DNA of 64,000 bases from Algicella marina. Its GTDB lineage: Bacteria; Pseudomonadota; Alphaproteobacteria; Rhodobacterales; Rhodobacteraceae. Positions 1-64,000 of the stretch are shown here, piece after piece (positions within the stretch are counted from its first letter, which is position 1; each line of letters starts with the position of its first letter). The stretch lies in NCBI RefSeq assembly GCF_009931615.1, contig NZ_CP046620.1:1379501-1443500 (forward strand). The letters run 5' to 3'. Below the pieces are notes generated by a model. The model saw only the letters and a list, made by a program, of their open reading frames with translations. It did no database searches and was not told where the DNA came from. Position numbers and translations under genes: made by a program.

Positions 1-23
1 GGAACGCGGGCACGTTTTCAAAA

Positions 24-911
24 ATGCAAAGCAACCCGAACTGGAATGATCTTGCCCTCTTCGCGGCCGTGGCCCGCGCCGGTGGCCTGACAGGAGCCGT
101 TGCCGCAACTGGGGCAAGTGCCGCCACACTGTCGCGGCGGATGAAGGCGCTGGAGTCATCACTTTCCCGCCGCCTGTTTGTCCACGGTCGGCAGGGCTAC
201 GTGCTGACCAGTGATGGACGCGCCCTTCTGGAAAAAGCCGAAAAGGTGGAGGCCGCGTTCGTCGATGTGCAGGCGTGGCAGGCACAGCAGGCAGGGCCGC
301 CACGGGTGCGCATTTCCGCCGGAAACTGGACCGCACTGCTTCTGTCGGAGAACATCCTCTCCTTCTGGTCGCCATCGGCCCAGTGGGTGCCGGAGTTCGT
401 TGCCAATGTGCTGCCGCTGGACATCGCCCGCCGCGAGATTGACGTCGGCATTCGCAGCCGCAGGCCGGAACAGCCTTGGCTGGCGGGACAGAAGACCGCG
501 GAGGTTGATTTTGCGACCTATGGGAAATCGCCCGATGTTACGGGCTGGATCGGGACCAGCGACACCGCCGCTGTCGGCTCCACCCGCTGGGTGGAACTCA
601 ACCACGGGGCCGATATCGTCACCCGTGTCAACGATCCGTATCTGGCGTTCAGCCTTGCCCGCAGTGGTGTCGGGCGGATTGTTTTGCCGGTTTTCGCCGG
701 TAATTTCAGTGGATTGCAACAGCTTTCCGAACCCATACCGGAATTGCACCGGGAGGAATGGATGGTAACACACCACGAAGGCCGCTATGAACCGGCAGTT
801 CGTGCTGCCTTGCGCAGCCTAGCCTTGTTTCTGAAGCGCCCCGAGCGGCGGATCTGGCCGAAGGAAAGTTCCGGCAAGAAACCGCAGGCGAAAGACGGGA
901 AGATGACCTGA
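24..911 (+). CDS. LysR-family transcriptional regulator
   Basis: 295-residue protein, the usual length for LysR regulators. A winged helix-turn-helix occupies about residues 7-65 (DLALFAAVARAGG, then SAATLSRRMKALE), followed by a linker helix and a substrate-binding-like effector domain from about residue 90. The C-terminal 20 residues are Lys-rich and look disordered. It should bind DNA and respond to a small metabolite, but the ligand cannot be read from the sequence. Only 23 bases lie upstream in the window, so a divergent target gene, the usual LysR arrangement, would lie outside it. The next gene is in the same direction after about 120 bp and is not an obvious target. Confidence 0.88.
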   Translation: MQSNPNWNDLALFAAVARAGGLTGAVAATGASAATLSRRMKALESSLSRRLFVHGRQGYVLTSDGRALLEKAEKVEAAFVDVQAWQAQQAGPPRVRISAGNWTALLLSENILSFWSPSAQWVPEFVANVLPLDIARREIDVGIRSRRPEQPWLAGQKTAEVDFATYGKSPDVTGWIGTSDTAAVGSTRWVELNHGADIVTRVNDPYLAFSLARSGVGRIVLPVFAGNFSGLQQLSEPIPELHREEWMVTHHEGRYEPAVRAALRSLALFLKRPERRIWPKESSGKKPQAKDGKMT

Positions 912-1034
912 CTCGGCGTCGGAGACTTGCATTTGCTGCCGCTAAACACGCCTTAACCGTTTCTGCGCTGAACCACCGCTTGATGCGTTGCCCCGCTGAT
1001 CTTATGTAGAGGTGAGAGAACGCGAGGAATGCCC

Positions 1035-1385
1035 ATGTTTTCAGTACCCGGAACACCGCCTGTCACGATGACGGATGCAGCAGCCACAGAAATCGCCCGG
1101 CTCATGGCTGAGGGCGATACCGAGGGGCTGCGCATCGGTATCAAGAAGGGTGGTTGCGCGGGCATGGAATACACGATGGAATATGTCGCTGAGGCTGACC
1201 CACATGACGAAGTTGTGGAGATGAACGGCGCGCGTGTATTGATCGCCCCGATGGCCCAGATGTTTCTGTTCGGCACCGAGATTGACTATGAGGTATCGCT
1301 GCTCGAATCCGGGTTCAAATTCAACAATCCCAACGTCTCCGAGGCCTGCGGCTGCGGCGAATCGATCAAGTTCGCCGACATGTAA
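1035..1385 (+). CDS. HesB/IscA-type iron-sulfur cluster assembly protein
   Basis: A-type Fe-S carrier of about 116 residues. It shows the family's three conserved cysteines: one in GGCAGMEY (near residue 43) and a C-terminal pair in EACGCGESIKF. Such proteins accept a 2Fe-2S or 4Fe-4S cluster from a scaffold and pass it to apo-enzymes in the cytoplasm. Two ATGs lie close together (1029 and 1035); the second is preferred because GAGGA ends six bases before it, while it abuts the first. It stands apart from any isc/suf operon here, lying between a LysR gene and tpiA. SufA, IscA and ErpA cannot be told apart by eye, so no symbol is given. Confidence 0.88.
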   Translation: MFSVPGTPPVTMTDAAATEIARLMAEGDTEGLRIGIKKGGCAGMEYTMEYVAEADPHDEVVEMNGARVLIAPMAQMFLFGTEIDYEVSLLESGFKFNNPNVSEACGCGESIKFADM

Positions 1386-1446
1386 CGGGCTTGGCCCGCG
1401 TTGCGGCCTCTGCTAACCCCTTTGACAACTGCAAGGGGAGAACGGA

Positions 1447-2184
1447 ATGCCACGCAAGATTGCCGCCGGAAACTGGAAGATGAACGGGTCTTTGGCCTCC
1501 ACAGCCATGGTTGAAGCGTTGGCAAAGGCGTTCCCTGCTCCCGAATGCGAGGTAATTGTCTGTCCTCCGTTTCCGCTGATTCCCGCACTGGTCAATCTGA
1601 ACTCTCCCTTCACGATTGGCGCGCAGGATTGTCATTTCTCCGAGAGCGGTGCCCATACCGGAGACGTCTCGCCGCAGCTTCTGAAGGAAATCGGCTGTGG
1701 CGCTGTAATTCTCGGCCATTCGGAAAGACGTGCCGACCATGGCGAAACATCAGCATTGGTTGCCCGCAAGGTGACAGCGACGCAAAATGCCGGCCTTACC
1801 GCCATTGTTTGCGTCGGCGAGACGGAGGCCGATCGTGACGGCGGGCGGACACTGAAGGTCGTCGAGGGGCAATTGGCCGGGTCACTGCCTGACGGCACCG
1901 ACCCTGATGCGCTGGTTATCGCCTATGAACCGGTCTGGGCCATCGGTACCGGACGGACACCTGTGAACGATGAGATCGCCGAGGTCCATGCCGCGATCCG
2001 GGACACGCTGGAAGCGCGGTTCGGCGGTCAGGGCAAGGAGATTCGCATCCTGTACGGTGGATCGGTCAAACCCGGCAACGCTTCCGAGATCTTTGCCATT
2101 GCCAATGTTGATGGCGGTCTTGTCGGCGGTGCGTCTCTCACGGCGGAAGATTTCGGACCGATAGTCGCCGCTGCAGAAAGTTGA
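1447..2184 (+). CDS. tpiA: Triose-phosphate isomerase
   Basis: Interconverts dihydroxyacetone phosphate and glyceraldehyde 3-phosphate in glycolysis and gluconeogenesis. The 245-residue TIM barrel is full length and keeps the catalytic set: Lys in GNWKMNG near residue 11, His in LGHSERR near residue 94, and the base Glu in AYEPVWAIGTG near residue 160. The phosphate-binding loop YGGSVKPGN is present near the C terminus. AGGGGAG lies seven bases before the ATG. The gene stands alone, with about 60 bp to the Fe-S gene upstream and a convergent DUF6456 gene downstream. Enolase, another glycolytic enzyme, is encoded near 60.3 kb. Confidence 0.97.
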   Translation: MPRKIAAGNWKMNGSLASTAMVEALAKAFPAPECEVIVCPPFPLIPALVNLNSPFTIGAQDCHFSESGAHTGDVSPQLLKEIGCGAVILGHSERRADHGETSALVARKVTATQNAGLTAIVCVGETEADRDGGRTLKVVEGQLAGSLPDGTDPDALVIAYEPVWAIGTGRTPVNDEIAEVHAAIRDTLEARFGGQGKEIRILYGGSVKPGNASEIFAIANVDGGLVGGASLTAEDFGPIVAAAES

Positions 2185-2223
2185 GGCGCCGCGCCTCCCC
2201 CCCGGGTGCGCAGCGCCTCTCCC

Positions 2224-3402
2224 TCACCCGAGCTCGCGGGAATGATAGGTCTTGGGCTTGATGTCGTAGTGCACGGCCAAACGCTGCAACGCGATCTTCA
2301 AAACGACCTTGCCGGAGCGGGCAGACCAGCCAAGGCGCTTCTCGGCGGTTTCCAGACCTTCCAGAAAACAGCAGACGCGCATTGCCACGTCCGAAAGACC
2401 CGAACCGAGCGCGTGCATTGCCTCTCCGAAGCGGTCACGGGCCGCGGCCGGTCCCTCGCAAGGTCCCCTGGAGGCTGCCCCGCCCTTGGGCCGGCTTTCT
2501 GCCGTCAGAAAATGCTCCCAGTTCTGGGCAACACGGGGCCCCATTTGCGCAAGTTCGAAGTCTTCGCGAAATCTCTCTCCTGCCTCGATCAATTCCGGTG
2601 ACAGATACGGCGCTCCGGTCCTGTCCTTCTTGCGCCCCAATACAAGCAACGGGCTTTCAGCCAAATTGAAGCGCACGACCCGCGCTTCGGAATTGTGGCT
2701 GGCGGGAACGTGTCGTTCGCCGAATTCCTGATGCTGAGCCTGAAAGGGCGTCTGCTGTTCCGCCATCCCGGGCACCGAATGGACCTGCCGCGCCCTGTCT
2801 TCTTCCAGCAGACGCTTCAGGCTCGCACGACCAGCGTCAGTTATGACGTATCGCAGAACACGTCCCTTGGTCTTGCACTCGACCCAGTCGCACAGCGCAA
2901 ACTGATGTGCGACATCGCGATCCATCACCGCTATGCGGGTGTGACGGCCGGGTACGGTCTCCCGGAGGATTACCGCCTTCTCCATTTCCGGAGACACGAC
3001 CAGAAAAGCATTCTTCTCACAAAGGCGTCGGAGAATTCGCTTCGCCTCCTTGGACACAACATCCGACTTTTCTTCAACGCAACGCGCAGCATTCGCAACC
3101 ATGACCGAAATCTCCTTGGGGGTTATGGCACCTATGTCGGAAATGGTGAGTGCGGCACCCACTTGCTCGAGAGCCAGATCGAACAAAGGATCTTCGCGTC
3201 TCGATTCCACTCGCCGGATCTGCCGCAATAGCGTAGACGCGTGCTGACCCTGAGCACATGCCAGTCTGCGGATAGGCACCCTTCCAACGATATGCGCCAG
3301 ATAAGTAATCAACCGTCCAGAATCGGCACAGGGCGAGTGCTTGGCCGAACCAGATGTAATCTTTACTGTCTCACGAAAGCTCTGGGGTTTCGTGGGTACC
3401 AC
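2224..3402 (-). CDS. DUF6456 domain-containing protein
   Basis: 392-residue protein of a family I recall from Rhodobacterales; its function is unknown. The N-terminal half has helix-turn-helix-like segments (ILRRLCEKNAFLVVS, then DAGRASLKRLLEEDRAR). The C-terminal half carries the family core, including YLSPELIEAGERFREDFELAQ and a conserved-looking LSDVAMRVCCFLEGLE stretch. The overall pattern suggests a DNA-binding or replication-associated protein, which is inference only. The start is GTG, with AAGG about seven bases upstream. It diverges from the DUF6477 gene across about 190 bp; I recall the two families as neighbours in related genomes, suggesting a shared role. There is no signal peptide or membrane segment. 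Confidence 0.72.
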   Translation of the reverse strand: MVPTKPQSFRETVKITSGSAKHSPCADSGRLITYLAHIVGRVPIRRLACAQGQHASTLLRQIRRVESRREDPLFDLALEQVGAALTISDIGAITPKEISVMVANAARCVEEKSDVVSKEAKRILRRLCEKNAFLVVSPEMEKAVILRETVPGRHTRIAVMDRDVAHQFALCDWVECKTKGRVLRYVITDAGRASLKRLLEEDRARQVHSVPGMAEQQTPFQAQHQEFGERHVPASHNSEARVVRFNLAESPLLVLGRKKDRTGAPYLSPELIEAGERFREDFELAQMGPRVAQNWEHFLTAESRPKGGAASRGPCEGPAAARDRFGEAMHALGSGLSDVAMRVCCFLEGLETAEKRLGWSARSGKVVLKIALQRLAVHYDIKPKTYHSRELG

Positions 3403-3592
3403 CGGATCGCCTTTTAATTACAATTTGACGAAACTCTACCTAAAGTTGAATAGTAAAAGAGACGTTAATCCTCGCAGTTTCTGGGGAGTTCTGATTTGCG
3501 AGTTGACGGACAGGACGGTCCAGCGCCGAAAACAGCAACGGGTTGGATTGGCGATCATAGTCGGACGTGTCAGAACCGAGGAGGCTCAGTCC

Positions 3593-3877
3593 ATGTCCGA
3601 AGTCATTCAATCGCTCAACGAACTGCGCAGACCGCGTCTGCTCGTCCGTGCGGCCCGTCTTGGCGCGTCACTCTACCGGCGAGATCGGGATCTGGCCGCT
3701 GCACTGGGCGGTGAACCATCACACCGTCAAACCCTCTCGTCCTTGCTTTCATTGGAAGAAAGCATCGAGAGTATTCGCCGGCGTGGAAACGGCGCTTACT
3801 CGCCAGAAAAACACATCCGGGTGCTGACGGCCCTGATTGCGGAGGCACAGATTTTCAACAGATTGCAGCCTGGTTGA
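3593..3877 (+). CDS. DUF6477 family small protein
   Basis: 94-residue, Arg-rich, probably all-helical protein. The open frame extends upstream to 3341, but the ATG at 3593 has GAGGAGG eight bases before it, and the upstream part overlaps the likely promoter region of the divergent gene. Recognisable stretches are LRRPRLLVRAARLGASLYRR and EKHIRVLTALIAEAQIFN. The family is uncharacterised; proximity to the divergent DUF6456 gene is the only functional hint. It ends 9 bp before the stop of the convergent MttB-family gene, so transcripts probably overlap. Confidence 0.75.
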   Translation: MSEVIQSLNELRRPRLLVRAARLGASLYRRDRDLAAALGGEPSHRQTLSSLLSLEESIESIRRRGNGAYSPEKHIRVLTALIAEAQIFNRLQPG

Positions 3878-3886
3878 CCGGCATCA

Positions 3887-5437
3887 TCAGCCGAAAGCGT
3901 CCGGCTCCCTTGCCTTTGCTCTTGCCACGAAGTCCGAAATGGCCTCGGCCTTGGCCGGATCAATGGCAGGAGCCTGGTACTCACTCAGCATCCGTCGCAT
4001 TTTCAGGTTCGCCAGCGTAAAAGAATCGCGGCTACCTTCGTCGGACCAAGTTTCGAACGGCTTGTAATCAAGAACGTTCGTGCGCCAGAACGCTTCCTTG
4101 AAGTTTGCCTGAGTGTGCGCACAGCCAAGATAATGGCCACCGGGCCCAACCTCACGGATAGCATCCATAGCCTGGCCGTTCTCCGATACATCCACGCCTG
4201 CGGCCACGGAGTGCAGAATGCCGAGTTGATCTGCGTCCAGCACGAATTTCTCGAAGGAGGATACCAGCCCGCCTTCCAGCCAACCGGCGGCATGCAGCAT
4301 GAAATTCACGCCGCCGAGCAAAGCCGCGTTCAGCGTATTCGCCGTCTCGTATGCGGACTGGGCGTCAGGCAGTTTGGAACCGCAGAGCGCGCCGCCCGAG
4401 CGGAACGGCAGGTTTAGTCTTCGGGCAAGCTGACCGGCACCATACAGGATCTTGGATGCCTCTGGCGTACCGAAGGTCGGGGCGCCGGAATTCATGTCTA
4501 TGGAGGTGACAAAAGCGCCGAAAATCACCGGCGCTCCCGGCCGCACCAGTTGCGAATAGGCAATGCCGGCCATCGCCTCTGCCAGTACCTGCGTCAGCGT
4601 ACCGGCCACGGAAACCGGGGCCATCGCGCCACCGACAATGAAGGGAGATATGATGCAGGCCTGGTTGGCTGCAGCATAGACCTCCAGCGCGCCCATCATC
4701 ACCGAATCGAATGTCAGTGGAGAGTTGATGTTGATCAGCGAGGTCATCACCGTGTTCTGGTCAACGAACGCCTCACCAAACAGGATCTTGCACATTTCGA
4801 CGCTGTCGACAGCTCGTGCGGGATCAGTGACCGAGCCCATGAAAGGCTTGTCCGAAAGGGTCATATGCGCCTCGATCATGTCGAGGTGACGCTTGTTCAC
4901 GGCAATATCGGTCGGCTCACATACTGTACCGCCGGAATGGTGCAGCCATTTCGACATGAAGCCTAGGCGAACGAAGTTGCGGAAGTCTTCCATGGTAGCA
5001 TAGCGCCGGCCGCCTTCGAGATCGCGCACGAACGGCGGGCCATAGACGGGCGCCAGGACCAGTGACTTGCCGCCAATCTCGACATTTCGATCCGGATTGC
5101 GGGCGTGCTGCGTGAATCGGGCAGGTGCGGTGGAACAAAGTTTCCTCGCCATCCCCGGCGGTATGTGTACCCGCTCGCCGCGGACATCGGCCCCGGCCTC
5201 GCGCCAACGCTCCAGCGCCGCCGGATTGTCTACAAAAGCCACACCAACCTCTTCCAGCACCGTCTCGGCGTTGGCTTCGATGATCGAAATCGCCTCTTCG
5301 TCCAGAATCTCGAAATTGGGAATCCGACGCTCTATGTACCGGGCGGCTTCAATTTTCGGGGCCGTGCGTTCCGCCCTGCGCGCGGCACCGCCGCCGCCAC
5401 GACCACGCCGTTGACCGCTCACCGCTGCCTCGCTCAT
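3887..5437 (-). CDS. Trimethylamine methyltransferase (MttB) family protein, non-pyrrolysine type
   Basis: 516-residue member of the MttB superfamily, TIM-barrel enzymes that move a methyl group from a quaternary or tertiary amine to a corrinoid protein. Family-like stretches include GAFVTSIDMNSGAPTFGTPE and SGGALCGSKLPDAQSAYE. The frame is uninterrupted, so it does not use an amber-encoded pyrrolysine; non-Pyl homologues such as MtgB act on glycine betaine and similar compounds. The open frame reaches a GTG at 5467, but the ATG at 5437 has GGAGG eight bases upstream. The N terminus (residues 8-25) is Gly/Arg-rich. No corrinoid protein, reductive activator or transporter is adjacent, so the substrate is unknown. 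Confidence 0.82.
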   Translation of the reverse strand: MSEAAVSGQRRGRGGGGAARRAERTAPKIEAARYIERRIPNFEILDEEAISIIEANAETVLEEVGVAFVDNPAALERWREAGADVRGERVHIPPGMARKLCSTAPARFTQHARNPDRNVEIGGKSLVLAPVYGPPFVRDLEGGRRYATMEDFRNFVRLGFMSKWLHHSGGTVCEPTDIAVNKRHLDMIEAHMTLSDKPFMGSVTDPARAVDSVEMCKILFGEAFVDQNTVMTSLININSPLTFDSVMMGALEVYAAANQACIISPFIVGGAMAPVSVAGTLTQVLAEAMAGIAYSQLVRPGAPVIFGAFVTSIDMNSGAPTFGTPEASKILYGAGQLARRLNLPFRSGGALCGSKLPDAQSAYETANTLNAALLGGVNFMLHAAGWLEGGLVSSFEKFVLDADQLGILHSVAAGVDVSENGQAMDAIREVGPGGHYLGCAHTQANFKEAFWRTNVLDYKPFETWSDEGSRDSFTLANLKMRRMLSEYQAPAIDPAKAEAISDFVARAKAREPDAFG

Positions 5438-5584
5438 ACCCTGTGCCTCCGGTACTTCAGATTTCACCCTTCATACCGCCATTCTGCCCCGTTCATGATC
5501 TGAATCCGCAGTTTCTATGCCAGTCCGCGACATGGCCTTCGGCTTGTCTTGCGCTCTCGCCGGAGGTTGCCTAAAGCATTCGCC

Positions 5585-7150
5585 ATGACAGACATATCGC
5601 ACGACCGCCTTCTCATCATAGATTTCGGCAGCCAGGTGACGCAGTTGATCGCGCGTCGTCTGCGAGAGGCGCGAATCTACTGCGAAATCCATCCATTCCA
5701 GAACGTGGACGATGACTTCATTGACGCGTTCGATCCCAAGGCCATCATCCTTTCCGGCGGCCCGGCCAGCCCGGTCGCGGACGGAGCGCCGAGAGCGGCG
5801 GAGAGCGTTTTCACGCGCAATGTTCCAATCCTCGGCATTTGTTATGGCCAGATGCTTCTGAATCTCCAGCTTGGCGGCAAGGTCGAGAGCGGCCACCATC
5901 GCGAATTCGGCCGCGCGTTCGTGGAGCCTACCGGCACCGGCGAAGGCGACCCGCTTTTCCTCGGACTGTTCGCCACGGGGCGGGAGGAAGTCTGGATGAG
6001 CCATGGCGACAGAATCACCGAAGTAGCCCCCGGCTTTGAAATCATCGGCACCTCCCCGAATGCACCTTGTGCGCTGATCGGTGACAGGACGCGGCGATTC
6101 TACGGCGCCATGTTCCACCCGGAAGTCCACCACACGGTCAATGGCGCCCGTCTGCTGAAGAACTTCACCGATCTGGCGGGCTTTACCGGTGACTGGACGA
6201 TGGGCGCCTACAAGGAGGAGGCCATCCGCCTGATCCGCGAGCAGGTTGGCGATGGCAAGGTCATTTGCGGTCTCTCGGGCGGTGTCGACTCCTCCGTGGC
6301 CGCCGTACTGATTCATGAGGCCATCGGCGATCAGTTGACCTGCGTCTTCGTCGATACCGGCTTGATGCGCATGGGTGAAGCCGAAGAAGTTGTCGGCATG
6401 TTCCGCGACAATTACAACATCCCGCTGATCCACGCGGACGAAAGCGACCTGTTTCTTGATGCGCTCGAAGGTGTGTCGGACCCGGAAGTGAAGCGCAAGA
6501 CCATCGGCAAGCTCTTCATCGATGTTTTTGAGAAACACGCCACATCCGCCGGCGGCGCAAAGTTCCTCGCCCAGGGCACTCTCTACCCTGACGTGATCGA
6601 GAGTGTCAGTTTCTCCGGTGGGCCAAGTGTAACGATCAAGAGCCACCACAATGTCGGCGGCCTGCCGGAGCGGATGGATATGGCCTTGGTCGAGCCGCTA
6701 AGAGAACTGTTCAAGGATGAAGTCCGCGCATTGGGCCGGGAGCTAGGCCTGCCCGAAAGTTTCGTGGGCCGCCATCCCTTCCCCGGCCCCGGCCTAGCCA
6801 TCCGCTGCCCGGGAGAGATCACCGCCGAGAAGCTGGAGATTCTGCGCAAGGCTGACGCCGTCTACCTCGACCAGATCCGAAAACACGGTTTGTATGACGA
6901 AATCTGGCAGGCCTTCGTAGCCATCCTTCCGGTGCGCACAGTTGGCGTAATGGGTGACGGGCGAACTTATGATTTTGCCTGTGCCCTTCGCGCCGTTACA
7001 TCCGTGGATGGAATGACGGCCGACTATTACCCGTTCAGCCATGAGTTTCTGGGCGAAACGGCGACACGCATCATCAACGAGGTGAACGGCATCAACCGCG
7101 TCACCTACGATATCACCTCTAAGCCACCGGGCACCATCGAGTGGGAATGA
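5585..7150 (+). CDS. guaA: GMP synthase (glutamine-hydrolysing)
   Basis: Converts XMP to GMP using ATP and glutamine. The 521-residue protein shows the class I glutamine amidotransferase first (nucleophile Cys in GICYGQML near residue 87; His-Glu in FHPEVHHT), then the ATP pyrophosphatase with P-loop [14 protein letters not shown], and a C-terminal dimerisation domain ending PPGTIEWE. The frame opens at a TTG (5549), but homologues begin at the MTDISHDR-like start used here. It is convergent with a small secreted-protein gene, separated by only 3 bp. The gpt gene at 45.6 kb belongs to the same purine network but is unlinked. Confidence 0.97.
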
Positions 7151-7153
7151 GGC

Positions 7154-7579
7154 TCACCGGCGCAGTGCCTGCGCCTTTCTGAGGTCGGAAGCGCTATAGG
7201 TGCGCCCGGCACAGTCCGCCTCGTAGCGGCGTGACACTTCTCGCCTTGCCTTCAATGCCGCCCTGATTCTGTCACGCAACTCGTGCAGAGCATTTTCGGC
7301 TGCTCTGATCTCCGCTTGTACCGACTGCAAAGCGGTTGCCACGGTCGCGTCGATTTGCGCAGTCTGGAACAAGGTCCGTTCCCGCAACCCCAGTTCGCGC
7401 AAGTCTGCATCGACCCGACTCGCCCGTTCCGTATGCTCCAGCACACGGATATCGATTGCGTCGAGTTGATCGGAGAGGTCCAGACACGCCGCAAGTTCCG
7501 GAGCCGTGATCAACGACGGCACATCCGCTGTCGCAGCCGAGGTGACGGCGAGAAGACACATGGCGAAAGACAGTTTCAT
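7154..7579 (-). CDS. Small secreted coiled-coil protein, function unknown
   Basis: 141 residues. An N-terminal signal peptide is visible (MKLSFAMCLLAVTSAATA), with probable cleavage near residue 18. The rest is hydrophilic and rich in Glu, Arg, Ala and Leu; heptad-like spacing over about residues 40-115 suggests one long coiled coil. Two cysteines (C31 in AACLDL and C122 in ADCAGR) bracket it and could form a disulfide in the periplasm. I do not recognise the family. It lies 34 bp downstream of a secreted peptidase-like gene on the same strand, so the two may form a small operon of exported proteins. Confidence 0.65.
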   Translation of the reverse strand: MKLSFAMCLLAVTSAATADVPSLITAPELAACLDLSDQLDAIDIRVLEHTERASRVDADLRELGLRERTLFQTAQIDATVATALQSVQAEIRAAENALHELRDRIRAALKARREVSRRYEADCAGRTYSASDLRKAQALRR

Positions 7580-7613
7580 GTCGCCAGTCTGACGGGGGTG
7601 CCTGAAGGCCGCG

Positions 7614-8282
7614 TTAAGGCCGCAATGCCCGCAAGATCAGGTCAGAGCTGAATTCGCCTGCAGCACAGACCGCGAAATCCCCCGCATCCCTGCCCTTGCG
7701 GAACCAGCTTTCGCGTTCCGCTGTGCCGACGGACACCCGCGGACCGTTGGCCACAGGGCTTGCGCCCCAATGGCTGGTGGTAAAGGCTTCCCCCCCCGCC
7801 ACCGCTGCCGGACCCTGGGCCCGCTTGCCGATAGCCTCCCGCAGGATCACACCGGCGATGCATTCGACCTGCTGCGTCACCATTGTGCGCAGTTCCCACT
7901 CGCGGGCACGGTTGGCGCGTATGGTTGCCAAGGCCCTATCCGCAATCCCGTGACGGACCTGTACGGCGTGACCATACATGTGTGCCAGCCGATAGGCCAT
8001 TTCGTCCTCGCCCATCTCCGTCAAGTCCAGCCGGGCAACATAGATGCGATTGAGATCGGTGCAGTAGAGCATGTGGGGGTCACTATCCCCGTCTCCGCCG
8101 CACACGTCCCGCAGCGCGGATGTCAGACTGACACCGGGCAGACGCGTAAAAAAGCCCTCAGCGGCCCGAACGACGGGCAGCAAAGCCTGCGCTGTTCGCG
8201 GCGAAAGTTCTGACATCGCAACATCCTGTGCCATGGATGGCAAAGGGGTGAGCAGAGCAAGGAAAAGAAAAAGAGCTCTCAT
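7614..8282 (-). CDS. Secreted neutral zinc metallopeptidase-like protein with altered HExxH motif
   Basis: 222 residues from the ATG at 8282, which is followed at once by a signal peptide (MRALFLFLALLTPLPSMAQ). The frame upstream is open but overlaps the divergent transporter gene and looks non-coding. The core resembles the YpfJ-type neutral zinc peptidase family: MLYCTDLNRIYV, then LAHMYGHAVQ where family members have AHExGHxVQ, then QQVECIAGVIL. The catalytic Glu is thus Met (HMYGH), although both His are kept and the later Glu/Cys segment is present. It may bind zinc without cleaving peptides, or be a decaying copy. It is probably co-transcribed with the coiled-coil secreted gene downstream. 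Confidence 0.72.
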   Translation of the reverse strand: MRALFLFLALLTPLPSMAQDVAMSELSPRTAQALLPVVRAAEGFFTRLPGVSLTSALRDVCGGDGDSDPHMLYCTDLNRIYVARLDLTEMGEDEMAYRLAHMYGHAVQVRHGIADRALATIRANRAREWELRTMVTQQVECIAGVILREAIGKRAQGPAAVAGGEAFTTSHWGASPVANGPRVSVGTAERESWFRKGRDAGDFAVCAAGEFSSDLILRALRP

Positions 8283-8385
8283 CCGCAGAGTGATATTGCA
8301 AAGCGGACCCTCTGGCCAGCACCTCCCTCGATCACCGACACTTTCACTCTTGCCCTCCTCTGAAACCGGGTGCAGGGTCCGCGCC

Positions 8386-9267
8386 ATGGAAAACCGTACC
8401 CGCCCGCTGCTGGCCGCCCTGTGGATGATGGGGGCCATGATGTCCTTCACGCTGATGGCGGTTGCGGGACGCGAACTTGGCGGGCGCCATGATACCTTCG
8501 AGATCATGTTCTACCGGTCGTTGCTGGGCATCCTTATCGTCGTCGGCGTCGGCACAGTCACGGGCCAGTTACACCGCATCCGCCGGACCCGTCTGAAGCA
8601 TCATCTTGTTCGCAACATATTTCACTTCAGCGGCCAGAACCTGTGGTTCTATGCCGTCACGGTGATCCCGCTGTCTCAGGTATTTGCACTGGAATTCACC
8701 ACTCCCCTTTGGGTGGCGCTGCTGTCGCCACTCTTTCTCGGCGAACGGATGACGGGTATTCGCCTTGCGGCCGCTGGCCTGGGCTTCGTTGGCATTCTCA
8801 TCGTCGCCCGGCCTGATGCCATGGCCCTGAACTCCGGCATCTTTGCCGCAGCCGCCTGTGCCATCTGCTTCGCGGCGACGACAATCGCCACGAAGGGCCT
8901 TTCGCGGCACGAGGCTGTGATCTCTATCCTCTTCTGGCTCACTGTGATGCAGGCCGTGTTCGGCTTGATCATGGCCGGTTATGACGGGGCCATACGGCTT
9001 CCCTCGGCCGAAACGCTGCCGCTCCTCGCAGTTGTCGGATGCTGCGGTCTGTTCAGCCATTTCTGCATTACCAATGCCCTATCACTCGCACCCGCAACGG
9101 TGGTCAGTCCGCTGGAATTTCTCCGACTGCCCCTTGTCGCCATCGTCGGCCTGATGCTGTACGACGAGCCGATCCTTGCCACCGTCTTCATTGGTGCGGC
9201 ACTGGTTCTGGCCGCCAATCTGATCAACATTCTTTCGGAACAGCGACGGCAAGGCGTTACAGCCTGA
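8386..9267 (+). CDS. EamA/DMT-family transporter
   Basis: 293-residue inner-membrane protein with about ten hydrophobic segments arranged as two EamA repeats; the first ends near residue 140 (GFVGILIVARPD) and the second near the C terminus (GAALVLAANLINIL). Such proteins are drug/metabolite exporters or importers, and the substrate cannot be predicted. The start ATG at 8386 begins MENRTRPLLAALWMMG; the longer upstream frame overlaps the divergent secreted-peptidase gene. The two divergent starts are about 100 bp apart. A Lys/Arg-free hydrophobic core and a short C-terminal tail (EQRRQGVTA) fit the family. Confidence 0.88.
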   Translation: MENRTRPLLAALWMMGAMMSFTLMAVAGRELGGRHDTFEIMFYRSLLGILIVVGVGTVTGQLHRIRRTRLKHHLVRNIFHFSGQNLWFYAVTVIPLSQVFALEFTTPLWVALLSPLFLGERMTGIRLAAAGLGFVGILIVARPDAMALNSGIFAAAACAICFAATTIATKGLSRHEAVISILFWLTVMQAVFGLIMAGYDGAIRLPSAETLPLLAVVGCCGLFSHFCITNALSLAPATVVSPLEFLRLPLVAIVGLMLYDEPILATVFIGAALVLAANLINILSEQRRQGVTA

Positions 9268-9337
9268 GAGGCCTTTCCCGGCGCTGGCATTCATGCTACC
9301 CGGCCCGCGACCGCGATCAAAATGCAAGGAGCATGCG

Positions 9338-9874
9338 ATGAACATCGACAAAATCCCCGCCGGCAAGAACCCGCCCGAAGACATCAATGTGGTGATCGAA
9401 ATCACTGGCGGCGCCGGTGGTGGCGCCCCCGTGAAATACGAAATCGACAAGGATAGCGGCGCCGTATTTGTGGACCGGATCGTCAACACACCGATGTTCT
9501 ATCCGTGCAACTACGGCTTCGTGCCCAATACGCTGCATGCCGATGGCGACCCGACTGATGTGCTGGTGCTCTGCGACTTCGACCTCGCCCCCGGCGTGGT
9601 GATCAAGTGCCGCCCCGTGGGCGTGCTGAAGATGGAAGACGACGGCGGCATGGACGACAAGCTGATCGCCGTACCGATGGAAAAGGTCGATCCGTTCCAG
9701 GCCGGTATCCAGGAACTGACCGACATCCCCCAGAAGACCCGTGACCGCATCAAGCACTTCTTCGAGCATTACAAGGACCTCGAGGAAGGCAAGTGGGTCA
9801 AGGTCATTGGCTGGGGCGACAAGGCAGAAGCCAAATCCATTCTTCAGTCTTCTCTGGACGCAATGAACAAGTAA
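9338..9874 (+). CDS. ppa: Inorganic pyrophosphatase (family I)
   Basis: Hydrolyses pyrophosphate released by biosynthetic reactions, in the cytoplasm. The 178-residue length is typical of bacterial family I enzymes. The metal-binding signature DGDPTDVLVLC lies near residue 65, preceded by NYGFVPNT; the later Asp/Lys cluster (DDGGMDDKLIAV) and KHFFEHYKDLE are also family features. AAGGAG sits seven bases before ATG 9338; the 15 codons upstream in frame lack support. Followed by two inverted repeats and then a porin-type gene. Confidence 0.96.
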   Translation: MNIDKIPAGKNPPEDINVVIEITGGAGGGAPVKYEIDKDSGAVFVDRIVNTPMFYPCNYGFVPNTLHADGDPTDVLVLCDFDLAPGVVIKCRPVGVLKMEDDGGMDDKLIAVPMEKVDPFQAGIQELTDIPQKTRDRIKHFFEHYKDLEEGKWVKVIGWGDKAEAKSILQSSLDAMNK

Positions 9875-9927
9875 TAGCCGGCAGTCAGTAAGCATTGCTT
9901 ACAAGATCTGTTGCCTTTCGGCTGAAA

Positions 9928-9957
9928 ACGCTGCGTCACAAAAACGTGACGCAGCGT
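9928..9957 (+). terminator. Perfect 12-bp inverted repeat after ppa, probable terminator
   Basis: ACGCTGCGTCAC, six-base loop, then its exact complement GTGACGCAGCGT, followed by AATTTATT. The stem is strong but the following U-run is poor, so it may be a terminator for ppa or an operator for the porin promoter that begins seven bases later. A second perfect repeat, GTAAGC-att-GCTTAC, lies at 9888-9902, just past the ppa stop. Confidence 0.55.
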
Positions 9958-9963
9958 AATTTA

Positions 9964-9993
9964 TTGACCGCCTTCCTCCCCCCTGCGTAACAA
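9964..9993 (+). promoter_or_regulatory. Probable sigma-70-type promoter of the FadL-like porin
   Basis: TTGACC at 9964-9969 and TAACAA at 9988-9993 are separated by 18 bp. This would place transcription start near 10000, about 30 bases before the porin ATG, whose Shine-Dalgarno GGGAGG is clear. Read by eye only. Confidence 0.45.
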
Positions 9994-10031
9994 TGTCGCA
10001 AAAGCTATAAACTTCGTCTCGGGAGGACGAC

Positions 10032-11147
10032 ATGACCTTGAAAGCATCTGCGGTTGCCATTGCACTCAGCTCCGTCTCAACCAGCGCCGTTCTCGCTGGC
10101 GGTCTCGATCGAACCGGACAACCTATTGGCGTGCTGTTTGAGGAAGGCCGCTACGTTGAGTTGTCTTTCGGTGGCGTTTTTCCCGATGTCAGCGGCACGG
10201 ATGTCGCGCTCCAGCCCACGGGCAATGTCGGCAACGCCTATTTCGTCGGCGGGGCAGCCTACAAGGCCGATCTGACGGACAGCATATCCTACGCTCTGAT
10301 TGTCGATCAGCCCTACGGAGCCAGCGTCGAGTATGGAGCGACAACACCCGTTTTCGCCGGCACCTCGGCCGAAGCTTCTACCGTCGCGGTTACGGCGATC
10401 GGTCAGTACAATTTCAATGAGAATTTCAGCGTCTACGGCGGTGTCCGTGCCCAGCAGATCAAGGCCGAAGTCGGTCTCAGCGGTGCAGCCTACGGTCCTC
10501 TCTCCGGCTACGAGTTCGAGGGCGAGTCGGATTGGGGCGTCGGCTATGTTGTCGGCGCCGCCTACGAACGCAAGGACATCGCCCTGCGCGTGGCCCTGAC
10601 CTACAGTTCCGAAATCGACCATTCCTTGCCAACGACGGAAACTCTTGCCGGAGGAGGTGCCGTGCCCGGATCGGGCGCCGATACCGAAGTCACGTCGCCG
10701 CAGTCCGTGAATCTCGATTTCCAGACAGGTATCATGGCCGACACGTTGCTCTTCGGCTCCATCCGTTGGGTGAACTGGGACGGGTTCTCGGTGGCACCGG
10801 TTGGCTTGGGCACCGTGTCGCCTGGGTCGACACTCGTTACCTACGAAGACAACACATTCACCTATAACCTTGGCATTGGCCGCCGCTTCACCGAAAACTT
10901 CTCCGCTGCAGTCCAGGTCGGCTACGAAGAAAACCTCGGCGGAACGGTATCAGCGCTCGGTCCGACCAACGGCTTCCTGTCCTTTGGCGTCGGCGGCACC
11001 TACACGATGAACAATGGTCTCGAGCTGACGGGCGGCCTTCGCTACATCATGCCGGGCGATGCGACGGTGGCCTCCGGTGGTGGCACAGCGGAGTTCGAAG
11101 ACAACAACGCAATCGCTGCTGGTCTGAAGATCGCCTACCGCTTCTGA
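10032..11147 (+). CDS. OmpP1/FadL-family outer-membrane protein
   Basis: 371-residue outer-membrane beta-barrel with a signal peptide (MTLKASAVAIALSSVS, cleavage near AVLAGG). The mature part has alternating hydrophobic/hydrophilic strands with frequent Gly, Tyr and Phe and ends in the aromatic residue typical of barrels (KIAYRF). The N-terminal GLDRTGQPIGVLFEEGRY and the strands around VGYEENLGGTV resemble FadL/OmpP1 proteins, which carry fatty acids or other hydrophobic compounds. It is shorter than enteric FadL (about 446 residues), as I recall for Rhodobacterales members. It has its own promoter candidate and a textbook terminator, so it is probably monocistronic. Confidence 0.85.
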   Translation: MTLKASAVAIALSSVSTSAVLAGGLDRTGQPIGVLFEEGRYVELSFGGVFPDVSGTDVALQPTGNVGNAYFVGGAAYKADLTDSISYALIVDQPYGASVEYGATTPVFAGTSAEASTVAVTAIGQYNFNENFSVYGGVRAQQIKAEVGLSGAAYGPLSGYEFEGESDWGVGYVVGAAYERKDIALRVALTYSSEIDHSLPTTETLAGGGAVPGSGADTEVTSPQSVNLDFQTGIMADTLLFGSIRWVNWDGFSVAPVGLGTVSPGSTLVTYEDNTFTYNLGIGRRFTENFSAAVQVGYEENLGGTVSALGPTNGFLSFGVGGTYTMNNGLELTGGLRYIMPGDATVASGGGTAEFEDNNAIAAGLKIAYRF

Positions 11148-11167
11148 TCCTATTCGGGTTTGGAAAG

Positions 11168-11198
11168 AACCGGCACCACTCCGACGGTGCCGGTTTTT
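11168..11198 (+). terminator. Rho-independent terminator of the FadL-like gene
   Basis: AACCGGCACC, eight-base loop, GGTGCCGGTT, running into TTTTT. It starts 20 bp after the porin stop codon. Confidence 0.9.
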
Positions 11199-11534
11199 AC
11201 GTTTCTGAAAACGGACTTTCATAGGAAAAATGAGCAATCCACCACTGCTCACGGATGATCAAACCACAGGTAATGGCGGCGATTCCGCCGAATGAAAAAC
11301 AACGCCTGACCCCAATCCTACGCTGTAAGACTAACACTCCGTGTTTTGCGCATGGAATCTGCGGTGGCACGCGCCGTCTCCGCAGACGATCTAGTGAGCA
11401 CCAAAAGAACTTCCGACTTTCGTGTCGCTCCGCAGTGCGCGACTGCAGAACATTTGCATCCGCGCATAAAAAGACGGTGGACCGGAGTGCGCGGCCTCGC
11501 TATCGGATGGTGGATGTCCACAATGAGCCGGAAA

Positions 11535-12395
11535 ATGCTGTATCCCGACCAAAATTCGTGGCGCGAAGCCACCAACCGCCGCGTGGCGCTCTTCGGCATG
11601 TCCGGTCTTGGAAAAACGCACCTTTCCAATCTGTTGCGAGACAGCGGAGAGTGGTTTCACTACTCCGTGGATTTTCGCATCGGCACTCGATACATGGGCG
11701 AACACATCGTCGACAACTTCAAGCGCGAGGCGATGCGAAACCCGTTTCTACGCGAACTGCTGATGTCCGACAGCATCTACATCGCCTCAAACATTACCTT
11801 CGAGAACCTTTCCCCCCTCTCCACCTACCTTGGCAAACCCGGTGCGCCGGATCGAGGTGGCATCGGCATCGAGGAATACCAGCACCGGCAGAGCCTGCAT
11901 CGTATTGCCGAAGTGTCTGCCACCGAAGATGTCGCCGTGTTCGCTGCCAAGGCACAGGATATCTACGGCTATCCGCATTTCGTCGCTGACTGCTCCGGTT
12001 CGCTCTGCGAGGTGGTCGATGCCGACAACCCTGCCGATCCGGTAATGTCCACCCTTGCCGCGACCACCCTGCCCGTCTGGATCGAGGGGACCGAGGCCCA
12101 TGTGGAAGAACTCGTGCGCCGCTTCGACAAGGCTCCGAAACCGATGTACTACAGTCCGGCGTTTCTCGGTCGTATCTGGCGCACGTATCTTGAAAAGACT
12201 GGCACATCGCCGGAGAGTGTCGATCCCGATGATTTCATCCGCTGGGGTTTCCGCCAACTGGTGGAACATCGCCTGCCGATCTATCGCAAGATGGCCGAAG
12301 TCTGGGGCATAACCGTAGCCGCTGACGAAGTTGCCGCCGTGAAAAATGCTCACGATTTTGTGGAGTTGGTGGCGGACCGGCTGCCAAAGGCGTAG
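11535..12395 (+). CDS. P-loop ATPase/kinase-like protein of unknown function
   Basis: 286 residues from the ATG giving MLYPDQNSWREATNRR. A Walker A motif lies near the N terminus (FGMSGLGKTHLSNLLR, about residues 20-35). Other distinctive stretches are GEWFHYSVDFRIGTRYMGEH and DSIYIASNITFENL. Upstream frame to 11346 has poor coding character and two other ATGs (11514, 11523), so the exact start is uncertain. I recall such proteins as simply 'ATPase' in Rhodobacterales; the size and single P-loop suggest a small-molecule or nucleotide kinase, which is inference. It lies 34 bp upstream of metA on the same strand. Confidence 0.75.
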   Translation: MLYPDQNSWREATNRRVALFGMSGLGKTHLSNLLRDSGEWFHYSVDFRIGTRYMGEHIVDNFKREAMRNPFLRELLMSDSIYIASNITFENLSPLSTYLGKPGAPDRGGIGIEEYQHRQSLHRIAEVSATEDVAVFAAKAQDIYGYPHFVADCSGSLCEVVDADNPADPVMSTLAATTLPVWIEGTEAHVEELVRRFDKAPKPMYYSPAFLGRIWRTYLEKTGTSPESVDPDDFIRWGFRQLVEHRLPIYRKMAEVWGITVAADEVAAVKNAHDFVELVADRLPKA

Positions 12396-12429
12396 ATAAG
12401 CTGCTCAGCATCACGAAAGCGTCCCGAAA

Positions 12430-13356
12430 ATGCCCATAAAGATCCCTTCCACCCTGCCCGCCCACGACGTGCTGCGCGCCGAGGGAGTGATGGTGATGGC
12501 GGAGGAACAAGCGGCACGGCAGGACATACGGCCACTGCAGATCGCGCTGTTGAATCTGATGCCAAAGAAGGCCGAGACGGAGACACAATTCGCCCGCGTC
12601 ATCGGCGCCACCCCACTCCAGATCGAACTTACCTTGCTGCGCATGTCCGATCATGAAAGCCGCAACACCTCCGCCACACACCTGGAAGCCTTCTACCAGC
12701 GCTTTCAGGAGGCCAAGCACCAGAAGTTCGATGGATTGATCATCACCGGCGCCCCGATCGAGCACCTCGAATTTGACGAAGTGTCCTACTACGCGGAATT
12801 GCGGGAGATCTTCGACTGGACGCAGAGCAACGTTCATCACACCATGGCTGTCTGCTGGGGCGGCATGGCGATGATGAACCACTTTCACGGCGTCCGGAAA
12901 GACATCTTGCCGGCCAAGGCGTTCGGCTGTTACCGCCACCGCAACCTCGCACCTGCCTCACCCTACCTGCGCGGGTTCTCCGATGACTTTGTCGTGCCGG
13001 TCAGTCGCTGGACGGAGATGCGGCACGAGGATATCGAGAAGGCCGAAGGCTTGACGATGCTGATGCGGTCGCCCGAAGTCGGAGCCTGTCTTGTCGAAGA
13101 CGAGACGCACCGGGCTCTCTATATGCTGAACCATCTCGAGTATGACAGCGACACGATAAAAGCGGAGTATGACCGTGATGTCGCCAGCGGCGGAGAGATC
13201 ATTCTGCCGGTCAATTACTTTCCCGATGACGATCCGGCCCGCGCACCGGAGAACCGATGGCGCAGCCATGGTCATCTGCTATATGGCAACTGGATCAACC
13301 AGATCTACCAGACGACACCTTTCGAACTGGAGCGGATCGGTGCATCACCGGCGTGA
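12430..13356 (+). CDS. metA: Homoserine O-acyltransferase MetA, predicted acetyl-CoA specific
   Basis: First committed step of methionine synthesis: acylates homoserine. 308 residues, normal for the MetA family. The nucleophile Cys is in AVCWGGMA (near residue 142) and the His/Glu pair in MLNHLEYD. In the specificity loop the sequence reads GAPIEHLEF: a Glu occupies the position (111 in characterised enzymes) where E. coli MetA has Gly, and Glu there is known to favour acetyl-CoA over succinyl-CoA. It may therefore be a homoserine O-acetyltransferase despite the MetA fold. No SAM riboswitch fits in the 34-bp gap upstream. Its end overlaps the next gene by 17 bp. Confidence 0.94.
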
Positions 13357-14284
13357 TCGGCGAGCGTTGCTTGTCGGGGGGGCATCGCTCATGCTCACCT
13401 CCTGCGCCGGCGTCTCGGGTACTGTGACCACCGGCGCGCCATCTCCGACCGGCCAATTCGTCTCCGTCGGCACCAACCGTCTCCATTATCAGCTGATGGG
13501 CGACAGCGGTCCGAAGGTCATCGCGATTCACGGCGCCTCGGGCAACCTGAGGGACTGGGCACTCGGCCCGGCACAGGCACTAGCGACGGATCATCAGGTT
13601 CTACTCTTCGACCGGCCCGGTTTCGGCTTCTCCGACCGTGCCAGACAGAACGGGTCCAACCTGTTCGTGCAGGCCGAGCTGATGCATGACGCGGCGCGGC
13701 AGCTCGGGTTCGAAGGAGCTACTCTTATAGGCCATTCATTCGGCGGCTCAGTGGCGCTTGCGTGGGCGCTCAGCCGTCCGGAAAGTATCGGCGGGCTGAT
13801 GCTGCTTGCCGCTCCGAGCCAGGTTTGGCAGGGCGGGCTCGGGCTGCTGACCACCTTGACGGGCACGCCTGTCGTCGGACCGCTTCTTTCACGCATCCTG
13901 CCCGCCATCGCCTCTGACGACCTGGTGGCAGGCACAGTTACCCGTATCTTCAGGCCGCAAACGCCGCCGCCAGGCTACGTCGAGGCTGTCGGTGCCGATC
14001 TGGCGCTGCGCCCGGAACAGATTCGAAACAATTCGCAAGATCTGAAAGGGCTGAAGGATCAGGTCCGCAAGATGGTGCCACGCTATCCCGGAATCGAGAT
14101 GCCCGTGGAACTGCTGCACGGCGACGCAGACACGACCGTGCCGCTCAAGGTTCATTCTGTTCCGCTCTCCGGCCAGTTGCCCAATGCGAAGCTGACAGTG
14201 CTGGAAGGCATCGGCCACATGCCCCACCATGCTGCAACAGCAGAGATGCGTGCCGCACTTCTTCGGCTGGAGGTGCGGCGCTGA
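13340..14284 (+). CDS. Alpha/beta-hydrolase lipoprotein
   Basis: 314 residues from a GTG that overlaps the end of metA, with GGAG about seven bases upstream; the ORF extends further upstream only within metA. The N terminus is Arg-rich, then hydrophobic, then has a lipobox (LMLTSCAG), so the protein is probably a membrane-anchored periplasmic lipoprotein. The alpha/beta hydrolase fold follows: oxyanion segment [11 protein letters not shown], nucleophile elbow [10 protein letters not shown], acid Asp in [12 protein letters not shown] and catalytic His in GIGHMPHH. The substrate is unknown; overlap with metA suggests coupling, but a link to methionine synthesis is not evident. Confidence 0.85.
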
Positions 14285-14340
14285 CAGCGGCTTGCATTCG
14301 ACAGATCGATACTACACCTTCTCGGGCGAAAGGATCCCAT

Positions 14341-15219
14341 ATGGCCAAAACCCGCTTTCCCAAACCGTTCGATGGCGCAATCAGCCGATTTTTCGAAGAT
14401 GAGGCGCCAAAAGACGTGCGCAAGGCCATCGAGAACGCGAGCAAGAATGACATTCTGGCCGAGGGCTATCCCTACGACGAACGCATGGACAGAGAGGAGT
14501 ACGAGGATACTCTCGCCGAACTGCAGATCGCCCTTGTGGCCATGCAGGCGCACATAATGAAGACTGGCGAGCGCATCGCGATCGTCTTTGAGGGCCGGGA
14601 TGCCGCCGGAAAAGGCGGCTCCATCAAGCGCTTTCGCGAGAACCTTAACCCCCGCAGCGCCCGCGTCGTCGCACTGCCGAAACCTTCGGATACGGAGGCA
14701 AGCCAATGGTATTTTCAGCGCTACATCAGCCATCTTCCCGCCGCTGGACAGGTCGTGATGTTCGATCGATCCTGGTACAATCGTGGTGTGGTGGAGCATG
14801 TGTTCGGGTTCTGCGACCAGGAAGAGCGTGAACTCTTCTTTCGGCAAGTGACGCCGTTCGAGACGATGCTTGTGAACGAAGGCATCAAGGTCTTCAAGAT
14901 CTGGCTGAACGTCGGTCGGGCGGAGCAGCTTCGCCGGTTCCTGGATCGTGAAAAGGATCCGCTAAAGCATTGGAAACTATCCGGCATCGACGTCAAGGGC
15001 CTGTCCAAGTGGGACGCCTATACTGAGGCTATTTCCGAAACCCTTCGCAAGACCGATCACGCCGCCTGCCCCTGGATGGTGATCCGGGCCGATGACAAAC
15101 GCCGTGCGCGTATCGCCGTCATCCGGACAGTGCTGAGTTCACTGGCCATTCCGGAGTTTGATATCCCCGCACCAGATCCAAAGATAGCGGGCACCCCGGC
15201 TGACATGGGGCTCGCGTGA
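14341..15219 (+). CDS. ppk2: Polyphosphate kinase 2
   Basis: Transfers phosphate between polyphosphate and nucleotides, usually making NTP from polyphosphate. 292 residues, matching single-domain (class I-like) PPK2. Walker A is [11 protein letters not shown] near residue 85; Walker B and lid features are [10 protein letters not shown] and the Arg-rich [12 protein letters not shown]. The N-terminal 60 residues are charged and helical. The nucleotide preference (ADP or GDP) cannot be read by eye. It lies alone between the hydrolase gene and a TetR gene on the same strand, with about 40-55 bp gaps. Confidence 0.93.
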
Positions 15220-15258
15220 ACCGCCAGCGCCCCCGCAAGAACGGCGGATAGTGACAGA

Positions 15259-15888
15259 ATGGCCGACACTCCGCGCAAAGCCTATCATCACGGCAACCTC
15301 CGGCAGGCCCTTGTCGAGGCTACTTTGGAACTGGTCGTCGAGAAAGGTCCGCTGGGGTTCACGCTGGCCGAAGCGGCGCGCCGCGCGGGTGTCAGCGCCG
15401 CCGCGCCCTACCGGCATTTCAAGGGGCGTGAGGAACTGATCGAGGAAGCGGCGCTGCAAGGGTTCGAGATGTTCGCCGACCTTATGGAACACGCCTACAA
15501 GGACGGCCAGCCGTCGGCCCTTTCGGCCTTCAGCGCCACCGGCCGTGCTTACCTCGCCTTCGCCCGCAAGAACCCCGGCCACTACATCACGATGTTTGAG
15601 AGCGGCGTCTCGATTGCCGGGAACTCGGCGCTGAAAGCGGCTTCGGACAGGGCATTCGGCGTTCTTACCCGCGCCGCCGATGCACTGTCCCAACATATGC
15701 CGCCTGACCGAAGGCCGCCCCCATCGATGGTAAGCCATCATATCTGGGCTCTCAGTCACGGCGTAGTGGAGTTGTTCGCCCGTGGCGATCCCGGCACCAA
15801 AAGTCCTTATTCCGCCGAAGACCTGCTCGAATCCGGCACCGGAATTTATCTGCGCGGCCTCGGCCTCATTCCACCCGACACCGACTAG
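15259..15888 (+). CDS. TetR/AcrR-family transcriptional regulator
   Basis: 209 residues. An N-terminal TetR helix-turn-helix is clear (about residues 10-55: LVVEKGPLGFTLAEAARRAG, then APYRHFKGREELIEEAAL). The C-terminal ligand domain has a WALSHGVVELFARGD segment typical of a large TetR subgroup with a WHG-type domain. Its stop is 9 bp before the M42 peptidase start, so the two are probably co-transcribed. The ligand is unknown. Confidence 0.9.
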   Translation: MADTPRKAYHHGNLRQALVEATLELVVEKGPLGFTLAEAARRAGVSAAAPYRHFKGREELIEEAALQGFEMFADLMEHAYKDGQPSALSAFSATGRAYLAFARKNPGHYITMFESGVSIAGNSALKAASDRAFGVLTRAADALSQHMPPDRRPPPSMVSHHIWALSHGVVELFARGDPGTKSPYSAEDLLESGTGIYLRGLGLIPPDTD

Positions 15889-15897
15889 GAGACCCTT

Positions 15898-16935
15898 ATG
15901 AACATCGATCTGCTCAAACGCCTCTGTGAAACACCAGGCGCACCCGGCCACGAGCATGAGGTCCGCGCATTGATCGAAAGTGAAATCGAGGGCCTGTTCG
16001 ACGAAGTGGTCACCGACCCGATGGGCTCCCTCCTGTGCAAGCGCAACGGGCAAGGTGAGACACCCGAGAAGATCATGCTCCTGTGCCACATGGATGAAAT
16101 CGCCTTTCTGGTTGCCCATGTCAGCGACAAGGGCTTCGTTTATCTTCAGCCAGTCGGAGGTTTCGATCCGCGCAACCTGTTCTCGCGGCGTGTGATGGCG
16201 GTGACGGAACGTGGCAAGTTCAAGGGCGTGATGAACCCGGGCGGCCGCCCCATCCACATTTCCAAACCCGAAGACCGAAAGAAAATCCCCGAACTGTCCG
16301 AATTCTTTGTAGATTTCGGTCTGGGAGACAAAACCGCCGAGCACATCTCGGTTGGCGACAGCGTGGTGATGGATGAACCGCTGATCGAAATGGGCGACAA
16401 GATAGTCTCCAAGGCGCTGGACAACCGCATTGCCTGCTGGCTGGGCGTCGAGTCGATCCGCGCATTGGTAGAGAGCGGAGCCGGGCACAACTGCGAAATT
16501 CACGTGGCCTTCACGGTGCAGGAAGAGGTCGGCCTGCGCGGCGCCCGTACCGCTGCCTATGCGATTCAGCCGGACATCGGCCTCGGGATAGACACAACTC
16601 TGGCCTGCGACACGCCCGGCGTTCCCGATCAGGAAAGCACCACCGTTCAGGGCAAGGGCTTCGGTCTCCATGTCAAGGACTCGAGCTTCATCGCCGACCG
16701 CGCCCTCGTGGCAGAAGTCGCCGCGCTCGCCGACGAAAAGGGCATTCCCTTCCAGCGGACCATGCTTATGGCCGGCGGACAGGACGGTGCGGCCGCTCAG
16801 CAGGCCGCCGCCGGTGCCCGCGCTGTCGGCATTGTCGTCGGCACCCGCTACATCCACACCGTGACAGAGATGATCGACCGCAACGACCTACAGGCTGCCA
16901 AGGAGATACTGACGGCGTATCTCGCTTCCCATTAG
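15898..16935 (+). CDS. M42-family metallopeptidase
   Basis: 345-residue cytoplasmic aminopeptidase of the M42 family, often misnamed endoglucanase. Binuclear metal ligands are visible: His-x-Asp in LLCHMDEIAF near residue 66, Asp in SKALDNRIA, Glu pair in TVQEEVGLRGA (catalytic base plus ligand), Asp in GLGIDTT and the final His in RYIHTVTEMI. These enzymes form dodecameric tetrahedral shells and trim peptides. It sits 9 bp behind the TetR gene, with AGGAG-like bases before the ATG. The length matches the family. Confidence 0.9.
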   Translation: MNIDLLKRLCETPGAPGHEHEVRALIESEIEGLFDEVVTDPMGSLLCKRNGQGETPEKIMLLCHMDEIAFLVAHVSDKGFVYLQPVGGFDPRNLFSRRVMAVTERGKFKGVMNPGGRPIHISKPEDRKKIPELSEFFVDFGLGDKTAEHISVGDSVVMDEPLIEMGDKIVSKALDNRIACWLGVESIRALVESGAGHNCEIHVAFTVQEEVGLRGARTAAYAIQPDIGLGIDTTLACDTPGVPDQESTTVQGKGFGLHVKDSSFIADRALVAEVAALADEKGIPFQRTMLMAGGQDGAAAQQAAAGARAVGIVVGTRYIHTVTEMIDRNDLQAAKEILTAYLASH

Positions 16936-17050
16936 CGCCGAGACCGTAATCGCTGCTGCGCGCTTGCAGTTTTAGCGAACGCCTGATTTCCGGCACATTA
17001 ACCTGCCTCGCACCATCCTGCGCCATTCAACGGCACATTGCGAGGCAGAC

Positions 17051-18505
17051 ATGACCAACCAAGCCACGCCTACCCCCGCACACTACGATCTCTGCATCAT
17101 CGGTGCCGGGCTTTCCGGAATGAACGCCCTCTTTGCCGCTGCCGAAGTCTTGCCGCGGGATGCGACGGTCGTACTGATCGACAGGAATGAACGCTGCGGA
17201 GGCATGTGGATCGCGGCCTATGACTACGTGCGCCTGCACCAGCCACACCCGATGTTCACGGCCGGCAATATTCCCTGGGCATGGACCAAAGCCCGAGAAC
17301 ACCTCGCCAGCCGGGACGAAGTGATTTCCCACTTCGGACATTGCCTTGCCACCCTGCGCGCCAAGGTGAGCGTGACGGAGCGGTTCGGCCTAGAATGCGT
17401 TTCTATCAATGAGACAAAGCAATCTGTCATGGTCCAGTGTCGGAATAGCGCAAATGATGATGAAACGATCCATGCGACGCGGGTAATACACGCCTCCGGC
17501 TATCAGATTACGCCGCCAGCGCCTTTGTCGTTCACATGCAAACGCATTCTGTCCACCACCCCGGAGCACCTGTTCGAGAAACTGGGCGAAGCATCGTCTC
17601 CGGATGTCTATGTCATTGGTGGCGGCAAAACCGGTATGGATACCGCGCTCGCACTTTTCGACAAGGCCCCTGATAAACGTATCCATCTCGTCAACGGCAC
17701 CGGCACTATCTTCGGCAACCGCAACCTCTATGCGCCAAAGGGTGTCAAACGATGGTGGCATGGCAAGCTGTCCCTCAGCACCTTCGCAGACCTCGCGTTG
17801 CGCTTCGATGGCAGGAATGCCCGCGACGTATTCACCTATTTCAGGCAACATTTCACAGTCGGGCCTGACAGCAATGCACAGCAGTTCTTTTTCGGCCTCC
17901 TGTCGGAAGAGGAGAACGCGAGACTCTCAGCCGGGCTTACGAGCATGATCGGCGATTATCTGGAAGATGTCGTGGAGTGCGGCGGCACCCCGCACCTCCT
18001 TCTCCGCTCCGGCCGTCGCGTCGCAATCGCGCCCGGCAGCACCATCGTCAATTGCACGGGCCACATCCTGCGCAAAGATCTGCAATATCGGCCCTATATT
18101 TCAGCCGAAGGAAAAGTCCTCACGATCTCGCCTCGCTCAATGGTACATTTCCTGTCCAGTGTCTCGGCCTACTTTCTTACCCACCTGTTCCTGCGGAACA
18201 GGCTTCCCGATAGGCACCTCTATGCGCTGGACATGCAATCCTTGCTGCGCAGCTCCCGACAAGACTGGCAAATGACGGGCATCACGCTTTCCCTTCTGAA
18301 CACACTCGTCTTTGCCGAAAGGCTTCCAATTGGTGTGCTCGCCAAATGCGGACTGGACCAGGATTTCTGGTTTCCGTTCCCACGCCGTCTGGCCGCCATG
18401 GTCAGGCTGGGCTTCCGGCGCACGCAACTGAAGGCCCATTGTCGTCAGGTTCTCGATGCTGTCCAGCGCCGGCACGGCATCCGCTGCGCACCCTTGGCCG
18501 GCTGA
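17051..18505 (+). CDS. FAD/NAD(P)-binding oxidoreductase, flavin monooxygenase-like
   Basis: 484 residues. An N-terminal FAD Rossmann motif (IIGAGLSGMNALFAAAE, residues 14-30) and a second dinucleotide motif in the middle (VIGGGKTGMDTALAL, near residue 195) give a two-dinucleotide-domain layout like flavin monooxygenases. CGGMWIAAYDYVRLHQPHP follows the FAD strand, as in FMO-like enzymes. The C-terminal third is hydrophobic-rich but has no clear membrane anchor. The substrate is unknown. GAGG lies five bases before the ATG. It stands alone, about 115 bp after the peptidase gene and 100 bp before DUF2852. Confidence 0.78.
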   Translation: MTNQATPTPAHYDLCIIGAGLSGMNALFAAAEVLPRDATVVLIDRNERCGGMWIAAYDYVRLHQPHPMFTAGNIPWAWTKAREHLASRDEVISHFGHCLATLRAKVSVTERFGLECVSINETKQSVMVQCRNSANDDETIHATRVIHASGYQITPPAPLSFTCKRILSTTPEHLFEKLGEASSPDVYVIGGGKTGMDTALALFDKAPDKRIHLVNGTGTIFGNRNLYAPKGVKRWWHGKLSLSTFADLALRFDGRNARDVFTYFRQHFTVGPDSNAQQFFFGLLSEEENARLSAGLTSMIGDYLEDVVECGGTPHLLLRSGRRVAIAPGSTIVNCTGHILRKDLQYRPYISAEGKVLTISPRSMVHFLSSVSAYFLTHLFLRNRLPDRHLYALDMQSLLRSSRQDWQMTGITLSLLNTLVFAERLPIGVLAKCGLDQDFWFPFPRRLAAMVRLGFRRTQLKAHCRQVLDAVQRRHGIRCAPLAG

Positions 18506-18605
18506 CGTGCCCTGCGAAATATTTTGAAAGCGTTCTCTTGACGCGCGGAACTGCGCCTCCCATCTATGTTAATGTTAATTACATTCACATCCGGAAGGAG
18601 CCCAA

Positions 18606-19019
18606 ATGTCCTCAATCTCTCACTGGTTACGACAGGCCGAAGCGTGGTTAGACGCCCGTGGCAGAGGTGCCTGGATCGCTGCCATGATCCTCGGCTTCAT
18701 CTTCGTCTGGCCCGTCGGCCTCGCCCTTCTCTTCTATATGCTCTGGAGCAATCGCATGTCCTGTTCACACGCCCGCAAACGCAATTTCGCCAACGGCTTC
18801 CGGTTCAACGGATCAAGCGGCAACACCGCCTTTGACAGCTACCGCGACGCCACATTGAAACGGCTGGAAGAAGAGCAGTCCGCGTTTCAGGGTTTCCTCG
18901 ACCGTTTGCGTCAGGCGAAGGACCAGGCGGAGTTCGACCAGTTCATGAATGACCGCCGCCGCAAGGCCGACCGGGATGAGGATACGGATGGAAACTTCGG
19001 CAACGAAGTGCCTGCCTGA
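18606..19019 (+). CDS. DUF2852 domain-containing membrane protein
   Basis: 137 residues. One strong membrane segment spans about residues 22-45 (GAWIAAMILGFIFVWPVGLALLFYM written in part as AAMILGFIFVWPVG). A cytoplasmic helical tail follows, with the family-like RLEEEQSAFQGFLDRLRQAK and QFMNDRRRK segments. The family is alphaproteobacterial and uncharacterised. AAGGAG lies six bases before ATG. A TTGACG hexamer near 18539 may belong to its promoter. The downstream neighbour is another small membrane protein (RDD). Confidence 0.85.
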   Translation: MSSISHWLRQAEAWLDARGRGAWIAAMILGFIFVWPVGLALLFYMLWSNRMSCSHARKRNFANGFRFNGSSGNTAFDSYRDATLKRLEEEQSAFQGFLDRLRQAKDQAEFDQFMNDRRRKADRDEDTDGNFGNEVPA

Positions 19020-19088
19020 ATGTATAGCGCCCGGCCCCGTTGATCGGGGCCCGGCGCCGCCCTACCTCTCAGCATAGGAACCCACAGG

Positions 19089-19538
19089 ATGACGATGACC
19101 CTTCCACACCCGGAGTACGACGCGCAGTTTTACGAGTCAGTACCGCTCAAGCGTCTGATAGCGTTTTTTGTCGATATCGTCCTTATCGGCCTCATCTCGG
19201 CCGTGGCTGTCTTGGCGCTCACCCTGTTCACCTTGGGTCTCGGCATTTTCCTGACCCCGATGCTGGTTCTGCTGATCAGTTTTCTCTACCGCTGGCGAAC
19301 GATTGCCGTGAATTCCGCGACGCCGGGGATGGCCTTTATGGGGATAGAACTTCGCAACCGCGCGGGGCACCGCCTTTCGTCTCAGGATGCCTTCATTCAT
19401 ACCGGCATCTTCGTGGCCCTCACGCTCACCCTCATTGGCTGGATCGCAACCGTCATTTCCATAATGGCAACGGATCGCCACCAAGGCCTGCCGGACCTGC
19501 TCCTCGGCTCGGTCGCCCTTAACAGACCTGCAGATTAG
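19089..19538 (+). CDS. RDD-family membrane protein
   Basis: 149 residues with three probable membrane segments. The N-terminal RDD-type signature is seen in PLKRLIAFFVDIVLIGLI (Arg near residue 20 and Asp near residue 26), followed by GMAFMGIELRN, typical of the family. Function is unknown; some RDD proteins have been linked to ion transport. It lies 69 bp after DUF2852 and 69 bp before bpt. Confidence 0.88.
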   Translation: MTMTLPHPEYDAQFYESVPLKRLIAFFVDIVLIGLISAVAVLALTLFTLGLGIFLTPMLVLLISFLYRWRTIAVNSATPGMAFMGIELRNRAGHRLSSQDAFIHTGIFVALTLTLIGWIATVISIMATDRHQGLPDLLLGSVALNRPAD

Positions 19539-19607
19539 CATTTGCCCCTTTAGTCGAGCGCTGTTAGCCTGAATTCCCGAGAGGAAGCACTGCCAACCCG
19601 GAGCTAC

Positions 19608-20426
19608 ATGCACCACAATCCGCCGAAGACACCGCAGTTCTACGTTACAGCTCCCCAACCTTGTCCCTATCTGGATGGCAAGGTTGAAAGAAAGCTGTTC
19701 ACCGCCCTGCATCCGCAGAGCGCGGACCGGCTGAACAATGCACTCTCGCACCAGGGGTTCCGACGCTCCCAGAACGTTGTCTACAGGCCGTCATGTTCCG
19801 AATGCAACGCGTGCCTGTCGGCCCGGATCGTTGTCAAGGAATTCAGGCCCAGCAAGTCGCAGCGACGTACCCTGAAGCGCAATGCCCACCTTGAGCGTGA
19901 AGCCACGGCGCCATGGGCCAGCGAGGCGCAATACGAACTCTTCAAACGCTATCTGGCGTCCCGTCATTCCGATGGCGGCATGGCAGACATGGATGTCTAC
20001 GAATATGCGGCAATGGTCGAGGAAACCGCCGTAAGAAGCCGCTTGGTCGAGTATTACGCCGCCACACCCGACGGCCGCGAACTCGTCGCCGTCTGCCTGA
20101 CGGATCTGCTCAGCGACGGTCTTTCGATGGTGTATTCGTTCTACGATCCCGATCTCTACTCGGATTCTCTGGGGACTTACATCATCCTCGATCACGTCCG
20201 CATCGCACAGGAGGCGGGGCTGGACTACGTCTATCTGGGATACTGGGTGCAGGGGTCACGCAAAATGGCCTACAAGGCCCGGTTTTCGCCGCTTGAGGTG
20301 TACTCTCGTGGTTCCTGGACGCTGCTGGACCGGGCAGCGGTCGATGCCAATGCATCGCATCCGCTCGATAACGATCCAATTGCGGAACAGGTGGCAGCGA
20401 TCCACCTGCCGGACGGCAAGATCTGA
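19608..20426 (+). CDS. bpt: Aspartate/glutamate leucyltransferase (Bpt)
   Basis: Transfers Leu from Leu-tRNA to proteins with N-terminal Asp or Glu, marking them for ClpS/ClpAP (bacterial N-degron pathway). 272 residues. Family features: [16 protein letters not shown] near the N terminus, a Cys cluster in [29 protein letters not shown] and the acyltransferase core [21 protein letters not shown] lies five bases before the ATG. Bpt rather than Aat is chosen because the sequence follows the arginyltransferase-type (ATE) layout. No ClpS or ClpA gene is nearby. Confidence 0.93.
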
Positions 20427-20467
20427 GTTCCGGAGATCAACCACTGTCAACCTGACATCGCACGGCC

Positions 20468-20902
20468 ATGCGCATGACCAACACACAATTGATATGTGCA
20501 TCCCTGCTCAGCGCAGGCGCCTTGGTCTGCGGTCCGCTCTTCGCGGAGGAACAGGGAACAGTGCAAATCGCAATCGCTGGCGAGCTGGTAACTTACGAGC
20601 TATTGGCAAGCCAGAGCGACAACGAGATGTCTCGCTACGCCAACAACTATGCGCTCCCCGCCGACAGGAACGGCACAAGTTATGGCACGCTAAGTCTAAG
20701 CTTCGCGCTGGGGAACGACGAAACGCGGGAACGCGAGTTAAGCGTCGCCGAGACCGTCGGAGACACCCGCGTAAACCTCCTCTCCCGTAGCCAACCGGAC
20801 AGAGGTGGGCTTGCAATCACTGTCAACAAGTCCCAATTCGACAGCGAATTTTTCACGATCTCGGGTGAGTTTTCCGGCCAGCTTGGCCCCAGCCCGAACT
20901 AG
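20468..20902 (+). CDS. Secreted hypothetical protein, apparently truncated by an in-frame TAG
   Basis: 144 residues up to a TAG stop. A signal peptide is visible (ASLLSAGALVCGPLFA, cleavage near residue 26). The mature part is beta-rich and hydrophilic and I do not recognise it. Reading through the TAG continues in frame for 24 codons to a TAA at 20977, and that stretch has normal local codon use and a protein-like sequence. The natural product is therefore probably about 169 residues, and this copy either carries a nonsense mutation or relies on readthrough. It lies 41 bp behind bpt. Confidence 0.6.
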   Translation: MRMTNTQLICASLLSAGALVCGPLFAEEQGTVQIAIAGELVTYELLASQSDNEMSRYANNYALPADRNGTSYGTLSLSFALGNDETRERELSVAETVGDTRVNLLSRSQPDRGGLAITVNKSQFDSEFFTISGEFSGQLGPSPN

Positions 20903-20977
20903 GGTCGCAACATCGACCTCAGCGATCCCCGGTTCATCACCGGCAGTTTTAACGTCACGCTCGGTGTGATCGAGTAA
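20903..20977 (+). other. In-frame coding-like extension beyond the amber stop
   Basis: Twenty-four sense codons followed by TAA, in the same frame as the upstream gene. They read GRNIDLSDPRFITG then SFNVTLGVIE, with G/C-rich third positions like neighbouring genes. This looks like the lost C terminus of the secreted protein rather than intergenic DNA. Confidence 0.55.
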
Positions 20978-20997
20978 GCACGCAGTCGTTCTGATAC

Positions 20998-21017
20998 GGC
21001 GGCGGCGTGCCGCCGCC
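20998..21017. terminator. GC-rich hairpin between convergent genes
   Basis: GGCGGCGGC and its complement GCCGCCGCC are separated by two bases, just past the end of the large TRAP permease gene (minus strand) and downstream of the secreted-protein gene (plus strand). There is no T-run on either side, so its role as a bidirectional terminator is a guess. Confidence 0.3.
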
Positions 21018-21025
21018 GCCTTCGG

Positions 21026-23386
21026 TCAATGCCCGATCAGATCAGGCACAATAGTCACGAGACTTGGCACCATCCAAAGCAGTGCCAGACCGAATACCTG
21101 GATCAGCACAAACGGCACAACTCCGCGATAGATATGCCAGGTGGTTACACTGGCAGGGGCAACCCCACGCAGGTAGAACAGCGCGAAGCCGAACGGCGGG
21201 GTCAGGAAGCTGGTCTGCAAATTGACCGCGATCATGATCGTCACCCACTTAGGATCCATCGTTCCGCCGTAGATAACCGGCCCCACGATTGGAATGACGA
21301 TGTAGATGATCTCCAGGAAATCGAGCACGAAGCCAAGCACGAACAGCACCAGCATCACGATAAGGAAAACCACCCACTCCCGTTCGAAAGACCGCAGAAA
21401 TTCCTGAATGTAGTGCTCGCCACCGAAGGAGATGACCACCAGGTTCAGCATCTGGCTGCCGATGAGGATGGCGAAGACCATTGAAGTGACTTTTGCAGTT
21501 TCCCGCACCACCGGGCTGAGCACCCTCTTCTCGAACAGCACCCAGCACGCCCAGAGCAGACCGATCATTGCGACGGAATAGGCAATGATAGTTATACCGT
21601 ATGCGACCCAGTTCTGGAAACTCACGTTCTCGATGTTCACCCGCAGGTCGAAATTCACTCCGAACAGCAGCATGATCACCATTGCAAAGGTGGCAATCAG
21701 GATGCCCTGCCCGCTCCGCCCGTCCTCCTGCAATTTGCGATAGGCTGCCAGCATGATCGCGCCACCGGCGCCGAGTGCCGCCGCAGGCGTCGGATTGGTG
21801 ATGCCGCCAAGAATGGACCCGAGCACCGCCACAATCAGGACCAGTGGTGGAAAGACGACGCGCAGCAGTTCATTCTGGCCCAACCTGCCGGCAGCAATCC
21901 GCAGCCCCCAAAGGGCGACGACGAAGGGCACGGCCAGCAGGAGGAACCGATAACCCGGCGAGTTGAGCGGGCCGATGAACGCTGCATCCACCGCCAGCGC
22001 CGCAAGCAAACCGGCGCCGCCGATGATCAGTGGTCTCGGAGACAGAGTTGGTGCCACACCCCGCGCGAACGCCAGTACGATGCCGAAGATCGTCACGATC
22101 ACCAGAAGGCCGGTGCCAACTGGCGGCGCATTGGCGATAGCTTCTGACCGCGCCTCGGCGATCTGCTCGATGGACAGTGTCCGCTCCGCCTGCGTCCGCG
22201 TACCGCCGGCTTCATTGATCTCCGCTTGCGTCGCCACCGCACGGTCCCATTTGTCCTGACCATGCAGTTCGATCATCGCTTCCTGACACTGCGGCGAGAC
22301 ATTCGTGCGCAACTCCGCCTGTTTTCCGATGTCTGCCACCGAACTGACGGCCACGGATTGGGAGCCGGCCAAACCGCCAAAAACCATCATCATGACAACC
22401 ACGAGGATGCCCAACGGCACGGCCAGATACCATGTCAGGGCATTGCGCAGGCCTGCCCCGGTGCCGGCGGCGTTCTCGTCATGAATCGGCGGCGCCTTTT
22501 CCGGGCGGAACATGGCAAAGCCAAACGCATAGGCGGCGTAAAGGCCGGCCAGCATCACGCCAGGCAGAATTGCTGCCTGAAATAGCGTGCCGACGGAAAG
22601 CACCGCCGGAGAGCCCAGATAGGTCAGCGCGTCCGAACAGCCTACGAGGGCCGCCCGCTCTTCCTGCGCCGTCGAGTACAGATCACCCGCCAGCGTTCCC
22701 AGAAGAACGATCACGATCGAAGGCGGAATGATCTGCCCCAGTGTGCCCGACGCCGCTATCACACCTGTTGCCAGTTCCGGCGAGTAGTTGTTGCGCAACA
22801 TCGTCGGCAACGCCAGCAACCCCATCGTCACCACGGTCGCACCGACAATACCGGTAGACGCGGCAAGGAACGCACCCACGACAACAATGGAAACTGCCAG
22901 GCCTCCCGGTAGCGGCCCGAACACCCGCGCCATGGTTGTCAGCAGGTCGTTGGCGATCTTGGAGCGTTCGAGGGTAATTCCCATCAGCACGAACATCAGC
23001 ACTGCCAGAAGTGTCTCGATACTCTGCCCTGCCAGCACCTTTTCGTTCATACGATTGACGATGAACGAAAGGTTGCGGTTCAGCGCCTGCTCCCAGCCAC
23101 CACTCAGCAACTCGGTCGTCATCATTGGCAGATCGGGATTTCGGAAATGGCTGACCGTATCCCGCGCAACTCCACTGTTGACCAGCGCATGATACTCTTC
23201 ACTGGAAGTATCAATGACGTTGGCAACCAGAATGCCGCCGGAATCCAGCGCCGCGATGATCCCGAAGGAAACCATCGCCGCACCACCGATTGCGAAGGCC
23301 ACGGGGAAACCCGTCATGATGCCGCCAAACAGGCAGGCAAACACGATGATGAGGCTGATCTCTACGCCGTCCAAACCCAGAAACAT
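21026..23386 (-). CDS. TRAP transporter large permease, extended form (DctM-like)
   Basis: Inner-membrane subunit that couples sodium gradient to substrate uptake with the small permease and a periplasmic binding protein. At 786 residues it is about 350 longer than ordinary DctM (about 430). DctM-type sequence is recognisable at the N terminus (FACLFGGIMTGFPVAFAIG; AVLMFVLMGITLERS) and again at the C terminus (LGFVLDFLEIIYIVIPIVGP; SFLTPPFGFALFYLRG). The long middle part holds extra membrane segments and a hydrophilic stretch near residues 340-420. It is the last gene of a minus-strand operon, 12 bp after the small permease. Confidence 0.9.
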   Translation of the reverse strand: MFLGLDGVEISLIIVFACLFGGIMTGFPVAFAIGGAAMVSFGIIAALDSGGILVANVIDTSSEEYHALVNSGVARDTVSHFRNPDLPMMTTELLSGGWEQALNRNLSFIVNRMNEKVLAGQSIETLLAVLMFVLMGITLERSKIANDLLTTMARVFGPLPGGLAVSIVVVGAFLAASTGIVGATVVTMGLLALPTMLRNNYSPELATGVIAASGTLGQIIPPSIVIVLLGTLAGDLYSTAQEERAALVGCSDALTYLGSPAVLSVGTLFQAAILPGVMLAGLYAAYAFGFAMFRPEKAPPIHDENAAGTGAGLRNALTWYLAVPLGILVVVMMMVFGGLAGSQSVAVSSVADIGKQAELRTNVSPQCQEAMIELHGQDKWDRAVATQAEINEAGGTRTQAERTLSIEQIAEARSEAIANAPPVGTGLLVIVTIFGIVLAFARGVAPTLSPRPLIIGGAGLLAALAVDAAFIGPLNSPGYRFLLLAVPFVVALWGLRIAAGRLGQNELLRVVFPPLVLIVAVLGSILGGITNPTPAAALGAGGAIMLAAYRKLQEDGRSGQGILIATFAMVIMLLFGVNFDLRVNIENVSFQNWVAYGITIIAYSVAMIGLLWACWVLFEKRVLSPVVRETAKVTSMVFAILIGSQMLNLVVISFGGEHYIQEFLRSFEREWVVFLIVMLVLFVLGFVLDFLEIIYIVIPIVGPVIYGGTMDPKWVTIMIAVNLQTSFLTPPFGFALFYLRGVAPASVTTWHIYRGVVPFVLIQVFGLALLWMVPSLVTIVPDLIGH

Positions 23387-23398
23387 CGCATCCGCCCC

Positions 23399-24295
23399 TT
23401 AATGAATTTCTGCGGCGCGATCCGCCGTCTCGTCTTCCAGACTGTCCTTGTCCAGATATTTCTCGGCACTCTCCGGCCCTTCGACCCACTCGAGATAGGA
23501 TCGGAAAAAGAACGCCCAGGCCTGCAGGAACATCATGCCCGCGAATGCCACCAACAGGATTTTAAAAAGGAAATAGGCATCAAACCCGTTTGGCGAAAAC
23601 CCCGTCGTCTCGATGTTCCATTTCAGAAGCGCAGACTTGCGCTCCACCATCTGGAACTGCTCCGTGGCATTAATCTTCGGCGTCACCAGATGGCGCCACA
23701 GGAAGTACCAGCCATAGAGCCAGATCATCACCATGGTCGGCAACATGAAGAAGATGGAGCCCAGCATGTCGACAACCCGGCGGCTGTGGTGCTTCATGCC
23801 GGAGTAGAAGAGGTCGACTCGCACATGACCGCCCTGCGTGAAGGTATAGGCACAGCACAGCGCCACGATCAGCGCGTTATAGAGCTTCAATTCCTCGGAC
23901 CACCAGCTCAGATCCTTGGTGAAGTCGATGCCGAACGGCCCCACGGAAATCTCGGATACACGAAAGATGCGCTGCAGAAACACGATCATGATCTGCTGCA
24001 AGACCATTATCAGCCCGGCCCACGCGAAGATCCTGCCCACACCGTTGGCAAAACCTTCCAAAATTCGCACGACCCCCCAGAGGAAGGGGCGGCGAAACAG
24101 GCCAACAATAAAGAGCAAAAGAAAAATATCCAGTACGGCAAAGAAGAACTCGACCGAGCCGCCATAATATATCCACCGTGCAACGGCTGCCTTGTCGGAC
24201 CAGTCGAGCCAGGCGACAGGATGCGTTATCGCCCAGAATATATTGTAGAAGCCAAGGCCGATATTGGTGATGAGCCAAAGAATGCCGCTGAGCAT
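23399..24295 (-). CDS. TRAP transporter small permease, extended form (DctQ-like)
   Basis: 298 residues, longer than typical DctQ (160-220), fitting the extended large permease beside it. At least five hydrophobic segments are visible, e.g. LDIFLLLFIVGLF, FAWAGLIMVLQQIMIVF and ALIVALCCAYTF; GGHVRVDLFYSGM is a DctQ-like amphipathic motif near residue 158. The C-terminal tail is acidic. It lies between the binding-protein gene, from which a strong hairpin separates it, and the large permease gene. Confidence 0.88.
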   Translation of the reverse strand: MLSGILWLITNIGLGFYNIFWAITHPVAWLDWSDKAAVARWIYYGGSVEFFFAVLDIFLLLFIVGLFRRPFLWGVVRILEGFANGVGRIFAWAGLIMVLQQIMIVFLQRIFRVSEISVGPFGIDFTKDLSWWSEELKLYNALIVALCCAYTFTQGGHVRVDLFYSGMKHHSRRVVDMLGSIFFMLPTMVMIWLYGWYFLWRHLVTPKINATEQFQMVERKSALLKWNIETTGFSPNGFDAYFLFKILLVAFAGMMFLQAWAFFFRSYLEWVEGPESAEKYLDKDSLEDETADRAAEIH

Positions 24296-24336
24296 GACGC
24301 CCCCTCTAGAGCATCGGCGGTTGTGGACCCGCCGTT

Positions 24337-24367
24337 AAAAATCCACGGCACAAACCAGTGCCGTGGA
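24337..24367 (-). terminator. Intra-operon terminator between TRAP binding-protein and permease genes
   Basis: Read on the minus strand: TCCACGGCAC, six-base loop, GTGCCGTGGA, then TTTTT. A perfect 10-bp stem with U-run lies 20 bp after the binding-protein stop and 42 bp before the small permease start. It probably lets only part of the transcription continue, so that the periplasmic protein is made in excess over the membrane subunits. Confidence 0.8.
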
Positions 24368-24386
24368 CGATTTCAATCCGACTGTG

Positions 24387-25463
24387 TCAGCCCAGAACGC
24401 GGTCGCGCTGGTTGCGATACGCACCTTCGGAACGCGTCAGCCAGCCAGACGAGGATTTCATGGATTTCTGCATGCTCTCGAAGACATTCTTGAAGATGTC
24501 GTCGTCCATGTTCTCGTCATAGACCTTCTGCGAAGCTTCACCGAAGGCATCCCACACGCTGTCGGGGAATTCCTTGATGGTCACGCCGCCTGCCGTCAGG
24601 CGCTGCAACGCGGCACCGTTGTTGGCGAGGAACTGGCTGAGGTTCCACTGGTGGCCTTCGCCCGCCGCGATTTCGACGATCTTCTGCTGAGCCGGCGTCA
24701 GGCTCTCGAAGACTTCACGGTTCATGGCGACGGAAAGGCCCGCGCCCGGCTCGTGGAAGCCGGCAGTGTAGTAGATCTTGGTGATCTCTTGGAAGCCGGC
24801 CTTCTCGTCGGCCCAGGGTCCGATCCATTCGGTGCCGTCGATCGCGCCAGAGGCAAGCGCCTGGTACACTTCCGCACCCGGAAGGTTCTGCACGGAAGCG
24901 CCGAGATAGCCGAGCGCCTTGCCGCCGAGGCCGGGCATGCGGAATTTCAGGCCGTTGAAATCTTCCGGTCCCGTGATCTCGTTGCGGAACCAACCGCCGG
25001 ATTGGGCACCGGTATTGCCGCCGAGGAAGGATTTCAAGCCGAAGACTTGACCCAACTCGTCATGCAGCTCCATTCCGCCGTCCTGGTAGTACCAGTTGGC
25101 AAGCTCCTGCGCCGTCATGCCGAACGGCACGGCGGTGAAGAACGCATAGGCCGGGTGCTGGTTGGTGAAGTAGTAGTCCGCGCCGTGGTACATGTCGGCC
25201 TGGCCGGATGTCACCGCGTCAAACACCTCGAACGCGCCGACAAGCTCGTTGGCCGCTTTCAGGTCCACCGTCAGCTGACCGTCGGTCATCTCGGTAATGC
25301 TGTCAGCAACGCGCTGCGCACTGTCATGCACACCGGCAAGGCCACGGCCCCAGGTGGTGACCATGGTCAGCGTCCGGTTGCCCTGCGCAATAGCCGGCGC
25401 GGCCAGCGTCGTGGCTGCGGCACCGCCAAGCGCGGAATTTCTCAAAAATGAGCGACGATCCAT
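24387..25463 (-). CDS. TRAP transporter substrate-binding protein (TakP-like DctP)
   Basis: 358-residue periplasmic binding protein with a Tat-type signal (MDRRSFLRNSALGGAA, twin Arg at residues 3-4). Its sequence follows the layout of Rhodobacter TakP, an alpha-keto-acid binder: ANELVGAFEVFDAVTSG, GNTGAQSGGWF, LKFRMPGLGGK with the ligand-contacting Arg, and GTEWIGPW. The substrate is thus likely a keto acid or related carboxylate, by analogy only. ATG 25463 is preceded by GGGAGG at seven bases. It is the first gene of the TRAP operon and diverges from a two-component system that probably controls it. Confidence 0.9.
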   Translation of the reverse strand: MDRRSFLRNSALGGAAATTLAAPAIAQGNRTLTMVTTWGRGLAGVHDSAQRVADSITEMTDGQLTVDLKAANELVGAFEVFDAVTSGQADMYHGADYYFTNQHPAYAFFTAVPFGMTAQELANWYYQDGGMELHDELGQVFGLKSFLGGNTGAQSGGWFRNEITGPEDFNGLKFRMPGLGGKALGYLGASVQNLPGAEVYQALASGAIDGTEWIGPWADEKAGFQEITKIYYTAGFHEPGAGLSVAMNREVFESLTPAQQKIVEIAAGEGHQWNLSQFLANNGAALQRLTAGGVTIKEFPDSVWDAFGEASQKVYDENMDDDIFKNVFESMQKSMKSSSGWLTRSEGAYRNQRDRVLG

Positions 25464-25532
25464 TCTTTTCCTCCCAAAATGGTATAGCCCGACCACTGAC
25501 GGGCCGTTTGTAGGTGCGCGGACATTATGCAA

Positions 25533-25561
25533 AGGTATGCCGAAGATAAATACCTAGGAAT
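25533..25561. promoter_or_regulatory. Candidate operator between TRAP operon and its two-component system
   Basis: AGGTAT at 25533-25538 and ATACCT at 25550-25555 are inverted repeats separated by 11 bp, and the second overlaps a near-palindrome ATACCTAGGAAT. Three copies of an AGGTAT-like half-site therefore sit in the 190-bp divergent region. Binding by the adjacent NarL-type regulator is inferred from position only. Confidence 0.45.
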
Positions 25562-25654
25562 ACGGAGGCCGCGTTTTATTGTCGGCCGCCGCCGGCATTG
25601 ACCTTTCGGGCCAATCGGGACACTGCTGGAAAGCCCCGATCCGGCGGAGACACA

Positions 25655-27082
25655 TTGGCAGACGCAAGCAGACCGCATCGCAAGCGCCCCGCGCTTTCCT
25701 ACGGCCAGAAGGTCTTTCTGGTGGCGACGGTGCCGCTCGTTCTCGCCGCTTCGGCCATCGCCCTGCTGGTTATGTTTCAGGCCCGCTCTCTGTCCGAGCG
25801 TGAGATCCGCTTCATGGAATTGCGCCTATTGGAGGCAAAACAGGCCGAGCTGGTAAATTACATGTCCCTCGCCCGCACAGCCATCCAGCACATTTACGGA
25901 AACGCCGCCCCCGACGACGCAACCGCCAAACGGGAAGTCGCCCAGATCCTTGCGGCCATGACCTATGGCGATGACGGCTTCTTCTTTGTCTATGATTATG
26001 CCGGGAACAACATCGTCTCCCCGAAACAGACATATCTCATCAACAAGAACTGGTACGACGCCGAGGACCGTAACGGCGGCAAGGTCGTGCAGGAGCTGAT
26101 TTCCCGTGCCCGCTCCGGTGGCGGCTACCACCGCTACCCATGGCCCCAGCCGTCAACCGGCGAAACGGCACAGATGTATTCTTACGTCATCGGCTTTCAG
26201 GACTGGCAATGGGCCCTCGGCACCGGTATCTGGATCGACGATGTCCTCGCCGAGGTTGCGCAGGTCCGCGCCGGTACCGAAGCGCGCATTCAGCGCACGT
26301 TTGTCTTTATCATCCTCATCACACTGGCAGCCCTCTTCCTCGTCTTCGTGTCCGGCCTGATGCTAAACCTGCGCGAACGCCGTCTCGCCGACGCCAAGCT
26401 GAAGGAACTGACTCAGCGCATCTTCGACACGCAGGAGGAGGAGCGCGGCCGCGTCGCCCGTGAATTGCACGATGGCATCAGCCAGATCCTCGTCGGCATC
26501 CGCTATACGCTCGAACTAGCCGCCCGAAGGTTGAAAACTGGCAAATCCGGCGTTGCCGACGGCATCGCCTCGTCCTCCACCGGTCTCAACGATGCCATTC
26601 ACGAAGTTCGCCGCATCAGCCGCGACTTGCGCCCCGGTGTGCTCGACGACCTCGGCCTGGGTCCGGCACTGAAAACGCTGGTCGAAGAATTTTCCAAGCG
26701 CACCGAGATCGAGGCCGTGTTCGAGACCGTCGTGTTCCGCAACCGCCTTGCCGACGACGCAAAGACTGCCCTCTACCGCGTCGCACAGGAAGCGCTGACC
26801 AACATTGAACGCCATGCCCAGGCCACGCATGTCCGGATGAAACTCTATGGCTCGCGCCGCGGCGCCAACCTGACGATCGAAGACAACGGCATCGGCCTCA
26901 AAGGCACCAACCAGGCCATCAGCCCCGGTCTCGGTCTCCGCAACATGGCCGAACGCATAGAGCATCTCGACGGCACACTCACCATAACATCCTCCGCCCG
27001 CGGCACCCGGGTGGAGGCCCGCCTGCCCCTCAAGCACATGCTCCCACCACTGGAAAGCACTGAAGAACGGAAGACCGCATGA
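25655..27082 (+). CDS. Sensor histidine kinase with Cache domain (NarL/UhpB type)
   Basis: About 475 residues. A first membrane segment (VFLVATVPLVLAASAIALLVMF) is followed by a periplasmic single Cache domain (about residues 45-190; DDGFFFVYDYAGNNIVSP, QDWQWALGTGIWIDDV), a second membrane segment (TFVFIILITLAALFLVFV), a HisKA_3 dimerisation domain with phospho-His in ARELHDGISQIL, and a HATPase domain (EDNGIGL, GLGLRNMAERI). The start is a TTG with GGAG six bases upstream; an earlier in-frame TTG at 25598 lacks support. Cache domains of this type often sense carboxylates, fitting the divergent TakP-like TRAP operon. It overlaps the regulator gene by 4 bp. Confidence 0.9.
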   Translation: MADASRPHRKRPALSYGQKVFLVATVPLVLAASAIALLVMFQARSLSEREIRFMELRLLEAKQAELVNYMSLARTAIQHIYGNAAPDDATAKREVAQILAAMTYGDDGFFFVYDYAGNNIVSPKQTYLINKNWYDAEDRNGGKVVQELISRARSGGGYHRYPWPQPSTGETAQMYSYVIGFQDWQWALGTGIWIDDVLAEVAQVRAGTEARIQRTFVFIILITLAALFLVFVSGLMLNLRERRLADAKLKELTQRIFDTQEEERGRVARELHDGISQILVGIRYTLELAARRLKTGKSGVADGIASSSTGLNDAIHEVRRISRDLRPGVLDDLGLGPALKTLVEEFSKRTEIEAVFETVVFRNRLADDAKTALYRVAQEALTNIERHAQATHVRMKLYGSRRGANLTIEDNGIGLKGTNQAISPGLGLRNMAERIEHLDGTLTITSSARGTRVEARLPLKHMLPPLESTEERKTA

Positions 27083-27696
27083 CCATTCGTGTCCTACTCG
27101 CCGACGATCACCCGCTGGTGGTAGACGGCATCAGGGGGTTTCTGGAAACCTACGATCACATAGAGGTGGTCGCCACCGCCACCAACGGCGAAGAGGCGCT
27201 GGCCGCCTTCGCCGCCCACAACCCGGACGTTGTGTTGATGGACCTCAACATGCCGGTTCTGTCCGGTCTCGCCGCTACCGAGATCATGCGGGAGCGCAAG
27301 CCTGACGCCCGCATCCTGATCTTGTCGATGCATGACAGTCCCGAATACATCTCGACCGCGCTCCGCCACGGCGCCAGTGGCTATGTGCTGAAGGAGGTTC
27401 CGACCGAAGAGATCGTCGACGCCATCGAGAAGGTTCATGCCGGAGAGCGTTATCTCTGCACCGGCACCGAACAGATGATCGCCCCGGAGCGCGGGCGCGA
27501 ACCCCTCACCAGCAGGGAGCAGACGGTCCTGCTCGAACTCGCAAGCGGGATGTCGAACAAGGAAGTCGCCCGCAGCCTCGACATTTCCGTTCGCACCGTC
27601 GAGACGCATCGAAAGAATATCAAGCGCAAGCTCGGCATTTCGTCTACCGCCGGACTCACCCGCTACGCACTGGAACACGGCGTTCTCCGTGAGTGA
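27079..27696 (+). CDS. NarL/FixJ-type response regulator
   Basis: 205 residues. The receiver domain has the acidic pocket (LLADDHPL), phospho-acceptor Asp in VVLMDLNMPV near residue 55 and the Lys in GYVLKEVP. A LuxR-type HTH fills about residues 140-200 (LTSREQTVLLELASG, VETHRKNIKRKLGI). It overlaps the kinase gene (ATGA), so the pair is translationally coupled. The likely target is the divergent TRAP operon. Downstream lies the ilv leader region. Confidence 0.93.
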   Translation: MTIRVLLADDHPLVVDGIRGFLETYDHIEVVATATNGEEALAAFAAHNPDVVLMDLNMPVLSGLAATEIMRERKPDARILILSMHDSPEYISTALRHGASGYVLKEVPTEEIVDAIEKVHAGERYLCTGTEQMIAPERGREPLTSREQTVLLELASGMSNKEVARSLDISVRTVETHRKNIKRKLGISSTAGLTRYALEHGVLRE

Positions 27697-27774
27697 TTGC
27701 GCAGTTTTCCAGATTTTTGAAATTTAAATACAAAAAACCGGTCCTCGGAGACATAAAAAACGGAATTAAGCGGT

Positions 27775-27802
27775 TGACCCCCCGTTTTTTGCGGCATAAG
27801 AC
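27775..27802 (+). promoter_or_regulatory. Probable promoter of the ilv leader
   Basis: TTGACC at 27775-27780 and TAAGAC at 27797-27802 with a 16-bp spacer. Initiation at the usual distance would fall at or near the A of the leader-peptide ATG (27810), giving a leaderless or nearly leaderless transcript. Confidence 0.45.
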
Positions 27803-27809
27803 AAATGTC

Positions 27810-27860
27810 ATGAGACACGAAGTAGTCCTTATTCGAAAGCGTGGGCCCCGGCGGAAGTAA
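27810..27860 (+). CDS. Leader peptide controlling acetolactate synthase by attenuation
   Basis: A 16-codon open frame too short for ordinary ORF calling: it reads MRHEVVLIRKRGPRRK and stops with TAA. The run Val-Val-Leu-Ile (gta gtc ctt att) covers all three branched-chain amino acids made or regulated by the enzyme encoded just downstream. Ribosome stalling at these codons when charged tRNA is scarce is the known logic of ilv leaders. The frame sits 27 bp before an intrinsic terminator and 90 bp before ilvI. There is no good Shine-Dalgarno, consistent with the promoter position suggesting a leaderless start. The basic C terminus has no recognised role. Confidence 0.75.
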   Translation: MRHEVVLIRKRGPRRK

Positions 27861-27887
27861 CACTTCCAGATCGGACCGCTCACGCAC

Positions 27888-27910
27888 AGCCCCTCTACGG
27901 GGCTTTTTTT
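27888..27910 (+). terminator. Transcription attenuator upstream of ilvI
   Basis: AGCCCC, five-base loop TCTAC, GGGGCT, then seven Ts. It lies between the leader peptide and ilvI. A competing 8-bp pairing is possible between GCGTGGGC (27839-27846, inside the leader frame) and GCTCACGC (27878-27885, just before the terminator), which fits an attenuation switch. RNA folding was not computed. Confidence 0.75.
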
Positions 27911-27950
27911 ATGCCTCCCGGCAGCGGGAGCACGGAAGCGGAGAAGAAAG

Positions 27951-29705
27951 ATGTCGGCAGAAATGACCGGTGCTAGAATTGTCGTTCAGGCCTTGAAAGA
28001 TCAGGGCGTGGAAGTGGTTTTCGGCTATCCCGGTGGCGCCGTACTACCCATCTATGACGAAATCTTTCTCCAGAACGAGATCCGCCACGTCCTCGTCCGC
28101 CACGAACAGGGTGCGGTTCACGCCGCCGAAGGTTATGCCCGCTCCACCGGCAAGCCCGGCGTCGTTCTCGTCACGTCCGGCCCCGGTGCCACCAATGCCG
28201 TCACCGGCCTGACCGATGCGTTGATGGACAGCATCCCGCTGATTGTCCTCACCGGCCAGGTGCCCACGTTCATGATCGGCAATGATGCCTTTCAGGAAGC
28301 GGATACTGTCGGCATCACCCGACCATGCACCAAGCATAACTGGCTCGTTAAGGATACCGATGTACTCGGCGACACCATTCACCAGGCATTCCACGTCGCC
28401 ACTCATGGCCGCCCCGGCCCGGTTCTGGTCGACATCCCCAAGGACGTGCAGTTCGCCGAAGGCAGCTACACTAAGAAGGAACGCGCGCGGACGAAACATT
28501 ATGCGCCGCAGACAGAAGGCGATATCGATCTGATCACGCTGGCAGTCGAAGGGCTGGAGAAGGCAGAGCGCCCGATCCTCTATTCCGGCGGCGGCGTCGT
28601 CAATGCCGGCCCCGGAGCCAGCCAGTCGCTGCGCGAACTGACTGCCGCCACCGGCTTCCCCATCACCTCCACACTGATGGGCCTCGGCTGCTATCCGGCG
28701 TCAGGCGATAACTGGCTGGGCATGTTGGGCATGCACGGCACCTACGAGGCCAACATGACGATGCACGGCTGTGACTTCATGCTTTGCATCGGCGCCCGCT
28801 TCGATGACCGCATCACCGGCCGCGTCGACGCCTTCAGCCCCGACAGTTTCAAGGTGCATATCGACATCGACCCCTCGTCGATCAACAAGAATATCCACGT
28901 TGATGTTCCCATCGTCGGCGATGTCGGCCGCGTGCTCGAGCAGATGCTGCAGATCTGGAAAGATCGCGGGTCCAGAACCAACTCCGAAGCTGTTGCCCGC
29001 TGGTGGAAGCAGATCGAAGCGTGGAAGAGCATCAAATCGCTCGCCTACAAGAATTCCGATACAACCATCAAGCCGCAGTTCGCGCTGGAACGTCTGGAAG
29101 CGCTGACCAAAGGTCGCGACCGTTACATCACCACCGAGGTCGGCCAGCACCAGATGTGGGCCGCACAATATCTCGGTTTTGAGGATCCCAATCGCTGGAT
29201 GACGTCCGGCGGCCTCGGCACAATGGGGTACGGCCTGCCCGCGTCCGTCGGTGTGCAGATCGCCCACCCCGAGGCGCTGGTGATCAACGTCGCCGGTGAA
29301 GCCTCTTGGCTGATGAATATGCAGGAAATGGGCACGGCCATGCAGTATCGCGCCCCCGTCAAGCAGTTCATTCTCAACAATGAGCGGTTGGGCATGGTCC
29401 GCCAGTGGCAGGAATTGCTGCACGGAGAGCGCTATTCGTCGAGTTGGTCCGAGAGCCTGCCCGATTTCGTGAAACTGGCCGAAGCTTTCGGCTGCAAGGG
29501 CGCGGTCGTGGACAACCCCGCCGATCTGGACGAGGCAATCAGGGAGATGCTGGCCTACGACGGCCCCTATATCCTCGATTGTCTGGTAGAGAAGCACGAG
29601 AACTGCTTCCCGATGATCCCGAGCGGCAAGGCCCACAACGAAATGCTTCTCGGCGACGCCAGTACCAAGGATGCAATCGAGGCTGGTGGTGCCGTTCTGG
29701 TCTAG
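27951..29705 (+). CDS. ilvI: Acetolactate synthase, large (catalytic) subunit
   Basis: Condenses pyruvate with pyruvate or 2-oxobutyrate, the first common step to Val, Leu and Ile; ThDP- and FAD-dependent. 584 residues. Catalytic Glu is in RHEQGAVHAAEGYAR near residue 50; the central FAD domain and the C-terminal ThDP domain follow. The metal/ThDP motif, usually GDGSF..N, reads AGEASWLMNMQEMG, a variant I believe is usual in this lineage. An attenuation leader precedes it. The small subunit is not adjacent: a sulfotransferase-like gene overlaps its end and an opposing gene intervenes before ilvN. Confidence 0.95.
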   Translation: MSAEMTGARIVVQALKDQGVEVVFGYPGGAVLPIYDEIFLQNEIRHVLVRHEQGAVHAAEGYARSTGKPGVVLVTSGPGATNAVTGLTDALMDSIPLIVLTGQVPTFMIGNDAFQEADTVGITRPCTKHNWLVKDTDVLGDTIHQAFHVATHGRPGPVLVDIPKDVQFAEGSYTKKERARTKHYAPQTEGDIDLITLAVEGLEKAERPILYSGGGVVNAGPGASQSLRELTAATGFPITSTLMGLGCYPASGDNWLGMLGMHGTYEANMTMHGCDFMLCIGARFDDRITGRVDAFSPDSFKVHIDIDPSSINKNIHVDVPIVGDVGRVLEQMLQIWKDRGSRTNSEAVARWWKQIEAWKSIKSLAYKNSDTTIKPQFALERLEALTKGRDRYITTEVGQHQMWAAQYLGFEDPNRWMTSGGLGTMGYGLPASVGVQIAHPEALVINVAGEASWLMNMQEMGTAMQYRAPVKQFILNNERLGMVRQWQELLHGERYSSSWSESLPDFVKLAEAFGCKGAVVDNPADLDEAIREMLAYDGPYILDCLVEKHENCFPMIPSGKAHNEMLLGDASTKDAIEAGGAVLV

Positions 29706-30498
29706 AAAACGCGCGGATACGGCTGAAAATTATGCATTTTTCAGCTATGGAATGACAAAGTGCGGCAGCACGTTGGCCTTCCAGATCACGCATACCGCAC
29801 TGATGGAGGCGGGCTGTCCACAGCCCGCCATACCCTTTCCCGGCGAATCCGGCCGCCGCGTCAACTTCATTCCCCAAATGAGCGAAGGCCGCGAAAGCGC
29901 AATCCGCGCCGCGCTGTCCGAAACAGGCAACCCGATCGTCATCAAGACCCATGGCCGTCCGACGCCGCGCATGGTCAACTGGATCGAAAGCGGTGAAGGA
30001 CGAGGACACGCCATCTTTCGCGATCCACGCGATATGGCACTTTCCATGTTGGATCATGGTCGAACCGCCCGCGAACGCAACCGGCCTGCCTTCGCTGAAA
30101 TCCACACTCTAGAAGACGCCTGCAAGGGTATCGCCAATCAGTTGGACAGCCTCACAGCATGGCTGCAATTGCCTGGCATCGCCGCCCTCCAGTACGACAC
30201 GCTCGCTTTCCAGACGGAGACGGCCGCGCAGCACATTCTCGAACAGCTTGGATTGGGGGGAAATCCCCGCCGGATTGCTCGCCGCGTACTGCGTTCGGGC
30301 AAGACGCTGATGAACAAGGGCATCGCGTCGCGCTACAAAACGGAGATGTCACCGGAAATCAGCGCGGCCTTCCTTTCCCGCTTCCGACCCTTCTACGACA
30401 TCCTGCTCGACAAGCCGGATGTCGCGCTCCCCCTCCGCCCCAACACAATTCTCTACGATCCGGAGGCGCTGGCAAAACCGCTGCCGGCGGCGGCCTGA
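29671..30498 (+). CDS. Sulfotransferase-like protein
   Basis: 275 residues starting 35 bp inside the end of ilvI in another frame. Features of the PAPS-dependent sulfotransferase fold: FFSYGMTKCGSTLAFQIT near residue 24 resembles the 5'-phosphosulfate loop, IVIKTHG is the following strand, and AIFRDPRDMALSMLDHGR resembles the 3'-phosphate-binding motif. The acceptor is unknown; such genes in marine alphaproteobacteria are often linked to surface glycans or lipids, which is inference. The overlap implies co-transcription with ilvI under the leader. Confidence 0.75.
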   Translation: MQSRLVVPFWSRKRADTAENYAFFSYGMTKCGSTLAFQITHTALMEAGCPQPAIPFPGESGRRVNFIPQMSEGRESAIRAALSETGNPIVIKTHGRPTPRMVNWIESGEGRGHAIFRDPRDMALSMLDHGRTARERNRPAFAEIHTLEDACKGIANQLDSLTAWLQLPGIAALQYDTLAFQTETAAQHILEQLGLGGNPRRIARRVLRSGKTLMNKGIASRYKTEMSPEISAAFLSRFRPFYDILLDKPDVALPLRPNTILYDPEALAKPLPAAA

Positions 30499-30507
30499 GC
30501 AATGCTC

Positions 30508-31344
30508 TTACAGATAGCCCCCGTGCGTCCAGTTTCCCGCCTCATCAAGATGGCCGAGCGCCCGAGCCTCACCGTCGCGTTCACCGACAACCAGCACCGC
30601 TCCGCCGCCGATTTCCTCCAGAACATCGGCCGCCGTGTATATTTCCTTACAGTGAAACTGGTTGCACGTTTCACCGCGCCACTGCCGCGGCAGCACGCAC
30701 CCCTGTCCACCGTGAAAAACGCACGAACCGTCTACGGAAACTTCCGGCAACGAAGCCTCATAGCGCTCCATCACCTTCTCCGCCGTCAGCTCCGGTTCCC
30801 GGCTACGCTGTTCGCTGATCGTATGGGCATACAAAAATGCATTTCTTGCAGCGCCCTGCCGGCAGCAAAAACCCTGGCAGGTTGCACATGCGGCCCGGTC
30901 CAGCGCCTGCTCGGTCTGTACTTCACCCTCGACCATTTCATCAGGCACCGCCGCCCCGAACGCCTCGGCCACAATCTGTCGCAGATGCGTCAGAAATTCG
31001 GCCCGTCGTGTCTTGGGCAACGGCACCAGCGCCTCGTTCTGAAACGGCACCAGCACCGCCCGCTCCGCGCCGAATTGCACGGCATACTCCGCCGCCCGGG
31101 TACGATAGCCTTCCTGCCACATCACTTCCTTACGATGCTGGAGCAACCGCACATGCGCCTGCTGGCACTCCGCCCCTCCACAATGGCCCGGCCTTACCAC
31201 GGCCTGCGGCGGAAGTTCGGCCTCACAGAACGGGCAAAGTTTCAACCACCCGGCACCGGCCGGGCTCCCGGGCTGCACCGTGCGTCCCGATACGATCATG
31301 GCGGTATCCGAAACCATCACACCCGCGATCTCGACATTCAGCAT
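30508..31344 (-). CDS. Cysteine-rich protein with YkgJ-like CxxCxxxCC motif
   Basis: 278 residues from ATG 31344, which has GGGAG eight bases upstream; the GTG at 31350 is less favoured. Three Cys clusters are visible: CPFCEAELPPQ with HCGGAECQQAH near the N terminus (a zinc-ribbon-like set), CATCQGFCCRQG in the middle (YkgJ/UPF0153-like metal site) and GCVLPRQWRGETCNQFHC near the end. It probably binds zinc or an Fe-S cluster. The function is unknown. It is encoded opposite to ilvI and ilvN and lies between them, its stop 9 bp past that of the sulfotransferase-like gene. Confidence 0.7.
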   Translation of the reverse strand: MLNVEIAGVMVSDTAMIVSGRTVQPGSPAGAGWLKLCPFCEAELPPQAVVRPGHCGGAECQQAHVRLLQHRKEVMWQEGYRTRAAEYAVQFGAERAVLVPFQNEALVPLPKTRRAEFLTHLRQIVAEAFGAAVPDEMVEGEVQTEQALDRAACATCQGFCCRQGAARNAFLYAHTISEQRSREPELTAEKVMERYEASLPEVSVDGSCVFHGGQGCVLPRQWRGETCNQFHCKEIYTAADVLEEIGGGAVLVVGERDGEARALGHLDEAGNWTHGGYL

Positions 31345-31469
31345 CTGCACATCTCCCGCGTCTTCGATCAGTCAGACCGGAACAATCCACTCGCATACCC
31401 GGCCGAACCCGGGCATATCATCTCCCGAAAGGTACATTCCTTGTGTGCCGAAAAGAACAAGAGGAAGCC

Positions 31470-32048
31470 ATGTCGCCACTGAATATCAAGAAGGGCACAA
31501 ATCGTCAGAGCGCCTATAATCTGCGCAATCCACTCGGCGATGAGCAGGAAACCCATACGCTGACGATCCTGGTGGACAACGAGGCCGGTGTCCTCGCCCG
31601 CGTGATCGGCCTCTTTTCAGGCCGCGGCTACAACATCGACAGTCTGACAGTGGCGGAAGTGGACCACACCGGCCACCGTTCCCGCATCACCGTGGTCACC
31701 ACAGGCACGCCGGCAGTGATCGAGCAGATCAAGGCGCAACTGGGCCGCATGGTGCCCGTTCACACGGTCAACGACCTCACAGTCGAAGGCCCCTCAGTGG
31801 AACGCGAACTCGCCTTGGTGAAGGTTGCGGGCAAGGGTGACAAGCGGGTCGAGGCAATGCGCACGTCCGAAGTGTTCCGCGCAAGCGTTGTTGACAGCAC
31901 ACTTGAAAGCTTCGTCTTTGAGATCACCGGCAGTCCCGAAAAGATCGACGCCTTCGTATCGCTGATGGTGCCCCTCGGGCTCGAAGAAGTGGCCCGCACC
32001 GGTGTCGCAGCCATCGCCCGTGGTGCCGGCGAGGCAGCAGTTCTCTGA
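31470..32048 (+). CDS. ilvN: Acetolactate synthase, small (regulatory) subunit
   Basis: Binds the catalytic subunit and confers valine feedback inhibition. The 192-residue length is full. The N-terminal ACT domain begins at HTLTILVDNEAGVLARV (about residue 28), with FSGRGYNIDSLTV; the ACT-like C-terminal domain includes SPEKIDAFVSLM. The ATG at 31470 has GAGGAAG upstream; the long in-frame extension upstream is antisense to the Cys-rich gene and not coding. It is separated from ilvI by two genes, so it must have its own promoter or depend on long readthrough. Confidence 0.95.
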   Translation: MSPLNIKKGTNRQSAYNLRNPLGDEQETHTLTILVDNEAGVLARVIGLFSGRGYNIDSLTVAEVDHTGHRSRITVVTTGTPAVIEQIKAQLGRMVPVHTVNDLTVEGPSVERELALVKVAGKGDKRVEAMRTSEVFRASVVDSTLESFVFEITGSPEKIDAFVSLMVPLGLEEVARTGVAAIARGAGEAAVL

Positions 32049-32104
32049 ATCAAAATAGCGGAGCCCGGTCCGGGCCCCGCCAATGGTAATGGTTTCGCTC
32101 GCTG

Positions 32105-32254
32105 TCAGTTATCGGGCTGCGAGTCACCATCCAGATCATTGTCACCGCCGAAGTTCTCGTTCGGCGGATCGCTCGGCACACCGTTATAGTCATCACAGGC
32201 TCCAAGCAGCGTCAGCAGAGCAAAAAGAGGCATCGTTTTCAAAAGTGTGGACAT
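32105..32254 (-). CDS. 49-residue acidic lipoprotein, function unknown
   Basis: Small gene in the gap between ilvN and nrdJ. ATG at 32254 has AAAGGA seven bases upstream. The sequence starts MSTLLKTMPLFALLTLLGACDD: basic residue, hydrophobic stretch and a perfect lipobox (LLGAC, lipidated Cys at residue 20). The mature 30 residues are almost all Asp, Asn, Gly, Pro and Ser with no basic residue, so it would be a short, strongly acidic tail on a lipid anchor. Its Asp after the lipidated Cys resembles an inner-membrane retention signal (known for E. coli, not tested here). The family is not recognised. Confidence 0.7.
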   Translation of the reverse strand: MSTLLKTMPLFALLTLLGACDDYNGVPSDPPNENFGGDNDLDGDSQPDN

Positions 32255-32386
32255 CGGACAATCCTTTCTTGATGACGCGGATCATCCACGCCTTGGACTA
32301 TCAACGCCCTCTCCCGCCGAAAGGTTTCAAGTTTTAAGTTTTAAGTTGCCAGCCGTCCGCGACCGCTCAAATTACCTCTGCGAAAG

Positions 32387-32414
32387 AAAAAAGGGGGATG
32401 GCAAACCATCCCCC
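32387..32414 (-). terminator. Rho-independent terminator downstream of nrdJ
   Basis: On the minus strand: GGGGGATGG, four-base loop, CCATCCCCC, then TTTTTTCTTT. A perfect 9-bp stem with a U-run, about 100 bp past the nrdJ stop. A second GC hairpin without U-run (CGGGCGA/TCGCCCG) lies nearer the stop, around 32490-32512. Confidence 0.9.
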
Positions 32415-32514
32415 AAGTCTCGCAATTTCAGGCTCTTCTAGTTTACCGCTCGGTTTATTGCCTGCGGCCTGAACGCTTCACACCGGGCGAGAGCAACTTC
32501 GCCCGATGTATTCC

Positions 32515-35500
32515 TCAGCTGCACCCGGAAGTGCCGCCGCATGTGTTGCATTTCATGCAGGTGCCGTTACGCACCAGCGTGAAATTTCCGCACTCGCCGC
32601 AGGGATCGCCCTCGTAACCCTGCATCTTGGCCTTGGCGCGTTCGTCGAGAACGGTGGCGGAGATCGCCTCCACCGTTGTCACGCTACTCGTCGCTTCGAC
32701 CGACAGCCCCGTGTCCAACGCCGCCGTCGCCGCGCCGCCCTGCAGAACCATCAGTTCCTGTGGCAGGCGCTTGCGCAGGTATCCCGTCGAACTGACCTGC
32801 TTGATCATCTCGATGGACGCCTGGCTTACCTCCGGATCGACGGGTCGGACATTGGAGACGCCCTCTTCCTCACCGCGGCCGATGTCGTCAAACCCCTGCC
32901 CTTCGGGCTTCACATGGGCCAAATCGGTCCGGTCGAGGTAGCTGACCGCCAATTCCCGGAAGATGTAATCAAGGATCGAGGTCGCATTCTTGATGCTGTC
33001 GTTGCCCGTCACCATCCCAGCCGGCTCGAACCGAGTGAAAGTGAAAGCTTCCACAAACTCTTCCAGCGGCACGCCGTACTGAAGCCCGACCGACACGGCG
33101 ATGGCGAAGTTGTTCATCATCGCCCGGAATGCCGCACCCTCCTTGTGCATGTCGATGAAGATTTCGCCCAGCTTGCCGTCCTCGTACTCGCCGGTCCGCA
33201 GATACACCTTGTGGTTGCCGACAATGGCCTTCTGCGTGTAGCCCTTCCGCCGCTCCGGCAGCTTGGCACGCCCGCGCGCGACTTCCTTCACAATCACCTT
33301 CTCGATGATCTTCTCAGCCAGGATCTGCGCCCGCTCACCAGCAGGAGCCTCGAACAAGGTTTCTTCCAGATCCTCGTCATCGTCCTCGATCAGTGCCGAC
33401 GAAAGCGGCTGGCTCAGTTTCGAGCCGTCACGATAGAGCGCGTTAGCCTTGACGCCGAGCGACCAGCTCAACTCGTAGGCCGCCTTGCAATCCTCGATAC
33501 CCGCATCATTGGGCATGTTGATCGTCTTGGAGATCGCGCCGGAGATGAAGCTCTGCGCCGCCGCCATCATGTGGATGTGGCTTTCCACGGAAAGGAACCG
33601 CTCGCCGATCTTGCCACAGGCGTTGGCGCAATCGAAGACGCTGTAATGCTCCTCTTTCAGATGCGGCGCACCTTCCAGCGTCATGGTTCCGCACACGTGA
33701 TTGTTGGCAGCCTCGATCTGGCCGCGCGTGTAGCCGAGGTGACGCAGTAGATCGAACCCGGCATCGCTCAGCTTCTCCGGTGGGATGCCGAGCACGTCGG
33801 AGCAGAACTCCGCGCCCAGCGTCCACTGGTTGAAGACGAAGCGAATGTCGAACGCCGTCGGCAACGCCGTTTCCACCTTTGCGATCTCGTCCGGGCCGAA
33901 ACCGTGGCCGATCAGTGATGTCGCGTTGATGTCCGGTGCGTTGCCAAGCGTTCCGTGACCGACAGCGTAGGAGACAATCTCGCCAATCTCAGCCTGAGAA
34001 TAGCCGAGCTTCTCCAACGCTGCGGGCACAGACTGGTTAATGATCTTGAAGTACCCGCCCCCCGCGAGCTTCTTGAACTTAACCAGGGCAAAGTCGGGTT
34101 CGATGCCGGTCGTATCGCAATCCATCACCAGGCCGATTGTTCCGGTCGGGGCAATCACCGTCGACTGGGCGTTGCGATAACCATGAGCTTCACCCAGCGT
34201 CAGCGCTTCGTCCCAGACGGCGCGGGCCAGATCCACCAGTTCCCGGTCGGGGCATTTGGCAGCATCCAGCGGTACCGGGTTCACGGCCAGCTTCTCGTAG
34301 CCGGAAGTTTCCGAATAGGCCGCACGGCGATGGTTGCGGATTACACGCAGCATGTGGTCCGCGTTTGGTCCGTAGCCCGGGAAAGCACCCAGTTCTTCCG
34401 CCATTTCTGCCGACGTCGCGTAACAGACACCCGTCATGATCGCAGTCAGCGCGCCGCAGAGTGCCCGGCCCTCGTCACTGTCGTAGCCCAGCCCCATGTT
34501 CATCAGCAGGCCGCCGATGTTGGCATATCCAAGCCCGGTGGTGCGGAACTTGTAGGAAAGTTCTGCAATCTCGGGGCTCGGGAACTGCGCCATCAGCACA
34601 GAGATTTCCAGTGTTACCATCCACAGCCGCGTGGCATGAACATAGGCTTCCGCGTCGAACTTGCCGTCCTTCAGGAACGTCAGCAGGTTCATCGAGGCGA
34701 GGTTACACGCCGTGTCGTCGAGGAACATGTATTCCGAACACGGGTTGGAACCGCGGATCGCACCATCCTCCGGGCAGGTGTGCCAGGAATTCACCGTGTC
34801 ATGGAACTGGATGCCCGGGTCAGCACAGGCCCATGCCGCGTGCCCCACCTGATCCCAGAGGTCCCGTGCCTTGACAGTCTTGGCCACCTTGCCATCCGTG
34901 CGCCGGATCAATGCCCAGTCGGCATCGTCCTTGACGGCCTGCAGAAACGCATCGGTCACACGAACCGAGTTGTTGGAGTTCTGCCCGGAAACCGTCAGAT
35001 AGGCATCGGAATCCCAGTCCGTGTCATACGTCGGGAACTCGATCGAGGAATATCCCTGCTCCGCATACTGGAGAATACGTTTGACATAAGTCTCTGGAAT
35101 CATCGCCTTCTTGGCGCTGCGGATCGCGGTCTTCAACCCGGAATTCCGCTTGGGATCGAAGGCATCCGCTTCCGCTCCGTCCCATGTCCGGATCGCTTCG
35201 AAAATGCCGTTCAGCTTCTCCTCATGCGCCTTGGAGCCAGCCACCAGAGAAGCGACCTTCTGTTCTTCCACGACCTTCCAGTTGATGAAGTCCTCGATAT
35301 CAGGGTGATCCATGTCGCAGATCACCATCTTGGCCGCCCGCCGTGTGGTGCCACCGGATTTGATCGCACCCGCCGCCCGGTCGCCAATCTTCAGGAACGA
35401 CATCAGGCCCGAAGACTTGCCACCGCCGCCAAGCGGCTCGTTGGCCCCGCGCAGAGAGGAGAAGTTGGTGCCGGTGCCGGAACCGTACTTGAACAGCCGC

Positions 35501-36165
35501 GCCTCGCGCGTCCACAGGTCCATGATACCGCCCTCGTTCACCAGGTCGTCCGAGACACTCTGGATGAAGCAGGCATGCGGCTGCGGGTGTTCATAGGCGC
35601 TGGTCGATTTGGTCAGCTTGCCCGTTTTGTAATCCACGTAGAAATGGCCCTGGCTCGGTCCGTCAATACCGTAGGCCCAATGGAGACCGGTGTTGAACCA
35701 CTGCGGGCTGTTGGGTGCAGCCATCTGGGATGCAAGCATGTAACGCATCTCATCGTAATAGGCGCCGGCATCCTCTTCGGAACTGAAATAACCGCCTTTC
35801 CAGCCCCAGTAACACCACGCACCCGCCAAGCGGTCGAACACCTGCGCAGCACTCGTCTCGCCTCCGAACCGTTCATCCTCCGGCAGTTTCTTCAGTGCTG
35901 CCTCATCGGGCACGGAGCGCCACAGGAAACTTGGCACACCCTTTTCCTTCACCGGCTTCAGTGCCGCCGGTACGCCTGCCTTGCGGAAGTATTTCTGCGC
36001 CAGCACATCCGCGGCCACTTGGCTCCAGCTGTCAGGTACATCGAATTCCGTCAGCGAAAAGACGACGGAGCCGTCCGGGTTGCGGATCTCCGAGGCAGTC
36101 TTGCGAAAGCCGATGCCCCCGTAGGCCCCTGTCTTTTTCGTCGTGAATTTGCGGTCAATTTTCAT
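32515..36165 (-). CDS. nrdJ: Vitamin B12-dependent (class II) ribonucleotide reductase
   Basis: Reduces ribonucleotides to deoxyribonucleotides with adenosylcobalamin, independent of oxygen. 1216 residues, the large alphaproteobacterial form. Active-site segments: [20 protein letters not shown] with a catalytic Cys, and the [20 protein letters not shown] substrate loop. The C-terminal 30 residues form a Cys-rich zinc/redox tail ([16 protein letters not shown], final SGCS). The N-terminal part contains the nucleotide-binding [13 protein letters not shown]. No cobalamin riboswitch box (GCCACTG) is seen upstream on the gene's strand. A strong terminator follows. It diverges from the Rieske gene. 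Confidence 0.96.
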
Positions 36166-36704
36166 TCTCTGCCCCTGAGATATTCTTTAGACATGTGCAT
36201 TTCTCGGCGCCGGTCGTTGCCCGCACCAAGCCCCTGCGGATACCCGCAAAAGCGATATTCGAGATTTTGCAGACTTGCCTGAAACCGCTAGATATGGTGT
36301 CCGGTCTTCGCTGCCCCCACAACCTGTCCGATGGCGTCGCCTCGGTCAACGCAATTTTTCACGCATTCGTCACATTTTGTTATTGACGCGAAAAAGCCTA
36401 CTAATTCTGGGGGCCTGCCCAAGACTCCCTCGTGATCAAGGCTCGTTGGCAGTCCTGGGGCAAACACAGGTCCCGCCGGCGAACACCGCATATTTCCGTT
36501 GATATACCGGCGTTTGCACGGACGCTCTCACGTAAATCACCTAATACGCATACTCTCAGCCCACACCATATGTGGTGCCCCGCCCCTGCGTCACGCTGCC
36601 TGCGATTCCGGAATCACCTGTTGCCAGCATGCGACGTTCAATGTCGCTTTGGGAAAAGCGTAGCCGCTGTGCTCGTCCAGACTTGCCCGATCAGGAGGCA
36701 CAAG
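36166..36704. promoter_or_regulatory. 539-bp intergenic region between nrdJ and Rieske genes with several palindromes
   Basis: No gene is seen. Three inverted repeats cluster upstream of the Rieske gene: CCACA-N5-TGTGG at 36561-36575, the 12-bp palindrome GATTCCGGAATC at 36604-36615, and GCGAC-N7-GTCGC at 36631-36647. They lie 58-144 bp before its ATG and could be operator sites. No cobalamin riboswitch or convincing NrdR box was found on the nrdJ side. Confidence 0.4.
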
Positions 36705-37856
36705 ATGTACGATCAGGCACAACTGATACAGGAACTTGCGTCTGTGACGCGCCCGGTCGGCGAGGCCCGTGGCCTTCCAAGTCATTTCTACACCAGCCCG
36801 GCCGCATTTGATTTCGAGCGGGAGCGAATCTTTCGCGACGGTTGGGCCGCAATCGGATTCGGCGCGGATGTTCCCGAACCGGGCGATGCCCGTCCTGTCG
36901 AATTTCTCGGCATGCCCCTTCTGCTTCTGCGCGATCGAACCGGCACCTTGCGGGTGTTTGAGAATGTCTGCCGCCACCGGGGCATGATTCTCGTCCAAGC
37001 GCCGGGAAATTTCGGCGGCGTCATCCGTTGTCCGTACCACAGCTGGTGCTACAGTCAGGATGGCCGCCTGCGCGCCACCCCACATGTCGGCGGCCCAGGT
37101 ATCAACACGCATCCCAGCATCGATCCCGCACAAACCGGTCTCATCCCGGTGCGCATGGGTGTGTTCTTGGATACGATTTTCGTCAACATCTCAGGTGTTG
37201 CGGAACCATTTGAGGAGTTTATCGCCCCGCTGGCCAGCCGCTGGACAGACTTTGCCGATCGCCCACTGTTCGCCGGCCGGGACAGCACCTTCACGCTGGA
37301 TGTCGCCTGCAACTGGAAGCTGGCGGTAGAAAATTATTGCGAAAGCTACCATCTGCCATGGGTCCACCCCGGCCTGAACAGCTATTCGAAGCTGGAGGAC
37401 CACTACAACATCGAGCAGCCCGGCCATTTTTCCGGTCAGGGCACCCGCGTCTACAATCCTCGCCTGTCACCCACGGAAGCGTTCCCCGACTTTGCCGATC
37501 TCCCGGAATACTGGGACAGCGCCGCCGAATATGTCGCCCTTTACCCCAACATCCTGCTCGGCGTTCACCGTGACCATGTGTTCGCCATCCGCCTCGATCC
37601 AAAAGCACCGGGTCATACCCTGGAGAACGTAGCCCTCTACTATACGTCCCGCGCGGCAGCTGAGAGCGATGAGTTCGCCGATCTGCGGGCCAGCAATGCC
37701 CGATTGTGGAAAGACGTGTTTGTCGAAGACATTTTCGTTGTCGAAGGCATGCAAAAGGGTCGCGGCGCCCCGGGTTTCGACGGCGGCCGCTTTTCGGCCG
37801 TGATGGACAGCCCCACCCACATGTTCCACTCATGGGCGGCAAGCCGCCTTGGATAG
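36705..37856 (+). CDS. Rieske non-haem iron oxygenase, alpha subunit
   Basis: 383 residues. The N-terminal Rieske 2Fe-2S domain has CRHRG near residue 87 and CPYHSW near residue 108, the usual C-x-H and C-x2-H pairs. The catalytic domain shows NWKLAVENYCESYHLPWVHP, containing the bridging acid and iron His ligands. AGGAGG lies before ATG 36705; longer upstream frame is not coding. The overall layout fits ring-hydroxylating or quaternary-amine (choline/betaine/carnitine-type) monooxygenases, and which of these is not decidable by eye. No ferredoxin reductase gene is adjacent, so electrons must come from elsewhere. Confidence 0.9.
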   Translation: MYDQAQLIQELASVTRPVGEARGLPSHFYTSPAAFDFERERIFRDGWAAIGFGADVPEPGDARPVEFLGMPLLLLRDRTGTLRVFENVCRHRGMILVQAPGNFGGVIRCPYHSWCYSQDGRLRATPHVGGPGINTHPSIDPAQTGLIPVRMGVFLDTIFVNISGVAEPFEEFIAPLASRWTDFADRPLFAGRDSTFTLDVACNWKLAVENYCESYHLPWVHPGLNSYSKLEDHYNIEQPGHFSGQGTRVYNPRLSPTEAFPDFADLPEYWDSAAEYVALYPNILLGVHRDHVFAIRLDPKAPGHTLENVALYYTSRAAAESDEFADLRASNARLWKDVFVEDIFVVEGMQKGRGAPGFDGGRFSAVMDSPTHMFHSWAASRLG

Positions 37857-38070
37857 GGTCGCCCGCATCGATGCGGCCCTGAAGGCCGATCCACAGGGCA
37901 CCAATCCTGGTGCCTTGTCGCAGCGCCACTGCGAGGCCGCGAGTCTGCAGACCTCGCCAGAGGCCCGTCGGTTCCATCTCACCCATGCCTGGATTTTTGC
38001 ACTCGTCGCGGGCGACGAAGTCGCAACGGCCAGCCTCGAATCCGCCTTGCGCGAGGCCGGCGGCCTCTAA
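37849..38070 (+). CDS. Small helical protein overlapping the Rieske gene, function unknown
   Basis: 73 residues from a TTG that overlaps the last codons of the Rieske gene. The sequence is protein-like: RVARIDAALKADPQG, SPEARRFHLTHAWIFALVAGD, and a C-terminal ESALREAGGL, with good third-position bias. It is probably translationally coupled to the oxygenase. No Cys or His-rich metal site is present, so it is not a ferredoxin; it could be an accessory protein, which is speculative. Start choice is weak. Confidence 0.5.
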   Translation: MDRVARIDAALKADPQGTNPGALSQRHCEAASLQTSPEARRFHLTHAWIFALVAGDEVATASLESALREAGGL

Positions 38071-38204
38071 CTACGGCTTTGGCGTTTCAGCCTTTTTGGG
38101 CACCCAAATGTTGGGGCGGCCATCCCATCGGCCTGTGCGTGGAGGAAGAGAGTGACGCGCGCACCGGGAAAACCGAAAAGTGGGATTGTCATCCGACAAC
38201 CGCT

Positions 38205-39212
38205 TCAGACAGGTGCGATCCGCATTCCCAGCCGTTGAAAATACGGCTTCTCCGGCGTCGCCACGACATCGGGAAACTCCGGCCGGTTGACAGCATCCGG
38301 AAATCCCTGCGGTTCGAGACAGACGCCGCCGAACGCGCCGTAGCTTGCCCCATCGTGGCCCGGCACCGGGATCTCCATCGTCGGTGCGTTGAACAGTTGC
38401 AGACCCGGCTGGTCACTGAACAGTTGCAATTCCAGCCCGGTATCCTCGGACCAGAGTGAGGCAACCGGTTCGTCTAGCTTACGTGCGTCGCCACTGGCCA
38501 ACACCAGATTATGGTCGATCCCCTGCCGCTGAAGGTCGCGCTCTCCGATCAACACCGGTGTCCGGAAATCGAGGTGCGTCCCCCCCACGGGCAACAATTC
38601 TCCTGTCGGAATCAGAGCTTCATCGACGGGCGTATAAAGGTCGGCAGCGATTTCCAGCACATGCCCCAGCACATCGCCTCCGCCATTGAGGTTATAATAA
38701 TTGTGCTGCGCCAGATTAATCGGCGTCGGCCGGTCCGGTACGCCGCGCATTTCGCAGACAAGTTCCAGCCCGAGCAAACGGAACACGACTTCGAATTCTA
38801 CACGGCCAGGGAACCCCATCTCCCCGTCGGGGCTGACATAACGCAGGATGACCGTGTTCGGACCGGACATTTCCATGTCCCACACCACGCTGCCCAACCC
38901 CTTCGGCCCACCGTGCAGGATGTTCGCCCCTTCGTTGGCTTTCAGGTCGTACCTCTGGCCGCCTAACTCGAACGACGCGCCGCCGATCCGGTTGGCAACA
39001 CGCCCGGCGATGATCCCGAAGGACTTCGAATGAACCGGATAGGGGGCAAACTCCGAAAACCCCAAGACGCACGGCACCGCCCTGCCGAAGGCTTCCACCC
39101 GCCAGTCGCGGATGACACAGCCGTAATTGAGGATCGAAACCCGCGCCTCAGCACTCTCCAGCACTGCCTCACGCACATCCTGCCCATCGAATTGTCCGAT
39201 CACCGCTGGCAT
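38205..39212 (-). CDS. galM: Aldose 1-epimerase (galactose mutarotase) family
   Basis: 335 residues. Interconverts alpha and beta anomers of sugars. Family features: NYGCVIRDWRV near residue 30, GRVANRIGGASFEL near 70, catalytic His in NLAQHNYYNL near 170, and the acidic residue near VCLEPQGFPDAVN. The ATG at 39212 overlaps the stop of the upstream Ldh-family gene (TGATG), so translation is coupled. It closes a minus-strand operon with a UxaA/SuyAB-type lyase and an Ldh-family dehydrogenase, which favours a sugar or sugar-acid substrate for the operon. Confidence 0.9.
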   Translation of the reverse strand: MPAVIGQFDGQDVREAVLESAEARVSILNYGCVIRDWRVEAFGRAVPCVLGFSEFAPYPVHSKSFGIIAGRVANRIGGASFELGGQRYDLKANEGANILHGGPKGLGSVVWDMEMSGPNTVILRYVSPDGEMGFPGRVEFEVVFRLLGLELVCEMRGVPDRPTPINLAQHNYYNLNGGGDVLGHVLEIAADLYTPVDEALIPTGELLPVGGTHLDFRTPVLIGERDLQRQGIDHNLVLASGDARKLDEPVASLWSEDTGLELQLFSDQPGLQLFNAPTMEIPVPGHDGASYGAFGGVCLEPQGFPDAVNRPEFPDVVATPEKPYFQRLGMRIAPV

Positions 39213-40225
39213 CACCGCCCTCCCTCCCCGATCTTCCGGATCTGGTCCAGCAATGCGGTTTTCACCTGCAAGCCGTCGGCTGCCGCCCGTTCCCGTGCGG
39301 CGAGGCGGCGGCTTCCGGGCAGCCGTGCCCCGTCGAGATCGTCATATATCGCGGCGAGTTTCGCAATCCTGTCCTCGAACGCGCCGCCGGACAGCGCCTC
39401 GGGGTCAAGGGAAAGGATCACCTGTCCCAGGTTCGGCGGCTCCCCCTCGGTGTCGAACAGGCTGCTTGCTTCCGTCCCAAGCGCCGCTCCGGCGAGGCAG
39501 GCCGACATCACCTCGACCATCAGCGCCAGTGCCGCCCCCTTGGCCCCGCCCATCGGCGCCACAGTGCCCTGCAACGCCAGCGCCGCGTCCGTGGTCGGCG
39601 TTCCGTCGGGGGCGAAGGCCCAACCTTCCGGAATCGGCTCACCGATCTCCCGCGCCGCCAGGATCTTTCCCCGCGCCACCGTTGTTGTCGCCATATCGAT
39701 CACCAACGGCGCCTCATGCATCGGCGCGGCGAAGGCGATCGGATTGGTCCCGAGCACAGGTGTCTTAGCCCCCCAGGGCGCCATCGCCTTCGGCGCGTTG
39801 CCATAGACGAAAGCCACCAGTCCTTCCTCCGCCAACCGCTCACAGTGATGCCCCGCTACCCCGAAATGGTGGGAGCGATGAACGGCCGCGGACGCCACCC
39901 CGAGGATGCGCGTCCGCGCCACCAGTTCCGGCAGCGCCAGATCGAAGGCCGGAAAGGCAAACCCGTGTGCTGCATCCACGCGGAAGGCCCCCGGCCGAAC
40001 CGAAGTGATCTCCGGAACCGCATGGCCCTTTACCTTGCCGGCGCGGCTTTGCGCGGTGTAACTCGGAATGCGCGACAGCCCGTGCCCGCCCTGCCCGTCG
40101 ATCTCGGCGAGGATCAGCGCCCGCGCAGTACTCGCCGCATTGTCAGCGCTCACGTCGGAGGCTTCCAGCGCCGCCCGCGCCAGCCTTCCCGCTTCGGCGA
40201 GGCTCAGCCGTTCGGTTCCGCTCAT
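39212..40225 (-). CDS. Ldh-family (malate/L-lactate/sulfolactate type) NAD(P)-dependent oxidoreductase
   Basis: 337 residues from ATG 40225, with GGAGG five bases upstream; the longer frame is unsupported. Family features: HGLSRIPSYTAQSRAG with the conserved His near residue 44, HRSHHFGVAGHHCE containing the catalytic His near residue 115, TNPIAFAAP and the GGAKGAALALMVEV segment. The family includes ureidoglycolate, 2,3-diketo-gulonate, malate and (R)-sulfolactate dehydrogenases, so substrate is open. Gene order (lyase, dehydrogenase, epimerase) suggests oxidation of a 2-hydroxy acid in the same pathway. Confidence 0.88.
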   Translation of the reverse strand: MSGTERLSLAEAGRLARAALEASDVSADNAASTARALILAEIDGQGGHGLSRIPSYTAQSRAGKVKGHAVPEITSVRPGAFRVDAAHGFAFPAFDLALPELVARTRILGVASAAVHRSHHFGVAGHHCERLAEEGLVAFVYGNAPKAMAPWGAKTPVLGTNPIAFAAPMHEAPLVIDMATTTVARGKILAAREIGEPIPEGWAFAPDGTPTTDAALALQGTVAPMGGAKGAALALMVEVMSACLAGAALGTEASSLFDTEGEPPNLGQVILSLDPEALSGGAFEDRIAKLAAIYDDLDGARLPGSRRLAARERAAADGLQVKTALLDQIRKIGEGGR

Positions 40226-40384
40226 CGATCCTCCAATACGGCCCCCCGACCCTTGCCATAAGGCTAGGAACAGATAGTTCTGCAAAACAGCAGCGGCCGG
40301 ACGTTTCCTCCGCTCAGCCGGAAACATCCGGCCGCACGCCAGTCTAAAGCGAAATCATTGAAAACTTAACCAAAAATTCGACCG

Positions 40385-41563
40385 TCAGGCGGATCGGTAC
40401 AGCTTCGTCATCACGAACTCCCGGTGTCCGAGAGCTTCCGCCGCCGTGACGCGCCCGTTGGCCGTGCGCCGGATCATCTCGATCAGCGCATCGCCCGCCT
40501 GGTCGATCGTCATCTCGCGCGTCAGCACGCCGGTCACGTCCACGTCAATGTGCTCGGCCATCGTGCGCAGCGTGCGCGGGTTGCCGGAAATCTTGATCAC
40601 CGGCACGATCGGGTTGCCCACCACGTTGCCCTGCCCAGTGGGGAACGTGTGCACCACGTAGCCCGCCGCGGCCATCAGCGTCACGCATTCCGCCGCCGCG
40701 GAACTGGTGTCCATGAAATAGAGCCCCGCGCCCTTCGCCGGAGCCTCTGCCGGCTCCAACGCATCGATATAGGTCGAGGTCCGCCCGATCTTCTCGAGGT
40801 TGCCTAAAGCTTTCTCCTCGATGGTCGTCAGCCCGCCGAGGATGTTGCCCTTGGTCGGCTGGCTGTCGGAAAGGTCCGAGGTCTTGAACGGCTCGATCAC
40901 CTCGTCCTGATAAGCCTGAAATATCTTCATGAACTTTTCCGCCGCCTCGGGCGTTGCGGCGCGCTTGGCGCAGATATGCTCCGCCCCGGTGATTTCGGAC
41001 GTCTCGCCGAAACAGCCGTACAGCCCGTGCGGCAGCAGCTTGTCGTACATGTTGCCCACCGTCGGGCAGCTTGAAAGCCCCGTCGTCGTGTCGCTCTCGC
41101 CGCACTTGGTGGAAACCCACAGCTCGGTCAGCCCGCAATCCTCCTTGGGCAGCTCCGTCGCCCAGTGCACGAACTCCTTGGCCTTCCAGCTCGCCTGCCG
41201 GATCGTCTCGAAATCGCCCTTCTGCTCGATCGAGAACCCTTCCACCGGCTTGCCCGTCTTGGCGATGCCGTCCACGATCACCTGCGTCCATTCCGGCTCG
41301 ATCCCGATCACGATCACCGCGGCCACGTTGGGGTTCGCGCCCGTGCCGATCATCGTGCGGAAATGCAGGTCCAGATCCTCGCCGAACTGCAAGCGCCCGT
41401 AGGCATGCGGCAGCGCCATCGTGCCCTTCACGTTGTTGGCCACCGCCTCGCAGGCGGCGTTCGAGATATCGTCCACCGGCAGGATGATCACGTGGTTGCG
41501 CACGCCCACCCGGCCGTTTTCGCGCCGCCAGGCCTGCACCGTCGTCTCCGTCGCATCGAACAT
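40385..41563 (-). CDS. UxaA-family lyase, large subunit (altronate dehydratase / SuyB type)
   Basis: 392 residues, corresponding to the C-terminal catalytic part of altronate or galactarate dehydratase when the enzyme is split in two. It starts with [21 protein letters not shown]; other family marks are [38 protein letters not shown] and [19 protein letters not shown]. Conserved Cys residues may hold iron. The closest remembered layout is SuyB, large subunit of sulfolactate sulfo-lyase, but altronate-type substrates are also possible. GGGGAG lies six bases before ATG; the gap to the small-subunit gene is 12 bp. Confidence 0.87.
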
Positions 41564-41575
41564 CGCGTCTCTCCC

Positions 41576-41863
41576 CTACCAGCGCTTGGTTTTCATGTTG
41601 TGCACGTGCACGTGCCCGCCCTTGGCGGCATCGCCCACCATCCTGCCGATATCCTCGCCGTACTTGATCACCGTGTCCCCGGCCTTCAGGTCGGTCAGCG
41701 CGACCTTGTGGCCGATGGGAATGTCGGCCCCCGCCGTCAGCCGGAAATCGCTGTTGTCGTGGGTGATCACGCCCAGCATTTCCGTGCCTGCGGTCAGGCC
41801 CTCCACGACCACGACACCCACGTTGTCTCGTGCATCATGCACAAGCAGTTGCGGCACACCCAT
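41576..41863 (-). CDS. UxaA-family lyase, small subunit (SAF domain, SuyA type)
   Basis: 95 residues from ATG 41863, preceded by GGGAGG; the longer frame to 41914 would run into the operator palindrome. The whole protein is one SAF domain (VHDARDNVGVVVVEGLTAG; VALTDLKAGDTVIKYGEDIG; HVHVHNMKT). This is the N-terminal domain of altronate dehydratase as a separate chain. First gene of the operon that continues through the large subunit, dehydrogenase and epimerase genes. It diverges from a GntR gene. Confidence 0.87.
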   Translation of the reverse strand: MGVPQLLVHDARDNVGVVVVEGLTAGTEMLGVITHDNSDFRLTAGADIPIGHKVALTDLKAGDTVIKYGEDIGRMVGDAAKGGHVHVHNMKTKRW

Positions 41864-41895
41864 ATCTTCCTCCCTTGCAAACCGACTCGCGTCCA

Positions 41896-41922
41896 GTCTT
41901 ATATAAGACATCATAGTCTAAT
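41896..41922. promoter_or_regulatory. Palindromic operator candidate for the GntR regulator
   Basis: GTCTTATATAAGAC (41896-41909) is a perfect 14-bp palindrome. It overlaps a second inverted repeat, ATAAGAC-N6-GTCTAAT (41903-41922), so three GTCT/AGAC half-sites occur at even spacing. It lies between the lyase small-subunit start and the GntR start. GTCT-N6-AGAC symmetry is like known GntR/HutC operators. Confidence 0.65.
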
Positions 41923-41944
41923 TTGGCGGAGCAGTCAGTCAGGA

Positions 41945-42652
41945 ATGAAAGCCGAAGCCCGCCCGCTCTACGCGCAAGTTCGCGCAACCCTTACCCATCG
42001 CATCGCGGAAGGCGCCTGGACTGCAGGGGAAGCGCTGCCATCGGAATTCGCACTGGCCGCCGAACTCGGTGTCAGTCAGGGAACTGTGCGCAAGGCCCTG
42101 AATGAAATGGCCGCTGATCACGAAGTGGAGCGTCGGCAGGGTCTTGGCACCTTTGTCCCCGTGCACACTCCGGAAAGAGCCCTGTTTCACTTTTTCCGCA
42201 TCACCGATCCGACCGGTGCACCTCTGATGCCGGGGCCAATTTCCACGCAGGTACGAAAGGTTCCATGCCCCGAAGAGCTTTCCGCTGAGTTTCCGAAATC
42301 CCGCACTGTCTGGCAGATCCGACGGCTGCGTGCCTTCTCCGGCGCACCTGCGCTGGTGGAGGATATTCATCTAGATCCCGCGGTCATCAACGATCCCGGT
42401 CCAGCCGCCAACCTGCCCAATGCCCTTTATCCTCATTATCAGGCGACTGCGGGCGTGTCGGTCGCGCGGGCGGAAGACTTCATTCAGGCCACGTCAGCAT
42501 CGCAAGAGATCGCAAGTGAATTGGCTGTTAGTCCCGGCACACCATTGTTAACGATCGAGCGTCGGGCCTTTGATCTCAAGAACCGACTAATTGAACACCG
42601 GCGCACTTCGCTGCTGCCGACCAATGCGGGCTATCGCGTCCATCTTCGTTAG
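41945..42652 (+). CDS. GntR-family (HutC subfamily) transcriptional regulator
   Basis: 235 residues. An N-terminal winged HTH (about residues 5-70: RPLYAQVRATLTHRIAEG, then GVSQGTVRKALNEMAAD) precedes a UTRA ligand-binding domain (about 90-230; ERRAFDLKNRLIEHRRTS at its end), marking the HutC subfamily. The frame is open far upstream, but only as an antisense shadow of the lyase genes. It diverges from the lyase operon across about 80 bp that hold a palindromic operator and probably represses that operon until its intermediate binds the UTRA domain. Confidence 0.92.
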   Translation: MKAEARPLYAQVRATLTHRIAEGAWTAGEALPSEFALAAELGVSQGTVRKALNEMAADHEVERRQGLGTFVPVHTPERALFHFFRITDPTGAPLMPGPISTQVRKVPCPEELSAEFPKSRTVWQIRRLRAFSGAPALVEDIHLDPAVINDPGPAANLPNALYPHYQATAGVSVARAEDFIQATSASQEIASELAVSPGTPLLTIERRAFDLKNRLIEHRRTSLLPTNAGYRVHLR

Positions 42653-42693
42653 GCTTTCCGAAGGATCTAGCGTGGACCGCGCAACTTGTCGAG

Positions 42694-43164
42694 TCAGTCG
42701 CAACCCCATGCCGCCGCAGTGCCGATAGCCGGATGGCGCATCTCGGCGCCGGGGCGGATGCCAAGTTCCTCCGCCACGCCGCCATTGATCTCCAGCACAT
42801 ACTGAATGGCATCGCCGCCCGGAATTCCGGTAAGATCCCCCGGCACGGCGTTGGCATGGACCTTCTGAACGACACCCGCCGCATCCATGAATATCATATC
42901 CAGCGGGATAAGGGTGTTCTTCATCCAGAAACTGACCTGTTGCGGTCGGTCGTAGACGAACAGCATTCCTTCAAACATACCCATTTGTTCGACGAACATC
43001 AGTCCGCGGGCACGGCTTTCAACCGTGTCGACGACATCCACGCGGAACTGTGCCTGTAGAGCGTCATCGCGAAATTCAGCGACGCCGGGCGCACAGTCCG
43101 CAACGGCTGTCCCGCCAACGAACAAAAGGAACAGAAAAGACAAGACAAGCCGCAAAGGCTTCAC
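42694..43164 (-). CDS. DUF192 domain-containing secreted protein
   Basis: 156 residues. Signal peptide MKPLRLVLSFLFLLFVGGTAVA, then the DUF192 core: VDVVDTVESRARGLMFVEQM near residue 45 and MLFVYDRPQQVSFWMKNTLIPLDMIF near 70 (shown in part), ending in GGVAEELGIRPG. Function of the family is unknown; periplasmic location is inferred. The GTG start overlaps the stop of the cold-shock gene upstream, so the two are translationally coupled, an arrangement I recall in related genomes. Confidence 0.88.
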   Translation of the reverse strand: MKPLRLVLSFLFLLFVGGTAVADCAPGVAEFRDDALQAQFRVDVVDTVESRARGLMFVEQMGMFEGMLFVYDRPQQVSFWMKNTLIPLDMIFMDAAGVVQKVHANAVPGDLTGIPGGDAIQYVLEINGGVAEELGIRPGAEMRHPAIGTAAAWGCD

Positions 43165-43709
43165 CCTTCGCGCACGCCCGCTGCCTTGGCGGCCGGCTTG
43201 GCCTCATCCTTCAAGGCCGTGTTGGCGAAATCCCAGGAACGGATCTCGGCGGCGGTTTTGCCGCGCGGGCCGCGCTTGCAGCGCACACAAACCGCCTCAC
43301 CCGGCAAGAGATCGGACAATCCGAAATGTCGCAGCACCTCCATGTGCACGAAAACATCTTCGGGATCACCGAAAGCATTGACGAACCCGAAGCCCTTGAC
43401 CTTGTCGAACCACTTCACCCGTGCGGGCTGCAGCGGAGCATCAACCTTTTCAATGACAAATGCGGATTCTTCCTTCGCGCCTTCGTTTTCTTCACCGGCA
43501 ACGACTTCGATCTCGAGGATCTCCACCGCCTGCCGGCCGCGCTCGGTGCCCTGCACCTCCATCGTGATCCGGGCACCTTCTGCCACAGAACTCCGCCCGA
43601 AATTTCGGAGCACGTTTGCATGGAGCAAAACGTCGCCATCGTCGTCATCGACGATTACGAATCCGTAACCCTTGGTTGAGTCGAACCACTTAACGTGACC
43701 TTTCATCAT
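43161..43709 (-). CDS. Cold-shock protein with two CSD domains
   Basis: 182 residues. Two cold-shock domains in tandem: the first at about residues 2-68 (HVKWFDSTKGYGFVIVDDD, RNP1-type KGYGFV) and the second at about 94-162 (RVKWFDKVKGFGFVNAFG, DVFVHMEVL). A short acidic linker separates them. It binds single-stranded nucleic acid and likely acts as an RNA chaperone. The double form is common in alphaproteobacteria. Start may be 43709 or 43706. About 280 bp upstream has no gene and probably carries a long 5' leader. Confidence 0.9.
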   Translation of the reverse strand: MMKGHVKWFDSTKGYGFVIVDDDDGDVLLHANVLRNFGRSSVAEGARITMEVQGTERGRQAVEILEIEVVAGEENEGAKEESAFVIEKVDAPLQPARVKWFDKVKGFGFVNAFGDPEDVFVHMEVLRHFGLSDLLPGEAVCVRCKRGPRGKTAAEIRSWDFANTALKDEAKPAAKAAGVREG

Positions 43710-43991
43710 CTACGATCTCGTCCTGCACAATTCCAAATCGGCATCTGCAAAATATGCCACAACGTTTTTACGGATTGAGTACTCAAAGCCCGTAAAACCC
43801 CATACGCGCCGTGCCATACCCGAAGCACGCACCCCCCCAATGGTGTTGTCTAACCTTCTACGAAAAGCGTTATCCTTACAACACGTATTCGACCAAACAG
43901 AATGCACCAGCGGCAGTTTTTCCAAAGAAATCCCGCTATCTACCTGCAAACATGGCAAAAACGCCATCTTTGCAACCGCTTTGGCTGCCGC

Positions 43992-44600
43992 CTAGGGGTT
44001 GAGGCGCTGAACCTTCCACGCTTGGCCCGGTGCCGTCCGAGACCAACGAAATCTATCATGCAGCCGGAATGCGCCATCGGCCCAGAACTCGATCTCCACG
44101 GGCCGCAGCCGAAACCCGCCCCAATGCGGCGGACGTGGCGGATTTTCGCCGAACCGTTCCCGCATGGCCTCCGCCCGTGCTTCGAGCTCCGCCCGGCTGC
44201 CCAACGGCCGCGACTGTTCGCTGGCCCACGCACCCAAGCGGCTGCCCAGCGAGCGCGAGGCGTAATAAGCGTCAGCCTGCGCCCCGTCTTCCCGCTCCAC
44301 CGCCCCGCGGACCCTCACCTGACGCCGCAACGTTTTCCAGTGCAAAACAAAAGCAGCCTTGCCCGCGCCGAACAGTTCTTCTGCCTTCACGCTTTCATAA
44401 TTGGTGTAGAAAACGAACGCGTCTGCCTCGATGTCTTTCAGCAACAGCATTCGCACGTTGGGCAGGCCGTCAGCGTCAACACTCGCCAGGGCCATGGCGT
44501 TGGCATCGTTGGGCTCAGTCTCCATGGCCGCATCCAGCCATTCTCCGACCAGTGCCACCGGATCGTTTCCGGCAAACGGCGGCTCGCGCAGTTCACTCAT
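43992..44600 (-). CDS. pdxH: Pyridoxamine 5'-phosphate oxidase
   Basis: FMN-dependent last step of pyridoxal 5'-phosphate synthesis and salvage. 202 residues from ATG 44600 (MSELREPPF); the longer frame overlaps the fabI promoter region. Family features: [19 protein letters not shown] near residue 40, [13 protein letters not shown], and the C-terminal signature [17 protein letters not shown]. It diverges from fabI across about 120 bp. PLP made here would serve enzymes such as the transsulfuration-type enzyme at 54 kb. Confidence 0.93.
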
Positions 44601-44722
44601 TGTTTCACCCTGTTTCGAAATCGGAGCCGACGCTCCCTTCGTCTTGATGCCTGCCCTGCTTTGGCATAGACCCACGTGACCACACAAGACGCCATGGCCG
44701 ATCGGCCGAGCAAGAGGGCAGC

Positions 44723-45547
44723 ATGTCACAGGGACTGATGAGCGGAAAGAAGGGCCTTATCATGGGGCTCGCAAACGATAAATCCATCGCCTGGGGCATT
44801 GCGCAGGCCTGCCACGCGCAGGGCGCGGAACTGGCCTTTACCTATCAGGGCGACGCACTGGGCAAACGCGTCTTCCCTCTGGCCGAACAACTTGGCTCGA
44901 AAATCGTGCTGCCTTGCGACGTGCAGGATGCCGGCTCCATGGATGCAGTGTTCGAAAATCTGAAAGAGCAGTGGGGCAAGCTCGATTTCCTCGTCCACGC
45001 CATCGGCTTTTCCGACAAGAATGAACTCCGCGGCCGCTACGTCGACACATCGCCCGCCAATTTCCAGCTGACGATGAACGTCTCCGTCTACTCATTCACC
45101 GCCGTCGCCCAGCGGGCGGAGAAGATGATGCCCGACGGGGGCGCCATGCTCACGCTCACCTACTTCGGCGCCGAGCGCGTGATGCCACACTACAACGTCA
45201 TGGGTGTTGCCAAGGCGGGTCTGGAGGCCTCCGTGCGCTACATGGCGATGGATCTCGGCCCCAAGAACATCCGCGTCAACGCGCTGTCGGCCGGCCCGAT
45301 CAAGACGCTTGCGGCTTCGGGCATTGGCGATTTCCGCTACATCATGAAGTGGAACGAACTGAACGCGCCCCTGCGCCGCAATGTTGATCAGGCAGAAGTC
45401 GGCAAATCTGCGATGTACCTTCTCTCCGATCTCTCCTCTGGCGTCACCGGTGAAGTGCACCACGTCGACAGTGGCTATCATGTCGTGGGCATGAAGGCCG
45501 AGGACGCGCCAGATATCGACGTGGCCACCGGCCGCAAACCCGTCTGA
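44723..45547 (+). CDS. fabI: Enoyl-[acyl-carrier-protein] reductase (NADH)
   Basis: Last reduction in each cycle of fatty-acid elongation. The 274-residue SDR protein has the FabI cofactor loop [14 protein letters not shown] and catalytic pair Tyr-x6-Lys in HYNVMGVAK near residue 158, plus [14 protein letters not shown], the substrate-loop region where FabI inhibitors bind. Full length. Its stop lies 26 bp before gpt on the same strand, suggesting an operon. Confidence 0.95.
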
Positions 45548-45573
45548 CACCAACCGACATACCCGAGGCCCCC

Positions 45574-46083
45574 ATGTCCGATCGTCTCCCCCACGAAAAA
45601 GGTTTCCATATTTCCTGGGACCAGATTCACCGCGACAGCAGGGCGCTGGCATGGCGTTTGGAAAACGAGGGCAAGGGCAGCGAGGCCGGCGAAGGCTGGC
45701 GCGCCGTGGTCGCCATCACCCGCGGCGGCATGGCGCCGGCGATGATCGTGGCGCGCGAGCTTGATATCCGTACGGTGGATACGATCAGTGTCAAATCTTA
45801 CGACCACCAGAGCCAGTCCGAAGCGGTGGTACTCAAGGCCCCGGACGCAGAGATCATGGGTGATGGCACCGGCATCCTGATTATCGACGATCTGGTGGAC
45901 AGCGGACGAACTCTCGAACTGGTACGCGCCCGCTACCCCAAGGCTCATTTCGCCACGGTTTATGCCAAGCCCAAGGGTCGCCCGATGGTCGATACCTTCA
46001 TCACCGAAGTCAGCCAGGACACCTGGATATTCTTCCCGTGGGACATGGCGCTGCAATACGTCGAACCCTACCGCGGCACCTGA
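45574..46083 (+). CDS. gpt: Xanthine (guanine) phosphoribosyltransferase
   Basis: Purine salvage: makes XMP or GMP from xanthine or guanine and PRPP. 169 residues, the size of bacterial Gpt. The PRPP-binding motif is [15 protein letters not shown] near residue 105; [20 protein letters not shown] and [12 protein letters not shown] are family segments. Start ATG gives [15 protein letters not shown]. It follows fabI closely. Product XMP is the substrate of GMP synthase, encoded at 5.6 kb. Confidence 0.93.
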
Positions 46084-46383
46084 ACCGAACGGCTTGCATC
46101 TGCCGTACCGACTCCGAGGGAATGGGTCCGGCGCCCCGCATTCGGCGTTGAAGCACGGACATCTAACCGGAAATCCGCAAATGCGAGAGCCACTCGGGAT
46201 GTTCGCTCAACGCAAGAAGCATCATATCGCTTCGCCAAGCTCAAAGCTCCGTCACAGGCCCTTGGCGCAGTTGGCAAATTTCTGAGATTAGTGGATTCTT
46301 CCGATCAGGCAGAAACGGATTTGAACTCGGCACCTGGATGATACAACTCTCTGGGACTTGAACATTTCCAGGAGAAATTCGCT
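46084..46383. other. 300-bp gap without a gene
   Basis: No supported ORF, RNA gene or clear terminator. Base composition falls from the high G+C of gpt toward the lower G+C of the cupin gene. Confidence 0.5.
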
Positions 46384-46857
46384 ATGCCAGTGTTCAACAG
46401 GGAAACAGTCAAAGCCGATAGTGGTGACGGTGATGGAAACCCTTGTGGCCCTTATAGTGCACTCTTGTTCAGCGACAGCGGAGGCTTGACGCAGTTTGGT
46501 GCTTTTGAAGAAATCCTGCCACCGGGGTCATCTTCGTCGGTCAAACACTGGCATGCGGGTGAAGACGAGATGGTTTACGTCTTGCAGGGCGAAATTACTC
46601 TTCACGAAGGAGACAACAGCGTCGTTATGCGTCCGGGCGACGCCGCAACCTTTAGAGCTGGCGATCCCGTTGGTCATTGCTTCCAAAACCGCAGTGAGTC
46701 TGAGGCCCGGATCCTTGTGATCGGAACAAGGTCTTCGGGCGACGTGATAACCTATCCCGATCATGACCGCATTTTGCATTTCGATCGCGAAACAGAGAGC
46801 CGCCGCTGGACGGATCTTTCTGGCTCTCCTGCTGATAGCCCCTACAGAATTGATTGA
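46384..46857 (+). CDS. Cupin-domain protein
   Basis: 157 residues with a cupin barrel at about 45-115. Motif 1 reads KHWHAGEDEMVYVLQGE, with His-x-His and Glu metal ligands, and motif 2 is around PGDAATFRAGDPVGHCFQN. The C-terminal DHDRILHFDRETESRRW stretch is typical of one cupin subgroup. It may bind a metal and act as an enzyme or a sugar/ligand binder, but the substrate is unknown. AGGAG lies eight bases before the ATG. The gene is visibly lower in G+C than fabI and gpt and is flanked by two gene-poor gaps, so it may be a recent arrival. Confidence 0.85.
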   Translation: MPVFNRETVKADSGDGDGNPCGPYSALLFSDSGGLTQFGAFEEILPPGSSSSVKHWHAGEDEMVYVLQGEITLHEGDNSVVMRPGDAATFRAGDPVGHCFQNRSESEARILVIGTRSSGDVITYPDHDRILHFDRETESRRWTDLSGSPADSPYRID

Positions 46858-47004
46858 AGGCTTTGAACGCGACAGCAGATTATATTCGACAGCAGCCATA
46901 AGGTGCCATTTCAGCGGTCCGCGCGGAGCGAAGCACTTGTAGAATTGGCCTCAGTTCCGACCTCCTCGGGAAGTCGTTCTAACCAATAACGCACAAGATA
47001 AGGG

Positions 47005-47044
47005 AAAAGTCCGGTCGGGGGCGCTGAGAGCAACCCCCTCCCGG
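47005..47044 (-). terminator. Probable terminator after the second dctP
   Basis: On the minus strand, CCGG-ga-GGGGG and CCCCC-ga-CCGG frame a 12-base loop, followed by ACTTTT. It lies 18 bp past the stop of the last gene in the dicarboxylate TRAP operon. The stem has an internal mismatch, so the call is moderate. Confidence 0.5.
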
Positions 47045-47061
47045 TTCTCAATCCATTTCGA

Positions 47062-48060
47062 TCAATTGGCGTTGAAACTTTGCGCCAGCATGATCCGGTC
47101 GCGGCCGATATCGTCCGCGAACTGTTCCCAGACAGGCTGGAAAGCCTCGCGCCACTCGCCCAGTTCCTCCGGCGTCAGCGAGATGATGTTCTTGGTTTCA
47201 TCCCAGACATCCCGCGCCCGCTGCTCGTTGATCTCGTAGGCGAAGCGGTTGTATTCGTGCGTCGTCAGCTCGAACAGCAGCAGGAATTCGTTCCGCACAT
47301 CTTCTGGCAGGGATTCCATGAACTCCTGATTGGTCACCACCAGATAGCCAAGATAGGCGTGGTTGGATTCAGTCACACCGTCCTGAACCGTGTAGAACTT
47401 CTTGGTATGGATGTTGGACCAGGTATTTTCCTGCCCCTGCACCTCGCCGCTGGCCAGCGCGTCATAGACCTTCGAGAAAGCCAGTCGCTTGGTTTCGGCA
47501 CCAAGCGCACCGAACTGCGCTTCGATCACGTCCGAAGGCTGGATGCGGAAGGTCAGGCCTTCGGCATCTTTCGGCAGCCGCAGCGGCCGGGTTGCCGAAA
47601 GCTGTTTCATGCCGTTCATCCAGAATCCGAGGCCCTTCAGCCCCGACGGATCGAGCGCCCCGAGAAGTTCCTGCCCGGCAACCGAGTTCTGATAGTCAAG
47701 CACCGCAATCGCACCATCAAAAAGGAATGGCAGGTCGAAAATGCGGAACGCGCTGGTGTAGGGCTCGAACTTGGAAAGCGACGGCGCCAGAAGCTGCACC
47801 TCGTTGTCGAGCAGCGCCTGCATCTCGTCGGCATCGGTAAACAGTTCCGAATTGCCGTACACTTCCATGCACATCTTGCCGTCAAGCTTGCTGTTCACAC
47901 GCTCCGCCAGTGCCAGCGCGGTTTCACCCTTGGGGTGGCCCTGCAGCGCTGTCACGACGCTCATCTTCGCAACGATTTCACCGGGATCACATTGCGCCAT
48001 TGTCACGGTAGGCACGGCCATTGCCAAGGCCATGCCAGCCAGTATCGAAAGGGTCTTCAT
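47062..48060 (-). CDS. TRAP transporter substrate-binding protein, second DctP of the operon
   Basis: 332 residues with a Sec signal peptide (MKTLSILAGMALAMAVPTVTMA). DctP-type layout: HPKGETALALAERVNSKL, PSLSKFEPYTSAFRIFDLP, the ligand-binding Arg in LTFRIQPSDVI and QGQENTWSNI. It aligns along its length with the other DctP of this operon (50440-51441) but with many substitutions, so it is an old paralogue. It is the last gene, after dctM and a 94-bp gap. It may give the same permease a second substrate. Confidence 0.92.
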   Translation of the reverse strand: MKTLSILAGMALAMAVPTVTMAQCDPGEIVAKMSVVTALQGHPKGETALALAERVNSKLDGKMCMEVYGNSELFTDADEMQALLDNEVQLLAPSLSKFEPYTSAFRIFDLPFLFDGAIAVLDYQNSVAGQELLGALDPSGLKGLGFWMNGMKQLSATRPLRLPKDAEGLTFRIQPSDVIEAQFGALGAETKRLAFSKVYDALASGEVQGQENTWSNIHTKKFYTVQDGVTESNHAYLGYLVVTNQEFMESLPEDVRNEFLLLFELTTHEYNRFAYEINEQRARDVWDETKNIISLTPEELGEWREAFQPVWEQFADDIGRDRIMLAQSFNAN

Positions 48061-48154
48061 ATCGTTTCGGTCCTTATCAAAGCCTGCGCCCCCAGGTAAT
48101 CAGGCACCTACTACTTCACAAACTCCACCCTAGACCCTTTTTGTGGATCGTTTG

Positions 48155-49633
48155 TTATCTGACGATGATCTCCGGCCCCATGATCTGGGTAGGAAGGAAC
48201 GTCGATATCCACGGCACGTACGTAACGATGATCAGGAATACGAACAAGATCAAAAGCCACGGCAGTGCCGCCCGCACGACACTCAGCATCGGCATTCCCG
48301 CCACGCCGGACGTGACGAACAAGTTCAGTCCGACCGGCGGCGTGATCATCCCGATCTCCATGTTCACCACCATGATGATGCCGAGGTGTATCGGGTCGAT
48401 GCCAAGTTCGATGGCAATCGGAAAGATCAGCGGCGCGACGATCAGGATCAGGCCCGACGGTTCCATGAACTGGCCACCGATCAGCAGGATGACATTGACG
48501 ATGACAAGGAACATTACCGGTCCCAGTCCGGCCTCCAGCATGGTTCCGGCAATCGCCTGCGGTATCTGCTCGTCCGTCAGCACGTGCTTCAGGATCAGCG
48601 CATTGGCGATGATGAACATCAGCGTGATCGTCAGCTTGCCCGCATCGTACAGCGTCTCGATGGTGTCGGCATGGAACCATGCCGTAACCAGCGCATAGGG
48701 CTTGCGGTGCAGCGGCAGCGGCGTGTGAGTCGGGTCATCCTCCTCCGCCTTCAACGGCCCCATATCGCGATAGACGAAAGATGCGACGAGGAAGGCATAG
48801 ACAGCCGCAACAGCCGCAGCCTCGGTTGGCGTGAACACGCCCCCGTAGATCCCGCCCAGAATGATGACAATCAGGAACAGGCCCCACCCGGCCCTCGAAC
48901 CGGTGTCGAGGATCTCGCCCCAACCCTTCCACTCCTCACGTGGCAGCTTGGCGATCACAGCGTAGGCGAAGATCGCAACCATCAGCATGCCGCCCGCCAG
49001 CAAACCGGGGATAACCCCTGCAAGGAACATCCGACCGACGGAGACATCCGTCGCCGCCGAGTAGACCACCATCACGATCGACGGCGGAATCAGGATGCCA
49101 AGCGTACCCGCGTTGCAGATAACCCCGGCCGCAAAGGCCTTGGTATAGCCAACGCGCTGCATCCCCGCGATCACGATGGAGCCCACGGCCACCACCGTCG
49201 CCGGCGAGGAGCCGGAGAGCGCCGCGAACAGCATACATGCGAACACGCCCGCAATCGCCAGCCCGCCCGGGAAATGCCCTACACAGGCGATGGAAAAGTC
49301 GATGATGCGCCGCGCCACACCGCCGGTGGACATGAACGCCGAGGCGAGGATGAAGAACGGAATCGCCAGCAATGTGGGATGCCCGAACATTGCCTGGAAA
49401 AGCGATTGGGCAATCGCCGCCAGTGACGTGTCGGACAGCACCAGATGAAAGAGAATCGATGCCAGCCCCAGCGCAACGGCAATAGGCACGCCGATCAGCA
49501 GAAACGCGATCACCATCAGGAACAACGCCGTCACCTTGATACCGGGGCTCGCCGCCAGCGATTCCGCACCGAAGAAGATGAACCAGAACACCAGCGCCAG
49601 CGTCGCCAGCGTGAAGACCAATGCCGTTTTCAT
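48155..49633 (-). CDS. dctM: TRAP transporter large permease DctM
   Basis: 492-residue inner-membrane protein with about 12 hydrophobic segments. DctM motifs: GVPIAVALGLASILFHL near the N terminus, ALSGSSPATVVAVGSIV near residue 160, AGTLGILIPPSIVMVVYS and the C-terminal MITPPVGLNLFVTSGVAG. It couples sodium entry to uptake of C4-dicarboxylates or similar acids with DctQ and DctP. The start lies 1 bp after the dctQ stop. Slightly longer than the usual 430 residues. Confidence 0.94.
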   Translation of the reverse strand: MKTALVFTLATLALVFWFIFFGAESLAASPGIKVTALFLMVIAFLLIGVPIAVALGLASILFHLVLSDTSLAAIAQSLFQAMFGHPTLLAIPFFILASAFMSTGGVARRIIDFSIACVGHFPGGLAIAGVFACMLFAALSGSSPATVVAVGSIVIAGMQRVGYTKAFAAGVICNAGTLGILIPPSIVMVVYSAATDVSVGRMFLAGVIPGLLAGGMLMVAIFAYAVIAKLPREEWKGWGEILDTGSRAGWGLFLIVIILGGIYGGVFTPTEAAAVAAVYAFLVASFVYRDMGPLKAEEDDPTHTPLPLHRKPYALVTAWFHADTIETLYDAGKLTITLMFIIANALILKHVLTDEQIPQAIAGTMLEAGLGPVMFLVIVNVILLIGGQFMEPSGLILIVAPLIFPIAIELGIDPIHLGIIMVVNMEIGMITPPVGLNLFVTSGVAGMPMLSVVRAALPWLLILFVFLIIVTYVPWISTFLPTQIMGPEIIVR

Positions 49634-49634
49634 G

Positions 49635-50366
49635 TCAGCGCTCCGCGTTCAGGGCCACGGCCGCAACATCGTCCTCGGCCTCATGGCTGACGATCAGGCG
49701 GTCTTCCCGGTTTTTCCAGATCCGTATCGCGGCCCGGATGAACGCGCCCAGCAGCAGGAAAGACCCGATCGGCAGCATAACGTAGCCCACGGCCCGCGGC
49801 AGCTTGTCATATTCCTCGCCGAACACCCCTTCCATCCAAAGCAGCCAGGAGGGCATGTCGATCTCGTCGAAAGTGTAGAAGGCCTGCCGGTTGCGGAACG
49901 TCATTTCGGACAGGCCGGTCGGAAACCAGTGTCCCGTCGTCGCCGGCAGGTTAACGAAGCTGGAAAAATAGTCCCAACTGCCCTTGGCCACCAGAAACGC
50001 ATAGGCGATGCAAAGGAAGACAGACACCAGCCCCAGCAGCTTGCGTCCGGGCCGGTTGCACAGGTTCAGGATCACGTCGACACCGAGATGCGAACGTTTG
50101 CGAACCGCGTAGCCCATGCCGAACAGCACCAGCCACGAAAATAGGATCAAAGTCGTCTGGTAGCCCCAGTCGATGTTGTCAGGCCAGATGAAGCCCAGCT
50201 TCGCTTCCAGCCAGTTCACGGGCGCCCAGTCGAATGTCTTGCGAAAGAAGACGTTGATGCAGGTTATCAGCGTCATGATCCCGAGCATTGCGGCAATCGC
50301 CGTGCGCTCGAAAGCGTTGCTCGTTCGGGCCCACCAGCCCTCATGCTCTTCGTCATGTGACGACAT
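49635..50366 (-). CDS. dctQ: TRAP transporter small permease DctQ
   Basis: 243-residue membrane protein with four main hydrophobic segments (AIAAMLGIMTLITCINVFF; TLILFSWLVLFGMGYAV; LLGLVSVFLCIAYAFLV; YVMLPIGSFLLLGAFI). KRSHLGVDVILNL is the conserved DctQ motif near residue 90. Cytoplasmic tails are charged. It lies 1 bp before dctM and 73 bp after dctP; a long GC hairpin sits in that gap. Confidence 0.9.
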   Translation of the reverse strand: MSSHDEEHEGWWARTSNAFERTAIAAMLGIMTLITCINVFFRKTFDWAPVNWLEAKLGFIWPDNIDWGYQTTLILFSWLVLFGMGYAVRKRSHLGVDVILNLCNRPGRKLLGLVSVFLCIAYAFLVAKGSWDYFSSFVNLPATTGHWFPTGLSEMTFRNRQAFYTFDEIDMPSWLLWMEGVFGEEYDKLPRAVGYVMLPIGSFLLLGAFIRAAIRIWKNREDRLIVSHEAEDDVAAVALNAER

Positions 50367-50393
50367 AGCGGTGCCCTCCCTTTTTTGTTCAGC

Positions 50394-50421
50394 GCCCGCC
50401 CCGTCTCAGGACGGAGCGGGC
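50394..50421. terminator. 12-bp hairpin between dctP and dctQ
   Basis: GCCCGCCCCGTC, four-base loop, GACGGAGCGGGC, with one wobble pair. On the minus strand no U-run follows directly, so in the operon it is more likely a 3'-end stabiliser or partial terminator of the dctP message. On the plus strand it is followed by CTTTTT. Confidence 0.5.
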
Positions 50422-50439
50422 GACCTTTTTGTTATTGGA

Positions 50440-51441
50440 TCAGTAGCTTGCGTTCAGTTCCTGTGCCGCGGCAATGTTTTCCTCGCCCACGTCACCCTCG
50501 AACTGTTCCCAGACCGGCAGCATGGCGTCCACCCACTCCTGGCGCTGTTCCGGCGTCAGTTCGACAATCGTCGAACCAGCGTCGAGGATCGCCTGACGGG
50601 CCTCCATGTCGACCTGGCCGACAGCCGCGTTACGCTCTGTCGTCACCTCGTCCATGATGGTCGTGAGCTGGTCGCGGACATCCGCATCAAGCCCTTCCCA
50701 CCATTCCACGCCAACAACGACCATGTAGTCGAGCACGCCGTGGTTCGTCTCGGTGATACCGTCCTGAACCTCGAAGAACTTCTGGCCGTAGATGTTGGAC
50801 CACGTGTTCTCCTGCCCGTCCACAACGCCCGTCTGAAGCGCGCCGTAAACTTCGGAAAAGGCCATCGGCTGCGGGGAAACGCCGATCGCTTCCATCTGTG
50901 CCTTCAGCACGTCGGACGGCTGCACGCGGAACTTCAGGCCCTGCGCGTCAGAAGGCGAGATCAACGGTTTGTTGGCAGACATCTGTTTCATGCCATTGTG
51001 CCAGAAGCCAAGGCCCAGCAGACCACGGCGCGCCATGGATTCCTTCATCGCCTGGCCAGTCTCGGAAGCCTGGAACGCATCTACGGCGTCAATGTTCTTG
51101 AACATGAACGGCAGATCGAAAATGCGGAACACCTTCGTGAAGGCTTCGAACTTGGAAAGACTCGGCGCCGCCATCTGGACGTCACCGTTCAGCATCGCTT
51201 CGAGAACCTGGTCATCGTTGTAGAGTGTGGAGTTCGGGTAGACCTCGACACAGGCCTTGCCGTTCATCTCTTCGTTGACACGGCTCTGGAACAGCGACGC
51301 CGCGATCCCCTTGGGGTGCTTGTCAGTGTTGGTCACGTGACTGAACTTGATGACGACCTCGCCCTCTTCGCAGGAGGCAAAAGCCGAAGTGCCGCCGAGT
51401 GCCAGAAGCGCAGCGGTCGCTGTTGTAATCAGAAATTTCAT
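50440..51441 (-). CDS. dctP: TRAP transporter substrate-binding protein DctP
   Basis: 333 residues from ATG 51441, with GGGAGG upstream; the longer frame is unsupported. Signal peptide MKFLITTATAALLALGGTSAFA. DctP motifs: HPKGIAASLFQSRVNEEM, PSLSKFEAFTKVFRIFDLP, the ligand Arg in LKFRVQPSDVL and DGQENTWSNIYG. Resembles C4-dicarboxylate binders (succinate, fumarate, malate), in line with the DctB-like kinase upstream. First transporter gene of the operon, about 270 bp after the response-regulator gene; the gap holds a perfect 18-bp palindrome. Confidence 0.93.
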   Translation of the reverse strand: MKFLITTATAALLALGGTSAFASCEEGEVVIKFSHVTNTDKHPKGIAASLFQSRVNEEMNGKACVEVYPNSTLYNDDQVLEAMLNGDVQMAAPSLSKFEAFTKVFRIFDLPFMFKNIDAVDAFQASETGQAMKESMARRGLLGLGFWHNGMKQMSANKPLISPSDAQGLKFRVQPSDVLKAQMEAIGVSPQPMAFSEVYGALQTGVVDGQENTWSNIYGQKFFEVQDGITETNHGVLDYMVVVGVEWWEGLDADVRDQLTTIMDEVTTERNAAVGQVDMEARQAILDAGSTIVELTPEQRQEWVDAMLPVWEQFEGDVGEENIAAAQELNASY

Positions 51442-51667
51442 GGAAGACCTCCCAGTCTTGCTCAGGTTTCTTCTTCGGTGCGGTCCGGGAGAATGCATTT
51501 CCATGCACTCAACTCACACAACCCGGAAACACTGTGGCGAAAGGTACAGCGCCGAAGACACGCATCCAGTACTTTCGCCACTTTACACAAAGCCTCCGCA
51601 TTTTTATTGCAAATCAATGGCTTGTCTGGCTGATTGCAACTATTGGCGCGGCTCCGAAGGTGGATTA

Positions 51668-51685
51668 TGTGCGGGAATCCGCACA
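51668..51685. promoter_or_regulatory. Perfect palindrome upstream of dctP, likely DctD-type binding site
   Basis: TGTGCGG-gaat-CCGCACA: 7-bp arms, exact complement, 4-bp centre. It lies 227 bp upstream of the dctP start, just past the stop of the regulator gene. It resembles the DctD-type upstream site as I remember it (TGTGCGG with N4 and CCGCACA). No sigma-54 -24/-12 element was recognised between it and dctP. Confidence 0.65.
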
Positions 51686-51709
51686 AAGGCAACCGAACGC
51701 CCTCGCGAA

Positions 51710-52321
51710 TCAATCGCTGCGAAAGTCTGCGGGGTCGATGCCATGGCGCTTGAGCTTGTCATAGGCGGTCTTCCGCGGCAGACCCAGCGCATCAGCCGCC
51801 GCCGCCACCCGGCCGCCGTGATCGGCAAGCGCACCTTCGATCAGTAGCTTTTCAACGTAATCCATCTGCGCCGCCAGCCCCGCACCGGCCCGCTCGCCGC
51901 GCGCTTCGGAAACGGCAAGTTGCTCCGCCCTGCGCCGGCGCTCTTCCAGCACGGCCGCCCGCTTCGCCCATGCCCGGTCGATCGCTTCCAGCAGGCGTTT
52001 CGGCGGGCAAGGCTTTTCGAGGAAGTCATGCGCGCCCGCATTCATCGCCCGAACAGTCATAGGAATATCGCCCTCGCCCGTCAGCATGATCACCGGCAGT
52101 TCCGGGTCAATCTTCGCCGCCCGCTCCAGCAGCGCGAATCCATCCTTGCCCGGCATCCGGATGTCCGTCACCACTACCCCTGCGAAGCCCGGCGTCAGGT
52201 GATCCGTGGCCTCTATAAAAGCCCGGCACAACGTCACATCGTGTCCCGCAAGTTCCAAGCTCTGGCCGATGGCGGCCCGCACGTCGGCATCGTCATCGAC
52301 GAACATCACCCGGCAGGTCAT
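51710..52321 (-). CDS. DctD-like response regulator lacking the AAA+ domain
   Basis: 203 residues. The receiver domain has the acidic pair in MFVDDDADVRAAI, phospho-Asp in VVVTDIRMPGKDG near residue 53 and Lys in HDFLEKPCPP near 103. After a coiled linker comes a Fis-type HTH (VAAAADALGLPRKTAYDKLKRHG). Full DctD (about 440 residues) has a sigma-54-interacting AAA+ domain between these parts; here none of it, including the GAFTGA loop, is present. The frame is intact and the joint clean, so this looks like a functional short form. It overlaps the kinase gene by 4 bp. Confidence 0.88.
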   Translation of the reverse strand: MTCRVMFVDDDADVRAAIGQSLELAGHDVTLCRAFIEATDHLTPGFAGVVVTDIRMPGKDGFALLERAAKIDPELPVIMLTGEGDIPMTVRAMNAGAHDFLEKPCPPKRLLEAIDRAWAKRAAVLEERRRRAEQLAVSEARGERAGAGLAAQMDYVEKLLIEGALADHGGRVAAAADALGLPRKTAYDKLKRHGIDPADFRSD

Positions 52322-54072
52322 TCTGCGGCCACCTCGCCTGCACCGCCTGCAGCAAGCTCCACGGTGAACACCGCACCGCGCTCGCCGTTGCGGCCACTGA
52401 TCTTGCCCCCGAAGCTCTGCACGATCCCGTAGGAAATCGACAGGCCGAGCCCAAGGCCCTTACCGACAGGTTTCGTCGTATAAAATGGGTCAAAAACGTC
52501 ACCGGACGCCGTCAGGCCCGGTCCGCAATCCGCCACTTCCAGCAGCACGCGCCTGCCCTCGTGCCGGATCGCAATGCGTATTCGCCGCTCATTCTGGCCT
52601 TCCATGGCATCCATCGCGTTCGACAGCAGATTCAGCACCACCTGCCCCAGCCGCACCCGTCCGCCCTGGACCATCACCTGGCCATGCGGCACGAATTTGA
52701 CCTGCGTTTCCGTCGCCCGCAGCCGGTTGTCCGCCAGAGACAGCGCATCCTGAACCGTGGCGACAAGATCGACCTCGTCCATCGCCTCGCCCTCCTTCCT
52801 GGCAAAGGCCCGAAGGTTGCGAATGATCCGACCCATCCGCCCTGCGATCTGGCCGATCCGGCCCAATGTCTCCTTCGCCTCGGATTCCCGCCCGCGATCC
52901 AGTAGCACCTCGGCATTGTCGGCCAGCGACTGGATTGCCATCAGCGGCTGATTCAATTCGTGGCTGATCCCCGCCGACATTTCTCCCAGGGCTTTGAGCT
53001 TGCCCGCCTGCACCAGTTCGGCCTGCACCTCCTTCAGCGCCGCCTCCGCCGCCAGCCGTTCGGCGATCTCGCCGCGCAACGAAGTGTTCACTTCCGAAAG
53101 TTCCGCCGTCCGACGGGCCACTTCGCCTTCCAGCCGCGCGTTCGCCGCGGCCTCGACGTCCAGCCTGTCGGTCAGCGCCTGCCGCCGCAACATCATCACC
53201 GCCGCGATCAACCCGCCGATTCCGGCGATGGCCGCGCCGAGCAGGCCCCATTCCATCCCCTGCCGCCGCGCCGGGGCGGTGTCGATCAGCACATGCGCGG
53301 AAAAGCCCGGCTCGCCGGTCGGCCCCATCAACCAGATGGCCCGCTCCGGCAACCCTTCTAGCCCGCCGCCGTCCCTCAGCGTCAGCCCCGCTTCCTGCCG
53401 TTCTCGCCCCTCCGGCAAGGGCGCAAGGCTTCGCTCTGCGTATTGCCGCGGGTCACTCAAATCCGGCATCCCGCCCAGCAGCCGCAACACCAGCGCCGGT
53501 CGGTTCGCCAGGAACACAACCCCGTTGCTGTCGGAGAAGAACACTACCTCCCGCTCCTCCTGCCACCCCTTCTCCAGCACCTCGACATTGACCTTCACCA
53601 CCACCACATGGCCGGAGCCCGCCAACGCCGAGAAATAGAATCCCCGCTGGTCCGACTGCGTGCCGACAGCATGGTAGAACCCGCTTCCCTCCGACACAGC
53701 ATTCTGGAAATACGGTCTCCAGAAATAGTTCTGGCCCATGAAACTTCGCGGCAGGTTGTAGTTCGACGCAGCCACCACGGTCGCCGTCTCGTCCAGCACA
53801 TAGATGTCCAGGGCCCCGGTCTTGTCGACCATATCCGCCAGAAACGCATTCGCCCCCGGCCCCTCCGCCACGATCGGATGCGCCGCCAGCACCCGCGGCA
53901 GGTCGCGATACCGGTCCAGCACGCCGCCCAGCCTGTCCGAAGCCAGCGCCAGATCCGCACGCCCGCCCTCGGCCAGCCGCAGCAACGGCTCCCGCGTGCC
54001 CAGCCGCCAGCCGGCCGTGCCCAGCACAGCCATCGCCACTGCCACCATCACCGCCAGTCGCCAGATCCGCAT
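52318..54072 (-). CDS. DctB-like sensor histidine kinase
   Basis: About 584 residues from ATG 54072 (GGGAG upstream); the 54108 start is a TTG. A membrane segment (LAVMVAVAMAVLGTAGW) precedes a periplasmic double-Cache-like domain of about 240 residues (SNYNLPRSFMGQNYFWRPYF), a second membrane segment near residue 270, a coiled coil, HisKA with phospho-His in SAGISHELNQPLMAI, and HATPase (LNLLSNAMDAM, DCGPGLT, GKGLGLGLSISYG). The layout is that of DctB, the C4-dicarboxylate sensor. Its partner is the short DctD-like protein; the TRAP operon follows. Confidence 0.9.
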   Translation of the reverse strand: MRIWRLAVMVAVAMAVLGTAGWRLGTREPLLRLAEGGRADLALASDRLGGVLDRYRDLPRVLAAHPIVAEGPGANAFLADMVDKTGALDIYVLDETATVVAASNYNLPRSFMGQNYFWRPYFQNAVSEGSGFYHAVGTQSDQRGFYFSALAGSGHVVVVKVNVEVLEKGWQEEREVVFFSDSNGVVFLANRPALVLRLLGGMPDLSDPRQYAERSLAPLPEGRERQEAGLTLRDGGGLEGLPERAIWLMGPTGEPGFSAHVLIDTAPARRQGMEWGLLGAAIAGIGGLIAAVMMLRRQALTDRLDVEAAANARLEGEVARRTAELSEVNTSLRGEIAERLAAEAALKEVQAELVQAGKLKALGEMSAGISHELNQPLMAIQSLADNAEVLLDRGRESEAKETLGRIGQIAGRMGRIIRNLRAFARKEGEAMDEVDLVATVQDALSLADNRLRATETQVKFVPHGQVMVQGGRVRLGQVVLNLLSNAMDAMEGQNERRIRIAIRHEGRRVLLEVADCGPGLTASGDVFDPFYTTKPVGKGLGLGLSISYGIVQSFGGKISGRNGERGAVFTVELAAGGAGEVAAE

Positions 54073-54156
54073 GGGCTCCCACAAGCCCCGCGCCGCCCCC
54101 CTTGTCAAGCACGCGCCGCCGCCGCACTGTCCCTTCGATCATTGAGAGGACACCGG

Positions 54157-55278
54157 ATGAAGCTCCACCCAGCCACCCGCGCCGCCCAGGCACTGCACCA
54201 CATCGACAACAAAACCGGCGGCGTCTCCCCGGCGCTGGAGCTGTCCTCCACCTTCGCCCGCGACGGCGATTACCAGCCGCGCCAATCCTACATTTACGGC
54301 CGTGACGGCGGATCCACCGTCAAGCTGCTCGAAGCCCTCGTCGCCGATTTGGATGAGGCCCCCGCCGCCCTCGCCTTCTCCTCCGGCATGGCCGCCATCA
54401 CCACGCTGTTCGAGATCCTGAAGGCCGGCGATCACCTCCTGCTCTCCCGCGTCATGTATCACGGCACGCTGAATTGGGCCCGCCACCTCGCCGAGAACCG
54501 CGGCGTCACCCTCGACCTCTTCGATCCCGCCCGCCCGGAGACCCTGGCCGAGGCCCTCACGCCCCAGACCCGCCTCGTCTGGCTCGAGACACCCGTGAAC
54601 CCGACATGGGACGTGCTGGACATCGCCACCGCGGCCGCCGCCTGCCGCAATGTCGGCGCACGGCTGGCGGTGGACAGCACCGCCGCGCCCCCCTGCACCA
54701 CCCAGCCCCTGACCCTCGGCGCCGATATCGTCTTTCACTCCGCCACCAAATACATGGGCGGCCACTCGGATCTTGTCGCCGGCACCCTCGCCTTCCGCGA
54801 GCCGGCACTGGCCGAGCGCCTTACCGGCCTCCGCTCCCTCCGCGGCACCATCATCGCCCCGTTTGACGCATGGCTCCTGATCCGGGGCCTGCGCACCCTG
54901 TTCCTCCGTTTTGAGCGCGCCAGCACCAACGCCCTCACCATCGCGAAACACTTCGATGGCCACCCGAAGGTCGCCAAGGTCCTCTACCCCGGCCTCCCCG
55001 CCCATCCCGGACATGAAGTTGCCAAGGCCCAGATGACCGGCGGCTTCGGCGGCATGCTCAGTCTCTTGATGGACAGCGAGGAGACCGCCGCGAGAGTTGT
55101 CCGCACCACCCGCCTCTGGCTCCCTGCCACCAGCCTCGGCGGCGTCGAGTCCCTCATCGAACACCGCAAACCCATCGAGGGCCCGCAAAGCGAGGTCGCC
55201 CCGGAATTGCTGAGGCTTTCAACGGGGATTGAGGATGTAGGTGATCTGATGGAGGATCTGGCTCAGGCGATTGGTTGA
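54157..55278 (+). CDS. Cys/Met-metabolism PLP enzyme (cystathionine beta-lyase/gamma-synthase type)
   Basis: 373 residues. PLP Lys is in HSATKYMGGHSD near residue 198; other family marks are YIYGRDGGSTVKLLE, AFSSGMAAITTLFE and ETPVNPTWDVLDI. The C-terminal SLGGVESLIEHR is typical of this superfamily. The lyase and synthase activities cannot be separated by eye, so no symbol is given. The ATG has AGAGGA upstream; the long upstream frame is antisense to the kinase gene. It is followed after 17 bp by the repeat-protein gene. MetA, for the preceding methionine step, is encoded at 12.4 kb. Confidence 0.9.
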   Translation: MKLHPATRAAQALHHIDNKTGGVSPALELSSTFARDGDYQPRQSYIYGRDGGSTVKLLEALVADLDEAPAALAFSSGMAAITTLFEILKAGDHLLLSRVMYHGTLNWARHLAENRGVTLDLFDPARPETLAEALTPQTRLVWLETPVNPTWDVLDIATAAAACRNVGARLAVDSTAAPPCTTQPLTLGADIVFHSATKYMGGHSDLVAGTLAFREPALAERLTGLRSLRGTIIAPFDAWLLIRGLRTLFLRFERASTNALTIAKHFDGHPKVAKVLYPGLPAHPGHEVAKAQMTGGFGGMLSLLMDSEETAARVVRTTRLWLPATSLGGVESLIEHRKPIEGPQSEVAPELLRLSTGIEDVGDLMEDLAQAIG

Positions 55279-55295
55279 GAGATTTGGATTCGATT

Positions 55296-56879
55296 ATGGA
55301 ATGGGATTTCAGCAGGGAGGGCGAAAGGGAACGGCTTGAGGAGTGGCTAACAGATCGGGACTGGGAGATAGGAACCACCCTCGCCGCCCGCTCCGCTTTA
55401 CGCGTTCTTCCCAACCTCAACGGCTTATGGCGCGCCGGCCTTGGCGAGAAACAGCCAAGCGACATTCTCTTGCCGATCTTTCGTGCTACGCTCACAAGCG
55501 CCGTTGCGAGCATATGGCCAACGGCGCTTGTGAATGACGCTGAACTTCGCTTGGCCGCCCTCGCCGCCGCCCTCTCCACCGACTCCGCCCTCTCCGCCCT
55601 CTCCGCCGCCCTCTCCGCCCGCGACTCCGCCCTCGCCGCCACCCTCTCCGCCCGCTCCGCCGCCCTCTCCGCCGACTCCACCCTCTCCGCCCGCTCCGCC
55701 GCCCTCTCCACCGACTCCGCCCTCTCCGCCCTCTCCGCCGCCCTCTCTGCCCTCTCCGCCGACTCCACCCTCTCTGCCCTCTCCGCCGCCCTCTCCGCCG
55801 ACTCCGCCGCTGGCGACGCAGCATTCAAACCTGCTGAGGTTATGAACAGACCACTCTGGCCAGACGGCGAGAACCACGCCGAACTTGCAGAGAACTGGCA
55901 AAGGCTCCGCAAAAACCTCACTTCAGGCGACGAGAACTGGTCCTTCTGGATCGACTGGTACGAGCGCCACCTGCACGGCAAACCTCCTCAAGACTGGCCA
56001 CTCCTTGGGAAGATCGCCCTGATCCCGGAAGAGGATTGGGAGAAAGGTGCGGGGCATGTGAACTTGATCATCGCGAGGCTCAGCAGCCCTTCTCGTGTCA
56101 AAACCCTCGCCAACAGTTTGCCCAATGCCGAAACGATCCAAAGAAATCCCGACACAGGACTATTTGAAGCCATTCCGGCGGAAATTGAGCAAAAAACGAG
56201 GTTTCGGAATGCCATAAACAAGGTTCGTGAAAGCCTTGATGATCTCGATGACTATCGCACGATCAACGAACCTCTGCCGCTGGATTTCTACACCAAGAAG
56301 CTTCGCAAGAAGATGGATCGTTATGCTGGGGAGGCACTCCCACTACACGATGCCTTCGAGGCAGCTTACCACGGCCTTTGTCAAACCTGTCCATCTTCCG
56401 AAACGCCATTCGGGCAAGCCGTTGCGGAACTGATTAACGATCTCCAAACAGGATTCAAGGACTTGCGCGACGACCCAGAGGTCGACAAAACCGTGCGAAG
56501 CAGAGTCCGTAGGAAGCCGCACCTTTCGTCCGTCGAGGCGGCTGACTCTCTTGCACCAGTGATTGAGAGCGTGGCTCAGGATAGTGATGCAAAGCTAAAG
56601 GAAACCTTAGGCGCCAACTTCGAACTTATCCGCCAACCATTAAGCGCAGAAGAAATCTCAGACGAACGTGTCTCCGAGGAACGCGCAAACGCGCTCTACG
56701 ACACGATAAGCAAATCCGCCAAAGTTCAGGACATCAGACATCGCGAAGAAACATCCCGATATCAAACGATCGTTGATGCCGCAGATGATGCGCGAAAATT
56801 AGGTCAAGGAGGAGACGTCCTGGCTAAGACATCGAACGCAATCTTGGACTTTGTGTCGACCTATTGGCCATTAGGATGA
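55296..56879 (+). CDS. Hypothetical protein with hyper-repetitive Leu-Ser-Ala tract
   Basis: About 527 residues from ATG 55296 (MEWDFSREGERERLEEWL); no good Shine-Dalgarno, and a TTG at 55275 overlaps the preceding gene. Residues about 1-85 are a conserved-looking helical head (TLAARSALRVLPNLNG). Residues about 86-172 are a low-complexity tract with thirteen LSA and two LST units (ALSADSTLSAR-type repeats), hydrophobic on one face. After it comes a soluble, charged part with FWIDWYERHLHGKPPQDW, LIPEEDWEKGAGHVN and a helical C terminus. No membrane segment, signal or known catalytic motif. G+C of the 3' half is clearly below that of its neighbours. It overlaps the P450 gene (ATGA). Confidence 0.75.
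   Translation: MEWDFSREGERERLEEWLTDRDWEIGTTLAARSALRVLPNLNGLWRAGLGEKQPSDILLPIFRATLTSAVASIWPTALVNDAELRLAALAAALSTDSALSALSAALSARDSALAATLSARSAALSADSTLSARSAALSTDSALSALSAALSALSADSTLSALSAALSADSAAGDAAFKPAEVMNRPLWPDGENHAELAENWQRLRKNLTSGDENWSFWIDWYERHLHGKPPQDWPLLGKIALIPEEDWEKGAGHVNLIIARLSSPSRVKTLANSLPNAETIQRNPDTGLFEAIPAEIEQKTRFRNAINKVRESLDDLDDYRTINEPLPLDFYTKKLRKKMDRYAGEALPLHDAFEAAYHGLCQTCPSSETPFGQAVAELINDLQTGFKDLRDDPEVDKTVRSRVRRKPHLSSVEAADSLAPVIESVAQDSDAKLKETLGANFELIRQPLSAEEISDERVSEERANALYDTISKSAKVQDIRHREETSRYQTIVDAADDARKLGQGGDVLAKTSNAILDFVSTYWPLG
55551..55812 (+). repeat. Degenerate tandem repeat of CTCTCCGCC-type units inside a gene
   Basis: About 260 bp built from 9- and 12-bp variants of CTCTCCGCC and GCCCTCTCCGCC, with interspersed GACTCC and CGCTCC. 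All units are multiples of three, so the frame is kept. The plus strand is very C-rich. All six frames are nearly free of stops here, which creates long spurious ORFs. Confidence 0.9.
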
Positions 56880-58057
56880 TCCCCACCTTCCACCAATCCC
56901 CCCGCGACCCGGCCTTCGTCCAGAACCCCTACCCCACCTATGCCCGGATGCGTAGCCTCGCCCCTCTCTTCCACTGGGCGGATTACGGCATGCCCGCCAC
57001 CGCCGCTTTCGACCTCATGGAAACCATTCTGAAGGATCGTCGCTTCGGCCGCGAGGTGCCCGAGGCGGAGCGTCGCGCACGGCCGCCGCATCTCGCCCCG
57101 TTCTACCGCATTGACGACAACTCCATGCTGGAGCGGGAGCCGCCTGCGCACACCCGCCTCCGCGGTCTCGTCCTGCGCGCCTTCACATCCCGCCGCATCG
57201 CCGGGCTGGCCCCGGAAATCCGCACTCTCGCCCATCACCTGATCGACAGGTTCGAAGGTCCGCACATCGACCTGCTGCCGACCTATGCCGAGCAACTGCC
57301 CGTCATCGTCATCGCCCGCCTGCTCGGCGTGCCGGAGACTTCGGCACCCGATCTGCTCAACTGGTCCCACGCCATGGTCGCCATGTACCAGTCCCGCCGC
57401 GACGCGCAGGTGGAGCGTGAGGCCCTGTCGGCAACCGCCGAGTTTTCCGCCTTCCTCGCCGATCACATCGCCGCCCGCCGCCGCGCCCCTCGCGACGATC
57501 TGATCTCGCATCTCATCGCCGCCCGCGACGCCGGCGACAGTCTCACCGAGGAGGAACTGGTTGCCACCTGCATCCTGTTGCTCAACGCCGGTCACGAGGC
57601 CACCGTCCACACCATCGGCAACGGTGCCCACTTTCTGCTGCGCACCGGCCGCCGCCCCGAAGACCCGGTTGCGATGACGGAAGAGGTGCTGGCCGCCGAC
57701 CCGCCGCTTCATGTCTTCCAGCGCATCGCGATGGAGACGGTGGAGATCGCCGGCCACCGCTTCGAACCGGGCGACCGCGTTGCCCTCGTTCTCGGCGCAT
57801 CAGGCGGCCACGCGGGCGAATTCCTGAGCGATCCTGTCGCAATACCGAAACCATACCAAACCCATACCGAATCCATACACCTGGCATTCGGGCTCGGTCG
57901 CCATTTCTGCCTCGGTGCGCCGCTGGCCCGGATGGAGGTCGCGATTGCCCTTCCGGTCCTGTTCGAACGCCACCCGAACCTCGCTCTGGCGAGCCACCCA
58001 ACCTATGCCGACCGCTACCATTTTCGCGCGCTAAAAGATCTGAGGGTAGCTCTCTAA
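56876..58057 (+). CDS. Cytochrome P450 with atypical K-helix
   Basis: 393 residues from ATG 56876, overlapping the preceding stop (ATGA); the TTG at 56864 is not favoured. I-helix: LLNAGHEATVHTIGNG near residue 240. Haem-binding loop: FGLGRHFCLGAPLAR with the thiolate Cys at residue 345. The K-helix ExxR motif, nearly invariant in P450s, reads E270-V-L-A273: Arg is replaced by Ala. The meander before the haem loop also lacks the usual NRDP..F..P-F-P-R pattern and holds an 11-residue stretch encoded by a triplicated repeat. A three-dimensional haem fold is still likely; activity is uncertain. No ferredoxin gene nearby. Confidence 0.9.
   Translation: MIPTFHQSPRDPAFVQNPYPTYARMRSLAPLFHWADYGMPATAAFDLMETILKDRRFGREVPEAERRARPPHLAPFYRIDDNSMLEREPPAHTRLRGLVLRAFTSRRIAGLAPEIRTLAHHLIDRFEGPHIDLLPTYAEQLPVIVIARLLGVPETSAPDLLNWSHAMVAMYQSRRDAQVEREALSATAEFSAFLADHIAARRRAPRDDLISHLIAARDAGDSLTEEELVATCILLLNAGHEATVHTIGNGAHFLLRTGRRPEDPVAMTEEVLAADPPLHVFQRIAMETVEIAGHRFEPGDRVALVLGASGGHAGEFLSDPVAIPKPYQTHTESIHLAFGLGRHFCLGAPLARMEVAIALPVLFERHPNLALASHPTYADRYHFRALKDLRVAL
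57845..57877 (+). repeat. Three tandem 11-bp repeats within the P450 gene
   Basis: CCGAAACCATA, CCAAACCCATA and CCGAATCCATA follow one another exactly. Together they make 33 bp and so keep the reading frame, encoding an 11-residue stretch (PKPYQTHTESI) about 20 residues before the haem Cys. Confidence 0.85.
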
Positions 58058-58078
58058 GCTCTTGAGGTAAAATCTTTT

Positions 58079-59248
58079 TTATTGGGAAGCCCGAGGCAGC
58101 GCTTCCTCCGCAAGCCGGGCGTAAAGCGAAGCCCCATAAGGCGACGCCTCGTCGTTGAAATCATATTCCGGATGGTGCAGCCCGGCGGTGTCGCCCTGGC
58201 CAAGAAACAGATAGGCGCCCGGAACCGCTTGTAACATATAGGAAAAATCCTCCGCCCCCATCTGAGGAGGCCGGGCCGTATCGACATTCCCCTCACCCAC
58301 CAACCGCTCCGCCACCGCCGCCGCAAAGGCCGCCTCGGCCGGGTCATTGTCCGTCACCGGATAGCCGAACCGATAATCCACCTCCGCCTCCCCGCCGTGG
58401 GCGGCGGCGATACCTTCGGCCAATTCCTTGATCTTCTTAGATATTTCCTGCCGGGTCGACTCTTTCAATGTCCGCACCGTACCGGAAAGCGTCGCCTCTT
58501 CGGCAATGACATTGTGCGCAGTGCCGCCAATGAACTTGGTTATGGAAACCACCGCAGTATCCAGTGGCCCGACATTGCGCGACACGATGCTCTGCATTGC
58601 CTGCCCGACGCTCATGCCGATGACAATCGGATCAACCGACTTCTCCGGATAGGCAGCATGGGCTCCGAACCCTTTGATCTTTATATCGAATTGGTCAGCA
58701 GCCGCCATAGTCGGCCCCGGCGTCACCTCGATCCTGCCCACGTCCAGTCCGGGCCAGTTGTGCATCCCAAAAACCCGAGTGATGCCGAACCGTTGCATCA
58801 AACCGTCCTCGACCATCTCCCTGCCACCGCCGCCGCCTTCTTCCGCTGGCTGGAAGATCAGTGCAACCGTTCCAGAAAAGTTCCTTGTTTCAGCAAGATA
58901 GCGCGCCGCGCCCAACAGCATCGTCGTGTGGCCATCATGGCCGCACGCGTGCATCCGTCCATCGTGCTTGGATTTCCATGGCAAATCCCGCACTTCCTGA
59001 ATCGGCAAGGCATCCATGTCGGCCCGCAGCCCGACGACCGGCCCATCACCCTGCCCGCGGATCAGCCCGACAACACCTGTACGACCCAATCCGGTCACAA
59101 CCTCATCGACACCGAATTCCCCAAGCTTCTCAACAACAAAAGCTGACGTTTCATGTGTCTCGAACAGGATTTCAGGATTGGCATGAAGATGCCGGCGCCA
59201 CGCCTTCATGTCATCGGAAAACTCGGCGATACGGTTGATTACGGGCAT
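58079..59248 (-). CDS. M20-family amidohydrolase/peptidase (hippurate hydrolase-like)
   Basis: 389 residues from ATG 59248, with AGGAG eight bases upstream; the GTG at 59257 is too close to it. Metal site: GLRADMDALPIQE, MHACGHDGHTTMLLGAA and FQPAEEGGGGGREMVEDG with the catalytic Glu pair; the dimerisation insert begins at GPTMAAADQFDIKIKG. Members cleave N-acyl amino acids, hippurate or IAA conjugates, and the substrate is unknown. It is convergent with the P450 gene and diverges from mazG. Confidence 0.92.
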   Translation of the reverse strand: MPVINRIAEFSDDMKAWRRHLHANPEILFETHETSAFVVEKLGEFGVDEVVTGLGRTGVVGLIRGQGDGPVVGLRADMDALPIQEVRDLPWKSKHDGRMHACGHDGHTTMLLGAARYLAETRNFSGTVALIFQPAEEGGGGGREMVEDGLMQRFGITRVFGMHNWPGLDVGRIEVTPGPTMAAADQFDIKIKGFGAHAAYPEKSVDPIVIGMSVGQAMQSIVSRNVGPLDTAVVSITKFIGGTAHNVIAEEATLSGTVRTLKESTRQEISKKIKELAEGIAAAHGGEAEVDYRFGYPVTDNDPAEAAFAAAVAERLVGEGNVDTARPPQMGAEDFSYMLQAVPGAYLFLGQGDTAGLHHPEYDFNDEASPYGASLYARLAEEALPRASQ

Positions 59249-59345
59249 GGGCTTCACTCCTGTCTTACCCGCTTACAACACAGCATGGCTACACTCACTG
59301 CAATATCAAATTGCAACGCGAACCGCCGACGCTATGGTCACGGGC

Positions 59346-60179
59346 ATGAACAGCGAGAATTCCGATAGACTTGTCCACTCACCCGGCGGCGGCTTGCCAC
59401 GCCTTTTGGAGATAATGCGACGACTGCGCGATCCTGAAACGGGCTGCCCATGGGATGTGGAGCAGACCTACGCGAGCATTGCACCATATACCATCGAAGA
59501 AGCGTACGAAGTCGCCGATGCCATAGAACGCGGCGACATGTCGGAACTGCGCGATGAACTCGGCGACCTCTTGCTCCAGGTTGTCTACTACGCACAAATG
59601 GCCGACGAGGAGAGCAGGTTCGATTTCCATGATATTGCCGAAGGAATTGCCGAGAAGATGCTCAACCGTCATCCTCATGTTTTCGGCGACGAGGGTAACG
59701 GCAAGTCATCGGAACAGCAGACCCGTGATTGGGAGAGGATCAAGGCGGCGGAGCGGCTTGAGAAGAACGTGAAAGGAACACTGGCCGGAGTCGCTATTGG
59801 CCTGCCGGCCCTGACCCGCGCCGTCAAACTGCAAAAACGCGCAGCAAGGGTCGGCTTCGACTGGCCAACGACAGACCAAGTGCTGGACAAAATCACCGAG
59901 GAATGCCGCGAGGTTGTCGAGGCTCGGGAAGCTCTTGGACCGGATGAACTCGAGGAAGAAATCGGCGATCTTCTCTTCGTGATGGCCAATTTTGCACGTC
60001 ATTTGCGCGTAGACCCAGAGAAGGCTCTTCGGCGCGCAAATGCCAAGTTCACAGGCCGCTTCGAAGCGATAGAGAAGAAATTGGCGCACTACGGCAGAAA
60101 GCCCGCACAATCCAGCCTTGAGGAAATGGATGCGCTCTGGAACATCATCAAGGCAGAGGAAAAGGCGGCTCAAAGGTAG
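59346..60179 (+). CDS. mazG: Nucleoside triphosphate pyrophosphohydrolase
   Basis: 277 residues with two MazG domains. The first (about residues 25-110) has CPWDVEQTYASIAPYTIEEAYEV and the metal-binding DELGDLLLQVVYYA (shown in parts). The second (about 165-245) has TEECREVVEAREAL and EEIGDLLFVMANFARH. It hydrolyses NTPs, including damaged ones, to NMP and pyrophosphate. Start is uncertain: ATG 59346 is chosen, ATG 59334 is the alternative, neither with a strong Shine-Dalgarno. Its upstream region is shared with the divergent amidohydrolase gene. Confidence 0.93.
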   Translation: MNSENSDRLVHSPGGGLPRLLEIMRRLRDPETGCPWDVEQTYASIAPYTIEEAYEVADAIERGDMSELRDELGDLLLQVVYYAQMADEESRFDFHDIAEGIAEKMLNRHPHVFGDEGNGKSSEQQTRDWERIKAAERLEKNVKGTLAGVAIGLPALTRAVKLQKRAARVGFDWPTTDQVLDKITEECREVVEAREALGPDELEEEIGDLLFVMANFARHLRVDPEKALRRANAKFTGRFEAIEKKLAHYGRKPAQSSLEEMDALWNIIKAEEKAAQR

Positions 60180-60204
60180 CTGGCGACCCATCTGCTGCAG
60201 ATGA

Positions 60205-61572
<1,368 letters not shown>

Positions 61573-61969
61573 TCGGTGCCGCTCACTGCTGACGAGATCA
61601 TCTCTGGATCTGATGTTCAGCACGCCCCGAAGGAGTTGGTTTCGACAAACATGGATTGCGGTTTCGGAAGACGGCGGACGCCCCTCTGAAACCGCGATCT
61701 ACTTTCTAATTGGCGGGCGAGTGATCCCGCTGACAAGCTGCAGAGCCTGTTGCCGTGGCGAGTGCCCCAGACTACACGCTCGTCGGCTGCACCCCTTCTT
61801 CTGTCCTTCAATTGCCGGGGTGTCAAATGGCCGTGCCGGGTTGGCAACCGGATACAGTGATTAAAGGTGCTGTTGCCCGCCCACGGTTCCGCGTATCATC
61901 AAGATTGAGGCTATGCGGTTGACCAACTGTGCGGAGTTGTACAGGCTTACCGCAGGCAGACGAGGTAGC
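61573..61969. other. 397-bp gap without a supported gene
   Basis: An 83-codon frame at 61613-61864 exists but its sequence is Arg/Cys-rich with poor coding character and no Shine-Dalgarno, so it is not called. No terminator, RNA gene or repeat is seen. The last part presumably holds the promoter of the secreted-protein gene. Confidence 0.5.
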
Positions 61970-62419
61970 ATGAACGCACTCAATTCAATTCGTTCCATTG
62001 TCTTTGCCGGATTGATTGCGATGGCAAGCGTCATCGCCGCGGGCCCGGCCATGGCAACCGACTCCCAAGACGGGCTCGTGGACATACCGCCCGAAGAATG
62101 GTTCGACATGGTGCGCGGAAGAACGGTCGTGTATCGCATTGGCTTGTCCGTCTGGGCTTTCGAGACTTACCCCAACACCGGCAATTACGTCACCATCCGG
62201 CTAGCGGACGGCGAGTGCATGGAGGGTCGTTGGGAGCATATCAACGATACATTCTGCTTCGCTTGGGAGAACCGGGAATATTCCTGTTTTCGCCACGCTC
62301 GCAACGGCGACAAAATCCTTATTATTCCCACGGTCGATGGTGAACCATCCGGAACCGTACAAACCGTGAGCGCCATTACCGATGCTCCTGTGCCCTGCGG
62401 ACCAGAGTTGACGAGCTGA
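61970..62419 (+). CDS. Secreted hypothetical protein
   Basis: 149 residues from ATG 61970 (GAGG five bases upstream). Signal peptide [20 protein letters not shown], cleavage near residue 29. The mature part of 120 residues has four Cys (GECMEG, TFCFAW, YSCFRH and PCGPEL) that could form two disulfides, and Trp/Tyr-rich beta-like stretches ([18 protein letters not shown]). I do not recognise the family. The DUF255 gene begins 2 bp after its stop, so the two are probably coupled. Confidence 0.7.
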
Positions 62420-62421
62420 GG

Positions 62422-64000
62422 ATGAACCAGCCGCCAGGGATGGAGCGTTCGTCTGCCGAACAGGGTGCGCTGGAAGCTGCTTTCGATGCGATGCCTGATG
62501 GCTATCAACCTCGCACCCACCTGTGGATGAACGACCGACCAGCCTACATCAACCGGCTGATCCACGAGGGTTCGCCCTACTTGCTGCAGCACGCACACAA
62601 CCCTGTTGACTGGTGGCCGTGGGGAGAAGCGGCCATGCAGGAGGCCCAGGCAAAGGACAAGCCGATCTTCTTGTCTGCCGGTTATGCGACTTGCCACTGG
62701 TGTCACGTCATGGAGGAAGAAAGCTTCGACAATCCGCAGGTGGCCGCGGCGTTGAACCGCGACTTCATCCCTGTGAAACTGGACAGGGAGCAACGACCAG
62801 ACATTGATCAGGTCTATATTCTCGCGACGACTCTACAACATCGGCATGCCGGTTGGCCGAACTCGGTCTGGCTCTTTCCCGACGGTCGCCCCTTTCATAC
62901 GGGTACCTACTTTCAGCGCCCCCGTTTTCTCCAGCTTCTTGAGGCCATTTCTCAGGCTTGGCAGGGTGACGGTAGAGCAGAACTCGACAAGTTCGCAACT
63001 AATCTGGCTGATGGAATTCAACGGCTCAGTGCCAGAGCTGAACCACCCAAGGAACTGAGTTTGGCACCGGAAGCCGCCAATCTGCACCTGTCAGACATGT
63101 TCAATGAACAGAACGGCGGCTTTGGCAATGCAACTCAGTTCCCGCACGAAGGGTACCTCCTTTTCCTGATGGATCACTGGCGGCGAAGCGGCGATGACCA
63201 TGCACTGGATATGGCGCTTAAATCGCTCGACGAGATGCAGGCCGGCGGGTTGCATGATCAAGTCGGCGGCGGATTTCACCGTTACACGGTGGACGTAAAC
63301 TGGCGTACACCTCATTTCGAAAAGATGCTCTACAATCAGGCGCTGATGTTGCAGTGTCTGACCGAAGCTTGGCACATCACCGGGGAAAAGACCTACGCCC
63401 GCAGTGCCGAACGCCTGGTTGCCTACCTGCTGAGAGACATGGTGGACACTGACGGTGCCTTCTTCACCGCAGAGGATGCCGACAGCCTGGACGAGGCAGG
63501 TAAACTCGAGGAAGGCGCATTCTATTGTTGGACACCCGAAGGTGTCAGATCCGTTCTAGGTAACGAAGCCGATTTCGCCATATCTACTCTAGGCATTGAT
63601 GCGCCGCCAACACTCGAGGCTGGAGCCGTTCCGCACCTGCAGCCCGGCATGCCCACAGATTTCGACCGGCTGGACCCATTGCTGGAGCGCCTGCGTGCTG
63701 CCCGGGAAACACGACCGCGACCGTTAAGGGATGACAAGATCATCGCCGGATGGAACGGCCTGATGATCCGCGCTCTTGCCGATGCCGCGAATGTCTTTGG
63801 CCGCGACGATTGGCTCGACACTGCTGGCAGAGCTATGGAAGCGGTTTTGCATCGCCTCTTCGATGGACGGACACTGGCACGTCTTCATGCACGAGGGCTT
63901 GCGCGTGAAGATGGGAACCTTTCCGACTACGCATGGCTGACGCAAGGTGCGCTAGCTTTGGTACTGGCGGGGCGTGACAGTTTTCTCTCCACTGCGCAAC
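62422..64000 (+). CDS. DUF255 thioredoxin-fold protein (YyaL/spermatogenesis-associated type), 3' end outside window
   Basis: Open frame from ATG 62422 to the window edge, 526 residues seen; full-length relatives are roughly 600-680. The N-terminal thioredoxin-like domain holds [18 protein letters not shown] and [16 protein letters not shown], a CxxC motif of the CHWC type near residue 93. The following alpha/alpha-toroid-like part includes [13 protein letters not shown] and [14 protein letters not shown]. The family is widespread with unclear function, perhaps linking a thioredoxin fold with a sugar-epimerase-like domain. The frame was checked by translating to the last bases of the window. 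Confidence 0.9.

What the first reader, a model, noticed from the sequence alone, without database searches (positions are those of the whole stretch)
55296..56879. Hyper-repetitive Leu-Ser-Ala protein wedged between a PLP enzyme and a P450
Seen: a conserved-looking helical head, then about 87 residues made of LSA/LST units, then a 350-residue soluble part. The DNA repeat units are multiples of three, so copy number can change without frameshift. Its 3' half is lower in G+C than both neighbours, and its stop overlaps the P450 start. This suggests an acquired, fast-evolving gene whose tract length may vary between strains. From memory, alphaproteobacteria carry uncharacterised proteins with a similar WxDWYxxxL..G..W block beside Ala-rich tracts; if right, this is a member of a widespread, undescribed family with a variable amphipathic helical module.
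Basis: partly seen in the sequence, partly recalled or inferred. Interest (0 to 1): 0.72.

Follow-up and report, generated by a model that had tools for sequence, protein, structure and literature searches.

The report
Protein family with swappable tail ends
The repeat-rich gene belongs to an unnamed family in roseobacter-type bacteria whose front half stays put in a few chromosomal slots while its whole tail end is exchanged like a cartridge between relatives, a pattern known from genes that fight other genomes; what it does is untested.

Summary
In detail: a 527-residue gene (55296-56879) with a Leu-Ser-Ala tract. It belongs to an undescribed family detected in 104 of 394 genomes of its bacterial family (Rhodobacteraceae); the window protein has no Pfam, NCBIfam or PADLOC match. 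The repeat is not its most unusual feature. Members have a head, an Ala-rich tract, a conserved Trp-rich core and one of many unrelated C-terminal modules. In the sister species the same slot holds an orthologue with 57% identical head plus core, a rewritten tract and an unrelated C-terminus: DNA homology stops about 20 bases before the core's end and returns within 15 bases of the start of the stop codon. A pair from one MAG breaks the same way. Most members fetched sit in two slots: by murC/murB in the division/cell-wall cluster (45 of 114), or beside lepA (36 of 114). Front halves follow the slot; the largest module classes do not follow the front-half tree, nor module class the host markers. 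Modules C0 and C1 also follow HEPN/RES-NTD1-like heads, where other proteins carry the RES toxin. Best reading: single-gene conflict proteins, probably abortive-infection-like, with exchangeable effector cassettes. Cassette exchange is shown; the defence function is inferred.

The parts
55296..56879 (+). the family gene, 527 aa (ATG; alternative TTG at 55275)
   Evidence: single match in its genome
55296..55547 (+). head, residues 1-84: helices, R..ALRVLP and LRATLxSxVA blocks
   Evidence: alignments A1 and A4; model helices 10-19, 23-36, 38-47, 54-73
55548..55808 (+). Leu-Ser-Ala tract, residues 85 to ~171; codon-multiple tandem repeats; modelled as four helices 81-102, 106-125, 132-152, 156-174
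   Evidence: TRF; AF2; variation in relatives
55818..56084 (+). WY core, about residues 175-263 (PLWP, WSFWIDWY, G, EEDWEKG..HVN), the most conserved part of the family
   Evidence: profile A2; match 192-280 of the 544-residue open frame
56063..56879 (+). stretch without DNA homology to the sister species' orthologue: the exchanged cassette
   Evidence: blastn window vs L111
56085..56876 (+). C-terminal module of class C0, residues 264-527; residues ~295-402 modelled as a helical bundle

Best explanation
The gene is one member of a modular family in which a constant front half (head + helical Ala-rich tract + Trp-rich core) carries one of several unrelated C-terminal modules. Shown: in relatives with the same genomic surroundings the C-terminal cassette is replaced whole, with one crossover near the end of the core and one at or after the stop codon, while the front half and flanking genes stay. 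Shown: two module classes, C0 and C1, also stand behind another N-terminal domain, HEPN/RES-NTD1 or a close relative of it, where other proteins carry the RES toxin. Inferred: the front half senses or binds something, possibly a phage product, and holds the C-terminal module in check, and the module is the effector released on sensing, i.e. a single-gene, abortive-infection-like conflict protein kept diverse by selection. Inferred: cassettes move between genomes by homologous recombination, with the core on one side and conserved neighbours (murB and others) on the other. The tract is predicted to be a short array of helices between head and core whose repeats turn over quickly.
For: Sister-species slot: head + core 57% identical over 155 columns, C-terminus 23%; DNA homology ends at window 56062 and resumes at 56880. 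L101 vs L102: 88.6% over 769 bp, then none, then 98.2% over 110 bp from the stop codon on. Of 12 pairs chosen for close front halves (11 of different module class, plus L101/L102, both C0), none has a blastn match (E <= 1e-6, 60 bp or more) inside the module; 11 have one in the front half up to the core region, and 10 have one again downstream. On the front-half tree (113 rows) slot A/B changes 3 times in 81 rows (shuffled mean 26.7, 0 of 500 as low), while class C0 changes 35 times (34.1), C1 24 (22.8), C4 6 (5.9). Nearest relatives by MurB, MurC or LepA share the module about as often as chance: 14 of 42, 7 of 39, 12 of 36 against 11.7, 11.6, 8.6; pairs with the same module are not significantly closer in the marker (77, 904 and 678 of 999 permutations as high). 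Of six PF18870 matches (E <= 0.001) in 198 genomes two carry RES, two C0, two C1. PMC3710099 (passages read) proposes that such N-terminal domains bind viral targets and may restrain C-terminal toxins.
Against: No phage, toxicity or expression data exist. PADLOC: nothing for the window protein at E up to 1, and of 41 members only one match at E up to 0.01 (LmuB, 0.0059). Both main slots are among core genes; no defence island was noticed, though neighbours were only partly annotated. No known fold was found: Foldseek gave nothing at E <= 0.001 for either model. Long hydrophobic segments exceed shuffles overall (43 of 114 vs 29.0) and clearly in C3 (10 of 12 vs 2.6), but not in the window's class C0 (16 of 42 vs 13.1) or C1 (4 of 25 vs 5.2), so a general membrane-attack mechanism is not supported. 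Of the four HEPN/RES heads with C0 or C1, L212 and L213 score below Pfam's cut-off, and L211 is above it in one search (28.8 bits) and just below in the other (27.0 against 27.4); only L210 is above in both. Module class is not fully random on the tree: six groups together 55 changes vs 63.1 shuffled, 0 of 200 as low. C2 sits almost only in slot B (12 of 13).
Confidence: 0.45

Rival explanations
1. A multi-allelic recognition or envelope protein: the C-terminal modules are the exposed or partner-binding part of something tied to cell-wall synthesis or division, and they vary because phages or predators select against common types; the protein itself kills nothing.
For: 45 of 114 members lie on the strand of murC and/or murB in the division/cell-wall cluster; some modules (C3) have hydrophobic segments near the end (10 of 12).
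Against: The family was not detected in 290 of 394 genomes, so it is dispensable. The other slot is lepA, with no wall link. C0 and C1 are also found behind HEPN/RES-NTD1-like heads, a domain of conflict proteins. I saw no export signal by eye, but ran no predictor.
Confidence: 0.2
2. A secreted polymorphic toxin used against non-kin cells, with the front half as trafficking part and the C-terminus as toxin.
For: Constant N-terminal part plus exchangeable C-terminal cassettes is the hallmark of polymorphic toxins (PMC3482391, passages).
Against: Such cassettes travel with an adjacent immunity gene (same passages). Here the window gene overlaps the next gene, and in 8 of 45 slot-A members the MurB match starts within 60 bases of the ORF end, so in these no partner gene fits directly downstream.
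Confidence: 0.1
3. Weakly constrained gene turnover: the C-terminus and tract change because nothing much depends on them, and conserved neighbours merely make recombination easy.
For: Patchy presence; the tract changes much faster than its flanks (L101 vs L102: 24 of 52 aligned codons nonsynonymous, against 7 of 78 in the head and 11 of 101 in the core).
Against: Modules keep recognisable class-specific sequence in long open frames across genera and across both slots: C0, C1 and C3 occur in A and in B.
Confidence: 0.15
4. One reading: the repeat tract is the functional variable module, its length tuned between strains, and the rest is support.
For: Repeat arrays with different units at the same place in 34 of 99 members; the best array of each has a period divisible by three.
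Against: The other 65 of 99 members have no such array at score 50; C-terminal exchange is the larger and more consistent difference.
Confidence: 0.1

Closest known systems
HEPN/RES-NTD1 proteins (PF18870), an N-terminal domain of abortive-infection-type proteins
   Same: An N-terminal helical domain followed by alternative C-terminal modules; modules C0 and C1 of this family occur behind it in the position that RES takes in two other proteins.
   Different: The window protein has no PF18870 match at E up to 10, and no known enzymatic domain was found in its module.
Polymorphic toxin systems (CDI, Rhs and others; PMC3482391)
   Same: Constant N-terminal part, C-terminal cassettes exchanged by recombination.
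   Different: No room for an adjacent immunity gene where the neighbour overlaps or abuts the gene; preferred slots among core genes; no secretion evidence.
AbiJ-type and other Abi N-terminal-domain proteins (PMC3710099)
   Same: The proposed logic of sensor plus C-terminal effector in one chain.
   Different: Here the N-terminal half is the constant part and the C-terminus is replaced within a slot; no HEPN nuclease found.
Imm5-like putative immunity proteins (PF21805)
   Same: From memory, an Ala-rich helical tract after an R..LP block.
   Different: No match of the window protein at E up to 10, and 0 of 31 genomes over the family cut-off.

Membership tests
Family described here (head + tract + WY core) | WY core profile match | tested here: met
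   window match E 7.4e-29 in its genome; the window's own core is a row of the profile
Family described here (head + tract + WY core) | head before the core | tested here: met
   head found by profile in 99 of 113 members, window included; the other 14 were not examined one by one
Polymorphic toxin systems | constant N-terminal part with exchangeable C-terminal cassettes | tested here: met
Polymorphic toxin systems | immunity gene directly downstream | tested here: not met
   window stop overlaps the next gene; MurB match starts within 60 bases of the ORF end in 8 of 45 slot-A members; the other members were not checked for a partner gene
Polymorphic toxin systems | trafficking domain or secretion signal | not tested
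   no signal-peptide tool was used; no trafficking domain among the Pfam matches
HEPN/RES-NTD1 proteins (PF18870) | PF18870 domain in the window protein | tested here: not met
   0 Pfam families at E up to 10
HEPN/RES-NTD1 proteins (PF18870) | C-terminal module shared with PF18870 proteins | tested here: met
   C0 in L211 and L212, E 3e-63 and 6e-59; L211's head is above Pfam's cut-off in one of two searches, L212's in neither
Imm5-like (PF21805) | PF21805 match | tested here: not met
Known anti-phage defence protein (PADLOC-DB 2023) | match to a listed model | tested here: not met
   window none at E up to 1; of 41 members one match at E up to 0.01 (0.0059)
Any solved fold | structural match of the modelled protein | tested here: inconclusive
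   Foldseek none at E <= 0.001; VIA-align best Z 8.8 and 11.2, mostly generic helical bundles

The most novel reading that the evidence does not exclude
Rhodobacteraceae keep a two-locus, multi-allelic immune gene: preferred slots in the division cluster and beside lepA, in which effector cassettes are exchanged between genera by homologous recombination anchored in the gene's own core and in conserved neighbours, perhaps carried by gene transfer agents. The allelic classes C0, C1 and C3 are older than the split of the two slots. That would be a bacterial counterpart of trans-species polymorphism.
Probability: 0.35. Interest if true: 0.85.

Novelty: new variant of a known kind. Interest (0 to 1): 0.68.

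Why it matters
If right, about a quarter of the sampled genomes of a major marine bacterial family (104 of 394) hold an unnamed, cassette-swapping conflict gene, often inside the cluster that builds the cell wall. It gives six module classes of four or more members to test as effectors, a new N-terminal 'head', and a natural record of module exchange with visible crossover points. Annotation gains too: in the 41 members scanned, head, core and modules matched no Pfam or NCBIfam model below E 0.001, apart from the HEPN/RES head of two relatives that lack the core.

Tried and rejected
Imm5-like immunity protein (lead from memory): rejected. Phage or plasmid origin of the family: no phage record, one plasmid record at 21% coverage, one viral contig confirmed of 44 candidate stretches; not supported as a general explanation. 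PHROG matches in 41 members: phrog_17908 in two (one read: the HEPN/RES-type head of L069), phrog_342 ('internal virion protein with endolysin domain') in two at 3.6e-5 and phrog_35196 in one at 3.5e-5; which members give the last two was not resolved, as none of the ten re-scanned did. A membrane-attack mechanism for all modules: hydrophobic segments are above chance overall and in C3, not in C0 or C1. Structure neighbours: mostly generic helical bundles. A stand-in for the family in non-carriers: of 20 genomes without a match, murB was found in 18 and lepA in 19; 18 and 17 regions were fetched and 22 gaps looked at by eye, without family searches; they seemed to hold ordinary genes or little beyond DUF2484 (the output was cut, so this reading is partial). 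Front-half similarity as simple vertical descent: at slot A it does not follow MurB or MurC (Spearman 0.07 and 0.06; 239 and 252 of 999 permutations as high), at slot B it follows LepA (0.32, 0 of 999). Papers: seven searches; none of the papers listed deals with the family by title and start of abstract, but two listings were capped (20 of 445, 8 of 135) and one search showed 10 of 17; passages of two papers were read.

Limits: the 114 members are the window, 100 regions chosen from the match lists (two of them without a core, one with two cores genes), and 22 loci, minus 8 duplicates; further matches were not fetched. One 1172-residue member was left out of the tree. Module classes are single-linkage clusters, so C0 is loose (L101 and L102 are both C0 at 22% identity). 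The tree is a quick one: 52 of 110 inner branches have support under 80. 'Slot' was set by tblastn position of MurC, MurB or LepA: of the 45 slot-A members 36 show both murC upstream and murB downstream, 9 only one of the two. Four members that the script had called 'other' were moved to B by hand because their long open frames overlap lepA.

Full report
Observation. The ORF at 55296-56879 encodes 527 residues with a Leu/Ser/Ala tract (residues 85 to ~171) in codon-multiple DNA repeats; the other arrays in the 64 kb score 41 and 53 against 236 here. It is the only match in its 4.0-Mb genome.

Family. The window protein has no Pfam or NCBIfam match at E up to 10, none in PADLOC at E up to 1, and weak PHROG matches only (0.0043 at best). 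Its C-terminal 356 residues have matches at E <= 0.01 in 55 of 198 genomes of the same family, its own included. A profile of the conserved core (A2) matches 104 of 394 family genomes at E <= 0.001 and 8 of 385 class genomes, three of them of the same family with its own. A named-genome scan returned 21 loci, titled Rhodobacteraceae, Rhodobacterales or genera such as Nioella, Cognatishimia, Litoreibacter and Tritonibacter, with one Methyloligella and one unplaced alphaproteobacterium; eight of these proteins are identical in their last 200 residues to those of unnamed carriers, which places the window's family. Of 41 members scanned, the only Pfam match below E 0.001 was HEPN_RES_NTD1 in two; these are L069 and L070, which lack the core. 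NCBIfam gave nothing below 0.003.

Anatomy. Typical members have a head, a variable Ala-rich tract, the WY core and a C-terminus. The tract has a median of 82 residues (20-127 in 99 members); 34 of 99 carry tandem arrays at score 50 or more, with different units (LSA, DSA, NAA, HAA, ATD...), the best array of each having a period divisible by three, against 1 of 99 heads and 2 of 99 C-termini. AlphaFold2 models the window protein as nearly all helical (pLDDT 78, pTM 0.57), with the tract as four helices of about 20 residues. A C1 member is modelled with pLDDT 84 and pTM 0.83 and ends in four long helices. No fold match reached E <= 0.001, and VIA-align gave mostly generic helical bundles (Z 8.8 and 11.2 at best).

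The C-terminus is an exchangeable cassette. The C-termini of 114 distinct members fall into clusters of 42, 25, 13, 12, 6, 4, 2, 2, 2 and six singletons. The only other genome of the window's genus that was held at 90% completeness or more (G199) has the orthologue in the same place: 57% identity over 155 head and core columns, a rewritten tract, and an unrelated C-terminus of another class (C4 instead of C0). DNA homology runs from upstream through window 56062, 23 bases before the end of the core match, is absent for 817 bases, and resumes at 56880, the base after the stop codon (in the sister 15 bases after the start of its stop codon). The third genome of the genus, 77% complete, has no match. 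In one named MAG two copies share 88.6% DNA identity over 769 bp, then nothing, then 98.2% over 110 bp from the stop codon on (L101 and L102); they could be two strains in one bin. Of 12 pairs chosen for close front halves (11 of different class, plus L101/L102), none has a blastn match inside the module; 11 have one in the front half (L118/L120 has none there), and 10 have one again downstream, starting 0 to 1933 bases after the last sense codon; two show no resumption in the stretch compared.

Slots. Of the 114 members, 45 lie at slot A (same strand as murC and/or murB; both seen in 36; DUF2484, ddl, ftsQ, ftsA and ftsZ around in many), 36 at slot B (beside lepA, opposite strand), two at the window's slot, and 31 elsewhere or unresolved (representatives of the neighbours confirmed by Pfam). 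Six genomes carry both an A and a B copy. The tree of 113 front halves separates A from B with 3 changes in 81 rows (shuffled mean 26.7, 0 of 500 as low). Classes C0, C1 and C4 change as often as shuffled labels; C2 and C3 slightly less (11 vs 12.5 and 11 vs 11.6); all six groups together are somewhat clustered (55 vs 63.1, 0 of 200 as low). Within C0 and within C1 the C-terminal trees also separate A from B (2 changes each; shuffled 8.7 and 7.2 for A; 0 of 500), so exchange is mostly within a slot, while C0, C1 and C3 exist in both; C2 was not seen in A and C4 not in B. Some cross-slot movement is visible: L095 (A) and L136 (B) share 56% of the C-terminus at 29% front-half identity over 75 columns. 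Host relatedness by MurB, MurC or LepA does not predict the module; front-half identity follows LepA at slot B but not MurB or MurC at slot A.

What the modules may be. In 198 family genomes a C0 profile has 22 matches in 20 genomes; at least two of these proteins, in G013 and G179, have a HEPN/RES-NTD1-like head instead of the core; a further one in G037 was not read. PF18870 itself matches six proteins in 198 genomes at E <= 0.001: two carry RES (L208, L209), two C0 (L211, L212), two C1 (L210, L213). Of the four with C0 or C1 only L210 is above Pfam's cut-off in both searches, L211 in one of two, L212 and L213 in neither. L206, from a wider search, has C1 behind a similar head, weakly supported (E 0.031). 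L207 has C1 (E 3.4e-9) behind a third N-terminus that, from memory only, resembles the N-terminal part of some HNH endonucleases. The HEPN superfamily paper (PMC3710099; passages read) describes HEPN/RES-NTD1 as fused to HEPN, RES and other domains, and proposes that Abi N-terminal domains bind viral targets and might restrain C-terminal toxins. That places C0 and C1 in an effector position. It is an inference by position, not by activity.

Judgement. Cassette exchange at conserved flanks, two preferred slots, and sharing of modules with a conflict-type head are shown, the last with the score caveats above. That the protein senses phage and kills or stalls the cell is inferred (about 0.45). 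Gene transfer agents as carriers of the exchange are a suggestion from general knowledge of the order and were not tested. None of the papers listed in seven searches describes the family by title and start of abstract; the listings were partly capped.

Noticed in passing
L045 (G083), ORF 7502-11017 minus strand and 3811-4974: One 1172-residue open frame holds three WY cores in tandem, with a fourth core gene beside it.
   Followed up: partly
L033/L034, L117/L118, L123/L124, L126/L141, L133/L136, L129/L156: Six genomes carry a slot-A and a slot-B copy; the module class differs in five of the six.
   Followed up: partly
L069, residues 122-193: The HEPN/RES-type head of this C0 protein matches phrog_17908 (E 2.3e-12), a family of phage proteins of unknown function.
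   Followed up: no
two and one of the 41 members of alignment A1, not resolved which: phrog_342 (internal virion protein with endolysin domain, 3.6e-5) matches two members and phrog_35196 (3.5e-5) one; none of the ten re-scanned members gave them.
   Followed up: partly
L197 (G024), 2127-4166 minus strand, beside lepA: A non-carrier has a 680-residue open frame that looks, by eye, like a DNA methyltransferase in the lepA flank.
   Followed up: no
window 57842-57878: 3.4 copies of an 11-base repeat (ATACCGAAACC) inside the downstream neighbour gene, a period that is not a multiple of three.
   Followed up: no
window 47062-51504: By eye, two TRAP-type binding-protein genes flank one pair of TRAP membrane subunits.
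   Followed up: no
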